Shown here piece by piece: positions 1-51,653 of a stretch of 51,653 nucleotides of DNA (positions are counted from its first letter, which is position 1; the number at the start of each line of letters is the position of its first letter). The position numbers and the translations under genes are program-made. Under the pieces are notes generated by a model that saw nothing but the letters and a program-made list of their open reading frames with translations, was not told the DNA's origin and did no database searches. This stretch comes from an uncultured Bacteroidota bacterium (lineage in GTDB: Bacteria > Bacteroidota > Bacteroidia > Bacteroidales > FEN-979), in NCBI GenBank assembly GCA_937862805.1, contig CALMDO010000184.1:1-51653 (forward strand), read 5' to 3'.

Positions 1-3000
1 TTACAAAGGCAGGAGAAAACAGATTACCTTCATAATCGCTGAATTCAATTTTTGTCGGATTGCTTACGAACGATAAGGCAGAACCTTCGACCGCGTTGGA
101 AGTAAAATGGATGTTGCATAATACATCATTGGAAATATTGATACTGTTAGCGTCGGCAGCCCAAACAAATGTGATGTATCCGGGAGCTGGAGAACCGATG
201 GTAACATCGTCAATTCCGGCAAACCAGTCGGTAACATCAGCTAACTGTAGTTTGGTTGCATCATATTGAAGGGTGAATTGGAATGACCCCATATTTTGAA
301 TGTCGGAAACATGGATTGGAACAATTACATTGCCTTTGGCAGCATCAACAGTTCCGAGATTTATCAGCCCTTGTGATGCAATGGTAGATCTGGCTTCGGT
401 GGGTATGTATGAACCATTGGCGTCGCCATAAACAATACCGTTGAAATTTTGGGTGATGTTGCTGCTTCCGACAACGATTGGCATGTTGTTGAACAGCCAG
501 TCTCCGGTTTGGAAAGAATTGGTAACATACGCAATACGTTTTCTAATCAACAGAATATCGGCAGCGCTCAGGCTTCCTGAAGCATTGACGTCGCCTGAAG
601 CTAAATAGATACCATTCAGCATAGAAACGTTAGCCACATGTTTGCGATAAAGCAGCACATCGGCAGCGGTAACGCCATCCCAGATTTTATTGGTAGCAAC
701 TCCGAGGGTATAATTGCCAGCAGGAACGGCTGTAAATGTATAATTTCCGGCAGCATTGGTGGTTGAAGTTCCCACGATGTTTCCTCCGGCATTTTTCAGA
801 TTAACGGTTAACCCGCTTAACGGGGTGTTATTTGTGTTAGCGTATGTAATGGTGCCAGTAACATTTGGCAGTGGAGTAACTTGTGCGGCAGGGAATACGA
901 TAAAATCTAACCATGCACAGTCGCTGCCTCCGGTCTGGCTATTGTCTTTCATGTATTCCCATTTAAAAGTATGATTTCCGGCTGCGACAGGGAATGATAC
1001 TTTAGTCCATGGGGTTTCGCCCGACCATTTATTAAGCATGGTACCATCGATATAGAATTTAAGGTAATCCCATCCACCTTCGGAAGAAGTTTTCAGATAG
1101 AATGAAATACTGTCGGCTACCGTTACATCCATCACCAGCGATAACTGTGATTTCTGGTTGTTTGCTATTGTTCCTGATTTAGCGCTGTAAACGCCTTCGT
1201 ACGGATCGACATTGGTTATTGTCCAAGGTTGGTTCCCGCCTTGTGTCCATGAGAAATGAGTGAACCCGTTTGATTCGAAATCTTCGAGTACAAGCCCGAT
1301 TTTAGGGCTAAATGTTTTGTGAGCCATATATTCTCCGGAAGTTACCGTATAATCAATATCTGCAACAGCTCCTGTGGGAGCATCGGCAGAAATCGTCAGA
1401 TTGAATGTAGCTGTTGCCGTTTCGTTTACCGAAAGGGTATCAAAGCTAAAACTACTGGAATTTATTGTAACATAAGGACTGCTGGTCGAAATATTGCTAA
1501 GGGCATTGGGCGCATTGCTGTGTCCAAGGTTGCTGGTAACAATTGAAAGAACAACGGTTTCGCCCGGATCGAGCCTGCCGTTTCCACCCTGTCCGTCGTT
1601 GATGGATAAGTTTCCGACACTAAGTACCGGGGCGTTGGCAATGATACTGAATTGTGAATTCCATGTGGTATCACCAGTCATGTTAAGGTTAAAAATAATC
1701 TTATGCTGATCGGCGACAGAATCGGATACGGTTATTCCGAAAGCATCCAGTGAAATGGTTTGGCCGGCAGCAAAGTTTCCATAATATTCGGTGCTGTCGG
1801 TAATGTTGATATAAACGTCAGCGCTTCTGAGTTTGGCGATAACGTCGGAAGCCGGTTGGGTTCCTACATTTTTTAAACTGACATTGAGTCCTGCTGCTTC
1901 TCCCGGATCAAGTTGGTTGTTATTGTTACCCTGGTTATCATTTATCTGATGAGCCTGATACATTATGTATGGCTGATTGGCTATCACGACAATGGTTCCC
2001 TGATGACGGATACGGTTATGACCAATGATGGAAACATAAATGGGATCAGCTACGTTTGTGACAGGTCCGTTAAGAATAATGGTAGCATTACCATTGGCAT
2101 CGGCAACTGCTCTCCCGATGAGTGAGTCATTTTGCGTGAGACCGATACGGGCAAAAGGGAGATCTGTTTGAAAATCGACCTGATTAACACCTACAGAAAT
2201 GCTTTGCTGATACGTTGCTGTGATTTCTGAAGGAACAGCAGTCCAGATATCCATGGATGGATCGCCGAACAGATTGGTTTCGTAACCGCACCATTTAATT
2301 ACTTCGTCGGATGTAATATTGGAAGCATTATCATCTTTTGAATCGGCATTGATGTCGCCAATGTTATAAATATTTTCGCCGAAGAGGGCATCAAAAAATT
2401 CGCGGTCGAAAAACTGAGAGGCTCCGTTGGTGTTTCCTCCGCTATACCATCCGTAACGCGAATTGGAAATGCAGGCAACTTCTGCGGTAGCAAGATTTGT
2501 AATTTTTTCGGCAAAGCAATCTTCCGAACCAAAGTTACCCCCGTCACTTCTGTTGTCGAACGAACCGTTGTAGCATCCCTGCGAATAGCCGATGACAAAT
2601 CCATGATTGACACCATTGTTCTGGAAATTGGCGGTGGTTACGTCATCATTATACATTTTCATGTTATAATCCACGTTGGAATGGCCCAGGTGATTCAGCA
2701 AATGGTTTCCGGTGTTGAATTTCGCAAAAACATTTTCTTTTTCCCAGTTGCCCTGGCTTTCATAAAGACGGGACATGTTAAAACTTTCGGGGAAACCTGC
2801 TGTGGTATATCCGTTGTATGAACCTCCGATGGCCACTTCTTCCTTATAAGTGTCGCCATAAGTTTGATAATCCAACTGTTCGCCTACCATCAATCCTTTT
2901 GTAATGTCGGCAACTACCGGGCTGCTTTGATAAAGTGTGAGCTTATTGAGTATGTTTTGTATTTCAGTCGGGCTGTCCACACATAACCGGCCAACACTGA

Positions 3001-4057
3001 CTTCGTGGTACAAATCTTCTTCGCCTGCTTCTCCCCATTTGTTATTATTGTTGTTGTTCCATGTGCCGTCGAGGCAGCCGTAGTACATGTCGCTGGGGAT
3101 GTCGCTGTCGCCATAGCCGCCACCCGGGTCGGCAAAAAAGCCACGTTTGGGAACAATATTGTCGGTAGCGCTGTTTGGATCGGAATCGCCGGCAAGGATA
3201 ACATAGCCGATGCCGTTGTTTTGATATAAATCAATGATGCAGTTTCGTATCTTCATGGGATTATCGGTTCCCGTATATTGGCTGTAAATGTCTTCCACCG
3301 TTTTACATATCACGGCGTAGCCGGTACTTTGTTTATAGGCAATGTAATCGTTGAAGTAAGGGAGGAAGCTGTTTTTGGTTATCAGCAGGATGTCGTAGGT
3401 TGGATTATCGCGTGTTGCCATCGCATCATAGGTCTGAAGAAAATCGTGATGTTGGGCAATGGAGATGATGCGGTCGTTTACGCTTTTGTTGGAACGGAGC
3501 ATGGCTAATGCACGAGTAGCCTGTTCGGTTGTTTTTTCGCTGACTTCGATGGTAATACTTTTGATAAATTTCGCTTTTAGCAGCGATGGAAAATACACTA
3601 CCGGACAAATATGGAAAGATCCCATGGCATGGCCGCTTAGGAAACCTGTGTACAGGGCTGATGTTTCCTCCGAAGGATAAGCAGCATCAGAGGAATAAAT
3701 CTTTTGATCGGGAACCGCACGGTATCCTTTGGGTATTCCTTTTGAAATAGGAAATTGCCTTGATGCCGGACGGATAGCTATCCCGTTTTCTTCGGTGAAA
3801 TACTCCACACCGGTAACCTTAACAGACGAAATTTCGGTGCCCGGAGGTAAAAGCAGATTTGCTGAAAATTGCGGAAGCAGGGGGGTCCCTTCTTTTCCCA
3901 GGTTGATGCAGTTTTTGTACATTATGTCGGTATAACCGTCGGACGAAGCCTTGAGTTGAGGCTTGTCGAAGTGATAGGTGAATACCTGTTTTTGTGCCGA
4001 CAGATAACTGCTCAAAAATATCAGCACAAACGTCGAAAAAAAAGTAATTTTTTTCAT
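1..4057 (-). CDS. Secreted gingipain-like C25 cysteine peptidase with dockerin and cohesin modules (partial, C-terminus off the left edge)
   Basis: The frame is open from ATG at 4057 to the left edge (at least 1352 residues), so the C-terminus is missing. It begins with a signal peptide (MKKITFFSTFVLIFLSSYLS, then AQ). A propeptide-like region follows, then a C25 catalytic domain at about residues 200-590. The catalytic His459 lies in HLGHSN and the nucleophile Cys495 in GYSQGCYNGSF. After it come an Ig-like segment, CARDB-like repeats with DGQGGNGRLDPGE and NQGNNNNQLDPGE, a MAM/concanavalin-like module (about 924-1055, starting EDFESNGF), a carboxypeptidase-regulatory-like Ig module (about 1060-1125), dockerin-type repeats (WDGVTAADVLLYRK, DVNASGSLSAADILLIRK) and a cohesin-like module from about 1215. 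A T9SS C-terminal domain would be expected beyond the edge but is not visible. The protein is probably exported and cell-surface or secreted. Its base composition looks more AT-rich than the neighbouring genes. The family assignment is firm; specificity is not determinable. Confidence 0.93.
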   Translation of the reverse strand, partial: MKKITFFSTFVLIFLSSYLSAQKQVFTYHFDKPQLKASSDGYTDIMYKNCINLGKEGTPLLPQFSANLLLPPGTEISSVKVTGVEYFTEENGIAIRPASRQFPISKGIPKGYRAVPDQKIYSSDAAYPSEETSALYTGFLSGHAMGSFHICPVVYFPSLLKAKFIKSITIEVSEKTTEQATRALAMLRSNKSVNDRIISIAQHHDFLQTYDAMATRDNPTYDILLITKNSFLPYFNDYIAYKQSTGYAVICKTVEDIYSQYTGTDNPMKIRNCIIDLYQNNGIGYVILAGDSDPNSATDNIVPKRGFFADPGGGYGDSDIPSDMYYGCLDGTWNNNNNNKWGEAGEEDLYHEVSVGRLCVDSPTEIQNILNKLTLYQSSPVVADITKGLMVGEQLDYQTYGDTYKEEVAIGGSYNGYTTAGFPESFNMSRLYESQGNWEKENVFAKFNTGNHLLNHLGHSNVDYNMKMYNDDVTTANFQNNGVNHGFVIGYSQGCYNGSFDNRSDGGNFGSEDCFAEKITNLATAEVACISNSRYGWYSGGNTNGASQFFDREFFDALFGENIYNIGDINADSKDDNASNITSDEVIKWCGYETNLFGDPSMDIWTAVPSEITATYQQSISVGVNQVDFQTDLPFARIGLTQNDSLIGRAVADANGNATIILNGPVTNVADPIYVSIIGHNRIRHQGTIVVIANQPYIMYQAHQINDNQGNNNNQLDPGEAAGLNVSLKNVGTQPASDVIAKLRSADVYINITDSTEYYGNFAAGQTISLDAFGITVSDSVADQHKIIFNLNMTGDTTWNSQFSIIANAPVLSVGNLSINDGQGGNGRLDPGETVVLSIVTSNLGHSNAPNALSNISTSSPYVTINSSSFSFDTLSVNETATATFNLTISADAPTGAVADIDYTVTSGEYMAHKTFSPKIGLVLEDFESNGFTHFSWTQGGNQPWTITNVDPYEGVYSAKSGTIANNQKSQLSLVMDVTVADSISFYLKTSSEGGWDYLKFYIDGTMLNKWSGETPWTKVSFPVAAGNHTFKWEYMKDNSQTGGSDCAWLDFIVFPAAQVTPLPNVTGTITYANTNNTPLSGLTVNLKNAGGNIVGTSTTNAAGNYTFTAVPAGNYTLGVATNKIWDGVTAADVLLYRKHVANVSMLNGIYLASGDVNASGSLSAADILLIRKRIAYVTNSFQTGDWLFNNMPIVVGSSNITQNFNGIVYGDANGSYIPTEARSTIASQGLINLGTVDAAKGNVIVPIHVSDIQNMGSFQFTLQYDATKLQLADVTDWFAGIDDVTIGSPAPGYITFVWAADANSINISNDVLCNIHFTSNAVEGSALSFVSNPTKIEFSDYEGNLFSPAFV

Positions 4058-4322
4058 GATTGTTTTTGATTTTTAATAAAACGAATGAGTTCCCTTCAAA
4101 AAGGGGTTAGACTATATATAAAGGCTCAGATTTGTTGCTAAATTAGAACTATTTTATTACCGCTCAACTGTTATGCAAAAAAATACATAACGAATAAAAA
4201 ATGTTCATTATAAAAACTATAAATTGTATTTATCTTTATCTTAGCCTGGCTATTTCAAATATGGATATAACAGAAGCCATTTTAACGCTGTAAAGAAGTT
4301 AAATTTTTGAGTATTGGCAAGA
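4058..4322. other. Divergent intergenic region between the C25 peptidase and the STAS/kinase gene
   Basis: This AT-rich stretch of about 265 bp must hold promoters for both divergent genes. A near-consensus Bacteroidota -7 box, TATCTTTA, lies at 4231-4238 on the plus strand. A TAATTTAG-type box can be read on the minus strand near 4140-4150. A short imperfect hairpin (CCCTT/AAGGG) sits near 4093-4107. No ORF or RNA gene was recognised. Confidence 0.4.
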
Positions 4323-6536
4323 ATGGAAATTACCACTGATGAACTCCTGCGCTGTATTAGGATAACCGGAAGGCTCGATGCGGCAGGCAGCATGCTCCTC
4401 GACCAGACTGTCGCGGCCCTTCCCATGAACGGCCAGGATATGATCCTTGATCTCTCAGCCTGCCATTACCTCTCCAGCGCCGGGATCAGAAGTCTGCTCA
4501 AAGCGCACAAAGCGATGCATTCCAACCAGGCGAAGCTCTACATCACCGGCGTGACAGCCGACGTACTTCATGTACTGGAAATTGCCGGCCTTCTCCGTGG
4601 ATTTAACCTGGAACCTGACCTAGAAGAGGCGCTGAAAAAGATCCGGTCGGGTAAAGGAACGAAAACCGCCCCGACAACATTCGCGGTGAGCGACGAAACC
4701 TGGAGTTACCATCCATTGTCCGAGGGTGATCACGAAGGACAACGGATTACCACTCCACGGGTGATGAGCTTCGGAGAATTGGGTTTTGCCATCGGGTATG
4801 GATTCCTGCCGGGCACTCCTGATAAGAAGGATACACCACCGGATCTTTTTGCCATCCTCGGGAATTGTGGCGGTTTTTTACCGGGCGACCCTTCGGACGA
4901 TGCCGATTTCAGGATTGCCTCCGATCCCTTCCGTACCGGAATGCCGGTCCTCGAAGCCCTCTGCTTCGGACATCATCCCTCGGGAACCCTCCACTGCCCC
5001 CAACCCGGAAAAGTCGCATGGGCCCGGCTCCTTCAAGTTGTCAAAACCCTTCACCGGGAAATCCTGCCCGGCAGGAGAGAAATCCTGTTGGTGATATCCG
5101 ACGATAATGAAAACAGCCCTTCTGTCACCACCGTGCTGATCCCCGATCAGGGCTTAGACAACGGCACCTTCTTATCAACGCCCTTTGCACAAGTGAAATT
5201 CCTCCCGGGGATCACCTTCCGCCTGGCCGACAGATCAGTAAAAAGCAGCCTTATTCCACTTAGGGAACTGCTCTCTCAGCTTACAATTGATAACATCACC
5301 GGGGTGGAACCCCCTGATCCCGAAACCGTTTTCGAAAACCCGACCCTTTGGGTTTTCGGTCCGGAGAAGTTCACCGACAGTCCCGATAAAACGGTGAAAG
5401 TCTCCACCAGGGATGGGGCCCCTTTCGAATCGGTAAAAGCCTTCCTTACCCGCCTGCTTTACACCGATTCTTCCTCGGTTATCGTCGATCCCTTGCACGG
5501 CGGTTATTCAGCACAGACTTTCCGCGTCAGCTCTTTCGATCACGAAGGAAGGAAAATGCGTCCCACGGTACTCAAGATGGCACATCGCGACCTGATCACC
5601 CGCGAATCGGAAAGATGCAAGCAATTTGCCCTTCCCTTTATATTCAACAACAGCGCCGTGGTTCTTGGTGCTGAATTCTATGGTAACACCGGCGCCCTTC
5701 GTTACAATTTCGTCGGTATAGGCGGTGAATCGAGCCAACTCAAATGGTTGACCCATTATTATCTTACCACCGAAATCTCTTTTCTTGAACCCCTCTTTGA
5801 TAAAATTTTTCTGAGCATCCTCCAGCCGTGGTATGGCCAACCCGTCACCAAGACCATCTTACCTTTCAAAGACCACGACCCCACTTTCACCTTTTTCGCC
5901 GGCATCTACCAGATTGCAAAAGAGACCCTGGATATCGGTCCGGAAGAACAATCCATCACCATTCCTGAGATCAACCATCCCTTCCTTAATCCTTACTGGT
6001 ACCTCAAAAATGAATTCGCACGGCGCCGGGAAGAGCAAATGATTTATTACACCGGAATCTGTCATGGCGACCTGAACATGCAAAACATCCTGCTGGATGA
6101 AACCATGAACGTTTACCTGATCGATTTCTCGGAAACCAAACCCCGTTCCATTATCTCCGATTTTGCCCGATTGGAAGCCATCTTCCTGATCGATAACGCC
6201 CCGGTTGAGACACCAGCCGATTGGAACGATTATCTCGGTTTCCTCCGTCATTTTTATGAACCGCTCCGTCTTGATGTTTTCCCGGAAGTGATCTATCACG
6301 GAAGGCACCGTGAAAAAGTGATGAAAAATGCAACTTTGGCCCTCAAAATGAGGGAATACGCTTTGCGGAGCGCTAAGAACGATCCCAACCCCGTTCCTTA
6401 CTACTTTGCCTTGCTTGAATGGGTTCTCCCGGTCGTTTGTTACACCTCACTGCCCCTTCCCAATAAAAAAATATCGATGATTGTCTCTTCCCTTCTATGT
6501 CAGAAACTCCTCGACCGTGATTCCCTGCCTGATTGA
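4323..6536 (+). CDS. STAS domain / APH-like kinase-fold fusion protein
   Basis: The start is placed at ATG 4323; a TTG nine bases upstream (4314) would add three residues. Residues 1-105 form a STAS (anti-sigma-factor antagonist) domain with the LDLSACHYLSSAGIRSLL core that holds the usual phosphorylatable Ser. Residues about 120-365 are a domain I do not recognise, containing GELGFAIGYG. Residues about 370-737 carry a protein-kinase or aminoglycoside-phosphotransferase fold: a Gly-rich segment (LHGGYSAQTF), the ATP-binding Lys418 (TVLKMA), helix-C Glu428/Glu430 (RESERC), the catalytic loop H581-G-D583-L-N585-x-x-N588 and the metal-binding Asp601 (LIDF). All kinase-defining residues are present, so it is probably active. 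It has no signal peptide and is cytoplasmic. STAS plus kinase suggests regulated phosphorylation in a partner-switching system, which is inference; no sigma or anti-sigma gene is adjacent. A FISUMP gene starts 43 bp downstream on the same strand. Confidence 0.8.
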   Translation: MEITTDELLRCIRITGRLDAAGSMLLDQTVAALPMNGQDMILDLSACHYLSSAGIRSLLKAHKAMHSNQAKLYITGVTADVLHVLEIAGLLRGFNLEPDLEEALKKIRSGKGTKTAPTTFAVSDETWSYHPLSEGDHEGQRITTPRVMSFGELGFAIGYGFLPGTPDKKDTPPDLFAILGNCGGFLPGDPSDDADFRIASDPFRTGMPVLEALCFGHHPSGTLHCPQPGKVAWARLLQVVKTLHREILPGRREILLVISDDNENSPSVTTVLIPDQGLDNGTFLSTPFAQVKFLPGITFRLADRSVKSSLIPLRELLSQLTIDNITGVEPPDPETVFENPTLWVFGPEKFTDSPDKTVKVSTRDGAPFESVKAFLTRLLYTDSSSVIVDPLHGGYSAQTFRVSSFDHEGRKMRPTVLKMAHRDLITRESERCKQFALPFIFNNSAVVLGAEFYGNTGALRYNFVGIGGESSQLKWLTHYYLTTEISFLEPLFDKIFLSILQPWYGQPVTKTILPFKDHDPTFTFFAGIYQIAKETLDIGPEEQSITIPEINHPFLNPYWYLKNEFARRREEQMIYYTGICHGDLNMQNILLDETMNVYLIDFSETKPRSIISDFARLEAIFLIDNAPVETPADWNDYLGFLRHFYEPLRLDVFPEVIYHGRHREKVMKNATLALKMREYALRSAKNDPNPVPYYFALLEWVLPVVCYTSLPLPNKKISMIVSSLLCQKLLDRDSLPD

Positions 6537-6537
6537 T

Positions 6538-6554
6538 CAGGCTAAAATAGCCTG
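6538..6554 (+). terminator. Small hairpin after the STAS/kinase stop codon
   Basis: A perfect 7-bp stem (CAGGCTA/TAGCCTG) with an AAA loop begins 2 bp after the TGA stop. Only a short TCTTT follows, so it may be a weak terminator or an mRNA 3-prime-end processing hairpin that partly uncouples the downstream FISUMP gene. Confidence 0.35.
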
Positions 6555-6579
6555 TCTTTGGCTCCCGAACTGCCCTTTC

Positions 6580-8196
6580 ATGAAACGACTGCTCTTTACC
6601 TCCCTGTTGATCCTGACCCTCCGCGTTTGTTCTATAGCCCAGTTTTCTATTAACAACGATGGCAGCCAACCCGATCCCTCGGCAGCACTGGATATCAAAT
6701 CTTCCGAAAAAGGAATGCTCTTTCCGCGGATGGACCATGCCCGGCTCAACGAGATTGCTAACCCGGCCAACGGATTGATGGTCTATTGTACCGACTGTGG
6801 TACGAACGGACAGGGTGCCCTGATGGGCTTTACCAACGGCCAATGGCAGGTATTGACCACCACGGCCACCGCTTTCGCCTGCGGACAACCTTTTACCGAC
6901 CCCCGCGACGGGAAAATCTACGGAACAGTGCAAATCGGACCCCAATGCTGGATGGCAAAAAACCTCAATACCGGAATCCGGATCGACGTCACCATCAATT
7001 CCACCAACAACGGCATCATCGAAAAATATTGCTACAACAACCTGGAATCCAATTGTGATGAATATGGAGGGCTCTACCAATGGGATGAACTGATGTATTA
7101 CCTCTATACCGAAGGATGGCAGGGCATCTGTCCCCCCGGCTGGCACGTACCTTCCTTCGATGAATGGACCTCCCTGCAAACCTGGTTAGGGGGATACGAG
7201 ATTGCGGGTGGCAAACTGAAAGAGGCCGGGTTCCTCCATTGGGCTGAGCCCAACCTGGGAGCCACCAACGAAACAGGGTTTACCGCCCTGCCTGCCGGCT
7301 TCTTCGGCGGACCCCTCCTTGGAACCTTCGGGAACTTAGGCAACCACACCTTTTACTACACCTCCACACCCTATGATGAAGACGACGTCAAGATCTTTGA
7401 AATGATGGACCTTCAACCGCTGTTGATCGATGGCGAGTTTTACCGGGTCATGGATTTTTCGCTTCGCTGCCTGAAGGGTGAAAATTGTCAGGTGCCCGCT
7501 TCACCAGTAGCATGGATTTATGAAAAATCACAACATTCCATCAATTGGAATTGGTACCCCGCCGACCGATCAATGGGTTACAAGTGGAACACAATCAATG
7601 ACTTTTCAACCGCTATCGACCTGGGAACCAATGTCACCTACATTGAAACAGGACTGGATCCGGAAACCGTTTACACGCGGTATGTCTGGGCGTGGAACAT
7701 TTGCGGAGTATCGGAGGTGACCGTTCTTACCGCGGAAACCAACGGCGTCCATTATGTGGGACAAAGTTACGGTGGCGGCATCGTCTTCTATACCGAAGCC
7801 TCCGGTGAACATGGACTGGTAGCAGCTCAGGCCGACCAGGGAAACGCACAATGGGGTTGCTATGGAGAAACCTTAGGGGCTATGTATTCCGAAATCGGTA
7901 CCGGTAAATCCAACACAGACCAAATTGTTTACTATTGTCCTGACCCCGGGATCCCTGCAAGGGTTTGCAAAGATCTGGTATTAAACGGTTACGACGACTG
8001 GTTCCTCCCCTCCAAGGATGAGCTCAACGAGATGTACCTGCACAAGGATTTGATCGGGGGTTTTACCGACAACTCCTATTGGAGCTCAACCGAAACCAAC
8101 CGGCTCAACGCCTGGCAACAGAGCTTCTATAGCGGGGGACAGGGATGGAGCAGCAAAAGATCCCTTTTTTACATCCGGCCGGTGCGTTCCTTCTGA
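6580..8196 (+). CDS. Exported FISUMP-domain protein with C-terminal DUF1566/Lcl-like domain
   Basis: The start is ATG 6580, which gives a proper signal peptide (MKRLLFTSLLILTLRVCSIA, then QF). A longer in-frame ORF begins at 6481 inside the preceding gene, but its N-terminus is not signal-like. The mature N-terminus has the Bacteroidota surface-protein segment NNDGSQPDPSAALDIKSSEK with FPRM and a CTDCGTNGQG segment. A FISUMP domain follows at about residues 105-300 (QCWMAKNLNTG, EKYCYNNLESNCDEYGGLYQ, ICPPGWHVPS). Next is an Fn3-like module (GYKWNTINDF, TRYVWAWNICGVSE) and then a second lectin-like fold of the DUF1566/Lcl type (GGGIVFYT, DDWFLPSKDELNEMY, YWSSTE). The function is unknown; such proteins are usually thought to be cell-surface adhesion or structural proteins. 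It is a paralogue of the genes at 8313, 46626 and 48449. Confidence 0.85.
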   Translation: MKRLLFTSLLILTLRVCSIAQFSINNDGSQPDPSAALDIKSSEKGMLFPRMDHARLNEIANPANGLMVYCTDCGTNGQGALMGFTNGQWQVLTTTATAFACGQPFTDPRDGKIYGTVQIGPQCWMAKNLNTGIRIDVTINSTNNGIIEKYCYNNLESNCDEYGGLYQWDELMYYLYTEGWQGICPPGWHVPSFDEWTSLQTWLGGYEIAGGKLKEAGFLHWAEPNLGATNETGFTALPAGFFGGPLLGTFGNLGNHTFYYTSTPYDEDDVKIFEMMDLQPLLIDGEFYRVMDFSLRCLKGENCQVPASPVAWIYEKSQHSINWNWYPADRSMGYKWNTINDFSTAIDLGTNVTYIETGLDPETVYTRYVWAWNICGVSEVTVLTAETNGVHYVGQSYGGGIVFYTEASGEHGLVAAQADQGNAQWGCYGETLGAMYSEIGTGKSNTDQIVYYCPDPGIPARVCKDLVLNGYDDWFLPSKDELNEMYLHKDLIGGFTDNSYWSSTETNRLNAWQQSFYSGGQGWSSKRSLFYIRPVRSF

Positions 8197-8275
8197 TCCT
8201 TTCATTCATCACCGCTCCATTTCATGAAATCACACGAAAGTTGTATTGATTTAAATAAGTATTGTGCGGACTTTT

Positions 8276-8304
8276 GATGGTTGCATTAAACCATTAAAAC
8301 CATC
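8276..8304 (+). other. Inverted repeat in the leader of the second FISUMP gene
   Basis: GATGGTT and AACCATC form a 7-bp stem around a 15-nt AT-rich loop, ending 8 bp before ATG 8313. An alternative shorter pairing (GGTT/AACC) shares the left arm. It could be a leader hairpin over the ribosome-binding region or an operator. The evidence is the sequence symmetry only. Confidence 0.3.
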
Positions 8305-8312
8305 ATTTCCAA

Positions 8313-9647
8313 ATGAAAAAAAACTGCACGATCGTTCTTCTATCGTTGGCCGCGGTGGTCAATACCATGGCCCAGAAAATTTCTGTCCATCTCACCTTCA
8401 GCGGGCAAAACCAACAGCTTCATTCAAAGCTTGACAGTTTGAAAATCACCAATATAACGGCTGGTGGCACCCTTCAATTGCAATGGCCCGATACTGCAGC
8501 TACCGTCCAACTGACGCCGGGGGATACTTTGCAATACCTCGGTTATTCGCTGGGTTTCCCTGTCGGCATGGATCAACCGGTCTTTCGTGAAAATAACTTT
8601 CGGCTCTTCCAAACCGGGTCTAACCCGGTAGTTAATGAAGGACGCGTCGCGGTTGAAATACCCTCCGATGGTACTGTTGAAATGACCCTGTCAGACCTTC
8701 AGGGCCGGATACTGTTCCGGGAAAACCGGCAACTGGGAAAAGGGATCCATGGTTTCAGCCTCTCCCCCGGCAATCACCGGATCCTTTTTGTGACAGCCCG
8801 TTATAACATGGAGGTGAGAACCATCAGGATCATGGCTTTTGGCTCAGAAAGCGTATCTTCCTGCCGTTTTCAATATGCAGGGATGTCCTCCCCGGCATCG
8901 GGAACCAACAAGGAAGCTCCTCTCAAAAGCGGGCAGCTGACGCAGGAATCATGCATCCTCGATAACCCCACCTCCGACGAGACATATACCTTCCAGTTTG
9001 CTACCAACATCCCATGCCCCGGCTTGCCCACCATCACCTGGCAGGGACAGGTGTACCATACTATTCAGATCATGAGCCAATGCTGGTTGAAAGAGAATCT
9101 TAACGTAGGAACCATGATCAACGGCAATCAGAATCAGACCGACAACGGGATTCTGGAGAAATACTGTTATGACAACCTCACCTCCCGTTGCGATCAGTAC
9201 GGAGGGCTCTACCAGTGGGGTGAAGTGATGCAGTATGTCACACAACAAGGCGCTCAGGGTATCTGTCCCGATGGATGGCATGTCCCCACCGACCAGGAGT
9301 TCATGGTACTGGAAGGAATTGTTGACACCCAGTATCCGGTAGGTGATCCCACATGGGAATTGTACAGTTATCGCGGCTTTGATGTGGGCAAGAACCTGAA
9401 AACATCTTCCGGCTGGAACACCGGTATAGGAAGAGATCTTTATGGCTTTTCCGGTCTCCCTGCAGGGAGCCGAACTGTCAATGCCACTTTCGATTTTATC
9501 GGGGGCGCAGGAATATTCTGGCTTTCAAGTGAATTCAGCGCTACAAAGAAGCACCTGCGTACCTTGCACTGTGATTATGATAACACCTACCGAACCGCTC
9601 AATCCCCCTCCATCGGTTATTCTGTTCGTTGCCTGAAGAACAACTGA
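8313..9647 (+). CDS. Exported FISUMP-domain protein with internal T9SS-CTD-like module
   Basis: 444 residues beginning with a signal peptide (MKKNCTIVLLSLAAVVNTMA, then QK). Residues about 25-80 are an unrecognised beta-rich segment. Residues about 95-175 read like a T9SS type-A C-terminal domain (FRLFQTGSNPVVNEG, then MTLSDLQGRILFRE, then GIHGFSL), but the domain lies inside the protein rather than at its end. The C-terminal half (about 225-444) is a FISUMP domain: QCWLKENLNVGTMI, EKYCYDNLTSRCDQYGGLYQ, ICPDGWHVPTDQEF, IGYSVRCLKNN. It lies 116 bp after the first FISUMP gene on the same strand. The module order matches the gene at 46626. Function unknown; probably cell-surface. Confidence 0.82.
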   Translation: MKKNCTIVLLSLAAVVNTMAQKISVHLTFSGQNQQLHSKLDSLKITNITAGGTLQLQWPDTAATVQLTPGDTLQYLGYSLGFPVGMDQPVFRENNFRLFQTGSNPVVNEGRVAVEIPSDGTVEMTLSDLQGRILFRENRQLGKGIHGFSLSPGNHRILFVTARYNMEVRTIRIMAFGSESVSSCRFQYAGMSSPASGTNKEAPLKSGQLTQESCILDNPTSDETYTFQFATNIPCPGLPTITWQGQVYHTIQIMSQCWLKENLNVGTMINGNQNQTDNGILEKYCYDNLTSRCDQYGGLYQWGEVMQYVTQQGAQGICPDGWHVPTDQEFMVLEGIVDTQYPVGDPTWELYSYRGFDVGKNLKTSSGWNTGIGRDLYGFSGLPAGSRTVNATFDFIGGAGIFWLSSEFSATKKHLRTLHCDYDNTYRTAQSPSIGYSVRCLKNN

Positions 9648-9755
9648 GAGAAGGAATTGAACCCTGAATGACAGGCTCCGGTTTTGTTTGCATTTTTTTT
9701 GGTGATCAGTTTTTTTTGTAAGTTTATAGACTGTTCACCCCATCGATTTCTTCAC

Positions 9756-11963
9756 ATGAAAAGCCTGTCACACCGCACCCTTTTAACCCTTCCTCCCTCG
9801 CTGTTGGCCATCACCGGTCTGACCGGCTTCTCGGACCTTCCGCAAAGAACCACCGTCACACCTCCGAACATCCTGTTGATCATGGTTGACCAGATGCAGA
9901 CTCCGCCCGAAGGATACCTGCCTGATCAGGGGGCGGCCCAAGGGCTGAAAGAGATCCTGGGATTCCGACCCATCACTCCGGGGAACCCTTATCTCTCTTT
10001 CTTCCCCGGAATGATGCGGCTAAGGCAAAACGCAGTAGTACTCAAGCAACATTATACCGCTTCCTCTGCCTCAGTACCCAGCCGCTGCTGCATCATGACC
10101 GGGCAATACTCCACTGTGACCGGTGTCGATCAGACGGACGGCCTCTTTAAATCGACCGAAGATGTTCCTTTTTTAGACCCGGCCGGTACCCCGACCATCG
10201 GTGACTGGTTCCGGTTAGCAGGATATTCGACCCATTACTTCGGTAAATGGCACGTCTCAGATCCCTCCGACTCCGACTATCTTGAACCCTGGGGATTCTC
10301 CGATTGGGAGAGTTCCTATCCCGAACCCCATGGAGGTAAATCGGACAACCTGGGAGTCTATCGCGATGAAATGTTTACCGATAACATCGTTGATTTTTTA
10401 CAAAAAATGGGAGCCTCTTCCACCGGTCCGTGGTTCACAGTGGCTTCCCTGGTAAACCCTCATGACGTGAGCTCATGGCCCATCAACTGGCAGGTTCCCG
10501 ATACCCTGGGAGTGGTTCCCTGGACCGATTATCCTCCTCCGATCATCAATCCGTTGCCAGGTGATTCCAGCCTTTGGGGAACCGTCCCGACAGTCGAAAA
10601 CGGCTTACATATTACCAAAACCTTCCGGGTCGCACTCAATCCCGATGGCTTCCCGGCTATTAACAACTCCCCGCCACCCACCTTCGACGAAATCCTGGAT
10701 CATAAACCCCAATGCCAATTCGATTACTCATACAAATACGGTCTGGCCATGGGCGCCAGCCAGGATAATTATTTCATTTCCAACGGTCAACCTTACCGTT
10801 CCCCGCTCCCTTTCCAGCTTAACGATTACTATTCCGAATGGTCACTCGGTTATGTCAACTTCTATTTATACTGCCAATACCTTGCCGACCTGCAACTCCG
10901 CCAAATACTTCAGGCACTTGATGATAACGACCTGGCTGACAACACAATCGTGGTATTCATTTCGGATCATGGGGAGATGTCCACCGCCCATGGGGGAATG
11001 ATCCAGAAATGGCACAACGCTTATGAAGAAGCAATCCGCGTACCTTGCATCATCTCCTCATCTCTTGTCAATCCCGATCCATCTGTCCTCCGGGAGTTAC
11101 AGGCTCCCACCAGCTCGATCGATCTGGCGCCTACCCTGCTGGGACTGGCTGGTATCCAACCTGAAACGCTGATTGGAAAAATGGAAACCACCGGTACACA
11201 CACCCCTGTATACAACTTCCCGGGTGTCAACCTCTCTCCCTATATAAAAGGGGTTGCCCAGCCACCTGTGATCGGATCTGACGGAGAACCGCGCACCGGA
11301 GTGCTCTTTATGTCCCACGACATGATCACCGAAAAAGGCCTTAACTATACCGGCACAAACTACGACTTTTTTCTCGAAAGGGTCGATTCAGTCATTGGCC
11401 TGGGTTATGGCCTTACCCATGGAACGGTGCGCCAGCCCAACAACCCCATCGCCTTTTGTACCGGTGACTGGAAAATAGTCAAATACATCGATCCACACGG
11501 GGCACTCCCTGACCAATGGGAACTTTATTGCCTTACAAACGACCCTGTGGAACGGATCAACCTGGTCGATTATGCTACCGGGCTGATCAGAAGTGATGTT
11601 TCGGTTCCCGGAATGACCACGCAACAATTGCAGGCAAAAAATGAATACCTTAAATGGCAGCTCGACCAGGCATACGGGATGGAGGAGGCAGCCACTTACA
11701 GACAGGCTATACTTTTTCAAAACGTTCCCAACCCGTTCACCCAATCCACATCCCTCTCCTTTTTCCTTCCCGAAACCTGCAAAATAGCGCTTACAATCAG
11801 CAACTTGTCAGGCAGGATCCTCCAAACGGTCACAGATGAAAAACTGGCTCCGGGTATCCATCACTACACTTTTGATGGTAGTACTTTACCTCCCGGAATC
11901 TATTTGGTCCGGTTACAAAATGAAACGCAGTCACTGGTGAAGAAAATGATCCGGATGCGATGA
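9756..11963 (+). CDS. Secreted serine-type sulfatase with T9SS C-terminal sorting domain
   Basis: The start is ATG 9756 (MKSLSHRTLLTLPPSLLAIT), which gives a signal-like N-terminus; the frame extends to a TTG at 9684 without a sensible leader. It is a sulfatase of the alkaline-phosphatase superfamily: metal-binding NILLIMVDQM, then the formylglycine motif S106-V-P-S-R inside SASVPSRCCIMTGQ, then HYFGKWHV and the second metal site VVFISDHGEM. The residue oxidised to formylglycine is serine, so maturation needs a radical SAM maturase rather than the aerobic Cys-specific enzyme. About 80 C-terminal residues are a T9SS type-A domain (FQNVPNPFTQSTSLSFFLPE, then PPGIYLVRL, then KKMIRMR). It is therefore an extracellular or surface sulfate-ester hydrolase. 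The substrate cannot be read from sequence. The maturase gene lies convergently 21 bp downstream. Confidence 0.92.
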   Translation: MKSLSHRTLLTLPPSLLAITGLTGFSDLPQRTTVTPPNILLIMVDQMQTPPEGYLPDQGAAQGLKEILGFRPITPGNPYLSFFPGMMRLRQNAVVLKQHYTASSASVPSRCCIMTGQYSTVTGVDQTDGLFKSTEDVPFLDPAGTPTIGDWFRLAGYSTHYFGKWHVSDPSDSDYLEPWGFSDWESSYPEPHGGKSDNLGVYRDEMFTDNIVDFLQKMGASSTGPWFTVASLVNPHDVSSWPINWQVPDTLGVVPWTDYPPPIINPLPGDSSLWGTVPTVENGLHITKTFRVALNPDGFPAINNSPPPTFDEILDHKPQCQFDYSYKYGLAMGASQDNYFISNGQPYRSPLPFQLNDYYSEWSLGYVNFYLYCQYLADLQLRQILQALDDNDLADNTIVVFISDHGEMSTAHGGMIQKWHNAYEEAIRVPCIISSSLVNPDPSVLRELQAPTSSIDLAPTLLGLAGIQPETLIGKMETTGTHTPVYNFPGVNLSPYIKGVAQPPVIGSDGEPRTGVLFMSHDMITEKGLNYTGTNYDFFLERVDSVIGLGYGLTHGTVRQPNNPIAFCTGDWKIVKYIDPHGALPDQWELYCLTNDPVERINLVDYATGLIRSDVSVPGMTTQQLQAKNEYLKWQLDQAYGMEEAATYRQAILFQNVPNPFTQSTSLSFFLPETCKIALTISNLSGRILQTVTDEKLAPGIHHYTFDGSTLPPGIYLVRLQNETQSLVKKMIRMR

Positions 11964-11984
11964 GTTGTCACAGAGCTTCTGCTG

Positions 11985-13265
11985 TTATATAGCCGGGCGA
12001 CGCGTCAAGGCCCATTGCTTTACGTTGGATGGAGGACGCTTGTGCCGGAGTTCATTGGCCATAAAATCGAAGAATGGCCGGGTATGCCGGTAGAATTTCT
12101 TCAACCCGCTGCACAGATAATTGAGCCCCGGTTCTCCGGAGGGAGTTATACTGATGCGGTTTTTGGGGCACTCCCCGTTGCACAACTTTAAAAATTCACA
12201 TCGGCGGCAATAAGCCGGCAAACCATCCTTCTTGTATCTCCCAAACCGTCGCTGGATTTCACTGTTCATCAGGGTCAACAGCGATTTCTCCCGGATGTTT
12301 CCCAGCCTGTATTCCGGAAATACAAAATGGTCACAACTGTAGACATCCCCGTTGAATTCCACCACTCCCGCGTTCCCGCATGTCTCAGCCGAAACACAAA
12401 CCGGAGGGGGAACCCCCATCCAGTTGGCCAATACACAATCGAAGGTGAGAACAAAACATTCCCCCACATCCTTTTTTACCCAATCATTGAAGAGGGTAAT
12501 GAGAAAATTACCATAAGTATCAGGATCAACGGTGTGGCTGGTAACAGATACCGGAATAAGGGTGCGTGAATCAAAATGCTTATCTGCTCCGGTTAGGGCG
12601 CAACGATCGGTTCGCTCCACAACAGGCAGAAATTGCATGAAGCGGCTGCCGGCATTTTTCAGGAAGTTGTAAATTTCCAGGGGAAATTGTACTGTATAAT
12701 CATTGACCACTGAAAGGGTGTTGAATTCCACCTTATGTTGTATCAACAAGTTCAACCCTTTCATGCATCCGGCAAAACTGCCCTCTCCGTTGGAATACTT
12801 TCGGTAATGGTCGTGGCAGTGGACAGGTCCGTCTACCGAAATCCCGATCAGGAATTGATGATCGCTGAAAAAGCGGCACCACTCGTTGGTCAGCAGGGTG
12901 CCATTGGTTTGGAGTGAATTTTCGATGAGTTTTCCGGCACCGTGTTTTTTTTGCAATTGCAACACCTTATTGAAAAAACCGAACCCTCTCAGCAGCGGCT
13001 CACCGCCGTGCCAGGCAAAGAGAACAACCCGCTCACGGGTAGAATAAATGGTTTGGGCGATAAAATCTTCCAGCACCCTGTCATCCATTTGCCGGAGAGA
13101 AGCCTGCCCGGGATAAAGATTCTCCTTTTCGAGATAATAACAATACGTGCATTTCAGATTGCAGGTCGAACCAACAGGTTTCGCCAGCATGTTCAAAGAG
13201 ATACTTGTTGGAAAATGCGCTTGATCCATCGGTGTAAGCAATGACAGGCCGGTTATCGTGTTCAT
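11985..13265 (-). CDS. Anaerobic sulfatase-maturating radical SAM enzyme (anSME)
   Basis: 426 residues from ATG 13265; a second possible start is Met13 at 13229. The radical SAM cluster motif CNLKCTYCYY (C-x3-C-x2-C) sits near the N-terminus. The central part has the AWHGGEPLLRG and LQTNGTLLTNEWCRFF segments typical of the family. The C-terminal SPASM region holds the auxiliary-cluster cysteines (CVSAETCGNAG, GDVYSCDHFVFPEYRLGNI, YCRRCEFLKLCNGECPKNR). The Asp in SCDHFV matches the conserved catalytic acid of anSMEs. It converts the active-site Ser or Cys of sulfatases to formylglycine in the cytoplasm before export. Its natural client is the Ser-type sulfatase encoded convergently next to it. 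Confidence 0.92.
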   Translation of the reverse strand: MNTITGLSLLTPMDQAHFPTSISLNMLAKPVGSTCNLKCTYCYYLEKENLYPGQASLRQMDDRVLEDFIAQTIYSTRERVVLFAWHGGEPLLRGFGFFNKVLQLQKKHGAGKLIENSLQTNGTLLTNEWCRFFSDHQFLIGISVDGPVHCHDHYRKYSNGEGSFAGCMKGLNLLIQHKVEFNTLSVVNDYTVQFPLEIYNFLKNAGSRFMQFLPVVERTDRCALTGADKHFDSRTLIPVSVTSHTVDPDTYGNFLITLFNDWVKKDVGECFVLTFDCVLANWMGVPPPVCVSAETCGNAGVVEFNGDVYSCDHFVFPEYRLGNIREKSLLTLMNSEIQRRFGRYKKDGLPAYCRRCEFLKLCNGECPKNRISITPSGEPGLNYLCSGLKKFYRHTRPFFDFMANELRHKRPPSNVKQWALTRRPAI

Positions 13266-13300
13266 GGGTCATGAAATGACGAACCGGGAGATTAATGGCC

Positions 13301-13308
13301 TAAAGATA
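13301..13308 (-). promoter_or_regulatory. Possible -7 box for the sulfatase maturase gene
   Basis: On the minus strand this reads TATCTTTA, one mismatch from the Bacteroidota -7 consensus TAnnTTTG. It lies about 36 bp upstream of the maturase ATG. No clear -33 TTTG was found at the expected distance. Confidence 0.35.
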
Positions 13309-13431
13309 ATGCAAATGACAAGCACTGAAAGAAAAGAGTTGCTCTTCAGGCAGCGGCATGTATTGGGCACCCTGGATGTCAGCCCGGATCAGTTTGCCTG
13401 CTACATCGTCTTGAGTCATTACTGGGACTAA
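13309..13431 (+). CDS. Possible 40-residue small protein or gene remnant
   Basis: ATG 13309 to TAA 13431 encodes 40 residues beginning MQMTSTERKELLF and ending CYIVLSHYWD. The composition looks protein-like, but I recognise no family. It sits between the divergent maturase and tetR genes and overlaps the maturase promoter region. It could be chance or the end of a lost gene. Confidence 0.22.
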   Translation: MQMTSTERKELLFRQRHVLGTLDVSPDQFACYIVLSHYWD

Positions 13432-13520
13432 TCCGCCTGCTGTTTCCTTTATTCCACTGACTCCTTTTTCTTTGTTTCATCTTTTTTTTGATCTTCCCTG
13501 CTCTTTTTGAAAAAAAGATG

Positions 13521-13528
13521 TAGTTTTG
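13521..13528 (+). promoter_or_regulatory. -7 box of the tetR promoter
   Basis: TAGTTTTG is an exact match to TAnnTTTG. It lies 25 bp upstream of the tetR ATG and ends 1 bp before the palindromic operator, so a bound repressor would cover the transcription start. Confidence 0.5.
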
Positions 13529-13529
13529 C

Positions 13530-13547
13530 ATACCGAACGTTCAGTAT
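13530..13547 (+). promoter_or_regulatory. TetR operator 1 (autoregulatory)
   Basis: ATACCGAACGTTCAGTAT is an 18-bp near-perfect palindrome just after the tetR -7 box and 6 bp before its ATG. It differs at only two positions from the palindrome upstream of the efflux genes (14159-14176), which is the pattern expected for a TetR family repressor that controls itself and its neighbour. Confidence 0.72.
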
Positions 13548-13553
13548 TTTATC

Positions 13554-14141
13554 ATGAAAGAGACAAGAGATATTATTATCGACGAAGCGTACAAACTTTT
13601 TCTGAACCACAACTATGAAGCGGTATCCATCAGCATGATCAGTGAAGCCATCGGTCTGACCAAAGGGGCCATGTACCACCATTTCAGGAACAAAGAAGAG
13701 CTTTTCAGGGCCGTGATCGACAGCCATTTTCCGGTCTCTACCGTTGTGGTCGATGTGGAAAACATCAGCCTGAAAGATTACACCGAGGCCTGTATCCGGC
13801 ATACCCATGGCATTCTGATGGCGATCTTCGGCGACGACGAACCCTTCATCCCGGTCAACTACCTGTCACTCATTGCCGATTCCTTCCGCCATTATGAAGG
13901 TTTTGCCGTCAGTAAAAGCAAAGTCATGGAAGATGCCGTGGCCGATGTGAAAATCATCCTTGAGAATGCAATCAGACGCGGAGAGATCCGTGGCGATATC
14001 GACGTGACCATCGTTGCTCTCCAGTATTTTTCGATGAGCATAGGATTAGCGGGCGACCTGATCCGCAACAACTCCGTGAAATCAGCCATGGAATCGATGA
14101 CAAGTCAACTCAACCAACTTTATTACCTGCTTAAAAAATAA
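13554..14141 (+). CDS. TetR/AcrR family transcriptional repressor
   Basis: 195 residues. The N-terminal helix-turn-helix is typical: ETRDIIIDEAYKLFLNHNYE, then SISMISEAIGLTKGAMYHHF and RNKEELFRAVI. The C-terminal ligand-binding and dimerisation helices are divergent, as is usual for the family. It is the first gene of a drug-efflux cluster, with matching palindromes immediately upstream of it and upstream of the adaptor gene. I infer that it represses itself and the adaptor/pump genes and is released by a pumped compound. Confidence 0.93.
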   Translation: MKETRDIIIDEAYKLFLNHNYEAVSISMISEAIGLTKGAMYHHFRNKEELFRAVIDSHFPVSTVVVDVENISLKDYTEACIRHTHGILMAIFGDDEPFIPVNYLSLIADSFRHYEGFAVSKSKVMEDAVADVKIILENAIRRGEIRGDIDVTIVALQYFSMSIGLAGDLIRNNSVKSAMESMTSQLNQLYYLLKK

Positions 14142-14158
14142 TTTTTTTATCGTGAAAC

Positions 14159-14176
14159 ATACTGATCGTTCAGTAT
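14159..14176 (+). promoter_or_regulatory. TetR operator 2 (efflux operon)
   Basis: ATACTGATCGTTCAGTAT has perfect 7-bp arms (ATACTGA/TCAGTAT) and lies 34 bp before the adaptor ATG. It shares 16 of 18 bases with the site in front of tetR, so the same repressor probably binds both. Confidence 0.72.
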
Positions 14177-14210
14177 TTAGGTCCATTGATCACAAAAAAA
14201 CGATTCTCAC

Positions 14211-15242
14211 ATGAACAAGATGATCCTCCCCTTGATGGCATTGTGCATGTTGCTCGCATGCAATACCCGGGAAAACAAAGAGAACATTCCTGAAACCAGG
14301 CCGGTGAAAGTGTCCACCGTCAGGGTCAAAAATGAAAAGGCCATGACCACCCTGCGCTATAGCGGAACCGTTGAAGCGTATCAAAACATCCCACTTACAT
14401 TTCAAATGGCCGGTACCGTGAAAGAGGTGCTGGTGGAACCGGGCGACCTGGTCAGAAAAGGACAATTACTGGCCACCCTGGATGAAACAGACGCCAAAAA
14501 CATGTACGGGATAAGCCTGTCTCAATACCAACAGGCCAAAGACGCCTACGAACGATTGAAAATGGTACACGGAAAGGGCAGCCTTCCTGACATCAAATGG
14601 GTGGAAATGGAGTCAAAACTCGAACAGGCCCAATCATCCCTCAATCTTGCACAAAACAACCTCGACAAATGCAAGATGTACGCTCCGGTCAACGGGATGG
14701 TCGGCCGACGGAACATTGAACCGGGCATGACCTCCCTCTCTCTAACAGCAGCCCCGCTGGAATTGGTCGACATCCGCCAGGTCTATATCAAGATCTCCGT
14801 TCCCGAAAACGAAGTGGCAAAAATCACCAAAGGAATGACGGCTTCCTTTACCGTCCCTGCCCTGAATGACGAATCGTTCGAAGGAAAAGTGGCCATCGTG
14901 AGCCCTGTGGCGGATCAATTTTCGCGGACTTATGAAGCTAAAATAATGGCATCCAATTCGTTATTACAATTAAAGCCGGGTATGGTCTGCGATGTGCAAA
15001 TGGGAATCACCTTACAAAAAGAGGTTTTACTGATTCCTTATCAAAGTGTATCCAAAGACGATGACAACCACCCTTATGTTTATGTGGTAGATTCCTCTGC
15101 TCACCGCGCCCGGAAACAGATCATCTGCACCGGAAATTACGCGGGTTCAGGGCTGGAAGTGATCTCCGGGCTCCGGGAAGGCCAATTGATCGTTAACGAG
15201 GGAAAAGAAAAACTAACCGACCATTGTTTAATCGATTTTTAA
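14211..15242 (+). CDS. RND efflux periplasmic adaptor (membrane fusion) lipoprotein
   Basis: 343 residues. The leader ends in the lipobox LLAC with lipidated Cys17, so the protein is anchored to the inner membrane and faces the periplasm. The split biotinyl-lipoyl domain is visible (YSGTVEAYQNIPLTFQMAGT, VEPGDLVRKGQLLATLDETD and KCMYAPVNGMVGRRNIEPGM), with a coiled-coil hairpin between its halves. A beta-barrel domain follows (SFEGKVAIVSPVADQ), then a membrane-proximal C-terminal domain. It links the RND pump to the outer-membrane channel. Its stop is separated by one base from the ATG of the pump gene, so they are co-translated. Both are likely controlled by the TetR site just upstream. Confidence 0.94.
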   Translation: MNKMILPLMALCMLLACNTRENKENIPETRPVKVSTVRVKNEKAMTTLRYSGTVEAYQNIPLTFQMAGTVKEVLVEPGDLVRKGQLLATLDETDAKNMYGISLSQYQQAKDAYERLKMVHGKGSLPDIKWVEMESKLEQAQSSLNLAQNNLDKCKMYAPVNGMVGRRNIEPGMTSLSLTAAPLELVDIRQVYIKISVPENEVAKITKGMTASFTVPALNDESFEGKVAIVSPVADQFSRTYEAKIMASNSLLQLKPGMVCDVQMGITLQKEVLLIPYQSVSKDDDNHPYVYVVDSSAHRARKQIICTGNYAGSGLEVISGLREGQLIVNEGKEKLTDHCLIDF

Positions 15243-15243
15243 G

Positions 15244-18200
15244 ATGGAATCAAAGAAATTTAACCTGATCGACAGGGCCATGCGCAATAACAACATTGTT
15301 GTGTTTTTTGTCGTGGCCATAATCGTGATCGGGGTTGTCGCGCTGTTGAAAATGCCCCGTAATGAATTCCCGGTCTTTACCATCCGGCAGGGTGTCGTGG
15401 TGGGGGTCTATCCCGGCGCTACCTCTGCAGAGGTAGAAAAACAACTGACCACCGTGGTGGAAAACTATCTTTTTGGTTATGAGGAGGTTAAAAAAGCGAA
15501 AACCTATTCTTACTCCCGTGAAGGAATTATGTACATCTTCGTGGAACTGAACGATGATGTCAAGAATGCCGATCAGTTCTGGTCGAAACTTAAACACGGC
15601 CTGGATGAACTGAAAATGACCCTGCCCGCCGGTGTCCTGGCCCTCATTGCTAATTCCGATTTCGGCGACACTTCCGCTTTACTGATCACTTTGTCATCCG
15701 ACACCAAAAGTTACAAAGAGCTGGAGGAGCAGATGAAAAAACTCGCCACTGCCTGCCGCAAAATTCCCGCCACCTCCAAAATCAAATATTTCGGACTTCA
15801 AAAAGAAAAAATCTTCGTCAACATCAAACCCGAGCTGCTGAATGAATACAACATCAAGTCGTTGTCGCTGTTAGGCGCCTATCAACCCAACGGAATGGTC
15901 AGTTACGCGGGTAAACTGGACGACGGCTCCTCCGTCATGCCGGTCCATTTTCCACCCAATTTCGAATCCGAGAAAGACCTGGCTGAACAGATCGTTTACT
16001 CCGATCCCGACGGGAATGTGGTTCGACTTAAAAACATTGCCACGATTGAACGGAAGTATGATCGTCCCGATAATTTCATGCGCCAAAACGGGAAAAAAAG
16101 CATTCTTTTATCGCTGGAGATGCAACCGGGTAACAACATCGTGGCCTACGGGAAAGAGGTCGATAAAGCCCTTAAGGTTTTTCAGCAACAATGCCCGCCG
16201 GGTATTGAGGTGGCCAAAATATCGGAACTGCCGAAATACGTGAGCGATTCCGTGAACGATTTCTTAAAGGAATTCCTGATCGCCATCATTTCTGTCATAC
16301 TGGTAACCCTGATCCTGCTTCCATTCCGTGTCGCCTCCGTGGCAGGAATCACCGTTCCCATCTCGGTTATGATCTCTCTGGCTATCATGTACTTTTTTGG
16401 CATTGAACTGCATACTGTCTCCCTGGCCTCGCTGATCCTTGTACTGGGAATGATCGTCGATAACTCCATCGTCGTCATTGAAAACCATGTAACCAAAATC
16501 GATCAGGGCCTCTCACCCTGGCATGCAGCCCAGAAAAGCGCCAAAGAGCTGGTCAGTCCGATCATCGTGGCCACCCTCGCTATCATCGTCTCCTATATCC
16601 CCCTGGCTTTCATGGTACCGGGAACTGCCGGTGAATTCATCGAATCGATTCCCTGGGTGGTGACCATCACCCTGATCGTTTCGGTGATCGTGGCACTCTT
16701 CATGGTCCCCTATCTTAATTTTGTCTTTATTAAAAAAGGGCTGAAACACGCTGAAAAAAAGAACAAGAGCTCTTTCCTTGAACATTTGCAATCATGGTAC
16801 GACCGTTCTGTTGACAAGGCCTTTCGCCATCCGCGCAAAGTCATTGCCATTGGCATTTTATCGGTGATCATGGCGGTGATCCTTTTCCTCTTCACCGAGC
16901 AACAACTCTTCCCTGAAATGGAGCGCAACCAGTTCGCCGTGGAGATCTACCTGCCTGTCGGCTCCTCCTTAAAAAGCACCCAAAAGGTGGTTGACAGCCT
17001 TGAGCACCTTTTAATTAAAGACAAACGGGTGACCAATGTCGCCAGTTTCATCGGTACCAGTTCCCCCCGGTTCCATACCGTTTATGCTCCGCAGATGCCC
17101 GCTTCCAATTACGGGCAACTGCTGGTCAATACGAAGTCAGACAAAGCTACCCGTGAACTGGTCAACGAATACAGTCCCCGTTATTCCGATCATTTCATCA
17201 ACGCACGGGTAAAATGGAAGATCCTCGCTTTACAGCCCAGCCGTACCTCCATCGAAATCCGTATTTCTTCTGATTCGGTCAGAGACATCCGCGCCACAGA
17301 AGCACAGATTCAGGGAATTTTATCGAAAACTGCAGGTGTTGACTGGGTCCGGTCTGACTGGGACGAGCCTCAGCAGAACATCAACGTGAACCTCGACCGT
17401 GATAAAGCCAACCGCCAGGGATACTATAAAAGCCTGGTAGCCGCTTCCGTGATGGTGGGGTTGGATGGCGTTCCCCTTACCACCATTTGGGAAGATGATT
17501 ATCCGGTAGAGGTAGTCCTCCGGCAGGATGACCCCTCTGACCGTTCGATGAAAACTCTTGAGGATCAGTATATTACTTCACCTGTTAGCTTCGCCGCGGT
17601 GCCCCTGCGCTCCCTGGCTACCTTCTCCCCATCCTGGTCAGAAGGGACCATCGTACGCCGCAACGGGGTTCCCACCCTTACCTTGATGGTTGACAACGAC
17701 TTGCAGACCCATGCTGCCACCATCTTTGAGAAGATCCGCCCGGCCATCGACCAATTGAAGCTGCCTGCAGGGACATCCATCCAATATGGCGGTGATTATG
17801 AAGCAACCCAGGAGGTCTTTATCCCTATGGGAATCGCCTTGGGTGTGAGTGTGTTGCTGATCTTTTTCATCCTTTTAACCCAGTTCCGCAAAGCTAAAAT
17901 CGCCCTGTTGATCATGAGCGGAATGTTGTTGACCCTTCCGGGAGCAGCGCTGGGATTAGTCATTATGCAATTCCCTTTCTCTGTTACCGCATTCGTCGGG
18001 ATCACCAGTCTCTGTGGAATGGTCATCCGTAACGGGATCATCCTGATCGATTATGCCCGCGACCTGAAGGAAAACCAGGGTATGACCACGAAACAAGCTG
18101 CCGTTGCCGCTGCCAAACGAAGAATGCGGCCCATCTTTCTCACTTCTGCTGCCGCAGGAGTTGGAGTTGTCCCCATGATCATCAGCCGGTCCCCACTTTG

Positions 18201-19677
18201 GGCTCCGCTGGGTACCGTGATCTTTTTCGGCTTGATTTTCTCAATGGTACTGACCCTCTACGTGCTACCCATTCTCTACTCCTTCTCCTACAAGGATCAA
18301 AGCAAAAAACCGGCGTTCCGGACCCTTCCCCGAAACATCAAAATGATCCTGGCGGGTTTGATCGTGGGAATTCCATTGCTGATGAATATCGGCCAGGCCC
18401 AGAACCTTTCACTCGATTCCTGCCGTTCATTAGCCCTGCAAAACAACCGTAAGATCAAAGAGGCAGAATTACAACTGCAGGCCGCAGGTCAGCAGAAAAA
18501 GGAGGTTTTTACCAACTTTTTCCCAAAAATCAGTGCAATCGGCATCGCCATCCGTTCTGCCGACTACCTGCTGAAAGTCGAAACACCGGCCATGAACCTT
18601 CCGGTATGGGATGGCCGGGATCCGTCGCAACTGATTTACCCGACACAATTTGCCTATTTTCCTCCACTATCTTTAGGGCTGGTGGATTACATGAATACGG
18701 CAGCTGTCACCGTATCTTTACCGGTATATGCCGGCGGAAGGATCCGAAGGGGTTACAAACTTGCCCGGCTCGGAGAAGAGGTGACAAAATTTCAAAAAAA
18801 CATGTCACGCGATCAGGTCCTGCTACGTACCGAAGAACTCTTCTGGACCTTGCAATCGCTGTTGCAAAAAGTGAATACCCTGGAAAGCTATGAGCAATTG
18901 CTTGACTCGGTTTACCGCGACGTAAGAAACTATACCGCGGCAGGTCTTGCCCAGCAAAACGATGTGCTGAAAGTTCAATTGAAACAAAATGAATTGAAAA
19001 CCAACCGGTTGAAGCTAAACAACGGGATTGACCTTACGCTTCGGGCCTTGTGTCAGCACATCGGCGTGGTTTACGATACCTCCCTTCACTTCACGGCTCC
19101 GCCTGCAGAACAACCACAAAACCTCTCTTTCCGCGATCCTGAGCAACTGGTCAGGAACCGTACAGAGTTCCTGCTCCTGAATAAGGCTGTCGAAGTGAAA
19201 GAGGTGCAAAAAAAGATGGCGGCCGGCGAATACATGCCCCAGATTGCATTAGCGGGCGCGGGATTTACTTATGACCTCATGAATAAGACCACCAACAATG
19301 CCATCGGCCTGGTGAGTCTCAACATCCCCATCACCGACTGGTGGGCCGGCAGCCATAAGATAAAAAAACAGGAACTTGAAGTATTACAGGCTGAAAACGC
19401 TCTGAAGGAAAACACTGAGCTGTTGGTCCTTCAACTGCGACAGGCAGCGAACGAAGTGGAAGAGGCCCGTTACCAGATTGGGGTTTTCCAGGTTTCCGTG
19501 GAACAAGCAATAGAAAACCTCCGACTGAGCCAGGACAATTACAAAGCCGGGATCACGGGCATTTCAGATTTGCTGGAAGCCCAGGCGATGGCGCAACAGG
19601 CAAAAGACAACCTTATTGATGCCAATTGTCAGTATTACAGTAAATTGGCTAAGTATCGGTTAATGACCGGGGAGTGA
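15244..19677 (+). CDS. RND efflux pump fused to a TolC-like outer-membrane channel
   Basis: 1477 residues in one uninterrupted frame. Residues 1 to about 1025 are a complete RND permease: TM1 at 17-37, porter domains, the TM4 proton-relay segment GMIVDNSIVVIEN (Asp406, with Asn407 where AcrB has a second Asp), TM10 GMVIRNGIILIDYARD (Arg where AcrB has Lys940), KRRMRPIFLTSAAA, and a final helix ending near 1018. From Met1034 the sequence becomes a signal-peptide-like helix (MILAGLIVGIPLLMNIGQAQ) followed by about 425 residues of TolC family outer-membrane factor with two coiled-coil repeats (LDSCRSLALQNN at the start, EQAIENLRLSQDNYKAG near the end). Such fusions are known for heavy-metal CusA-type pumps in Bacteroidota; this pump looks more like the drug/HAE class. 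The TolC part may also be translated from the internal ATG at 18343. Confidence 0.92.
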   Translation: MESKKFNLIDRAMRNNNIVVFFVVAIIVIGVVALLKMPRNEFPVFTIRQGVVVGVYPGATSAEVEKQLTTVVENYLFGYEEVKKAKTYSYSREGIMYIFVELNDDVKNADQFWSKLKHGLDELKMTLPAGVLALIANSDFGDTSALLITLSSDTKSYKELEEQMKKLATACRKIPATSKIKYFGLQKEKIFVNIKPELLNEYNIKSLSLLGAYQPNGMVSYAGKLDDGSSVMPVHFPPNFESEKDLAEQIVYSDPDGNVVRLKNIATIERKYDRPDNFMRQNGKKSILLSLEMQPGNNIVAYGKEVDKALKVFQQQCPPGIEVAKISELPKYVSDSVNDFLKEFLIAIISVILVTLILLPFRVASVAGITVPISVMISLAIMYFFGIELHTVSLASLILVLGMIVDNSIVVIENHVTKIDQGLSPWHAAQKSAKELVSPIIVATLAIIVSYIPLAFMVPGTAGEFIESIPWVVTITLIVSVIVALFMVPYLNFVFIKKGLKHAEKKNKSSFLEHLQSWYDRSVDKAFRHPRKVIAIGILSVIMAVILFLFTEQQLFPEMERNQFAVEIYLPVGSSLKSTQKVVDSLEHLLIKDKRVTNVASFIGTSSPRFHTVYAPQMPASNYGQLLVNTKSDKATRELVNEYSPRYSDHFINARVKWKILALQPSRTSIEIRISSDSVRDIRATEAQIQGILSKTAGVDWVRSDWDEPQQNINVNLDRDKANRQGYYKSLVAASVMVGLDGVPLTTIWEDDYPVEVVLRQDDPSDRSMKTLEDQYITSPVSFAAVPLRSLATFSPSWSEGTIVRRNGVPTLTLMVDNDLQTHAATIFEKIRPAIDQLKLPAGTSIQYGGDYEATQEVFIPMGIALGVSVLLIFFILLTQFRKAKIALLIMSGMLLTLPGAALGLVIMQFPFSVTAFVGITSLCGMVIRNGIILIDYARDLKENQGMTTKQAAVAAAKRRMRPIFLTSAAAGVGVVPMIISRSPLWAPLGTVIFFGLIFSMVLTLYVLPILYSFSYKDQSKKPAFRTLPRNIKMILAGLIVGIPLLMNIGQAQNLSLDSCRSLALQNNRKIKEAELQLQAAGQQKKEVFTNFFPKISAIGIAIRSADYLLKVETPAMNLPVWDGRDPSQLIYPTQFAYFPPLSLGLVDYMNTAAVTVSLPVYAGGRIRRGYKLARLGEEVTKFQKNMSRDQVLLRTEELFWTLQSLLQKVNTLESYEQLLDSVYRDVRNYTAAGLAQQNDVLKVQLKQNELKTNRLKLNNGIDLTLRALCQHIGVVYDTSLHFTAPPAEQPQNLSFRDPEQLVRNRTEFLLLNKAVEVKEVQKKMAAGEYMPQIALAGAGFTYDLMNKTTNNAIGLVSLNIPITDWWAGSHKIKKQELEVLQAENALKENTELLVLQLRQAANEVEEARYQIGVFQVSVEQAIENLRLSQDNYKAGITGISDLLEAQAMAQQAKDNLIDANCQYYSKLAKYRLMTGE

Positions 19678-19709
19678 CATCCCTTCGGATGGAACATAAT
19701 GGTCCCGGG

Positions 19710-20624
19710 TCACTTTTCATCTATTTTCTCACTCAGGGATTTGAAACCTTTCCCAAGGATTTCGTATGCTTCTAACACCGCGATAAAGGCCTGCGGGTCG
19801 ATCCGGTTCACATACTCTTCCAAGAGGTACATTTCACGGGGGCTGAGAACGGTGAAGATGATCTGCTTTTCGGCCTGGTTGTACATCCCTTTTCCCTGAA
19901 GGAAAGTTCCTCCTCTTTTGAGGTCATGGATGATACTGTTGCGGATCTCCTCATGTTTGTCGGATATGATGAAGAGTGTTTTATCATAGGTAAACCCGTG
20001 AAGGGTATAATCGATGACACGACCAATGAAAAAGATGGTGATAAAACTGAAGAGCGGGATTCTCCAGTCGCCAAATACAAGAAGACTGCCCATCACAATC
20101 ACGCCGTCAACCATCATCATCAGTTGTCCTGAAGGCATACGGGTGTATTTTTGAAGGATCATCGCGATCACATCGCTTCCTCCGCTGGTTGCCTTTGCTT
20201 TGAAGGTCAGGGCTACACCGGCTCCGATAAAGATACCGCCGAAAATGGAGGCGACCAACGTCTCTCCTTCTACCAGGGGCTTTGAACCCCACAAGTAATA
20301 GAGTCCGTCAACATAAAAAGAGGTCAGGATAAATGCCACCACCGTTTTAATGCCAAACCGCGGACCCAACAGTTTTGTCCCCAGCAGGGTCAGGGGAATG
20401 TTGAAAGCGAGCGCGGTCAGGCCAATCGGTGTTCCAATCAGGTAGTGCAACATGATAGAGATCCCGTAAATTCCCCCCGGGACGATTTTTTCCGGAGTGA
20501 TAAACAGGACATAGCCAACCGATACCAAAAAGGTACCGACAACAATGAAAAGGTAGGATCTGAACCAGGTAACGGAAAACCGTTTTTCTCCCTGGAAAAT
20601 TAAAGGGATGATGCGAGGTTTCAT
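19710..20624 (-). CDS. YitT family membrane protein (DUF161/DUF2179)
   Basis: 304 residues, start ATG 20624. Five to six hydrophobic segments fill the first 215 residues (LFIVVGTFLVSVGYVLFIT, GLTALAFNIPLTLLGT and others), with the family segments PGGIYGISIMLHYL and KATSGGSDVIAMIL. The C-terminal 80 residues form the soluble DUF2179 domain (THEEIRNSII-like KHEEIRNSIIHDLKRGGTF, then YLLEEYVNRIDPQAFIAV). It is an inner-membrane protein whose transported substrate is not established for the family. It is divergent from cstA and convergent with the efflux operon. Confidence 0.93.
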   Translation of the reverse strand: MKPRIIPLIFQGEKRFSVTWFRSYLFIVVGTFLVSVGYVLFITPEKIVPGGIYGISIMLHYLIGTPIGLTALAFNIPLTLLGTKLLGPRFGIKTVVAFILTSFYVDGLYYLWGSKPLVEGETLVASIFGGIFIGAGVALTFKAKATSGGSDVIAMILQKYTRMPSGQLMMMVDGVIVMGSLLVFGDWRIPLFSFITIFFIGRVIDYTLHGFTYDKTLFIISDKHEEIRNSIIHDLKRGGTFLQGKGMYNQAEKQIIFTVLSPREMYLLEEYVNRIDPQAFIAVLEAYEILGKGFKSLSEKIDEK

Positions 20625-20629
20625 AGCTT

Positions 20630-20637
20630 CAAAGATA
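20630..20637 (-). promoter_or_regulatory. -7 box of yitT, almost touching the start codon
   Basis: On the minus strand TATCTTTG matches TAnnTTTG exactly, with only 5 nt between it and the ATG at 20624. Transcription would start at or next to the start codon, suggesting a leaderless mRNA. Confidence 0.5.
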
Positions 20638-20736
20638 AGGGAATTACAATTGGTTGATCCACTTTCTTTTCGCTCTTTTCGTAAGAAAAAAGTTGTTCCC
20701 TCTTCGAAACGAGAAATAATTGATCAAAATTACTTT

Positions 20737-20744
20737 TACCTTTG
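20737..20744 (+). promoter_or_regulatory. -7 box of cstA, almost touching the start codon
   Basis: TACCTTTG matches TAnnTTTG exactly and lies 4 nt before the ATG at 20749. Either the mRNA is leaderless or translation starts at the second in-frame ATG (20758). Confidence 0.5.
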
Positions 20745-20748
20745 AATC

Positions 20749-22575
20749 ATGAATGCTATGCCGCTCGTCATTGCTGCCCTTGCTATTTTTGCGCTGGCCT
20801 ACCGTTTTTACTTCGGTTTTATTGCTTCCAAAATCCTGACCCTTGATTCCGGCCGTGTCATGCCTTCCGGGCGTTTGTACGACGGCCAGAATTATTATCC
20901 CATGAGTAAATGGGTATTGTTCGGTCATCATTTTGCCGCGATTGCCGGCGCCGGTCCGCTGGTCGGGCCGGTCCTTGCCTGCCAGTTCGGTTACTTCCCG
21001 GGGTTTGTATGGATGGTGGTGGGAGCTGTGATGGCCGGGGCCGTTCACGACATGGTGATCCTTACTGCATCGATCCGCCACGATGGAAAATCATTGGCCT
21101 TTATCGCCCGGACCGAAATCGGAAAGGCGACCAGCGGAGGGGTTACCTCATTCGCCATCTTTCTGATCATCATCATTGCCATTGCCGGACTGGGTTTGGT
21201 TGTGGTCAATGCCCTGAGTGAGTCCTCCTGGGGCCTCTTTACCATTGCCTCCACCATTCCCATCGCCCTTTTCATGGGTGTATGGATGTTTCAGCTGAGG
21301 AAAGGAAAAGTGACCGAAGCCACCATCATGGGAGTCATCCTTTTAACGGCTGCCGTGATCTTTGGCCGTTTTATCCCGGGATCATCCCTTGCTTCCTGGT
21401 TTACTTTCGATCATAAAACGTTAACGCTTCTGTTGGCAGGTTATGGTTTCATCGCCTCTGTTCTGCCTGTCTGGTTATTGCTCTCCCCGCGCGACTACCT
21501 GAGTTCCATCATGAAACTGGGAGTTATCGCCATGCTGGCGGTGGGAATCATCGTTGTAGCGCCCTCCATGAAGATGCCGGCCTTCACCAGTTTCATCCAT
21601 GGCGGAGGACCCATCATTCCCGGTACCCTGTTTCCTTACCTGTTCATCACCATCGCTTGTGGCTCCATCTCAGGATTTCATGCCCTGATCAGTTCCGGGA
21701 CAACCCCCAAGATGATCATGAACGAATCACACATCCGCCCCATCGCGGTGGGATCGATGCTGGCAGAGGGCATGGTGAGCATCATGGCCCTGATCGCCGC
21801 AGCCAGTCTCCATCCGCTCGATTATTTCCAGATCAACGTATCTCCGGAAAAATTCCAGCAGATTTTACCCCAACTACAGGCCATGGGTTTTACCCATTCG
21901 GAATTTCAACATCTGGCTGCCGGTGTGGGTGAAAACATTGCCGGACGGACGGGTGGCGCGGTTTCCCTGGCAGTAGGAATGGCGCAGATCTTCTCTGCAA
22001 TTCCCGGCTTAGACAAGCTGATGTCGTACTGGTACCATTTCGCCATCATGTTCGAAGCACTCTTCATCCTCACCACCATTGATGCCGGTACCCGGGTCGC
22101 TCGTTTTATCCTTCAGGAACTGCTGGGGAAGGTTTATCCTGCATTCAACCGAACCAACTGGCTACCGGGTAACCTGATATGCAGCGGAGTAGTGGTCCTT
22201 TTCTGGGGCTATTTTATCTACACCGGAAGTGTCTCCACCATCTGGCCGATGTTCGGAACAGCCAACCAGTTGCTGGCCACCATTGCCCTGGCCATTGGGA
22301 CCTCCTTCATCATAAACCAGGGAAAAGCCCGATACGCCTGGGTCACCATCGTTCCCATGGTATTTGTCGGCATCACCACGTTATATGCAGGAATAACGAA
22401 TATCTTCGGGATTTATATCCCTCAACTCTCCAAGCCCGGACTTTTCGTTCAGGGATTGATAAACCTGGTTCTTACCGGAGTGATCATGGTCTCGGTAATG
22501 GTCATCCTCAAAGACGCCATTCCCGGATGGGTCAGGGGTTATCGTGAAGCCCGGCTAAAGAGGGTTTTCCATTAA
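20749..22575 (+). CDS. cstA: Carbon starvation protein CstA family transporter
   Basis: 608 residues with about 16 hydrophobic helices. Family landmarks are the N-terminal [11 protein letters not shown], the [20 protein letters not shown] signature, [36 protein letters not shown], and [15 protein letters not shown]. The family is associated with uptake of peptides or pyruvate during carbon limitation (known for E. coli CstA and BtsT). This short form lacks the extended C-terminus of the E. coli protein. ATG 20749 is used here; ATG 20758 is a possible alternative given the nearby promoter box. Its 3-prime end overlaps the convergent symporter gene by 44 bp. Confidence 0.95.
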
Positions 22576-23929
22576 ATTCTTTTTCCCATTTGGCGACCAC
22601 CACGGTGGCCAGGCAGTTCCCGATGACGTTGGTGGCGGTTCGCGCCATATCCATCAATTCATCGATTCCCAGTATAATAAAGACAGGCCAGACCGGGAGC
22701 CCGAAACCGGAAACAGTTCCCAACAGGATGACCAGCGAAGCGCGCGGCACTCCGGCCACTCCTTTACTGGTGAGCATCAGCGTCAACATCATGATGATCT
22801 GAGTCGCCAGGGGTAAATGGATTCCGGCCATCTGGGCTACAAAAACAGAGGCCATGGCCAGGTAAAGTGTGGTTCCGTCCAGATTAAAACTGTAACCCGT
22901 GGGGATGACAAAGGAGACTATTTTCCGCGGAACTCCGAATTTCTCCATGTTCTCAATGGCCAAAGGTAACGCCGATTCGCTACTGGTAGTGGCAAAGGCT
23001 ATTGTTGCCGGTTCGGCTACCGCCCTGATAAAAGATCTTAATGGAATTTTCAAAGCCAGAAGGATGGGTAAAAGAACAGCCAGCAAAAAAAACAGAAGGG
23101 CAACATACAGGGTCCCCAGTAATTGAAATAGGTTCATCAGCACGCCTAGACCCATGTGACCGACGCTGTAAGCAATGGCCGCGAACACGGCAAACGGTGC
23201 AAATAGCATGATCATGTTGGTGAATTTGAACATCACGGCCGTCAGCGAATCGGCAAACCGAAGCATGGGTGAACGATACTGCTCCTTCACCATGGCCAGG
23301 GCAATGCCAAAGAGGATACTGAAAACAACCACCTGTAGTACCGCTCCCTCTGCAATCGACCGGGCAATGTTTTCAGGGAAGACATGAAGCAAGATCTCAC
23401 GCCATCCCTGGTGTGTCACCTCCGGAAGATGGCCCTGTGTCATCGCCTCCGGTACCGTTACCCCTAAACCCGCCCCGCTGATGTTGATGGCGGCTAAACC
23501 GATGAAGAGCGCAAGGGTGGATACCACTTCAAAATAGACCAACGACTTCCATCCCATCCTCCCAACCTGTTTCAGATCCGCGTGACCCGCAATACCGGTG
23601 ACCAGCGTTCCGAAAAGGAGCGGCGCGATAATCGTTTTCACCAACCTTATAAAGATCTGGCTGACAACATTCATCTCCCGGGCTATCCGGGGGACATCGT
23701 ATCCGAATTCCACCCCGGCTAACATGCTGAGGAAGATCCAGGTAGTAAGTTTTTTCTTTTTCAATGCAAAGAGAAAAAAACATACAATGGGAATCCACCT
23801 CAAAATGATCAGCAACCATCCCGGAAACTCAATCCGGGCGAAATGTCCTGCAAGATGCACGATGATTGCCAACGTCAGGCTCACGAAAAGCGCGATAAGA
23901 ATTGACTTTGGCGATCGCAGCAAGGTCAT
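22532..23929 (-). CDS. Dicarboxylate/amino acid:cation symporter (DAACS family)
   Basis: The start is placed at ATG 23929 ([18 protein letters not shown]); the frame continues upstream to a TTG at 23986, but the -7 box lies in that stretch. About 465 residues with the full family signature set: the serine-rich loop [12 protein letters not shown], then [19 protein letters not shown] in TM7, [10 protein letters not shown] in hairpin 2, and [20 protein letters not shown] in TM8. These form the sodium- or proton-coupled glutamate, aspartate or C4-dicarboxylate binding site. It resides in the inner membrane. It could import aspartate or glutamate, which would fit the peptide-degradation genes a few kb away, but specificity is not readable. 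Confidence 0.94.
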
Positions 23930-23945
23930 AAGGATTTGAACCGCA

Positions 23946-23953
23946 CAAATGTA
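23946..23953 (-). promoter_or_regulatory. -7 box of the DAACS symporter gene
   Basis: TACATTTG on the minus strand matches TAnnTTTG exactly, 16 bp upstream of ATG 23929. This supports that start over the upstream TTG. A TTTG lies about 22 bp further upstream as a possible -33 element. Confidence 0.5.
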
Positions 23954-23987
23954 AGTGACATTTTGTGAACCGGTACAAATATTCAAC

Positions 23988-24004
23988 TATATTTGATATA
24001 TTTG
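23988..24004 (+). promoter_or_regulatory. Tandem -7 boxes upstream of the GPP34 gene
   Basis: Two exact TATATTTG boxes (23988-23995 and 23997-24004) form a 9-bp tandem repeat. They are 24-32 bp before ATG 24028. Either or both could position the polymerase. Confidence 0.5.
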
Positions 24005-24027
24005 ACTTACTTTTTATCCTCATCTCA

Positions 24028-24891
24028 ATGAACCCTTTCCTTACCATTCCGGAAGAACTCTACCTGATCACCGTCGATGAAAAAACCGGCAGGAAGCCTT
24101 TCCTGAAATCCCGGAAATTTGATCTCCTGCTGGCCGCTGCCATACTCATGGAACTGGCTCTGCAACGAAGGATCGATACCGACATCGATGTGGTGCTTCC
24201 CGATCTGCCCGACCCGACCGGTCATCCACTGCTTGACCCGGCCCTTGAACTGATCCACAATTCCCCGCATCAACGGCAAATCACCTGGTGGTTGCTCAGA
24301 CTGGCTGAAAATGCCGGTACATCACGAGAAACCCTCGTCAACGGATTGATCAGGAAAGGGTTGCTGAAAATGGTGAAAAACAGAGTTTTGATGGAAAGCA
24401 ATGCAGCGATCAGGGAGATGAAGAACCGCATACGGGAAACTATCTTCAGCAACGAAATTCCCGATTTCAGGAATATGGTGATCATCAGCGTTGCCTGGTA
24501 CGGAGGATTGCTCAATTTCATCCTTACTGAAGAAGAAATTCATTCCCACCTGGCACGCATTGACCAGTTGGCAAAAATGGATATGATCGGACAAGCCGTC
24601 TCCCGGTCAAAACATTCAATGACCCTCTCCATCCTGCTCTCCCTGCGCACCAAAGAGATCCTGGGGATCAAAACCCCGGAAGAAAAACTGGATGAACTCG
24701 TCGAAGAAATGAAAGCCCTCACCCGGATCAGCAGCGATGAAGAACTACCCGACTGGTTGCGGAAGGGGACCGCACAATACCGGAAAACCCTGGATTATAT
24801 CCGGGAAACCGGCACTAATGAAATTGTTTTTAACAGAAATACAGGCACTTACGAATTGAAAGCCGGCGCCGACCAACGCCGGTTTTTCTGA
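24028..24891 (+). CDS. GPP34 (Golgi phosphoprotein 3-like) family protein
   Basis: The start is ATG 24028 (MNPFLTIPEELYLITVDEKT); the upstream GTG extension to 23965 overlaps the promoter boxes. 287 residues. The N-terminal core LTIPEELYLI, then FDLLLAAAILMELALQRRID, and the LVNGLIRKGLLKM segment match the all-helical GPP34 fold known from eukaryotic GOLPH3 and many actinobacterial proteins. There is no signal peptide or membrane helix, so it is cytoplasmic or peripherally membrane-bound. In eukaryotes the family binds phosphatidylinositol-4-phosphate; the bacterial role is unknown. A rho-independent terminator overlaps its final codons. Confidence 0.85.
   Translation: MNPFLTIPEELYLITVDEKTGRKPFLKSRKFDLLLAAAILMELALQRRIDTDIDVVLPDLPDPTGHPLLDPALELIHNSPHQRQITWWLLRLAENAGTSRETLVNGLIRKGLLKMVKNRVLMESNAAIREMKNRIRETIFSNEIPDFRNMVIISVAWYGGLLNFILTEEEIHSHLARIDQLAKMDMIGQAVSRSKHSMTLSILLSLRTKEILGIKTPEEKLDELVEEMKALTRISSDEELPDWLRKGTAQYRKTLDYIRETGTNEIVFNRNTGTYELKAGADQRRFF
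24858..24888 (+). terminator. Rho-independent terminator overlapping the GPP34 stop
   Basis: CCGGCG (24863-24868) pairs with CGCCGG (24877-24882) around an 8-nt loop. The stem is extended by a G-U pair and AAA/UUU and is followed by TTTTT at 24883-24887. The TGA stop lies at 24889-24891, so the last codons are inside the hairpin. Confidence 0.75.
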
Positions 24892-24921
24892 TCAATCTTT
24901 CTTTAATTGATACTTCTGCTT

Positions 24922-26448
24922 ATGACCAAACAACTCGTATTTTTCCTTACAATTTTATTGCTCCTCCCCCTGATGGCCCTTAACCAAACACTTCTTCCTC
25001 CGCCGCTTCAGCACGATTTTTTAAAATTAACCTCGTACGATGAATTATCTTCCTATATCAACGAGGTCTCGAAAACTTCCGGAAGGATGAAAGTAGAAAT
25101 CATCGGACAATCAGTCAAAGGCAGGAACCTTTACGCCGTCACTTTTTCTGAAAAAGAATTCGCCATAGATCAGAATAAGTTAAGGGTATTGCTCTTTGCA
25201 CAGCAACATGGGAACGAACAATCGGGGAAAGAGGGGATGCTTCTCCTGATCCATGAACTGTTAAAACCTGAAAATCGTTATCTTTTTGAAAAAATCGACC
25301 TGGCCCTGATTCCGCAGATCAATCCCGACGGGGGGGAAATGAACACGAGACGGAACGCCAACAAGGTGGATCTGAATCGCAACCACATGATTCTTACCGA
25401 ACCGGAAACCATCGCACTCCATTCATTTTTCGACCGGTACCTTTTCGAAGCCACCCTCGACGTTCACGAATATTCTCCCTATGGAGAACCATGGGAACAC
25501 TATGGTTACCGGAAGAATTCCGACATCACCATGGGTGCTGCAACCAACCTCAATGTAGCCCTGGCCATCCGTGACCTGTCGAACCAGGAACTTCTGCCTT
25601 TTGTCTTCAATTATCTGAAAGAGAGAAAATTCTCCGCGTTTACCTATTGCCCTGGTGGCCCTCCGGAAGAATCCTATATCCGGCACAGCACTTTCGATGT
25701 CAACGACGGTCGCCAGAGCCTGGGTATCCAAAACACTTTTTCCTTTATCCAGGAAGGAATGAACGGAAAGGATGATTCCATAGAAAATATCCGCCACCGC
25801 TCCGAAGGGCAAATGACCGGGATGCGAGGAATGTTGGAATATTGCTTCCGGAATGCCGGGAAAATCAAAACCCTGGTCAGCGAAAGCCGGAAACTGCTGA
25901 CAGAACCTCCTGTCCCCACAATGGTATCCATCCAGTCGATCCACAAGAGCAACGGGAGCATCCTGCCACTTCCGCTGTACTCCTATGCTACCGGAAAGGA
26001 CACGGTGGTCAACGTCAAAGACTACCGCCCCGTGGTCGCCTCCCTGACAGATACCGAAAAACCCGAAGCCTACCTGATCCCTGCCGACTGTACCCTTCTC
26101 ACCGACTGGGTGAAAAGGCAGTCACTAAAACAAATACCTTACATATATAATCCCGGTGACCGGATCCAACAGTACCACATCGGCGTCATTGACTCCATCG
26201 ACTTTGAAGGCGACAGGATCGTCAACCCCGTTGTGACCCTGCAGGAACTTCCCGTTATTCCTGCAGGAAAGAAATTCATCCGTGTTCCCCTTGACCAATT
26301 GAAAGGGAACCTGATAATCCTTGCCCTCGAGCCTCAATCGATGCTCGGATTAGTGACCTACCCTCAATTTGCTTCCATTATACAGCAAGAGAAAATTTTC
26401 CCCGTTTTACGTTTACATAATAATTTCATTACTAATCATACAAAATAA
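24922..26448 (+). CDS. Secreted M14 family zinc carboxypeptidase
   Basis: The start is ATG 24922 (MTKQLVFFLTILLLLPLMAL), which gives a signal peptide; the frame extends five codons to a TTG. About 508 residues. The M14 domain begins LTSYDELSSYINEVSK with the usual IGQSVKGRNLYAV strand. Zinc ligands are H96-x-x-E99 (QQHGNEQSGKEG) and His182 (LDVHEYSPYG). The substrate-carboxylate region INPDGGEMNTRRNANKVDLN has the Arg and Asn residues of the family. The C-terminal 170 residues are an unrecognised beta-rich domain. It probably trims C-terminal residues from peptides in the periplasm or outside. The racemase-like gene follows 12 bp downstream, so the two are probably co-transcribed. Confidence 0.9.
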   Translation: MTKQLVFFLTILLLLPLMALNQTLLPPPLQHDFLKLTSYDELSSYINEVSKTSGRMKVEIIGQSVKGRNLYAVTFSEKEFAIDQNKLRVLLFAQQHGNEQSGKEGMLLLIHELLKPENRYLFEKIDLALIPQINPDGGEMNTRRNANKVDLNRNHMILTEPETIALHSFFDRYLFEATLDVHEYSPYGEPWEHYGYRKNSDITMGAATNLNVALAIRDLSNQELLPFVFNYLKERKFSAFTYCPGGPPEESYIRHSTFDVNDGRQSLGIQNTFSFIQEGMNGKDDSIENIRHRSEGQMTGMRGMLEYCFRNAGKIKTLVSESRKLLTEPPVPTMVSIQSIHKSNGSILPLPLYSYATGKDTVVNVKDYRPVVASLTDTEKPEAYLIPADCTLLTDWVKRQSLKQIPYIYNPGDRIQQYHIGVIDSIDFEGDRIVNPVVTLQELPVIPAGKKFIRVPLDQLKGNLIILALEPQSMLGLVTYPQFASIIQQEKIFPVLRLHNNFITNHTK

Positions 26449-26460
26449 ACAGACAAAACC

Positions 26461-27573
26461 ATGCGTATAGAAAGAATTGAACTCAGGCACGTTAAATTGG
26501 TACTGGTCAGCCCGTTTGTGACATCCATGGGTGCCGAATACGACGAAGAACATATAATTGTCCGGGTCGATGCCGAAGGTGTCACCGGGTGGGGTGAAAG
26601 TGTGGCCGAAGGAACCCCCTTCTACTCTCCCGAAACGGTGCCGACCGCCTGGCACATCCTTACCGATTTTCTAATGCCATCGGTTTTGGGGAAAGATCTT
26701 CAAAACGTTGGCGAAGCCATTGAAGGATACGAGAAAGTCCGCGGCCACAGGATGGCTAAAGCCGGACTGGAAGCGGCCTTATGGGATGCTTTTGCCAAAA
26801 CCAAAGGGATTTCCCTCTCCCAAATGATGGGTGGTACCCGCAAAAAGATAGATGTCGGTGTAAGCATCGGCATCCAGGAATCGGTTCCGGCTCTTTTAAA
26901 AAAAGTGGAAAGCTACCTTGCTGAGGGATACAAACGGATAAAGATCAAAATCGCTCCCGGTCTCGACCTACAATTCGTCGAGGCCCTCCGGAAAGCCTAT
27001 CCCTCTCTGCTGTTGCAGGTGGACGCCAATTCAGCTTACACCCTGAGCGACATCGACCTTTTCAAAAAAATGGACCATTATGGATTGTCGTTGATTGAAC
27101 AACCCCTCGGTTATGAGGATATCTATGACCATTCAAAAATGCAGCGGGAGCTCAAAACCCCGATATGTCTTGACGAAAGCATCCATTCAATCGACGATAC
27201 CCGTGCAGCCATTGAGTTAGACAGTTGCCGGATCATCAACATCAAGCCCGGCCGGGTAGGTGGGTTTACCGAATCGAAACTGATCCATGATTACTGCGCC
27301 TCTAAAAACATCCCGGTTTGGCATGGCGGAATGCTCGAGTCGGGCATCGGCAGAGCCGGAAATGTTGCATTGGCTTCCCTGCCCAACTTTACCCTTCCGG
27401 GCGATATTTCCGCAAGCAAACGCTACTACAAGCAGGATATCGTTGAACCGGAATTTGTCGTCAACCCCGATGGAACGATGGATGTCCCCGTCAAACCTGG
27501 TATCGGCGTAGAGGTGAACATGCGGGCGTTGGACAACGTCACAGTGCGCAGTGTCGCTCAGAAAATCTGGTAA
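26461..27573 (+). CDS. menC: Enolase-superfamily MenC2: o-succinylbenzoate synthase / N-succinylamino acid racemase
   Basis: 370 residues of MLE-subgroup enolase fold. The catalytic pair Lys163 (KRIKIKIAPG) and Lys262 (NIKPGRVGG) and metal ligands Asp188 (VDANSAY), Glu213 (LIEQPL) and Asp238 (CLDESIHS) are all present. The C-terminal stretch GMLESGIGRAGNVALASLPN with TLPGDISAS is diagnostic of the type-2 MenC/NSAR group rather than the L-Ala-Glu epimerase group. Members catalyse o-succinylbenzoate synthesis in menaquinone biosynthesis, racemisation of N-succinyl amino acids, or both. No other men gene is nearby. The upstream M14 peptidase and downstream peptidases suggest a role in amino acid or D-amino acid handling, which is inference. 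Confidence 0.88.
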   Translation: MRIERIELRHVKLVLVSPFVTSMGAEYDEEHIIVRVDAEGVTGWGESVAEGTPFYSPETVPTAWHILTDFLMPSVLGKDLQNVGEAIEGYEKVRGHRMAKAGLEAALWDAFAKTKGISLSQMMGGTRKKIDVGVSIGIQESVPALLKKVESYLAEGYKRIKIKIAPGLDLQFVEALRKAYPSLLLQVDANSAYTLSDIDLFKKMDHYGLSLIEQPLGYEDIYDHSKMQRELKTPICLDESIHSIDDTRAAIELDSCRIINIKPGRVGGFTESKLIHDYCASKNIPVWHGGMLESGIGRAGNVALASLPNFTLPGDISASKRYYKQDIVEPEFVVNPDGTMDVPVKPGIGVEVNMRALDNVTVRSVAQKIW

Positions 27574-27630
27574 TTATCCAACCGGATTGTTCCATCAACT
27601 GACGCTTTGCTGATAAGGACAGGAATAATC

Positions 27631-29277
27631 TTACCTGACTGGTGGTTTTAATGTCGCTTCCTGCAGGCAATGGTTGACGATCGACAGGATTTTTTCCATC
27701 TTCAAAGGATCTGTCTTTTCAGCCACATCCCGGGGTGAATGGTAATCAGCATGGAACCCTGAAAAAAAAGTCATGACCGGGATCTTTCGTTCAGCAAAAG
27801 CACCATAATCACTTCCTGAATGGTCCGTAACATCCCAAAAATCAAGTTGGAAGGGATTATTCAATAAGTCGTTGGAGGCTCTGGCCAACTTCCGGAGGTC
27901 TTCACTGACCGGGAGCGTACCAATGCTTATCTGACGGCCAGCCGTATCGATGAGGTCATTTCGCGACAGCATATCCATGTTGATCACCAACGATAACCCT
28001 TTCCCCACCACAGGTGATGTCCCACAAAAAAAAGTGCTCCCAAGAATCCCCTTTTCTTCGGCAGTCCATGCAGCAAACAGCAGATTACAGGCGGGTTTTT
28101 CAGGACTACGGCTCCATTTCGCCGCAAGGGACAACATTCCGGCTGTGCCGGAGGCATTGTCATCTGCTCCGTAGTAAGTAACTGCGCCTCTGGTACCAAG
28201 GTGATCATAATGTGCTCCTACCAGGATATACCTCGTGGTATCCAGGCCACGGATCATGCCGACCACGTTGCGAGCCAGTAAAGTCTCCGCCTTGATCGTA
28301 ACGCCAAAGCGAATCCGATGACCGGGTATGAGCGCTGAAGCATTGGTCAGGTGACGGGCCGATTGGATCTCAAATTTTTCAAGATTGATATTACCGCCTT
28401 TCAGGAGTTCAGTGGCTACTTTCTTCCCAACCGTGAAACAAGGGATGGTGCAGGTGGTGGTATCTCCCAATAGAGCGTACTCGCCATCGTCGTACTCGGG
28501 GTCACCGGGGTTGATGGGAATCATACAACGTTCCGCCTGATTGAGGTTGGTGACCGTTTGCCGGGTAATTGCTTCCTGTTCAGAGGTATTCACAAGGATC
28601 ACGGCCAGGGCTCCTTGTTGTCGGGCCGTGCAGATTTTTTCATCACGTGATGCGAATTTTTCTCCGAAATTTTTTCCCAGCAGAGACCGTACCGGGGCCG
28701 TGGTATCCAAATGACCGGGATAACCTTCAAGGATCAAAACGATCCTTCCTTTAATATCCAATCCACGGTAATCATCGTACTGTTTATCCGGCGCTTTGAT
28801 CCCGTATCCTCCAAAAAACAACAGGGCTTCTCCTTCGCAACTCCGTGGAACAGGTTGAATGCTGTAATCCAACCGGGGATTGAATAAAATCGCGGATTCT
28901 CCCTCCTGATTCCGGGAAATCAGGGCCAACGAGGAATTTTCCACATTAACCCGGGTTAGGTAAAAATCCTGGAAATAATCGGTATTACCGTCGATACCCT
29001 GTGGGTTATCCCTTGTCCCATCAGGATAACCGTAAGGAAGCAGTCCATTCATCTGCATCAGGGAAGCGATGTAGTCGGCAGCCATAAATCCACCGCGTGA
29101 ACCGGTTTCCCGTCCCTCCATCCATCCCGAAGAAAGAAAACGGAGGATGGGTGCAAAATCAGTGGCTACAGGTGGCACCACATTTTTCCTGACCGGTTGG
29201 GCTGTCAGGATGCAGGTTGGCAACAACAGGAAAAAGAGAAGGGAGCGAAGGGCGCGGTTTTTCAGCAAGTTTTCCAT
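27631..29277 (-). CDS. Secreted M28 family aminopeptidase with PA domain
   Basis: 548 residues with an N-terminal signal peptide (MENLLKNRALRSLLFFLLLP, then TCILTAQ). A PA (protease-associated) insert occupies about residues 125-310 (LDIKGRIVLILEGYPG, QGALAVILVNTS). The M28 di-zinc site follows: His356 in GAHYDHLGT, Asp in GADDNASGTA, Glu pair in WTAEEKGILGS, Asp in INMDMLSR and a final His in GFHADYHSPRD. It removes N-terminal amino acids from peptides outside the cytoplasm. Its ATG overlaps the iadA stop as TAATG, so translation is coupled to iadA. Confidence 0.93.
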   Translation of the reverse strand: MENLLKNRALRSLLFFLLLPTCILTAQPVRKNVVPPVATDFAPILRFLSSGWMEGRETGSRGGFMAADYIASLMQMNGLLPYGYPDGTRDNPQGIDGNTDYFQDFYLTRVNVENSSLALISRNQEGESAILFNPRLDYSIQPVPRSCEGEALLFFGGYGIKAPDKQYDDYRGLDIKGRIVLILEGYPGHLDTTAPVRSLLGKNFGEKFASRDEKICTARQQGALAVILVNTSEQEAITRQTVTNLNQAERCMIPINPGDPEYDDGEYALLGDTTTCTIPCFTVGKKVATELLKGGNINLEKFEIQSARHLTNASALIPGHRIRFGVTIKAETLLARNVVGMIRGLDTTRYILVGAHYDHLGTRGAVTYYGADDNASGTAGMLSLAAKWSRSPEKPACNLLFAAWTAEEKGILGSTFFCGTSPVVGKGLSLVINMDMLSRNDLIDTAGRQISIGTLPVSEDLRKLARASNDLLNNPFQLDFWDVTDHSGSDYGAFAERKIPVMTFFSGFHADYHSPRDVAEKTDPLKMEKILSIVNHCLQEATLKPPVR

Positions 29278-30401
29278 TATACCAGAATTTTTCCCATAGC
29301 CATGACATGCAGGATGTTAAAAGCAGGATCGAGCAACACCAGGTCGGCATCCAGGCCTTCGCGGATTTCGCCTTTCCCGGCCAGTTTGAGAATCCTGGCA
29401 GGATTGGAAGTGGCCACCTTTAAAGCAGTCATGGGTGGTATTTTTTCATCGAAGATGGCCTCCTTGATTTCCCTCAGGATGGAAGAGGGTAGTCCCATAT
29501 CGATCTTGACCAGCCGGCCCTCTTTATCAAATAAGGGAAGGGAACCACAACCATCGGAGGTAAAGGTGATATTTTCAGCGGGGACTCCCGCTTCCAAAAG
29601 CTGTTTCAGGGCAATGGAGGGTTTGATCTCTTCATCCGGGTCATAAGGATAGGAGCTGGTCGTGATATCCACGTATCCTTTTTTCCCATATTCTTTAGCG
29701 TCCTCAAAAATATAATGGTTCCTGTTGCAATGGGTCGGAAGGAACTGCCGGTAGCCCATTTCGCTGTGGGCCACTACATCATGCAGGGGGCGAAAAGGAT
29801 CTTTGGCGTCGCCCATGTGGATGTTGATGATTCCTGCTTTTCCCCCGATCATACCGGCTACGCGGGCATGGGCCGTGATGCGGGTCAGTTCGGTCAGCGA
29901 TGGAACCGAACTCCGATGGTCGGAAATCGCCACCTCTCCAACCCCGATGATCTCTTCAAAAAGCGCGATGTCCTTCGCAATGTCGCCGGTGATGGAAGGT
30001 GGCGGAACCTGGTAGGCGCCGGTGTACATCCAGGCGGAGACACCCTGTGAACGGAGTGTCTTGACCTTCATCAAAACACTTTCCACCGTTCGGGTGATGC
30101 CGTCGGTCCCAAGGCAGCCGATCACGGTAGTCACCCCACCTTCGAGCATCATGCTGAGTTGCAATTCGGGCATACGGCTGGCCGGTCCTCCTTCGCCTCC
30201 TCCCCCGGTAATGTGAACATGGCTGTCGATCAAACCGGGAATTAAGGGTTTCCCTTCACATTCTATGATAGTGACCTCCATTCCTGCAGGGGGATCGATA
30301 CGATCAGCAATGGCCAGAATGGTCTTTCCTCCGGTGAGAAGGTCCTTCTTACCCAGGTCAGAGGGGCTGTAAATATGAGCATTTCGAAACAATGTCAACA
30401 T
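29277..30401 (-). CDS. iadA: Isoaspartyl dipeptidase (beta-aspartyl peptidase)
   Basis: The start is set at ATG 30401 (MLTLFRNAHIYSPSDLGKKD), which aligns with the beginning of E. coli IadA; the frame runs 21 codons further upstream without support. 374 residues of amidohydrolase (M38) fold. The metal site is GLIDSHVHITGGGGEGGP. Substrate-binding and metal segments GCLGTDGITRT, YTGAYQVPPPSITG, and AISDHRSSVPSL are characteristic of IadA. It is cytoplasmic and hydrolyses beta-aspartyl dipeptides such as beta-Asp-Leu. Such dipeptides arise from damaged proteins or, as beta-Asp-Arg, from cyanophycin. The secreted cyanophycinase gene is divergent from it with a 114-bp gap, which points to the second source. 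Confidence 0.93.
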   Translation of the reverse strand: MLTLFRNAHIYSPSDLGKKDLLTGGKTILAIADRIDPPAGMEVTIIECEGKPLIPGLIDSHVHITGGGGEGGPASRMPELQLSMMLEGGVTTVIGCLGTDGITRTVESVLMKVKTLRSQGVSAWMYTGAYQVPPPSITGDIAKDIALFEEIIGVGEVAISDHRSSVPSLTELTRITAHARVAGMIGGKAGIINIHMGDAKDPFRPLHDVVAHSEMGYRQFLPTHCNRNHYIFEDAKEYGKKGYVDITTSSYPYDPDEEIKPSIALKQLLEAGVPAENITFTSDGCGSLPLFDKEGRLVKIDMGLPSSILREIKEAIFDEKIPPMTALKVATSNPARILKLAGKGEIREGLDADLVLLDPAFNILHVMAMGKILV

Positions 30402-30515
30402 CTTTTCAGGTTTTATAAGGCAAAGTTGTGAAAAAAACAGTGTCATTGATGTTATATCTGGCATATTTTTATACTTTAGCCTTCAATTCTGATTTTTTTC
30501 TGATACTTTTCGACT

Positions 30516-31796
30516 ATGTGTCGAACCTGGTCTGTTTTAGTCCTGTTTGTTTTCATCACTTCTTTCTCTGTCAAAGCCCAGCAGCGACCCGCGGGAAGCC
30601 TGGTCATCGTAGGAGGCGGACTCGAGGCCAATAACAAAAGTGTGTTCGAACAGATGATCCTATTGGCCGGTGGTCCCGAAAAAGCAGTTTTTGCCGTGAT
30701 CCCTTCTGCAGGAGGAGCACCAGTGCAATCATTTGCATATTTTAAGAGCGAACTGGTTTACTATGGGGTTTCCCCGGAAAAAATACACCTGATCCCTATC
30801 GCTGTGATGGACGACGACAGTACGCTGGAGGTTAATGAAGCAGAATGGAAAGACAATGGCAATGATCTGAAGTGGGCCGGTCTTATCAGGCAGTGTTCTG
30901 CCGTATGGTTTACAGGAGGTGACCAGCTCAGGACTACCAGGGCGCTCTATCTTCCCGACGGGAGTTCCACACCGGTGTTAAAAGCAGTATGGGATGTTTA
31001 CAATAAAGGAGGGGTGATCGGGGGAACCAGCGCCGGAGCTGCCATCATGAGTGAAACGATGATCGGGGCAGGCACCAGCATGGGAGCCCTTCAGCATGGC
31101 GTTGTTAAAAATTACACCGGCGATGATTTCCCGGAAGATGATGGTGTGCTGATTACCCGTGGACTGGGTTTTTTCCCAGGAGGCATAGTCGATCAACATT
31201 TCCTGGTCAGGGCAAGGATCGGAAGGCTGGCAGTTGCCCTGCTGAACGAGAAGATCCCCGGTAACCTGGCCTTCGGGGTGGACGAAAACACGGCCATCCT
31301 TTATAACAGCCCGCAAAACCGGTTCACTGTAGCCGGCGCCTCCGGGATCCTTATCCTCGACGGGGCGAATGCTACCCTTGATCATCAGGGCCCGTTGGCT
31401 TCCATCTACAACATTTCGGTCAGCTATCTGGAAGAAAACGATCAGTTTGACCTCACCACAGGGAAGGTAATCCCTGCTCCCGGAAAAGAACCGGTGGTGC
31501 CGTCGAAAGAACATCCTTTCCATTATTCCGGTCAAACCGGTATTCTTTCAGGAACTCCCGACACCTTCCGGGAATTGCTCATTGAGCCGTTATTGGATCC
31601 CGAATACAGCGACACCCTTCACAACCTTAACTTCACCGGGAGCGAATTGGCTTTCCGGGTCTCCCTTTCCAGATCGGCGACCAGTGCCGGTTTTTCTTCT
31701 AAAAACGGACACAACCGTCAATATACTTTAACAGGAATCCGGATGGATATTGTCCCTGTCCGGGTTTCCGTCACCCCAGTTAATACTTTGAACTAA
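30516..31796 (+). CDS. Secreted cyanophycinase (peptidase family S51)
   Basis: 426 residues with a signal peptide (MCRTWSVLVLFVFITSFSVK, then AQ). The S51 fold is clear: GSLVIVGGG at the N-terminus, oxyanion Gln137 in FTGGDQLRTT, nucleophile Ser172 in GGTSAGAAIMS and Asp226-Gln227-His228 followed by Arg232, Arg234 and Arg237 (DQHFLVRARIGRL). As I recall the Synechocystis CphB structure, the equivalents Gln101, Ser132, Asp172, Gln173, Arg178, Arg180 and Arg183 define the cyanophycin pocket; the spacing in the DQH-R-R-R stretch is identical. The C-terminal 130 residues are an extension beyond the usual family length. It cleaves the arginine-decorated polyaspartate polymer to beta-Asp-Arg dipeptides outside the cytoplasm. 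It is first in an operon with susC, susD and a lipoprotein gene (gaps 15, 18 and 27 bp). Confidence 0.9.
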   Translation: MCRTWSVLVLFVFITSFSVKAQQRPAGSLVIVGGGLEANNKSVFEQMILLAGGPEKAVFAVIPSAGGAPVQSFAYFKSELVYYGVSPEKIHLIPIAVMDDDSTLEVNEAEWKDNGNDLKWAGLIRQCSAVWFTGGDQLRTTRALYLPDGSSTPVLKAVWDVYNKGGVIGGTSAGAAIMSETMIGAGTSMGALQHGVVKNYTGDDFPEDDGVLITRGLGFFPGGIVDQHFLVRARIGRLAVALLNEKIPGNLAFGVDENTAILYNSPQNRFTVAGASGILILDGANATLDHQGPLASIYNISVSYLEENDQFDLTTGKVIPAPGKEPVVPSKEHPFHYSGQTGILSGTPDTFRELLIEPLLDPEYSDTLHNLNFTGSELAFRVSLSRSATSAGFSSKNGHNRQYTLTGIRMDIVPVRVSVTPVNTLN

Positions 31797-31811
31797 CTTA
31801 ACCCTAAGCGT

Positions 31812-34721
31812 ATGAAAAAACATTACCTTTTATTACTACTATTGAGTGCGCTGTTCGGACAACTTGTTGCCCAGGACATCCCGGTAAGCGGATTGATCAC
31901 CGCTGCCGATGACAACTCACCCCTCCCGGGAGTGACTGTTTTGATCAAAGGAACCAGCCAGGGTACCACCTCCGACCTCAATGGAAAATATTCACTCGCG
32001 GCTCCTTCCGACGCCATCCTTGTGTTCTCTTTTGTCGGGATGCAAACCCAGGAGATCCCTGTGAACAACAAACGCGTGATCAACGTGAAACTCAGTGATC
32101 AGGATGTCGCTTTGGGCGAATTGGTGGTAGTGGGATACAGTACAACCAGCAAAAAGTTGATCTCCGGGTCTGTTGAATTGCTTAACGAAGACGAAATTAA
32201 AAATATACCTGTCAGAACCTTAGATGGGGTTTTACAGGGTCAGACAGCCGGTTTGACCATCACCCCGCAGTCGGGAACTCCGGGTGGCCAAAACATGATG
32301 AAACTCAGGGGAGGAAGCTCCATCAACGCCAGCAACCAACCCTTGTTGGTCATCGATGGCATCCCTGTCATCACCGGTCAAACCTCACAAGTAAGTATGT
32401 TGGGACAAGAGCTGAATGCCATGACCGATATCAACCCTAACGACATCGAATCGATGACGATCCTGAAAGATGCATCTGCTACCTCTGTTTATGGCGCCAG
32501 GGCATCCAATGGGGTTATCCTGATTACGACAAAAAAAGGAAGCCGCGGTAAAACGGATGTTTCTCTTAACATGAGTTATGGCTGGCAAAACCTGCCCAAA
32601 GAACGGTTGATTCCGATGATGAGCGCCGACGACTGGAATGCTTACAAGGGAACCAACGTACAGGGAATTAATACCAACTGGATGGATGAAATCCTGGTCA
32701 CCGCCCCCACCGCCAATACCGAACTCTCAGTGAGCAGTGGCAACGATAAGTTCAGACTCTTTATCTCCGGAAACTATTATGACCAGGGTGGCGTCGTAAT
32801 GGGAACCTCCTACCAACGTTACAGCGGCCGTATCAATGCCGATTATAAAATCCTGCCTAACCTGACTGTCGGCGGCGGAGTGGGAATCACCTACTCCAAT
32901 AACAAGCGGGTCGAGGGAGATGCCACCACGAACGGTCCCTTGCCCAATGCCATGTCAATACCCGCCATTTACCCGGTTTTTGATTCCACCGGAGCTTACG
33001 ACGAGACCATGTACTACGCGAACCCTGTCGCCATTGCCAATAATTCAATCAACAGGGCCTACACCAATCGTGAAGTGGGCAATGTTTACCTGGAGTACAA
33101 ATTTTTAGACGGATTTACCTTTACCTCCAAATTCGGGGTTGACCTGTATGACTTGCGCGAACACAGCTACGACCCGACTACAACCCGCCAGGGAAAAAAA
33201 TACAACGGCCTGGGAATAGAAGGCACCAACTACGCCAGCAACATCACGGTTAACAACGTACTTCAGTACATCCATACCTTTAAAGAAAAACACAGCATCG
33301 ATGCGTTGATCGGGCAAAGTTATGAAAAATATTGCCGGCGGACGACCTACATCGAAGGGATCAACTTCCCGAACGACGACCTGCAGTACCTGACCTCCGC
33401 AGGCACCATCCGCTATGCTTCCGCCACCGCCCTCGACCGCGTTATGAACTCCTATTTCGCGCAATTCAAATACAACTTCAAATTCAAATACATCTTCACG
33501 ATCACTGCCAGAGCCGATGGTTCCTCGAAATTCGGCGAGAACAACAAATACGGATATTTCCCTGCAGGATCCTTCGCATGGCGTATGTCGGAAGAACCTT
33601 TTCTGAAAAAGATTTCCTGGATCAACGAACTCAAACTCCGCGCTATTTATGGACTGACCGGGAATGACGGAATTGGCGATTTTGCCTCCTTAGGGCTTTA
33701 CGGCGCAGGGTATAACTACGGCGGCTCCTCGGGAATCGCCCCCACCCAACTCCCAAACCCCGATCTGAAATGGGAAACCACAACACAAACCGGCCTGGGT
33801 TTTGATTTTTCGATACTCAAAAACAGAATCACCCTCAATTTCGATCTCTATTATAACCGCACGAAAGACCTGCTGCTCGAGAGACCCATCCCCTCCTCTT
33901 CAGGCTTTTATACCATCTCTTCCAACATCGGACAACTTGAGAACAAAGGGATGGAAATTTTGCTCAACACGGTTAACATCGACAAAGCTTTCACCTGGAC
34001 CACCAACTTCAACTTCGCCATGAACCGCAACAAAGTGCTGAGCCTTTATGAAGACCAGCCAATCGACGACCAGGGACGGGGCGGCAGCCGGGTTGAAGTG
34101 GGTCAACCCATCGGTATTTTCTACGGATACAACTGCCTGGGTGTCGATCCGACTACCGGTAGCCTTGTCTATGAAGACCTTGACGGCGATGGCGTCATCA
34201 CTTCCGCCGACCGGATGAAAACCGGCGATCCGAATCCCGATTTTACAGCCGGTATGACCAATGTTTTCAGTTATAAGAATTTCGAACTCTCCATCTTTCT
34301 CCAAGCTGTGTACGGCAACGATATCTTCAACGGTACCCTCATTTATCTTGAGTCGGGAACCGGTGAAGATGCCCAGACTGCCCGCATGAACGACCGCTGG
34401 AAAAAACCGGGAGATATCACACAATTCCCCAAAGAGGGCGATTCCTATAAATCGTCACGGTTTATTGAAGACGGTTCCTTCCTCAAAGTCCGGAATATCA
34501 CCCTGAGCTACACCTTCAAAAAGGAGTGGGTAAAACACATCGGTATGAAGTCGGCGAAAATCTACGGCACAGTACAGAATGCTTACACCTTCACAAACTA
34601 TACCGGAATGGATCCCGAAGTCAACTATTATGGCGGTTCGAGTAACATTGTCCAGGGCACCGACTTCTTTACCCATCCCCAAACCAGAACCTTTCTTATT
34701 GGTTTGAGTTTTCTTTTTTAA
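31812..34721 (+). CDS. SusC/RagA family TonB-linked outer-membrane transporter
   Basis: 969 residues with a signal peptide (MKKHYLLLLLLSALFGQLVA, then QD). Residues 22-105 are a carboxypeptidase-regulatory-like domain (SGLITAADDNSPLPGVTVLI). The plug domain follows from about 110 (LVVVGYSTTSKKLISGSVEL, LQGQTAGLTITPQSGTPGG, IDPNDIESMTILKDASAT-like NPNDIESMTILKDASA, YGARASNGVILITTKKG). A 22-strand beta-barrel runs from about 240 to the terminal strand TFLIGLSFLF. It imports oligomeric ligands across the outer membrane with its SusD partner, powered by TonB. Its place after cyanophycinase suggests a peptide ligand, as for RagA; this is inference. Confidence 0.96.
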   Translation: MKKHYLLLLLLSALFGQLVAQDIPVSGLITAADDNSPLPGVTVLIKGTSQGTTSDLNGKYSLAAPSDAILVFSFVGMQTQEIPVNNKRVINVKLSDQDVALGELVVVGYSTTSKKLISGSVELLNEDEIKNIPVRTLDGVLQGQTAGLTITPQSGTPGGQNMMKLRGGSSINASNQPLLVIDGIPVITGQTSQVSMLGQELNAMTDINPNDIESMTILKDASATSVYGARASNGVILITTKKGSRGKTDVSLNMSYGWQNLPKERLIPMMSADDWNAYKGTNVQGINTNWMDEILVTAPTANTELSVSSGNDKFRLFISGNYYDQGGVVMGTSYQRYSGRINADYKILPNLTVGGGVGITYSNNKRVEGDATTNGPLPNAMSIPAIYPVFDSTGAYDETMYYANPVAIANNSINRAYTNREVGNVYLEYKFLDGFTFTSKFGVDLYDLREHSYDPTTTRQGKKYNGLGIEGTNYASNITVNNVLQYIHTFKEKHSIDALIGQSYEKYCRRTTYIEGINFPNDDLQYLTSAGTIRYASATALDRVMNSYFAQFKYNFKFKYIFTITARADGSSKFGENNKYGYFPAGSFAWRMSEEPFLKKISWINELKLRAIYGLTGNDGIGDFASLGLYGAGYNYGGSSGIAPTQLPNPDLKWETTTQTGLGFDFSILKNRITLNFDLYYNRTKDLLLERPIPSSSGFYTISSNIGQLENKGMEILLNTVNIDKAFTWTTNFNFAMNRNKVLSLYEDQPIDDQGRGGSRVEVGQPIGIFYGYNCLGVDPTTGSLVYEDLDGDGVITSADRMKTGDPNPDFTAGMTNVFSYKNFELSIFLQAVYGNDIFNGTLIYLESGTGEDAQTARMNDRWKKPGDITQFPKEGDSYKSSRFIEDGSFLKVRNITLSYTFKKEWVKHIGMKSAKIYGTVQNAYTFTNYTGMDPEVNYYGGSSNIVQGTDFFTHPQTRTFLIGLSFLF

Positions 34722-34739
34722 CCGTTAATTCCGAAAACT

Positions 34740-36074
34740 ATGAAAAAAATTGTATATATCTTCATCGCACTGGCCTTAACAACCCTCTCCTGCAAAAAGA
34801 TGCTGGACATTCAACCCACGGATTCCATTTCATCCGAACAGGCCATCAATGATGCAGCCGGTGTTCAAAAAGCTATCACCGGCGCCTATTATTCCCTCCA
34901 TGATGCGGGCAACTACGGCCGCAACATGGTCATCGTGGAAGACCTTGCAGCCGATAACCTGTCGTGGACAGGTACCATGCGCGATTACCTTCAAATTAAT
35001 GAAAATCTGATCGCTGCCGACAACGCCATTATCGATGGTATCTGGACTTCCAACTACGATTGCATCAACCGGGTCAACAACGTGCTCTACCGGATTGACG
35101 GAATCTCCATGAGTGATGACAATCGGGATCTTTACACGGGCGATGCCCTCTTCCTACGGGCGCTGTCGCACTTCAACCTACTTAACTACTTCGGCGGAAT
35201 CCCGATCAAGACCATGCCAACCCTTGATCTCAGCACGATCAATCAAGCCCGCAACTCCGTCGCTGATGTTTACAGCCAGATCATTGCTGACCTCACCACC
35301 GCCGAACAATTGCTTCCCCCAAAAAGACCCCTGGGCTGGGCCAGCTCCTTCAGCGCAAAAGCATTGTTAGCCCGCGTTTACCTGACAAAATACCATCTCA
35401 CAGGCGATGTGGCTACAGCTACTTTGGCCATCACCAAAGCCGGAGAAGTGATCGGTGACGGGGGATTCATCATGGCCCCGGCCTTCGCCGACCTCTACAA
35501 CGGCAACACCACCGAATCGATCTTTGAGGTGGTCTTTGATGCCCAGAATTCTAACCGCCTTGCCCAATATTTCTTCCCTGTCAGCCTTACCGGCCGGTAT
35601 GAAGTGTCACCCTCCCCTGCTTTCGTTGAGGGATTCAGGACAACCGATACCGTCAGATTTCAGGCATCCATCGCTTTCGACTCCAAAAACCTTCCCTACG
35701 GCATCAAATACAAGGATTATACCTCCGGCACCGACCGGGTGTACGTCCTGCGCCTGGCCGAAATGTACCTGATCCGCGCCGAGGCACGCGCCTATACCAA
35801 CGGGGAGATCGAAGCCATCCGCGATGACATTAACGTGGTGAGAACCCGCGCCGGGCTCGATCCGACCACCGCTGCCGACTATCCCGAACTGAAACTGGTC
35901 ATCGAAAACGAGCGCAGGCACGAATTTGCCTTTGAAAGCCAGCGATGGAGCGATCTGGTCAGAACGAAAAGAGCTGCCACCGTGCTGGGCATCGACCCAA
36001 AATATACCCTCTTCCCGATTCCGCTCAGCGAACTCCAAACCAACAACCTCATGACCCAGAATCCCGGCTATTGA
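34740..36074 (+). CDS. SusD/RagB family surface lipoprotein
   Basis: 444 residues. The leader ends in the lipobox TLSC with Cys18 as lipid anchor. The family pattern is present: N-terminal DIQPTDSISSEQAINDAAGV, TPR-like helices including YTGDALFLRALSHFNLLNYF and SFSAKALLARVYLT, and the C-terminal signature LRLAEMYLIRAEARAYTNGE with RRHEFAFESQRWSDLVRTKRA and LFPIPLSELQTN. It caps the SusC pore and captures the ligand at the cell surface. It lies 18 bp after susC in the same operon. Confidence 0.96.
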   Translation: MKKIVYIFIALALTTLSCKKMLDIQPTDSISSEQAINDAAGVQKAITGAYYSLHDAGNYGRNMVIVEDLAADNLSWTGTMRDYLQINENLIAADNAIIDGIWTSNYDCINRVNNVLYRIDGISMSDDNRDLYTGDALFLRALSHFNLLNYFGGIPIKTMPTLDLSTINQARNSVADVYSQIIADLTTAEQLLPPKRPLGWASSFSAKALLARVYLTKYHLTGDVATATLAITKAGEVIGDGGFIMAPAFADLYNGNTTESIFEVVFDAQNSNRLAQYFFPVSLTGRYEVSPSPAFVEGFRTTDTVRFQASIAFDSKNLPYGIKYKDYTSGTDRVYVLRLAEMYLIRAEARAYTNGEIEAIRDDINVVRTRAGLDPTTAADYPELKLVIENERRHEFAFESQRWSDLVRTKRAATVLGIDPKYTLFPIPLSELQTNNLMTQNPGY

Positions 36075-36101
36075 TCATTTCATTATCTTAAAGACAACTA
36101 T

Positions 36102-37325
36102 ATGAAAAGAAATCTGTTATATCTTATTTCGGTTTTGTTCATCCTGACGATGAGCGCGGGATGTAAAAAGAAAGACATGGGAACCCCCGCGGCAAGTACC
36201 GTGGCCAATTTCACCTATGTCATCAATAACCAGGGATACGCCCCATGTGATGTGACCTTTACCAATACCTCCCTGAATGCCTTAGGCTATACCTGGGATT
36301 TCGGCAACGGGCAAACTTCCACCGAACTCAACCCCTCCACCACCTACAACACACCCGGCCTCTATACCGTCAAACTGACCTGCACCCCGGTCAGTGAACT
36401 CTATTATAACCAAAGCGTAAAGACCGTTGTAATCAATGTGAAAGACCCCCTGGCCGGCCTGAGCCAGGTGTTCTATTTCACCACCCGCGGTACGCCCGCT
36501 CTTGGCCACAGCGTCATCCTCGACGATAACCCCCCGCTGGTGCAGGATTTCGTTCAATCCGACATGGCACGGCCTTATGGTATTGCTGTCGATACAGCCC
36601 ATAAAAAAGTTTACATCTCCGACTTTTATAACCAGGCCATCTACCGTTACAATGCAGATGGCACCCTTCCGGAGAAAATTCTGGATGCCACGGTCCCCGG
36701 ACAGGAACTCTGCGGCGATGCAGAAGCCATCTTCTTACTGGGAGATAAGATCTACTGGGGGCGCACCGGTGGCATCTACCGCGCCAACCTGGATGGATCC
36801 AATCCTGAACTTTTTATCCCGATGAACGGAGGAGATGCAGAACCCATGTTCCCGATCGATATGCAATATGATCCTGCCAGCGGAAAAATATACCTGGTGA
36901 ACGATAAAACCGATTACCTGGGAGGCTTCTGGTCGGTGAATTTCGATGGCACCAACTTCCAGAAGATCACTTTTGACGCCCCCGGAACCTCCGATATCGA
37001 CGGAACAGCCCTCGAATTAGATACCCGGACAGGAAAAGCGTACCTGGTGATCTACCCGGGCGACGGTACCGTAGCACCCGACGGCGGAGTTTACATGTGT
37101 AACCTCGATGGGACCAGTTTTACCCGTATCGGCGACATGGGAAGCAAAGCAACCTGGGGAATAACCCTCGACGAAAAACACAACAAGCTGTTCTGGGGAA
37201 TCAAAAACTCCAACTCCAGCCCCGACGGCAAAATTATCCGTGCCAACCTCGACGGCTCCAACCCCGAAGATTGGATCACGGGCGTAAGCCCCCATGCCAT
37301 GACCGTGGTATGGATCAAATTGTAA
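36102..37325 (+). CDS. PKD-domain beta-propeller lipoprotein
   Basis: 407 residues with lipobox SAGC (Cys21). Residues about 35-115 form a PKD-type Ig domain (TFTNTSLNALGYTWDFGNGQ, TYNTPGLYTVKLTC). Residues about 120-407 are a propeller of YWTD/DUF5050 type with at least four repeats ending in a DG turn (IYRYNADGTLPE, IYRANLDGSNPEL, VNFDGTNFQKI, MCNLDGTSFTRI, IRANLDGSNPEDW). It is the last gene of the cyanophycinase-susC-susD operon and sits where glycan loci encode SusE/F-like binding proteins. I infer a surface ligand-binding role. The operon ends at a strong terminator 4 bp later. Confidence 0.85.
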   Translation: MKRNLLYLISVLFILTMSAGCKKKDMGTPAASTVANFTYVINNQGYAPCDVTFTNTSLNALGYTWDFGNGQTSTELNPSTTYNTPGLYTVKLTCTPVSELYYNQSVKTVVINVKDPLAGLSQVFYFTTRGTPALGHSVILDDNPPLVQDFVQSDMARPYGIAVDTAHKKVYISDFYNQAIYRYNADGTLPEKILDATVPGQELCGDAEAIFLLGDKIYWGRTGGIYRANLDGSNPELFIPMNGGDAEPMFPIDMQYDPASGKIYLVNDKTDYLGGFWSVNFDGTNFQKITFDAPGTSDIDGTALELDTRTGKAYLVIYPGDGTVAPDGGVYMCNLDGTSFTRIGDMGSKATWGITLDEKHNKLFWGIKNSNSSPDGKIIRANLDGSNPEDWITGVSPHAMTVVWIKL

Positions 37326-37328
37326 AAA

Positions 37329-37374
37329 AAGAAGCGGGCGACACGTTGTAGGGTGTGTCGCCCGCTTCTTTTCT
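37329..37374. terminator. Strong bidirectional rho-independent terminator
   Basis: A perfect 16-bp stem, AAGAAGCGGGCGACAC (37329-37344) and its complement (37355-37370), encloses a 10-nt loop. The stem ends in A- and T-rich flanks on both sides. It lies between the convergent SusCD operon and the T9SS gene and can stop transcription from either direction. Confidence 0.92.
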
Positions 37375-37388
37375 TCTATAATCGTTTT

Positions 37389-38489
37389 CTATCTGACCAC
37401 CATCATCCTGCGTGACTGAACCTGGTCGTTGAACATCAGCCGATAGAAGTAGATACCGCCAGGTAAACCTGAAGCATCCATTGTAACAGAGTAATTCCCT
37501 TTGGTTTGTTTGGTATTGACCAAAGTGGCTGCTTCCTCACCCACAGCGTTGAAAACCTTTAAGGTTACCAATCCTGATTCGGGGAGCTGATAAGTGATCC
37601 GGGTCGATTGGGTAACCGGGTTGGGACGGTTTTGACCAAGGGCCAGCTCGTTCGATACCACCATCTGGTCGTCAATACCGGTGAATAGTGACTGGTATTT
37701 CACAATGGCAGCAGCCATGTTGGTGAGCATAGCCTGTTCGGTAGCACCAATGGCCATGGCATAAAAAACATCCACTGTCTCCTGAGGAGCCAGGGTCACG
37801 GCATTCTGCGAGGTAATGGTAACAGGTCCGTCGGCCGTTGTGGAAATATATTGCGGCTGCAGGGAACCATAATGCATATAGTTCCAGTAATTGGGATCGG
37901 TAGAATAATCCTCAAACCATTCTAAGGAATAGAGGGATGACATGGAAGCATTCAACAATTTGACGCCTAAATGTTCCTGGTTCCCCCGGTGAAACCAGAT
38001 AACCCCTTCGGTACTGTTGTAAGTCACCGTATCATAACCATATTCCTCATTCAGTTCGGGGATCATGTCAAGCCCGATGAAAGCATTGATGGCTTCCGTC
38101 TCATTGTTCTTGATGTTGAATTTGATAATGGTGTAAGGTGCATTCGTCCAACCATAGGCGTTCAATTTTTCAATTACATCCGGCGGCAGGTCAGAATAGC
38201 TGTTATCATAGGCACCATAGATCTCGTAATTGCTCATGGTGGGGTTGGAAACCAGCACCGTCGGCTCCAGTTGTTCTGCATCGTTGGTGTAATCGAACAC
38301 CGCGTTCTGGCCGGTCCCGACCAGGATGGATGCACGCTGTAAATGTCTGATATCATTGGGAGTAAAAAGCCGGATACGCCCGTACTGGCTCACATCCACA
38401 CGGATAGCTCCCGTATTAAAGGTAGCCTGTGGAAAAACCTGGACGATGCACAGTAACATTAAAAGAGGAAAAAGTAACGTTTTTTTCAT
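37389..38489 (-). CDS. Secreted protein of unknown function with T9SS C-terminal sorting domain
   Basis: 366 residues with a signal peptide (MKKTLLFPLLMLLCIVQVFP, then QA). Residues about 25-275 are a beta-rich region that I do not assign to a family; it contains FDYTNDAEQLEPTVLVSNPT and IGLDMIPELNEEYGYDT. The last 80 residues are a T9SS type-A domain (LALGQNRPNPVTQSTRITYQ, VTLKVFNAVGEEAATLVN, PGGIYFYRLMFNDQV, MMVVR), so it is exported to the cell surface or medium. It is convergent with the SusCD operon and shares its terminator. Confidence 0.88.
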   Translation of the reverse strand: MKKTLLFPLLMLLCIVQVFPQATFNTGAIRVDVSQYGRIRLFTPNDIRHLQRASILVGTGQNAVFDYTNDAEQLEPTVLVSNPTMSNYEIYGAYDNSYSDLPPDVIEKLNAYGWTNAPYTIIKFNIKNNETEAINAFIGLDMIPELNEEYGYDTVTYNSTEGVIWFHRGNQEHLGVKLLNASMSSLYSLEWFEDYSTDPNYWNYMHYGSLQPQYISTTADGPVTITSQNAVTLAPQETVDVFYAMAIGATEQAMLTNMAAAIVKYQSLFTGIDDQMVVSNELALGQNRPNPVTQSTRITYQLPESGLVTLKVFNAVGEEAATLVNTKQTKGNYSVTMDASGLPGGIYFYRLMFNDQVQSRRMMVVR

Positions 38490-38524
38490 AGTGAGAATAT
38501 TTATTTGTTAAACTTAGTTTTACA

Positions 38525-38532
38525 CAAATATA
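38525..38532 (-). promoter_or_regulatory. -7 box for the T9SS protein gene at 37389-38489
   Basis: On the minus strand TATATTTG is an exact TAnnTTTG match, 35 bp upstream of ATG 38489. No -33 TTTG was found at the standard spacing. Confidence 0.45.
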
Positions 38533-38641
38533 GCTATTTTTACCAAAATTGATGTACCTGAATGACATATTTTCTGATAAGGGCACCTGAAACATGCTGT
38601 CGAAATATCCATAAGAACCAAAAGATTGTGAAAAAATAAAA

Positions 38642-38649
38642 TAAATTTG
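38642..38649 (+). promoter_or_regulatory. -7 box for the YfcC-type transporter gene
   Basis: TAAATTTG matches TAnnTTTG exactly and lies 32 bp before ATG 38682. Confidence 0.45.
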
Positions 38650-38681
38650 CTTCCAATCCCTGCACTATTAAACACCAACCC

Positions 38682-40073
38682 ATGGAAAAGAAAAAGATCC
38701 CGCATACCCTGATCATTGTCTCCATCATTTTGATAATCTTTTTGATACTGACCTGGATCATTCCTTCCGGCGAATTCGACCGGCATGAATACAATGGCCG
38801 CCAGGTTGTTGTTCCGGGAACCTATCACCAGGTAGAGTCACAACCTCAGGATTTAGTCGATCTTTTTACAGCCCCTATAAAAGGGATGATTTCCGCGGCG
38901 CAGATCATCGCTTTTGTGTTGCTGATCGGAGGCGCTTTCGGCATTTTAAACAAAACCGGCGCCATCAATGCCGGGTTGGCCGGTATTCTGGAAACAACAA
39001 AGAAAAATCCTGCCATAAAAAAATTCATCATCCCGATCATCATGTTCCTTTTTTCTTTAGCCGGCGCCTCTTTCGGCATGTGCGAGGAGGTGATGGTCTT
39101 CATTTTGATCACCATTCCGCTGTCCATTGCCATGGGGTACGATTCACTCACCGGGATCGCCATGCCTTTTATCGGGGCTGCTTCGGGTTTTGCAGGCGCT
39201 TTCAGCAACCCCTTCACCATCGGGATCGCCCAGGGAATTGCCGAAATACCGGTCTTCAGCGGTTGGGAATACCGGATCGCGGTTTGGCTTGTACTGATGG
39301 CTGCCGCCATCACCTTTGTGATGGTCTATGCCCGGCGAATCGAAAAGAATCCTGAAAAAAGCCTGGTTTATGAAATCGACCGGAAGCGGGATCTGACAGG
39401 ATATCACACAGACGAAGACCTGGCCTTCACGTTCAAGAGAAAGATGGTTCTGGTAATCTTTTTCGCCTCCCTTGTCCTGTTGATCATCGGGGTGAATATC
39501 TGGGGCTGGTACATCAATGAAATAGCAGGGTTGTTCATCGCCATGGGATTGTTGGCGGCCCTCTTTTTCCGTCTGCCCTCCAACACTGCAGTCGGGGCTT
39601 TTCTGGAAGGCGCCCGCGATATGATGACCGCGGCCTTGGTCATTGGTTTAACACGAGGCATGCTCATCATAGCGACCGACGGCAAGATTATCGATACCAT
39701 CCTCAATGGAATTGCCGGTACCATGGGCCAGTTTCCGCAGGTTGTCTCCGTGCAGATGATGTTCTTTTTCCAGGGTTTCATGAACTTCTTTGTTCCTTCG
39801 GGATCCGGCCAAGCCGCCCTCACCATGCCTCTGATGGCCCCGCTGAGCGACCTGATCGGTATTTCCCGCCAAACGGCAGTGCTGGCTTACCAGTTGGGCG
39901 ACGGCTTGTTCACCAACATCTTTCCTACCAGTGGTGTCACAATGGGCATCCTGGCCATCGGCAACATCCCTTACGACAAATGGATCCGCTTTATGCTCCC
40001 CTTATCGCTCCTGTTCCTGATCCTCGGATGTTTGTTACTGATCCCGCCGGTACTGCTGTTTATGTATCACTGA
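38682..40073 (+). CDS. YfcC/DcuC/ArcD-superfamily membrane transporter
   Basis: 463 residues with about 12 hydrophobic helices. The N-terminal layout (IPHTLIIVSIILIIFLILTW, IIPSGEFDR with a periplasmic loop), the GGAFGILNKTGAI segment, SFGMCEEVMVFI, and the duplicated re-entrant motifs GFAGAFSNPFTIGIAQ and NFFVPSGSGQAALTMPLMAP match the YfcC/ArcD branch of the DcuC family. Members move basic amino acids or dicarboxylates, with arginine/ornithine exchange in the ArcD-like group. Its place next to a cyanophycin-type locus would fit arginine or aspartate/ornithine transport, but this is inference. Confidence 0.9.
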   Translation: MEKKKIPHTLIIVSIILIIFLILTWIIPSGEFDRHEYNGRQVVVPGTYHQVESQPQDLVDLFTAPIKGMISAAQIIAFVLLIGGAFGILNKTGAINAGLAGILETTKKNPAIKKFIIPIIMFLFSLAGASFGMCEEVMVFILITIPLSIAMGYDSLTGIAMPFIGAASGFAGAFSNPFTIGIAQGIAEIPVFSGWEYRIAVWLVLMAAAITFVMVYARRIEKNPEKSLVYEIDRKRDLTGYHTDEDLAFTFKRKMVLVIFFASLVLLIIGVNIWGWYINEIAGLFIAMGLLAALFFRLPSNTAVGAFLEGARDMMTAALVIGLTRGMLIIATDGKIIDTILNGIAGTMGQFPQVVSVQMMFFFQGFMNFFVPSGSGQAALTMPLMAPLSDLIGISRQTAVLAYQLGDGLFTNIFPTSGVTMGILAIGNIPYDKWIRFMLPLSLLFLILGCLLLIPPVLLFMYH

Positions 40074-40076
40074 TAC

Positions 40077-41063
40077 CTAAATCGGCTTGACAGGCACACA
40101 AATGTCGACTTTGATCTTTTCCCCCGCTTTCGGCTCTTCCGGATAGACTTCAAAGCAGGGACCATCGTCGGGTTGGTAACCGCTTTGCGGCAACCAGGTA
40201 CCGTACAACCAATCCCATGCTTCTCCGAATTCCTGACTTTCGACTTCGAACCGGCCGACCGCGTAAGTTCCTGCAGCGATCTCCATTTTCCCGATCTTCC
40301 CGTCAACACGGGTATCTTCCGGAACTTTTATTGAAACGCTGATGCGCAGTCTATCCTGTTCGGTGACTTTTGGATCATCGTGATAGAAAATCATGATTCC
40401 GGTGTCGTCGCTCTGAAGGAGTCCGCGTGGCCCTGCCCAGGTACACAGTTCACCGATCAGTCGTTGGAAAAGGTTGCTGTCGCCCTGATAGGGGCCGGTG
40501 TGGCGGACATACGCCACGGTCATCTTAGGAAGTTGTTTCACCTCCATACTTTTGTTCAGTTTCATGGTTGTTCTCCATTTAAAGGTTTTTGTTTCATGAC
40601 AAAAGTACATGGAGACCTCCTCATTCACTTCTCTCTTGTTGCGGTTCGTTTGACCCTGATTGCTATCTGCTTTCTTCAGATTGCTGACCGTTTGTTCTCT
40701 CTTATCATCGGGCGTGCCGTTGTTACAACGCCAAACTGTTGGTGAAACGCCAAAGTACTGGTTAAAGGTCCTCGAAAATAGCGCCGGAGCTGAAAATCCG
40801 CACTGGAAAGCCACCTCACCGATGGTCATGGAACGGTTGCTGATAAGCAATCCGGCCGCTTTTTCGATTCTGAGACGGGTCAGAAATTGAAACGGCGTTT
40901 CGCCGGTCATTGCGGTAAAGATGCGGTGAAAATGAAATTTTGAGAAGTTGGCCACTGAAGCCAGCTCTTCAAGGGTATGAGTTTCCGCCAGGTTTGCTTC
41001 GATGTAATCCATCACCCGGTTGATACGGGAGCAGTATTCCGGGTTTGAATTTTGGGAGTTCAT
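40077..41063 (-). CDS. AraC family regulator with GyrI-like ligand-binding domain
   Basis: 328 residues. The N-terminal 105 residues are a double helix-turn-helix AraC DNA-binding domain (HTLEELASVANFSKFHFHRI, TIGEVAFQCGFSAPALFSRT). The C-terminal 155 residues are a GyrI-like domain (VKQLPKMTVAYVRHTGPYQG, IAAGTYAVGRFEVESQ, GPCFEVYPEEP) of the Rob/SbmC type that binds small hydrophobic or cationic molecules. A low-complexity linker joins them. Its stop is 3 bp from the transporter stop (convergent). It lies 26 bp after the BNR-repeat gene on the same strand, so it may be co-transcribed with it. Confidence 0.93.
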   Translation of the reverse strand: MNSQNSNPEYCSRINRVMDYIEANLAETHTLEELASVANFSKFHFHRIFTAMTGETPFQFLTRLRIEKAAGLLISNRSMTIGEVAFQCGFSAPALFSRTFNQYFGVSPTVWRCNNGTPDDKREQTVSNLKKADSNQGQTNRNKREVNEEVSMYFCHETKTFKWRTTMKLNKSMEVKQLPKMTVAYVRHTGPYQGDSNLFQRLIGELCTWAGPRGLLQSDDTGIMIFYHDDPKVTEQDRLRISVSIKVPEDTRVDGKIGKMEIAAGTYAVGRFEVESQEFGEAWDWLYGTWLPQSGYQPDDGPCFEVYPEEPKAGEKIKVDICVPVKPI

Positions 41064-41089
41064 GGAATGAAAGCACCAATTTCTTACCC

Positions 41090-42787
41090 CTACCTGGCTT
41101 TCACCAGTTTAGCGGTACGTACCTGAGTCCCGGCAGTCATGCGGCAAATATAATATCCTGCGGGCAGATTGGTTCCATCGAAAGTGACCGTGTAAGAACC
41201 TGGCCGCTGTTCCTTGTCAACCAGGGTGAGCATCTCTTTGCCTAATATGTCGCAGAGAACAATCTTCACCTTTTGGGTTGCTGCAACCTGGTATTGTACC
41301 GTGCCGGCATCGGAAAAGGGATTGGGATAGGCTGCCACAGTAAAAAGCTCGGGTTGTTCGGGATTTTCTTCCATCCCCACGATCTGGGGGATAATGTGGG
41401 TATAGTAAACATCCTGCTCCTGGTTGAACGTATTGGCCCAGGCCAGGTGTGCGCCGGCATCATCGGATTTCATGTCATAATAATCACCGATCTTTTCCTG
41501 TTGGGGCCAGCCTACATGCGGATCAAACAATCCGGAGAGTTTCTTGTTGATCGACCAGGTCCCCCCCTGATCGTCGGAATAACAATAATAGAGGGCCGAC
41601 TTATAGGAACCGACAGGAGCGTCACGCGTATCCAGCCAGACGATGTCAATGCGTCCGTTGGGAGCCACCGACATCGTTGCAAACCATTGATAACGACTGG
41701 TGTTATTATCGTTGTTGATCCGGATAGGATCACTCCAGGTCACACCGCCATCGGTACTTTTTGCAAACATCACGTCAGCCGGGTCATTATTAGATTGACG
41801 TTCCACCGAAGCCATCACATATACGTTCCCTCTTCCGGGACCGTCGGAATGATCGCAGGCGATGTTGGCCTGCCCCAGGATACCGACCGGGTTGATGTCA
41901 ACCTGCCCTGTGATATACCCATCCACATCTACCAACTTCGAAAAATCCCAGCTCATCGCAGTGGTCTGGTTTTGCGCAGTGGTCGATTTGGCCACAACAA
42001 TCCCTCCGTACCATCCGGCCGATCCGGCAATGTACAATTCACCATCAGGGCCCACTGTCATCGTTCCCCAATAGGGTTCGCCGGAAACGGTAATGCAGTT
42101 CAAAAAAGTGGCCCCGTCATCAATGGAACGGGTGAAAAAACCGGGAGAACACGAACTGTAATAGGAAGTCCATGAGGAATAAATATTTCCTGTCCCCACA
42201 CCACCGCTACGATCGATGGCCATCCATTGCTTGTCGCCCCCCTTGGCATTCACCCCGAGATCCCATATAGCGCCACCGTTGACACTTTTAAAAACCTTGC
42301 AGGTATATATATCGTTGTCAGAGTTAAGGCTGTTGTAATAAAAATTACCCGCCGTATCAAAATCCAAAACGGGATCGGAGCGAAAAACCCCAGGGTCGAT
42401 CTTGCCGGGAAAAGTCCAGTTTAACCCGCCATCGACCGTATAGCCATATCCCGCCTGCCTGAAGTTGCTGTTGACATTATCAAACTGACGCCATCCGATG
42501 GCCATTTTATCGGGATTGGTCGGATCAACAGCAATCGAAGGCTCGTTGGCCGCATCGCCGATAATGTTGTTTCCTTCGGCATCTACATTGACCTGAACAG
42601 TGAAAAATTCAGTACTCTTGTAACGATAACCCGGCGAAGTCATCTTGTGCGCCGGCGGAGCCATGTAGGGATCTTCAGGAACTTCCTGGTGAATCTTCAT
42701 TTTGGGGGAAGTAACAACTCCGGGGAGTTGCGAAAATCCAGCCGGTGATAAAAATAAAAAAGCAGCAAACAGGGGTAAAAATTTCAT
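41090..42787 (-). CDS. Secreted BNR/Asp-box repeat protein with T9SS C-terminal domain
   Basis: The start is ATG 42787 (MKFLPLFAAFLFLSPAGFSQ), a signal peptide; the longer frame to 42832 overlaps the promoter region. 565 residues. A sialidase-like six-bladed propeller carries five Asp-box repeats (TVDGGLNWTF, SVNGGAIWDL, SIDDGATFLN, STDGGVTWSD, SDDQGGTWSI). The terminal 80 residues are a T9SS type-A domain (VAAYPNPFSDAGTVQYQVAA, PAGYYICRM, RTAKLVKAR). I do not see a sialidase catalytic arginine triad with confidence, so an enzymatic role is not claimed. It is exported to the surface. Confidence 0.88.
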   Translation of the reverse strand: MKFLPLFAAFLFLSPAGFSQLPGVVTSPKMKIHQEVPEDPYMAPPAHKMTSPGYRYKSTEFFTVQVNVDAEGNNIIGDAANEPSIAVDPTNPDKMAIGWRQFDNVNSNFRQAGYGYTVDGGLNWTFPGKIDPGVFRSDPVLDFDTAGNFYYNSLNSDNDIYTCKVFKSVNGGAIWDLGVNAKGGDKQWMAIDRSGGVGTGNIYSSWTSYYSSCSPGFFTRSIDDGATFLNCITVSGEPYWGTMTVGPDGELYIAGSAGWYGGIVVAKSTTAQNQTTAMSWDFSKLVDVDGYITGQVDINPVGILGQANIACDHSDGPGRGNVYVMASVERQSNNDPADVMFAKSTDGGVTWSDPIRINNDNNTSRYQWFATMSVAPNGRIDIVWLDTRDAPVGSYKSALYYCYSDDQGGTWSINKKLSGLFDPHVGWPQQEKIGDYYDMKSDDAGAHLAWANTFNQEQDVYYTHIIPQIVGMEENPEQPELFTVAAYPNPFSDAGTVQYQVAATQKVKIVLCDILGKEMLTLVDKEQRPGSYTVTFDGTNLPAGYYICRMTAGTQVRTAKLVKAR

Positions 42788-42819
42788 GAAGTGTGGTATT
42801 AAACTATAAATGTTGATTA

Positions 42820-42827
42820 CAAAGATA
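42820..42827 (-). promoter_or_regulatory. -7 box for the BNR-repeat gene
   Basis: TATCTTTG on the minus strand matches TAnnTTTG exactly, 32 bp upstream of ATG 42787. Confidence 0.5.
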
Positions 42828-42957
42828 GGCAATCAATATGGATCACGGTTCTATGTTTCAATAAAAATTCTTCGGTTCTTGAGTTAGTTTGGGAGCCGGT
42901 TTTCATCCATGGATTTTGAAAAACATTTCTTAAAAGCAACAAATTCAAAATCATTTG

Positions 42958-42965
42958 TATCTTTG
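42958..42965 (+). promoter_or_regulatory. -7 box for the histidine kinase gene
   Basis: TATCTTTG matches TAnnTTTG exactly and lies 93 bp before ATG 43059, leaving a longer leader than its neighbours. A purine-rich GAGGGGG sits just upstream of the ATG. Confidence 0.45.
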
Positions 42966-43058
42966 TAATGTTCAAACTATGTTTCACTACCTGAAGGAAA
43001 TTTTGTCATGGTTTAACATTGTGCATTTGCTACTGAACATTTTAAAAGAGGGGGCATC

Positions 43059-44708
43059 ATGGAGTCAGATGAAAAATATAATATGGTAGTGAAAGAAGAA
43101 AAAGCCGGATTATCCGCTATCGACGACCTTTTTCGCTTTTTGCTGGAAACGACCGACTTGCAGGAAGCGCTCGATCGGGTAATAGAAACAGCCTGCAGAA
43201 TAGACGGATTTGACTCCGGGGGTGTTTATCTGATCAACCCTGAGGACGGCTCCCTTGTTTTATGTGCTCACAGGGGTTTATCACGTGATTTTATTGGAAA
43301 ATTTTCCTTTTACCCCGCAGGGTCTCCCAATGCCTCCCTCGTCAGAAAGGGAAAACCGGTATATGGCCTATATTCTGACGTCGACTTACCGAACACCCCT
43401 GAAAAAGTCAAGGAAAAGATCAAAGGATCGGCTATTATACCGATATTACACGGAGATCAACCCCTTGCCTGTCTGAACCTGGCTTCCCATACCTCTGCCA
43501 GTTTCCCTCCGGCCTCGAAGCATACAGTAGAACTGATCGCCACAGGTATCGGTGGCGCCGTGGCCAGGATCAGAGCAGAAGAGGTAACGCGGATGAACCG
43601 TCAAAATTTTTTTACCCTCTTCCATACTATCGACGACTTGTTGTTTATTCTCAACCTGGATGGGGTCATTCTTGAAGTGAACAACGCGGTGACAAGGCAA
43701 CTGAACTACTCCGCTGAAGAGCTCATCGGGCAATCCGTATTATTAATTTACCCACCCGATCGCAGAAACGAGACCGCGCAAATAGTTCACGAAATGATCA
43801 TTGGCACCCTTAATTATTGCCATGTCCCGGTGATCAAAAAAAACGGGGAACTTCTTCCGGTTGAAACCCGGATTACCCGCGGATTCTGGAACGGACAACC
43901 TGCATTGTACGGGGTTACCAGAAATGTTTCCAGACAAAAAGAAGCAGAACAAAAGATTCTTGATCAATCGGCTAAGCTGCAAGAACTTAACGCGACCAAA
44001 GACAAATTTTTCTCCATCATTTCACATGACCTAAAAAGCCCGTTCAACGCGTTGCTGGGCTTCAGTAAGCTTTTAGCCGATCCCGACGAAACACTCTCTT
44101 CAAACGAGATCAGAACGATCGGGATGAGCCTCCACCGGCAACTGACCTCGATGTACAACCTCCTGATTAACCTGCTGACCTGGTCAAGGCTCCAATTGAA
44201 AAAAAACACCGTGAACCCCCGTTTCATCAACCTTTTAGATGCCCTGAAAAAGGTGATGGACCTTTACGACGGAGATATCCACCAAAAAGAACTCCATCTG
44301 ATCAACCTGGTCACCTGCGAAAAAAGTCTCTTTGTAGATCCCGATATGCTCAATTCCATCCTGATGAACATTCTGTCAAATGCCATCAAATTCACCCCGG
44401 TCAACGGAAAAATCGGAATCCAGACACAAGTTTCCGGAATGACAACACAGATCATCATTCGTGACAATGGCATCGGATTTCATCCCGATAGATTAACAAA
44501 TGCCTTCCGGATCGATGCTTACAGTTCTGCACAAGGAACACTTGGAGAGCGGGGAACAGGCCTGGGCCTTGTCCTCAGCAAAGAGATGGTTGAACAGAAC
44601 GGGGGCTCCCTTACCATCGATTCCGAAGAAGGCAACGGAACCACCGTCACCATCACCCTCCCAAACACCATGGTAGAACACGAAAAACCGGAATTAATTT
44701 CTGGCTGA
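43059..44708 (+). CDS. GAF-PAS sensor histidine kinase
   Basis: 549 residues with no membrane segment, so a cytoplasmic sensor. Residues about 15-175 are a GAF domain (ALDRVIETACRIDGFDSGGV, IIPILHGDQPLACLNLAS). Residues about 180-300 are a PAS domain (FFTLFHTIDDLLFILNLDGV, NYSAEELIGQSVLL, PALYGVTRNVSRQKEAE). The HisKA domain holds the phospho-acceptor His323 (FSIISHDLKSPFNALLGFSK). The HATPase_c domain has the N box (MNILSNAIKFTPVNG), G1 (DNGIGF) and G2 (GTGLGLVLSKEM). No receiver domain or response-regulator gene is next to it, so it is an orphan kinase in this window. Ligand unknown. Confidence 0.95.
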   Translation: MESDEKYNMVVKEEKAGLSAIDDLFRFLLETTDLQEALDRVIETACRIDGFDSGGVYLINPEDGSLVLCAHRGLSRDFIGKFSFYPAGSPNASLVRKGKPVYGLYSDVDLPNTPEKVKEKIKGSAIIPILHGDQPLACLNLASHTSASFPPASKHTVELIATGIGGAVARIRAEEVTRMNRQNFFTLFHTIDDLLFILNLDGVILEVNNAVTRQLNYSAEELIGQSVLLIYPPDRRNETAQIVHEMIIGTLNYCHVPVIKKNGELLPVETRITRGFWNGQPALYGVTRNVSRQKEAEQKILDQSAKLQELNATKDKFFSIISHDLKSPFNALLGFSKLLADPDETLSSNEIRTIGMSLHRQLTSMYNLLINLLTWSRLQLKKNTVNPRFINLLDALKKVMDLYDGDIHQKELHLINLVTCEKSLFVDPDMLNSILMNILSNAIKFTPVNGKIGIQTQVSGMTTQIIIRDNGIGFHPDRLTNAFRIDAYSSAQGTLGERGTGLGLVLSKEMVEQNGGSLTIDSEEGNGTTVTITLPNTMVEHEKPELISG

Positions 44709-44806
44709 TTTTCGGTTATACATTTTTTTGTCAGGAGGAGTCCCACCAATATTTTGTAATTTCATGGACTTAAACACACAGTGTTTGCCTGATAATCAAC
44801 AAGTCT

Positions 44807-44832
44807 ATTGATATTCAATATTGATATTCAAT
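44807..44832 (+). repeat. Two tandem copies of a 13-bp palindromic unit
   Basis: The unit ATTGATATTCAAT, itself an inverted repeat (ATTGA/TCAAT), occurs twice head-to-tail at 44807-44819 and 44820-44832. The second copy ends 3 bp before ATG 44836, so the repeat covers the translation-initiation region. It could be an operator pair, a leader structure or a slippage site. Confidence 0.7.
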
Positions 44833-44835
44833 AAG

Positions 44836-46629
44836 ATGACAAAAATTCGCCTGCTGGCAACAGCGATGGTCCTGCTTTGCACGATCAATTCCTTTGCACA
44901 AACCACCATCGACGGCCGGGTAAAGGATTCCGCAACCAATGAATCATTGCCCTTTTGCAGCATAACGGTCAAGGGGAGCACAAAGGGTACGATAACCAAT
45001 GAAGAGGGTGCGTTTACCATTTTTGTCAACCTGAATAAAGACACCCTTCTGTTTTCCTATGTGGGATATACACCACAAACCATCCCCGCACGCCGGCTTG
45101 TACAGAAACCCATGGTACTAATGAACCGGAACAATGTGCTCCTGAACGAGGTTGTCGTTCATTCAACAGATGATTATATTTTCGATGTCCTGCTGCGTTG
45201 CCGGAAACGTTTATCAGATGATCCGTCTGAACACACGGCAAAGGTTTACTACGGGATTGAGACACAAACCAAAGAGCAACCGGTTGAACAACTCGAATGT
45301 TACTATAACGGGTACCTGAAGGGAATTACTATTGAAAAACTGGGTTTTAAAAACGGGAGACTGGGGCTGGCTGTGCTTGATGAAAGCTATTTTTTGACCC
45401 TTAACACTTCGGCTGCCATCAGCAGGCTTAACCTAATAGTCCAAAGCAAAGATTATCCTTTTATCCCATTTCAATTCAACAAAAGGGAGATGAAAAAGCA
45501 TTTCCGGGTTGCGCTGGAACCCTCCGACAATAAAATGTACAGAATTAGTTTTCAGCCCCGTAAGATGAAACAACATGGCTTTTCTGGAGAAGTATGGATC
45601 GATAAGGAATCCCTCTCGATCCTGAAAATCAACCTGAATATCGAAAATGCTTTGCAACATCCGTTCCTCCCAATATTCCCGACAGATTCGCTGTCACAGA
45701 TTCATCTTTCGATAAACCAGACATTTAAGCAGGAAGGCAACACTGTTTTGCCCGACCATTTTGACTTCCGTTATGATGCGGTCTATAAAAGCGTAAGAAA
45801 GGAACCAACCGCCGGACACCCCTCGATCCTTACCCGGAACATCACCACCAAGGGGATCATGTATTTTTATGATTATGATAACCCTTTCATTCTGCCGTTT
45901 TTTGAATACGATAATGCTTTTGATGACTACCGGAAAATGTCATTCATCCCGTACAATGATTTTTTCTGGAAAAGTAATTTCACCCTGCGCCTTACCGAAA
46001 AGCAAAAGGAAAACCTGAACTTCTTTTCTGACAAAGGACAGCTGATCAATTTTGGCGACAGGAGGTATGGCAGAGACTTTCTGAGAATTCAACAGGAAAA
46101 TGATACCAGTTTTTCAAAGTTATATGAATTTTACTATACTTTCTGGTCTTCCTCTGAACGGATACGCCTGAACCGGAAATTGGTGCAAAACAGCGTCTTC
46201 CCGCTGAACAAAAGGGACAATGCCGTTCAAAGCAGCCTGTACCATCTGAAAGTCCAGCTATTGCTGGATGTAACACTATCGGGCGACACAATCGATCATC
46301 GTTCCTACACCGTTTTTGATGCCGGTAAGACCTTTTTTCATCTTCCGGAACAACCTTGCATCACTCCATTTTTGAATATCTATTTCGATATCTGTGAAAT
46401 AGAACGGCGGAAAATGGAGAATGAACTCAGCCGCAAATCATTGACGATAGCCAGGGTTGATTCCATTTATAAAAGGACCATTGAAAACATGGAGGCTATT
46501 ACGCGGCGTTATCTGAAGGAGGTGGAACTGGGGAAAAATGAAAAATCGTTGCGTGTCTGGAATGATTATGTGATCAAAAACCTGAACATCGATAACATGG
46601 CTTTGTTTCCGCTAACCAACAACCCATGA
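44836..46629 (+). CDS. CarboxypepD_reg-like domain protein of unknown function
   Basis: The start is ATG 44836 (MTKIRLLATAMVLLCTINSF), giving a signal peptide; an in-frame TTG lies at 44821 within the tandem repeat. 597 residues. After the signal comes a carboxypeptidase-regulatory-like beta domain at about 22-105 (TIDGRVKDSATNESLPFCSI, LLFSYVGYTPQTIPAR) of the type that precedes plugs in TonB proteins, but no plug or barrel follows. The rest (about 110-597) looks like the large Bacteroidota family of such envelope proteins (FSGEVWIDKESLSILKINL), with a charged helical tail. Function unknown; periplasmic or outer-membrane associated. Its stop overlaps the next ATG as ATGA, so the two genes are translationally coupled. 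Confidence 0.82.
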   Translation: MTKIRLLATAMVLLCTINSFAQTTIDGRVKDSATNESLPFCSITVKGSTKGTITNEEGAFTIFVNLNKDTLLFSYVGYTPQTIPARRLVQKPMVLMNRNNVLLNEVVVHSTDDYIFDVLLRCRKRLSDDPSEHTAKVYYGIETQTKEQPVEQLECYYNGYLKGITIEKLGFKNGRLGLAVLDESYFLTLNTSAAISRLNLIVQSKDYPFIPFQFNKREMKKHFRVALEPSDNKMYRISFQPRKMKQHGFSGEVWIDKESLSILKINLNIENALQHPFLPIFPTDSLSQIHLSINQTFKQEGNTVLPDHFDFRYDAVYKSVRKEPTAGHPSILTRNITTKGIMYFYDYDNPFILPFFEYDNAFDDYRKMSFIPYNDFFWKSNFTLRLTEKQKENLNFFSDKGQLINFGDRRYGRDFLRIQQENDTSFSKLYEFYYTFWSSSERIRLNRKLVQNSVFPLNKRDNAVQSSLYHLKVQLLLDVTLSGDTIDHRSYTVFDAGKTFFHLPEQPCITPFLNIYFDICEIERRKMENELSRKSLTIARVDSIYKRTIENMEAITRRYLKEVELGKNEKSLRVWNDYVIKNLNIDNMALFPLTNNP

Positions 46630-47915
46630 AAAAATTTGTCTTCTTTCTGCTGTTCCTTTGTCTGGGTTTGGCTTCCCAATCTCAGGATTATCTCATCACC
46701 TTTGCCGCAACAGGCGATACAAATGTGGTTTCATCCGTCTATGTTTACAACCTCAACAGCTATACTCATGTGGTTCTTCAGGGCGACGACACATTGCACC
46801 TGCTCGAAGCGGTCGGCGTCCCATCCTTGGAAATTAACAATGACAGAATTATGGTTTATCCTAATCCGATGATCCATACCTCCCTGCTTGTTTTCAGCGT
46901 TCCGGAAACCGGCCTTACAACCATCCGGGTACTCGACAGGGCAGGAAAGACCCTGATACTGTATCGGGATCAGTTACAAGCCGGAACCTGTCAGTTCAGG
47001 ATTACAGGAATAGGAAAGGGACTCTGTGCAGTGCACGTCTCAGGCGATAGTTATTCTTACTGCACAAAACTGATCAGTACAGGCGACGGGAATCAGACGC
47101 CGGCCATCGCTTTAGTTGAAACGGAACAAGGTGTTTTATCCAATCATCACAAGAACAGTGCATTTACCATAACCATGCCCTATCACGAAGGTGACCGATT
47201 GCTTTTCTGGGGAGTATCGTACAATTACAGCACCTATGTTTCTGACGTTCCTGTCGCTGATAAAACGATCCCTTTCACCTTTACCGCTTGTACCGATGCC
47301 GATAACAACCACTATCCCACCGTGGTGATCGGCAGTCAGACCTGGATGGCCGCAAACCTGAATGTTGGCACCCGGATTGATGGAGCGCAAAATCAAACCG
47401 ACAACGGAATCATCGAAAAGTATTGCTACCTCAATGATGAGGATGCCTGTTTACCAAACGGCGGACTGTACCAGTGGAATGAGCTGATGCAATATGCCAC
47501 GGAACCAGGGGTGCAGGGCCTTTGTCCGACAGGTTGGCACATTCCGACCGATACCGAATGGTGTACCCTGACGCAGTACCTTGACCCCACGGTGAATTGC
47601 ACAGCAGTCGGCTGGAGCGGACAGAATGCCGGGGGGAAGATGAAGTCAACCGGCACACTGGAAGCGGGAACCGGGTTGTGGCACCAACCCAACACGGGAG
47701 CTACCGATGAAAGCGCATTTACCGGATTTCCGTCGGGCGACCGGGATGAAACCGGATCGTTTGCCTACCAGGGTAACTACGGGTTTTGGTGGAGTTCAAC
47801 ACAAGTAAACACAAGCAACGCTTGGAGCCGGAGCCCCGATTACAGTTCAGCGAGGATCGTTCGCGGAGGGAACCAAAAGATATGCGGGTTCTCGGTACGC
47901 TGCGTTCACGACTGA
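46626..47915 (+). CDS. Exported FISUMP-domain protein with internal T9SS-CTD-like module
   Basis: 429 residues with a signal peptide (MKKFVFFLLFLCLGLASQSQ). An N-terminal beta segment is followed at about residues 70-155 by a T9SS type-A-like module (IMVYPNPMIHTSLLVFSVPE, IRVLDRAGKTLILY). The C-terminal 205 residues are a FISUMP domain (QTWMAANLNVGTRIDGAQNQ, NGIIEKYCYLND, NGGLYQWNELMQYATEPG, LCPTGWHIPTDTEW, WWSST, GFSVRCVHD). Module order matches the gene at 8313; the FISUMP core is also closest by eye to that gene. It is coupled to the upstream CarboxypepD_reg gene by a 4-bp overlap. Function unknown; probably surface-exposed. Confidence 0.84.
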   Translation: MKKFVFFLLFLCLGLASQSQDYLITFAATGDTNVVSSVYVYNLNSYTHVVLQGDDTLHLLEAVGVPSLEINNDRIMVYPNPMIHTSLLVFSVPETGLTTIRVLDRAGKTLILYRDQLQAGTCQFRITGIGKGLCAVHVSGDSYSYCTKLISTGDGNQTPAIALVETEQGVLSNHHKNSAFTITMPYHEGDRLLFWGVSYNYSTYVSDVPVADKTIPFTFTACTDADNNHYPTVVIGSQTWMAANLNVGTRIDGAQNQTDNGIIEKYCYLNDEDACLPNGGLYQWNELMQYATEPGVQGLCPTGWHIPTDTEWCTLTQYLDPTVNCTAVGWSGQNAGGKMKSTGTLEAGTGLWHQPNTGATDESAFTGFPSGDRDETGSFAYQGNYGFWWSSTQVNTSNAWSRSPDYSSARIVRGGNQKICGFSVRCVHD

Positions 47916-48448
47916 CCATTGCTTTGCCATTGCCTGTTGTTTTTGGAAAAACCGTTTTGCACGATAAACAAAAAAGAAAGAGGAGAGAACAGGATCGGTT
48001 CATGAGTCAGAATTCTCAGACTTCATAGGTCAACCCGGGAACGACATTTGGATCGGGTGCCAGAAACTTCTGCAGCAGGATGCTCTGTTTGAGCTGGTGA
48101 AAGAAAGCCCGGGAGAAACGCTTAGTGTCCCTGCTGCGGGCAACAAATTCAGATGAAATCGCGAAACCTGCTATCTGGCGTGTTTGTTCAATAAAACCGA
48201 GATCCTCTCCAACGCCTCGAAATCCCTGAGCAACGTCTTTCTTGGCTGGTACCGCTCCTGAAAGCAATTTCTCAGGACCGGAATAGATCATCCGGAAGAT
48301 TCTGCTACCTTTACCCTCCATTTTATTAAGATGGAAGGAAAGGAACATTTCAGAGAATACATTGGCAATGGCGCCGTCATTATCTATGCGATCATTTTAA
48401 AAGGGACTGAAACGATAATCCATACTTAAAACATTAAAACTATATTCC
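47916..48448. other. 533-bp region between two FISUMP genes
   Basis: No recognised gene lies here. The one notable frame is the minus-strand ORF at 48016-48348, described separately. I found no exact TAnnTTTG box in front of the FISUMP gene at 48449, no clear terminator and no RNA gene. The stretch may be the scar of an earlier rearrangement. Confidence 0.4.
48016..48348 (-). pseudogene. Unrecognised 110-residue ORF, possibly a gene remnant
   Basis: ATG 48348 to a stop at 48016. The same frame stays open upstream for about 16 codons with protein-like sequence (RIDNDGAIANVFSE) until a TAA, so the ATG is probably not a native start and the 5-prime part of a longer gene may be lost. Recognisable segments include FRMIYSGPEKLLSGAVPAKK and FFHQLKQSILLQKFLAPDP, but I cannot assign a family. 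No signal peptide or membrane helix. It is flanked by two FISUMP genes in the opposite orientation. Confidence 0.3.
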
Positions 48449-49645
48449 ATGCTGTCACGATCAAGGATTTTTCTGTTAGCGACATTGTCGTTTATTTTCT
48501 CCACTCTTTGTCTATCCGCTCAAATCGGTATCAACGCTGATGGCAGCGCGCCTGATTCCTCAGCCGGATTGGATGTCAAATTTTCTGACAAAGGGGTTTT
48601 AATCCCGAGAATGACTGTTTTTCAGCGCAACGCGATCACGAACCCCGCTCCGGGGTTGATGGTTTTCTGCACCGACTGCGGGACCGACGGTGCCCTGAGT
48701 TTTTATTCGGGGGACACTTGGAAAACATTCTCTTTTTGTTCGGTTGCTGCGCCGGTAGCCGGAACACAGGTTCCCGGTAGAACTGATGTTACCTGGAACT
48801 GGGACCCGGTCGATGGCGCCTTAGGTTACCGGTGGAGCACCGTCAACAACTATTCAGAGGCAACAGATATGGGAACCCTCACCACTAAAGCCGATACCGG
48901 CATTTCCTGTGAGACACTCCATACCCGTTACGTCTGGGCCTACAATGCCTGCAGTGTCTCTGAACCTGCGGTACTCACAGCAACGACCACCTCCTGTTGG
49001 CTGGGTTGCGGGTTCCCCTTTACCGATACCCGCGACGGGAAAAGCTATCAAACCGTCCTCATTAACGGGGTTTGCTGGCTGGCACAAAGCATGAATATCG
49101 GTACCATGATTCCCGGGGCAATGGAGATGCAGAACAACGATACCCTTGAGAAATATTGTTACGGGAACAATGAGGCCAATTGCAGTGAATACGGAGCCCT
49201 TTACCAGTGGGCCGAAGTGGTGCAGTACCTCAACGGCGCCACCAACAGCACCTCCTGGAACCCGGTCCCTACCGGAAATGTCCTGGGTATCTGTCCTGCC
49301 GGATGGCATGTCCCTACAGTGGCTGAATATCAATCCCTGCGAACCTTTGCGGGTGGAGGACTGGTAGCCGGAGGTAACCTGAAAGAGACCGGGCTAACCC
49401 ATTGGAATTCACCCAATACCGGAGCTGCTAACACCGTCGGTTTTACCGCCATCGGTGCCGGGATGCGACAAACCCTGGTCAATTACAGGTTTGAACACCT
49501 TACCGGAATCAACCAGCTCTATACCGCTACCGAAGGACAATATTATGCCGGTTACTATTTCGATATCCGTTACAATGAAGCTACCCTCAACTGGGGGTAC
49601 GATCAGAAAGCCATTGGCCGTTCGGTGCGTTGTATCCACGATTGA
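48449..49645 (+). CDS. Exported FISUMP-domain protein (N-terminal Fn3-like module)
   Basis: 398 residues with a signal peptide (MLSRSRIFLLATLSFIFSTL, then CLSAQ). The N-terminal segment NADGSAPDSSAGLDVKFSDK with IPRM and CTDCGTDGAL closely matches the protein at 6580. An Fn3-like module follows at about 100-185 (GYRWSTVNNYSEATDMG, TRYVWAYNACSVSEPAVLTA), again matching the one at 6580 but placed before rather than after the FISUMP domain. The FISUMP domain is C-terminal (VCWLAQSMNIGTMIPG, LEKYCYGNNEANCSEYGALY, ICPAGWHVPTVAEY, GRSVRCIHD). No DUF1566 domain is present. Function unknown; probably cell-surface. Confidence 0.84.
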   Translation: MLSRSRIFLLATLSFIFSTLCLSAQIGINADGSAPDSSAGLDVKFSDKGVLIPRMTVFQRNAITNPAPGLMVFCTDCGTDGALSFYSGDTWKTFSFCSVAAPVAGTQVPGRTDVTWNWDPVDGALGYRWSTVNNYSEATDMGTLTTKADTGISCETLHTRYVWAYNACSVSEPAVLTATTTSCWLGCGFPFTDTRDGKSYQTVLINGVCWLAQSMNIGTMIPGAMEMQNNDTLEKYCYGNNEANCSEYGALYQWAEVVQYLNGATNSTSWNPVPTGNVLGICPAGWHVPTVAEYQSLRTFAGGGLVAGGNLKETGLTHWNSPNTGAANTVGFTAIGAGMRQTLVNYRFEHLTGINQLYTATEGQYYAGYYFDIRYNEATLNWGYDQKAIGRSVRCIHD

Positions 49646-49661
49646 CGATGTGGCCTGATCT

Positions 49662-49865
49662 GAAAGAAGAACCGATGCCCGACCAGGCATACGATACCAA
49701 ACTATAAACGGTATCTTCCATAGTGAGTGCCAGAAAAATGGCAAGGGCAGTACCCGAAAAACGTTTTCCTCCCAAAACATAGGATTCATGGCTCCTTGAA
49801 CCCCTGGAATACCACCAGGCAATGAAAAGCGTAAGCGCTAAATAAGCAATAAAAACTGTATGCAT
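49662..49865 (-). pseudogene. Decayed sodium:solute symporter (SSS family) with internal deletion
   Basis: ATG 49865 begins a good SSS N-terminus: TM1 MHTVFIAYLALTLFIAWWYS, then the family loop SRSHESYVLGGKRFSGTALA. The frame then passes directly into IFLALTMEDTVYSLVSYAWS and GIGSSF, which resembles TM10 and the following loop of PutP-like symporters, normally some 300 residues later. After SSF the family sequence ends and the frame runs into the FISUMP 3-prime end, stopping at 49587. Both an internal deletion and a C-terminal loss are therefore indicated. It lies 8 bp after the alpha-L-fucosidase gene on the same strand, where a sugar importer would make sense. The recognition rests on remembered family patterns. 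Confidence 0.7.
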
Positions 49866-49873
49866 ACTTCCAT

Positions 49874-51337
49874 TTAAAAAATATTGATTTCACTCAATGC
49901 AATGCAAACAGGTGATTGAACGATCCTTATACGGAGCCCCCTGCAGGTGACCGCAGCGGGCAACAGGACCAAACGGTTGCTGCCAATGCTGGTCGTAGCA
50001 GTCAGGAAACTCCAGCCCTCATCATTCAGCACATCCATCTCAATCCGCTCAATCCGCTGACCAAGGCGGATGTTTTCGCGGAGCCGGATCAACCGGAATG
50101 TGACTGGTTCCTTCCAGAATAATTCAACGGTAGCACTGGTTACCGTATCATCGGTACTCCAATAACTATACCGGTCGTGATCAATCAGGTTTTCTACTCC
50201 GAACTGCGGGTGATTGTTACGGGTATTACTGGCTTTCAGAGCGGCTTTCAAGGCCAGGTCATTGGCAAAAGTCTGATCCAGCAACCCTCCGAATGCTTTT
50301 AATGCCAGCACGTCTTTTACAGCCAACCGACCGGTCGTATCAGGAGACAACCCCAGGTCCAACCCTGCCCCGCGGCCTGCACTCCTGAGGTAAAGGTCAA
50401 ATAAAGAGACAGCGTTTTTCACCTGATCGTCCTGGCCGGGGTGATAAAACCATCCGGGACGTAATGGAACATCGCATTCGGCCGGTTTCCAGTATTTGCC
50501 GTTGCGCGTTCCTTCCGGCGATTTCCAGTATTTCATCTCCCCCGGCACGGCCTTTGTCTTTCCGTCAAGGGGTTCCGGTGTGAAAGTGGCCCAGGAGGTT
50601 TCGGCCGCATGGCCTGCTTCATTACCCACCCAGCGAATATCGCCGACATCACTGAAAATGACTGCCCCGGGCTGCATCCGGCGCACCATCTGCCAGATGG
50701 TATCCCAACCATAGTAGGCAGCACGGTCGATGGTACGCGTTTCCCTCGCCCCGCCGTAATAGCCCTCTCCCCCGTTGGCTCCGTCAAACCAGGCAATGAA
50801 CAATGGACCGTAGTTGGAAAACAATTCCCGGAGTTGCTCCCGGTATTTTGTTACATAGGTATACCGGCCATAATCACTGTCATGCCGGTCCCAGGCAGAA
50901 CAATAAAGACCAAATTCCAGTCCGGCTTTCCGGGTAGCTTGTTCAAACTCCCTGACCATGTCGCCGGTACCGTTCTTCCATGGACTTTTAGAAATATTGT
51001 AAGGTGTTGTGGCGGTTGGCCAGAGGCAGAAACCATCATGATGTTTGGCTACCAGTACCACCCCTTTGAATCCTCCTTCTTTGGCTGCATTGACGATTTG
51101 ACCGGCGTCGAAAGCAACAGGATTGAAAAGGGCAGGGTCCGCATCCCCGTAACCCCACTCTTTGTTTTCAAAGGTGGTCGGGGTAAAATGGATCAGGACA
51201 TACCGCTCCATTTCATGCCAACGGAGTTGATTCGAATCAGGAAGGGCGCCGTAAGGAGCGGGATAAAAGGGCTGCTGGGCCGGGAGCCAAAAACCCGGGA
51301 GGAGAAATAACAAGAAGCTGATGGACAATTTATTCAT
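49874..51337 (-). CDS. Secreted GH29 alpha-L-fucosidase
   Basis: The start is placed at ATG 51337 (MNKLSISFLLFLLPGFWLPA), a signal peptide; ATG 51346 and GTG 51355 are in frame upstream. 487 residues. The GH29 catalytic barrel shows MERYVLIHFTPTTFENKEWG, GVVLVAKHHDGFCLWPT, LYCSAWDRHDSDYG and the nucleophile Asp in PLFIAWFDGANG, with EAGHAAETSW and LRPGWFYHPGQDD later. The C-terminal 120 residues are an F5/8 type C-like (CBM32-type) domain (HPQFGVENLIDHDRYSYWST, ATVELFWKEPVTFRLIRL, ALSEINIF). It releases alpha-L-fucose from glycans in the periplasm or at the surface. The symporter remnant 8 bp downstream suggests a former fucosidase-transporter operon. Confidence 0.93.
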   Translation of the reverse strand: MNKLSISFLLFLLPGFWLPAQQPFYPAPYGALPDSNQLRWHEMERYVLIHFTPTTFENKEWGYGDADPALFNPVAFDAGQIVNAAKEGGFKGVVLVAKHHDGFCLWPTATTPYNISKSPWKNGTGDMVREFEQATRKAGLEFGLYCSAWDRHDSDYGRYTYVTKYREQLRELFSNYGPLFIAWFDGANGGEGYYGGARETRTIDRAAYYGWDTIWQMVRRMQPGAVIFSDVGDIRWVGNEAGHAAETSWATFTPEPLDGKTKAVPGEMKYWKSPEGTRNGKYWKPAECDVPLRPGWFYHPGQDDQVKNAVSLFDLYLRSAGRGAGLDLGLSPDTTGRLAVKDVLALKAFGGLLDQTFANDLALKAALKASNTRNNHPQFGVENLIDHDRYSYWSTDDTVTSATVELFWKEPVTFRLIRLRENIRLGQRIERIEMDVLNDEGWSFLTATTSIGSNRLVLLPAAVTCRGLRIRIVQSPVCIALSEINIF

Positions 51338-51401
51338 AGAGTCCATTGAAATCACCTTTTACTCCGGACATGATCCTTTTTTGCACCGTTGTGGATGGTT
51401 T

Positions 51402-51653
51402 TCACTGCCGGGTCAGGGACCAGGAGGTGAAGGTACACCAGTTATAGGCATAGCCTCCCGGACCACTGCCCGGAAGATTGCTGTTATCCACTGTTCCGGC
51501 GGCCAAAAAGGCATCATTCGCGACGAGGTTGGTAGAAGCAAGGAGGGTTCCGGCTGCATTGACCGTAAAAGCGCCCGCCGGTGAATTGGAAGTGCCTATT
51601 TCTGCACCATTGGGGAACATGATCATGATCCCTTGTCCTTCCAAAGAGGGAGA
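51402..51653 (-). CDS. C-terminal end of an unidentified protein (partial, start off the right edge)
   Basis: The minus-strand frame is open from the right edge to a TGA at 51402-51404, giving the last 83 residues. The visible part (FPNGAEIGTSNSPAGAFTVN, TLLASTNLVANDAFLAAGTV, ending CTFTSWSLTRQ) has no clear T9SS domain or known motif. The beta-rich, Asn/Thr/Gly-rich composition suggests an exported protein. It is upstream of the fucosidase gene in the same direction, 64 bp away. Confidence 0.55.
   Translation of the reverse strand, partial: SPSLEGQGIMIMFPNGAEIGTSNSPAGAFTVNAAGTLLASTNLVANDAFLAAGTVDNSNLPGSGPGGYAYNWCTFTSWSLTRQ

Follow-up and report, generated by a model that had tools for sequence, protein, structure and literature searches.

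Results

The locus studied here, in a window of 51,653 nucleotides (the whole stretch of DNA that was analysed, from an uncultured Bacteroidota bacterium of the order Bacteroidales), very probably encodes a gene set for the capture, import and digestion of cyanophycin, the nitrogen-storage polymer of cyanobacteria. We consider it quite likely that the locus serves to scavenge extracellular cyanophycin. The PKD-propeller lipoprotein and SusD would hold the chains at the cell surface, and SusC would draw chains or oligomers into the periplasm with TonB. The exported S51 cyanophycinase would cut these to beta-Asp-Arg, which the YfcC-type carrier would move across the inner membrane and which cytoplasmic IadA would cleave to Asp and Arg. 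Many relatives have a second, T9SS-tailed S51-type protein that may make first cuts in the polymer before it enters the cell. As read from the sequence, this scheme builds on the identities and order of the genes, the active-site residues, the conserved linkage and the failure to find a cyanophycin synthetase.

Table 1 Features of the putative cyanophycin locus, in window positions
Feature	Position	Strand	Profile or other evidence
M14-family metallocarboxypeptidase, signal-peptide-like start	24922..26448 (ORF from 24907)	+	PF00246 76 bits
MR_MLE enzyme, OSBS/NSAR subfamily	26461..27573	+	TIGR01928 370.5 bits vs cut-off 200.65
M28 peptidase, signal-peptide-like start	27631..29277	-	PF04389 124 bits
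IadA, beta-aspartyl (isoaspartyl) dipeptidase	29277..30401	-	TIGR01975 449.5 bits vs cut-off 331.25
Divergent region, 114 bases, between iadA-M28 and S51-susCD genes	30402..30515	no strand	
S51 cyanophycinase (type a), Sec-type start	30516..31796	+	TIGR02069 162.5 bits vs cut-off 126.6
SusC/RagA TonB-linked outer-membrane transporter	31812..34721	+	TIGR04056 836 bits vs cut-off 368
SusD lipoprotein	34740..36074	+	PF14322, PF07980; lipobox ends at Cys18 (by eye)
PKD-propeller lipoprotein, YWTD-type beta-propeller	36102..37325	+	PF18911; Cys21 (by eye)
T9SS type A sorting-tail protein, function unassigned	37389..38489	-	TIGR04183 37 bits vs cut-off 23
DcuC/YfcC-type inner-membrane carrier	38682..40073	+	PF03606 377 bits

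Profile searches placed the M14, MR_MLE, M28, IadA, S51, SusC, SusD, PKD-propeller lipoprotein and YfcC-type carrier genes where the initial annotation had them (Table 1); the T9SS-tail protein was absent from its gene list. The gaps separating the S51, SusC, SusD and propeller genes were 15, 18 and 27 bases, and iadA and the M28 gene overlapped by one base. The first ATG of the iadA reading frame, at 30464, is probably not the true start. No match to the strict Bacteroidetes -33/-7 promoter was found in the divergent region, just two weak -7-like words, and no structured RNA reached the gathering score in positions 22000-43000.

The S51 protein passed the cyanophycinase equivalog cut-off, and its best PDB matches were the cyanophycinases 7uqv, 3en0 and 7uqw. 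The catalytic residues Ser172, His228 and Glu257 were all kept in the alignment. The aligned pocket consisted of Gln137, Asp226, Gln227, Arg232, Arg234 and Arg237. Catalytic and pocket residues were invariant across 10 alignment rows and spaced as in CphB, for which PMC3235067 gives as critical the Ser-His-Glu triad and the pocket residues Gln101, Asp172, Gln173, Arg178, Arg180 and Arg183. In a survey of 38 type-a S51 rows, picked by a motif pattern so that the Ser and His words were present by construction, the Glu word occurred in all 38 and GGDQ in 36 (the exceptions being L133 and L134).

The initial annotation had described this enzyme as secreted. Its N-terminus is of the Sec type, but inspection by eye showed no lipobox and no T9SS tail. 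The protein is thus an exported one, with the periplasm as its simplest destination, and would act there. Many relatives contain a second S51-type protein, which has a T9SS tail and carries Asp at the position of the cyanophycinase catalytic Glu. This type was not found in the window's genome (91.8% complete), where one S51 was found.

IadA was the sole match above the TIGR01975 cut-off in the genome and aligned along its full length with solved IadAs. The alignment covered the motifs HVH, GGGGEGG, TGAY, SDHRS, HMGD, THxNRN and SDG, which bear the metal and substrate residues; the Lys that precedes AISDHRS in E. coli IadA is Glu in the window protein and likewise in 7cdh. By its residue set and equivalog score, the enzyme reads as intact. 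It is presumably cytoplasmic, no signal peptide being seen.

SusC and SusD were recognized as an importer pair by TIGR04056, TIGR04057, PF13715, PF07715, PF14322 and PF07980, with plug, carboxypeptidase-like domain and SusC signature present in SusC, and with SusD adjoining and bearing a lipobox by eye. The nearest solved relative of SusC was 8aa4, which we take to be a dextran system, and RagA was among the others. A fold search with the AlphaFold2 model of SusD (pLDDT 91.7) returned mostly glycan-binding or uncharacterised SusDs and gave no pointer to the substrate. Fold and sequence thus fail to show a peptide substrate. The propeller lipoprotein (AlphaFold2 pLDDT 90.9), whose top Foldseek matches were LDL-receptor/LRP-type propellers, is a candidate surface capture protein. 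The carrier belongs to the DcuC family and scored 393.4 bits against NF008611 (YfcC basic amino acid antiporter), below the cut-off of 500; it is a candidate beta-Asp-Arg importer. The substrates named here for SusCD, propeller and carrier are predictions.

The M14 protein showed by eye the HxxE, His and DLNR words, presumably the M14 motif. The MR_MLE enzyme was the sole MR_MLE_C match in the genome. Although it scored above the TIGR01928 cut-off, it is probably not MenC, since menD, the men gene searched, had no match in the 91.8% complete genome. Any role of the M14, M28, MR_MLE and T9SS-tail proteins in cyanophycin use is putative.

The linkage of S51, iadA and susCD proved to be conserved far beyond the window's genome. 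Among 393 genomes of the order, 36 SusD matches were found, of which 23 had an S51 gene on the same contig at a distance of no more than 6.3 kb; at 41% identity or more, 20 of 25 were linked (window included in both counts). Two of the five unlinked SusDs in this closer set (G214, G382) appear split within a shared gene at contig ends, and for a third (G412) the contig stops 198 bases away from SusD, IadA being the neighbour of SusC there. In the SusD tree, 40 linked SusDs and two without shown linkage formed one group (94/93), and the locus was present in at least 17 families. These order-wide counts argue that the adjacency of the gene set is not due to chance. Among the S51-bearing genomes of the order, 58 of 87 had no SusD match at the threshold used. 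G250 and G233 contained unlinked S51 and SusD matches, and in G173 the SusCD of the linked SusD group sits on a contig other than that of its S51s. A Lentimicrobium locus (L051) had IadA and S51, with SusC and SusD not matched in about 4 kb downstream.

For gene-by-gene comparison we used 41 loci chosen by an S51 or SusD match, so that the counts of S51 (39), SusC (41) and SusD (40) are conditioned by this choice and those of other genes are not. Omitted were the window, L034 (G048, a 4.3-kb contig with no SusC seen), L050, L051, L044 and L046 (duplicates, their contigs being as long as those of G012 and G009), as well as the loci of G042, G291, G333, G100, G233, G250, G198 and G173. With contig ends and 20-kb stretches lowering the counts and a 45-bit cut-off admitting partial matches, IadA was present in 35 loci, the propeller lipoprotein in 35 (29 across the propeller, 5 restricted to the PKD part, 1 truncated where its contig ends), the second S51-type gene in 26 (two partial) and the carrier in 23 (two as short fragments). 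M14 was matched in 18 (one, in G207, weak and partial at 24%), M28 in 17, the T9SS-tail protein in 17, adjoining the cassette in close families, and the MR_MLE enzyme in 14. The M14, M28 and MR_MLE genes, which the initial annotation had counted as parts of the locus, do lie beside the cassette, but their linkage extends to less than half of the loci (M14, M28) or to about a third (MR_MLE). AraC and GPP34 were found in none, which makes weak controls because many stretches stop near the expected place of those genes.

A cyanophycin synthetase (cphA1) was not found above the cut-off in the 91.8% complete genome, the best partial match scoring 68 against 850 bits; the cell is therefore probably a scavenger. 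Clustered cyanophycinase, iadA and transporter genes in a genome without detected cphA1 correspond to a 'cyanophycin utilization locus' as worded in PMC10206079.

Discussion

Given the core reading, we considered the possibility that the steps occur in the other order, S51 acting outside the cell to free beta-Asp-Arg and SusCD importing the dipeptide. This seems rather unlikely: the window S51 has no T9SS tail or lipobox that we could see, no S51 of the T9SS type turned up in its genome, a lipobox-like word occurred in 10 of the 38 type-a S51s (crude pattern), and a dipeptide of less than 300 Da would, on general knowledge, hardly need SusCD. It is favoured by the T9SS-tailed protein of relatives and by CphEal of Pseudomonas alcaligenes, which has a Sec signal and, in PMC3235067, is described as extracellular, with activity in supernatants of E. 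coli producing it. Given the core reading, we clearly favoured import before cutting.

It is quite improbable that the locus serves general scavenging of beta-aspartyl peptides, with SusCD importing mixed peptides of decaying cells, S51 and IadA handling isoaspartyl linkages, and M14 and M28 trimming the rest. The IadAs from cyanophycin clusters are described as promiscuous (PMC10206079), and M14 and M28 recur in the compared loci. Yet S51 scored as a cyanophycinase equivalog and has the CphB pocket, a second S51-type gene accompanies many of these loci, and M14 and M28 are linked less widely than IadA. Import of a glycan, with S51 and iadA adjacent by chance, would agree with the SusD fold neighbours; it is very improbable in view of the order-wide linkage, the single SusD group and a scan of 20 window proteins that gave no glycoside-hydrolase family (BNR-like repeats were seen in one T9SS-tail protein). 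The reading that the cell draws on cyanophycin which it has stored itself, conceivable since cyanophycinase and iadA occur alongside cphA1 in other bacteria (PMC10206079), was set aside as the least probable, there being no cphA1 above the cut-off and both an S51 export signal and SusCD being present.

Returning to the scavenging of extracellular cyanophycin, a more specific version is tentative and somewhat less likely true than false. The order-wide SusCD group would be dedicated to cyanophycin and import polymer chains, not dipeptides, the YWTD propeller lipoprotein would bind cyanophycin at the surface, and the T9SS-tailed S51, with Asp for the catalytic Glu, would represent a second, extracellular class of cyanophycinase with another cutting mode. 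The window's cell, in which this second S51 was not found, would then rely on import followed by digestion.

RagAB imports oligopeptides and classical SusCD systems import glycans. The window pair belongs to the same SusC/RagA and SusD families, but the substrate predicted for it has a poly-Asp backbone to which Arg is joined by isopeptide bonds. The transporter in the locus that Ben Hania et al. (2017) described in strain L21-Spi-D4 (Salinivirga cyanobacteriivorans) reportedly resembles a polysaccharide utilisation locus (SusCD-like). That work, on a Bacteroidetes clade scavenging cyanobacteria, is credited with a 'cyanophycin utilization locus' made up of cyanophycinase, iadA and a transporter (PMC10206079). 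The proposal of a cyanophycin or beta-Asp-Arg locus with a SusCD importer is sustained in its core by the conserved linkage, whereas the novelty claimed for such a system is not upheld. New here are the breadth of at least 17 families, the one S51-linked SusD group and the second, T9SS-tailed type of cyanophycinase-like protein. According to PMC6243061, strain L21-Spi-D4 (Salinivirga cyanobacteriivorans) has S51 in two forms, of which one carries a Por domain, as in relatives of the window's genome; set beside this description, that genome differs in its one S51 found, without a T9SS tail, and in the adjoining M14, M28 and MR_MLE genes. The extracellular Pseudomonas CphE, encoded by a 1260-bp gene, has a Sec signal, a length of about 420 residues and a Ser-His-Glu triad (PMC3235067), three features that it shares with the window S51. 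The two differ at the residue matching CphB Gln173, which is Thr in CphEal (same source) and Gln in the window enzyme; the Thr may define the class or be particular to CphEal.

If the scheme is true, SusCD import would also cover an isopeptide polymer of non-ribosomal origin, and various uncultured Bacteroidales would recycle nitrogen from cyanobacteria. Sequences of the SusD group could then be used to mark cyanophycin scavenging in metagenomic data, and candidate surface binders, carriers and enzymes are found in the cassette.

Outside Bacteroidota, 72 S51 loci had a YfcC-type carrier nearby in 35 cases and IadA in 13; other window genes were rare (CstA 0, GPP34 0, SDF 1, AraC 1 and HK 4 of 72). 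Seven large ORFs, hand-picked from those of eleven loci, so that no rate can be derived, comprised on Pfam scanning two TonB receptors (L079, L116) and five unrelated proteins. Although L079 and L116, unlike the window locus, had no SusD match, they resemble Citromicrobium (Proteobacteria), in which TonB receptors lie near the cyanophycinase gene (PMC3400609).

Conservation of the cyanophycinase-SusCD linkage

The initial annotation had proposed that this stretch carries a candidate cyanophycin or beta-aspartyl-peptide utilization locus with a SusCD importer. Linkage of S51, iadA and susCD is indeed conserved in relatives: a window-like SusD lay within 6.3 kb of an S51 gene on the same contig in 23 of 36 matches (the window's own counted), and IadA was present in 35 of 41 compared loci besides the window, each picked by an S51 or SusD match. 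The 36 matches came from 34 of the 393 genomes of the order. S51 itself occurs in 87 of the 393, and 58 of these 87 gave no SusD match at the threshold used. At 41% identity or more, 20 of 25 SusD matches, again including the window's own, were within 6.3 kb of S51. Among the five unlinked ones (G-handles denote other genomes of the order), a contig end splits the locus inside SusC in G214 and apparently inside the propeller gene in G382; in G412 the contig stops 198 bases beyond SusD, and IadA adjoins SusC; in G198, S51 and part of IadA are on another small contig; in G173, SusD and S51 are separate. A close S51 was found in 18 of 61 genomes in the relatives' set, the window's genome being one of the 18. 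SusC was inside the fetched stretch in 15 of the 17 others; in G060 it lies about 11 kb from the type a S51 (the window's kind) on the same contig, and G048 is represented by a 4.3-kb contig without SusC. Judged by the genomes' family labels, linked loci span at least 17 families.

The 40 linked proteins formed one group in a tree of 53 SusDs, whose root serves for drawing only; two SusDs without demonstrated linkage (G198 and G173) also belong to this group. Its support, 94/93, is slightly below the level that the tool stars. Outside it fell eight further unlinked SusDs and the three other SusDs of the window's genome, whose long branches make their placement unsure; this 2.8-Mb genome has SusD matches at four places, the window's included. 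The linked label required three changes on this tree, and none of 500 shuffles was equally low.

The PKD-propeller lipoprotein was found in 35 of the 41 loci (29 spanning the propeller, five with the PKD part only, one cut by a contig end), a second S51 type in 26 (two being partial matches in shorter frames, G231 and G068), the YfcC-type carrier in 23 (two short fragments, G025 and G035), M14 in 18 (one weak, G207), M28 in 17 and MR_MLE in 14. None of the loci matched AraC or GPP34 of the window, a weak control because many stretches stop near the expected place.

Genes of the locus

Every gene named in the initial annotation was recovered in the ORF list and family scans of the window. The S51, susC, susD and propeller lipoprotein genes are co-directional, with intergenic gaps of 15, 18 and 27 bases. 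On the other side of a 114-base divergent region, iadA and the M28 gene have the opposite orientation and overlap by one base. The start of IadA is most likely 30401, since the family model begins two residues past that Met. IadA scored 449.5 bits against a cut-off of 331.25, could be aligned with solved IadAs over its whole length and was the only match above the cut-off in the genome.

The S51 protein scored 162.5 bits (cyanophycinase equivalog cut-off, 126.6), and its top PDB matches are cyanophycinases. According to PMC3235067, the critical residues of CphB beside Ser132 are Gln101, Asp172, Gln173, Arg178, Arg180 and Arg183. Their counterparts in the window protein are Ser172, Gln137 and, with spacing identical to CphB, Asp226, Gln227, Arg232, Arg234 and Arg237. 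None of these positions varies among the 10 rows of an alignment of type a S51s, the window protein being one row.

The predicted SusD structure (pLDDT 91.7) resembles known SusDs, mostly glycan-binding or uncharacterized. The lipoprotein is predicted to combine a PKD domain with a propeller, its closest folds being YWTD propellers of the LDL-receptor/LRP type. Neither modeled fold indicates the substrate.

The MR_MLE enzyme, a candidate racemase or dipeptide epimerase, shows 83-91% identity across 13 linked relatives and 76% over a fragment in G111; the window's genome gave no menD match.

Two types of S51 protein

Type a proteins carry Ser-His-Glu; their residue at the position of CphB Gln173 is Gln. 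Type b proteins, of about 650-700 residues, have Thr there (Ser in the fetched locus L035) and, in ten rows caught by a motif pattern, Asp-Asp replacing the type a Asp-Glu. A crude pattern found a tail-like end in seven of these ten. The one type b example scanned, from locus L024, matched the T9SS tail model and scored 94 bits with TIGR02069, under the cut-off. Type b was not found in the window's genome (91.8% complete), nor between iadA and S51 in the same-family G025, G030, G008 and G015. PMC6243061 reports a comparable pair in Salinivirga cyanobacteriivorans, of which one member is plain and the other carries a Por domain; the genomic context there differs from that of the paper's own strain. 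A third form, with frames of about 435-450 residues and weak TIGR02069 scores, occurs in L124, L137, G025, G067 and G194, and in some genomes it lies near the cassette.

Proposed import before cutting

We favor a mechanism in which chains or oligomers would be imported through SusCD and then cut in the periplasm by S51, cutting outside the cell being the less likely order. Were cyanophycin cut outside the cell, the resulting beta-Asp-Arg dipeptide would hardly require SusCD; moreover, the only cyanophycinase found in the genome looks periplasmic. It has a Sec-type start, and inspection by eye for a lipobox and a T9SS tail found neither. No cphA1 was detected above the cut-off in the genome (91.8% complete), which argues for scavenging of cyanophycin.

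Relation to known systems

The initial annotation regarded a cyanophycin locus with SusCD as new to its author's knowledge, which does not hold. Ben Hania et al. 2017 reportedly described a transport complex for cyanophycin with homology to polysaccharide utilization loci. PMC10206079 credits the "cyanophycin utilization locus" to them; among 52 genomes lacking cphA1, it finds cyanophycinase and an isoaspartyl dipeptidase clustered in 45. The window locus thus belongs to a known kind, its breadth being a useful addition. A partial literature search found no description of the order-wide SusD group or the propeller protein; we do not claim either as unpublished.

The best 80 loci listed from an S51 scan of named genomes comprised 8 from Bacteroidota and 72 others. 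SusC adjoined S51 in seven of the eight listed, two of which (L044 and L046) are apparently identical to contigs of G012 and G009; at L051 (Lentimicrobium) IadA is present, and no SusC lies in the ~4 kb downstream covered. Among the 72 listed from elsewhere, with flanks of up to 10 kb per side, the YfcC-type carrier was near S51 in 35, which points to it as the candidate dipeptide importer, and IadA in 13; other window genes gave CstA 0, GPP34 0, SDF 1, AraC 1 and HK 4. At L079 and L116, a TonB receptor gene lies less than 5 kb from S51, a proximity also noted for Citromicrobium in PMC3400609; these receptors are analogous to the window importer, but without SusD.

Coordinates of features in the window and in fetched loci (L-handles)
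Sequence	Positions	Feature	Remarks
Window	23965-24891	GPP34 (Golgi phosphoprotein 3) domain protein	Directly upstream of M14 gene
Window	26461-27573	OSBS/NSAR-type MR_MLE enzyme	12 bases downstream of M14 gene
Window	30516-31796 (+)	Type a S51	
Window	37389-38489	T9SS-tail protein, otherwise without family match	Neighbors the cassette among close families (in 17 of the 41 loci)
Window	41090-42832	Protein combining BNR-like repeats with a T9SS tail	Beside AraC/GyrI-like regulator; no full-length match in relatives' stretches, most ending before the expected place
L124	15409-16095	Third S51 form	
L137	14014-14682	Third S51 form	
L079 (Qipengyuania)	5573-8422	TonB receptor	Near cyanophycinase
L116 (Halioglobus)	7110-9902	TonB receptor	Near cyanophycinase
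L032 (G016)	7342-13458	S51b, S51 and SusC, each as two matches in different frames	Probably either assembly error or decay
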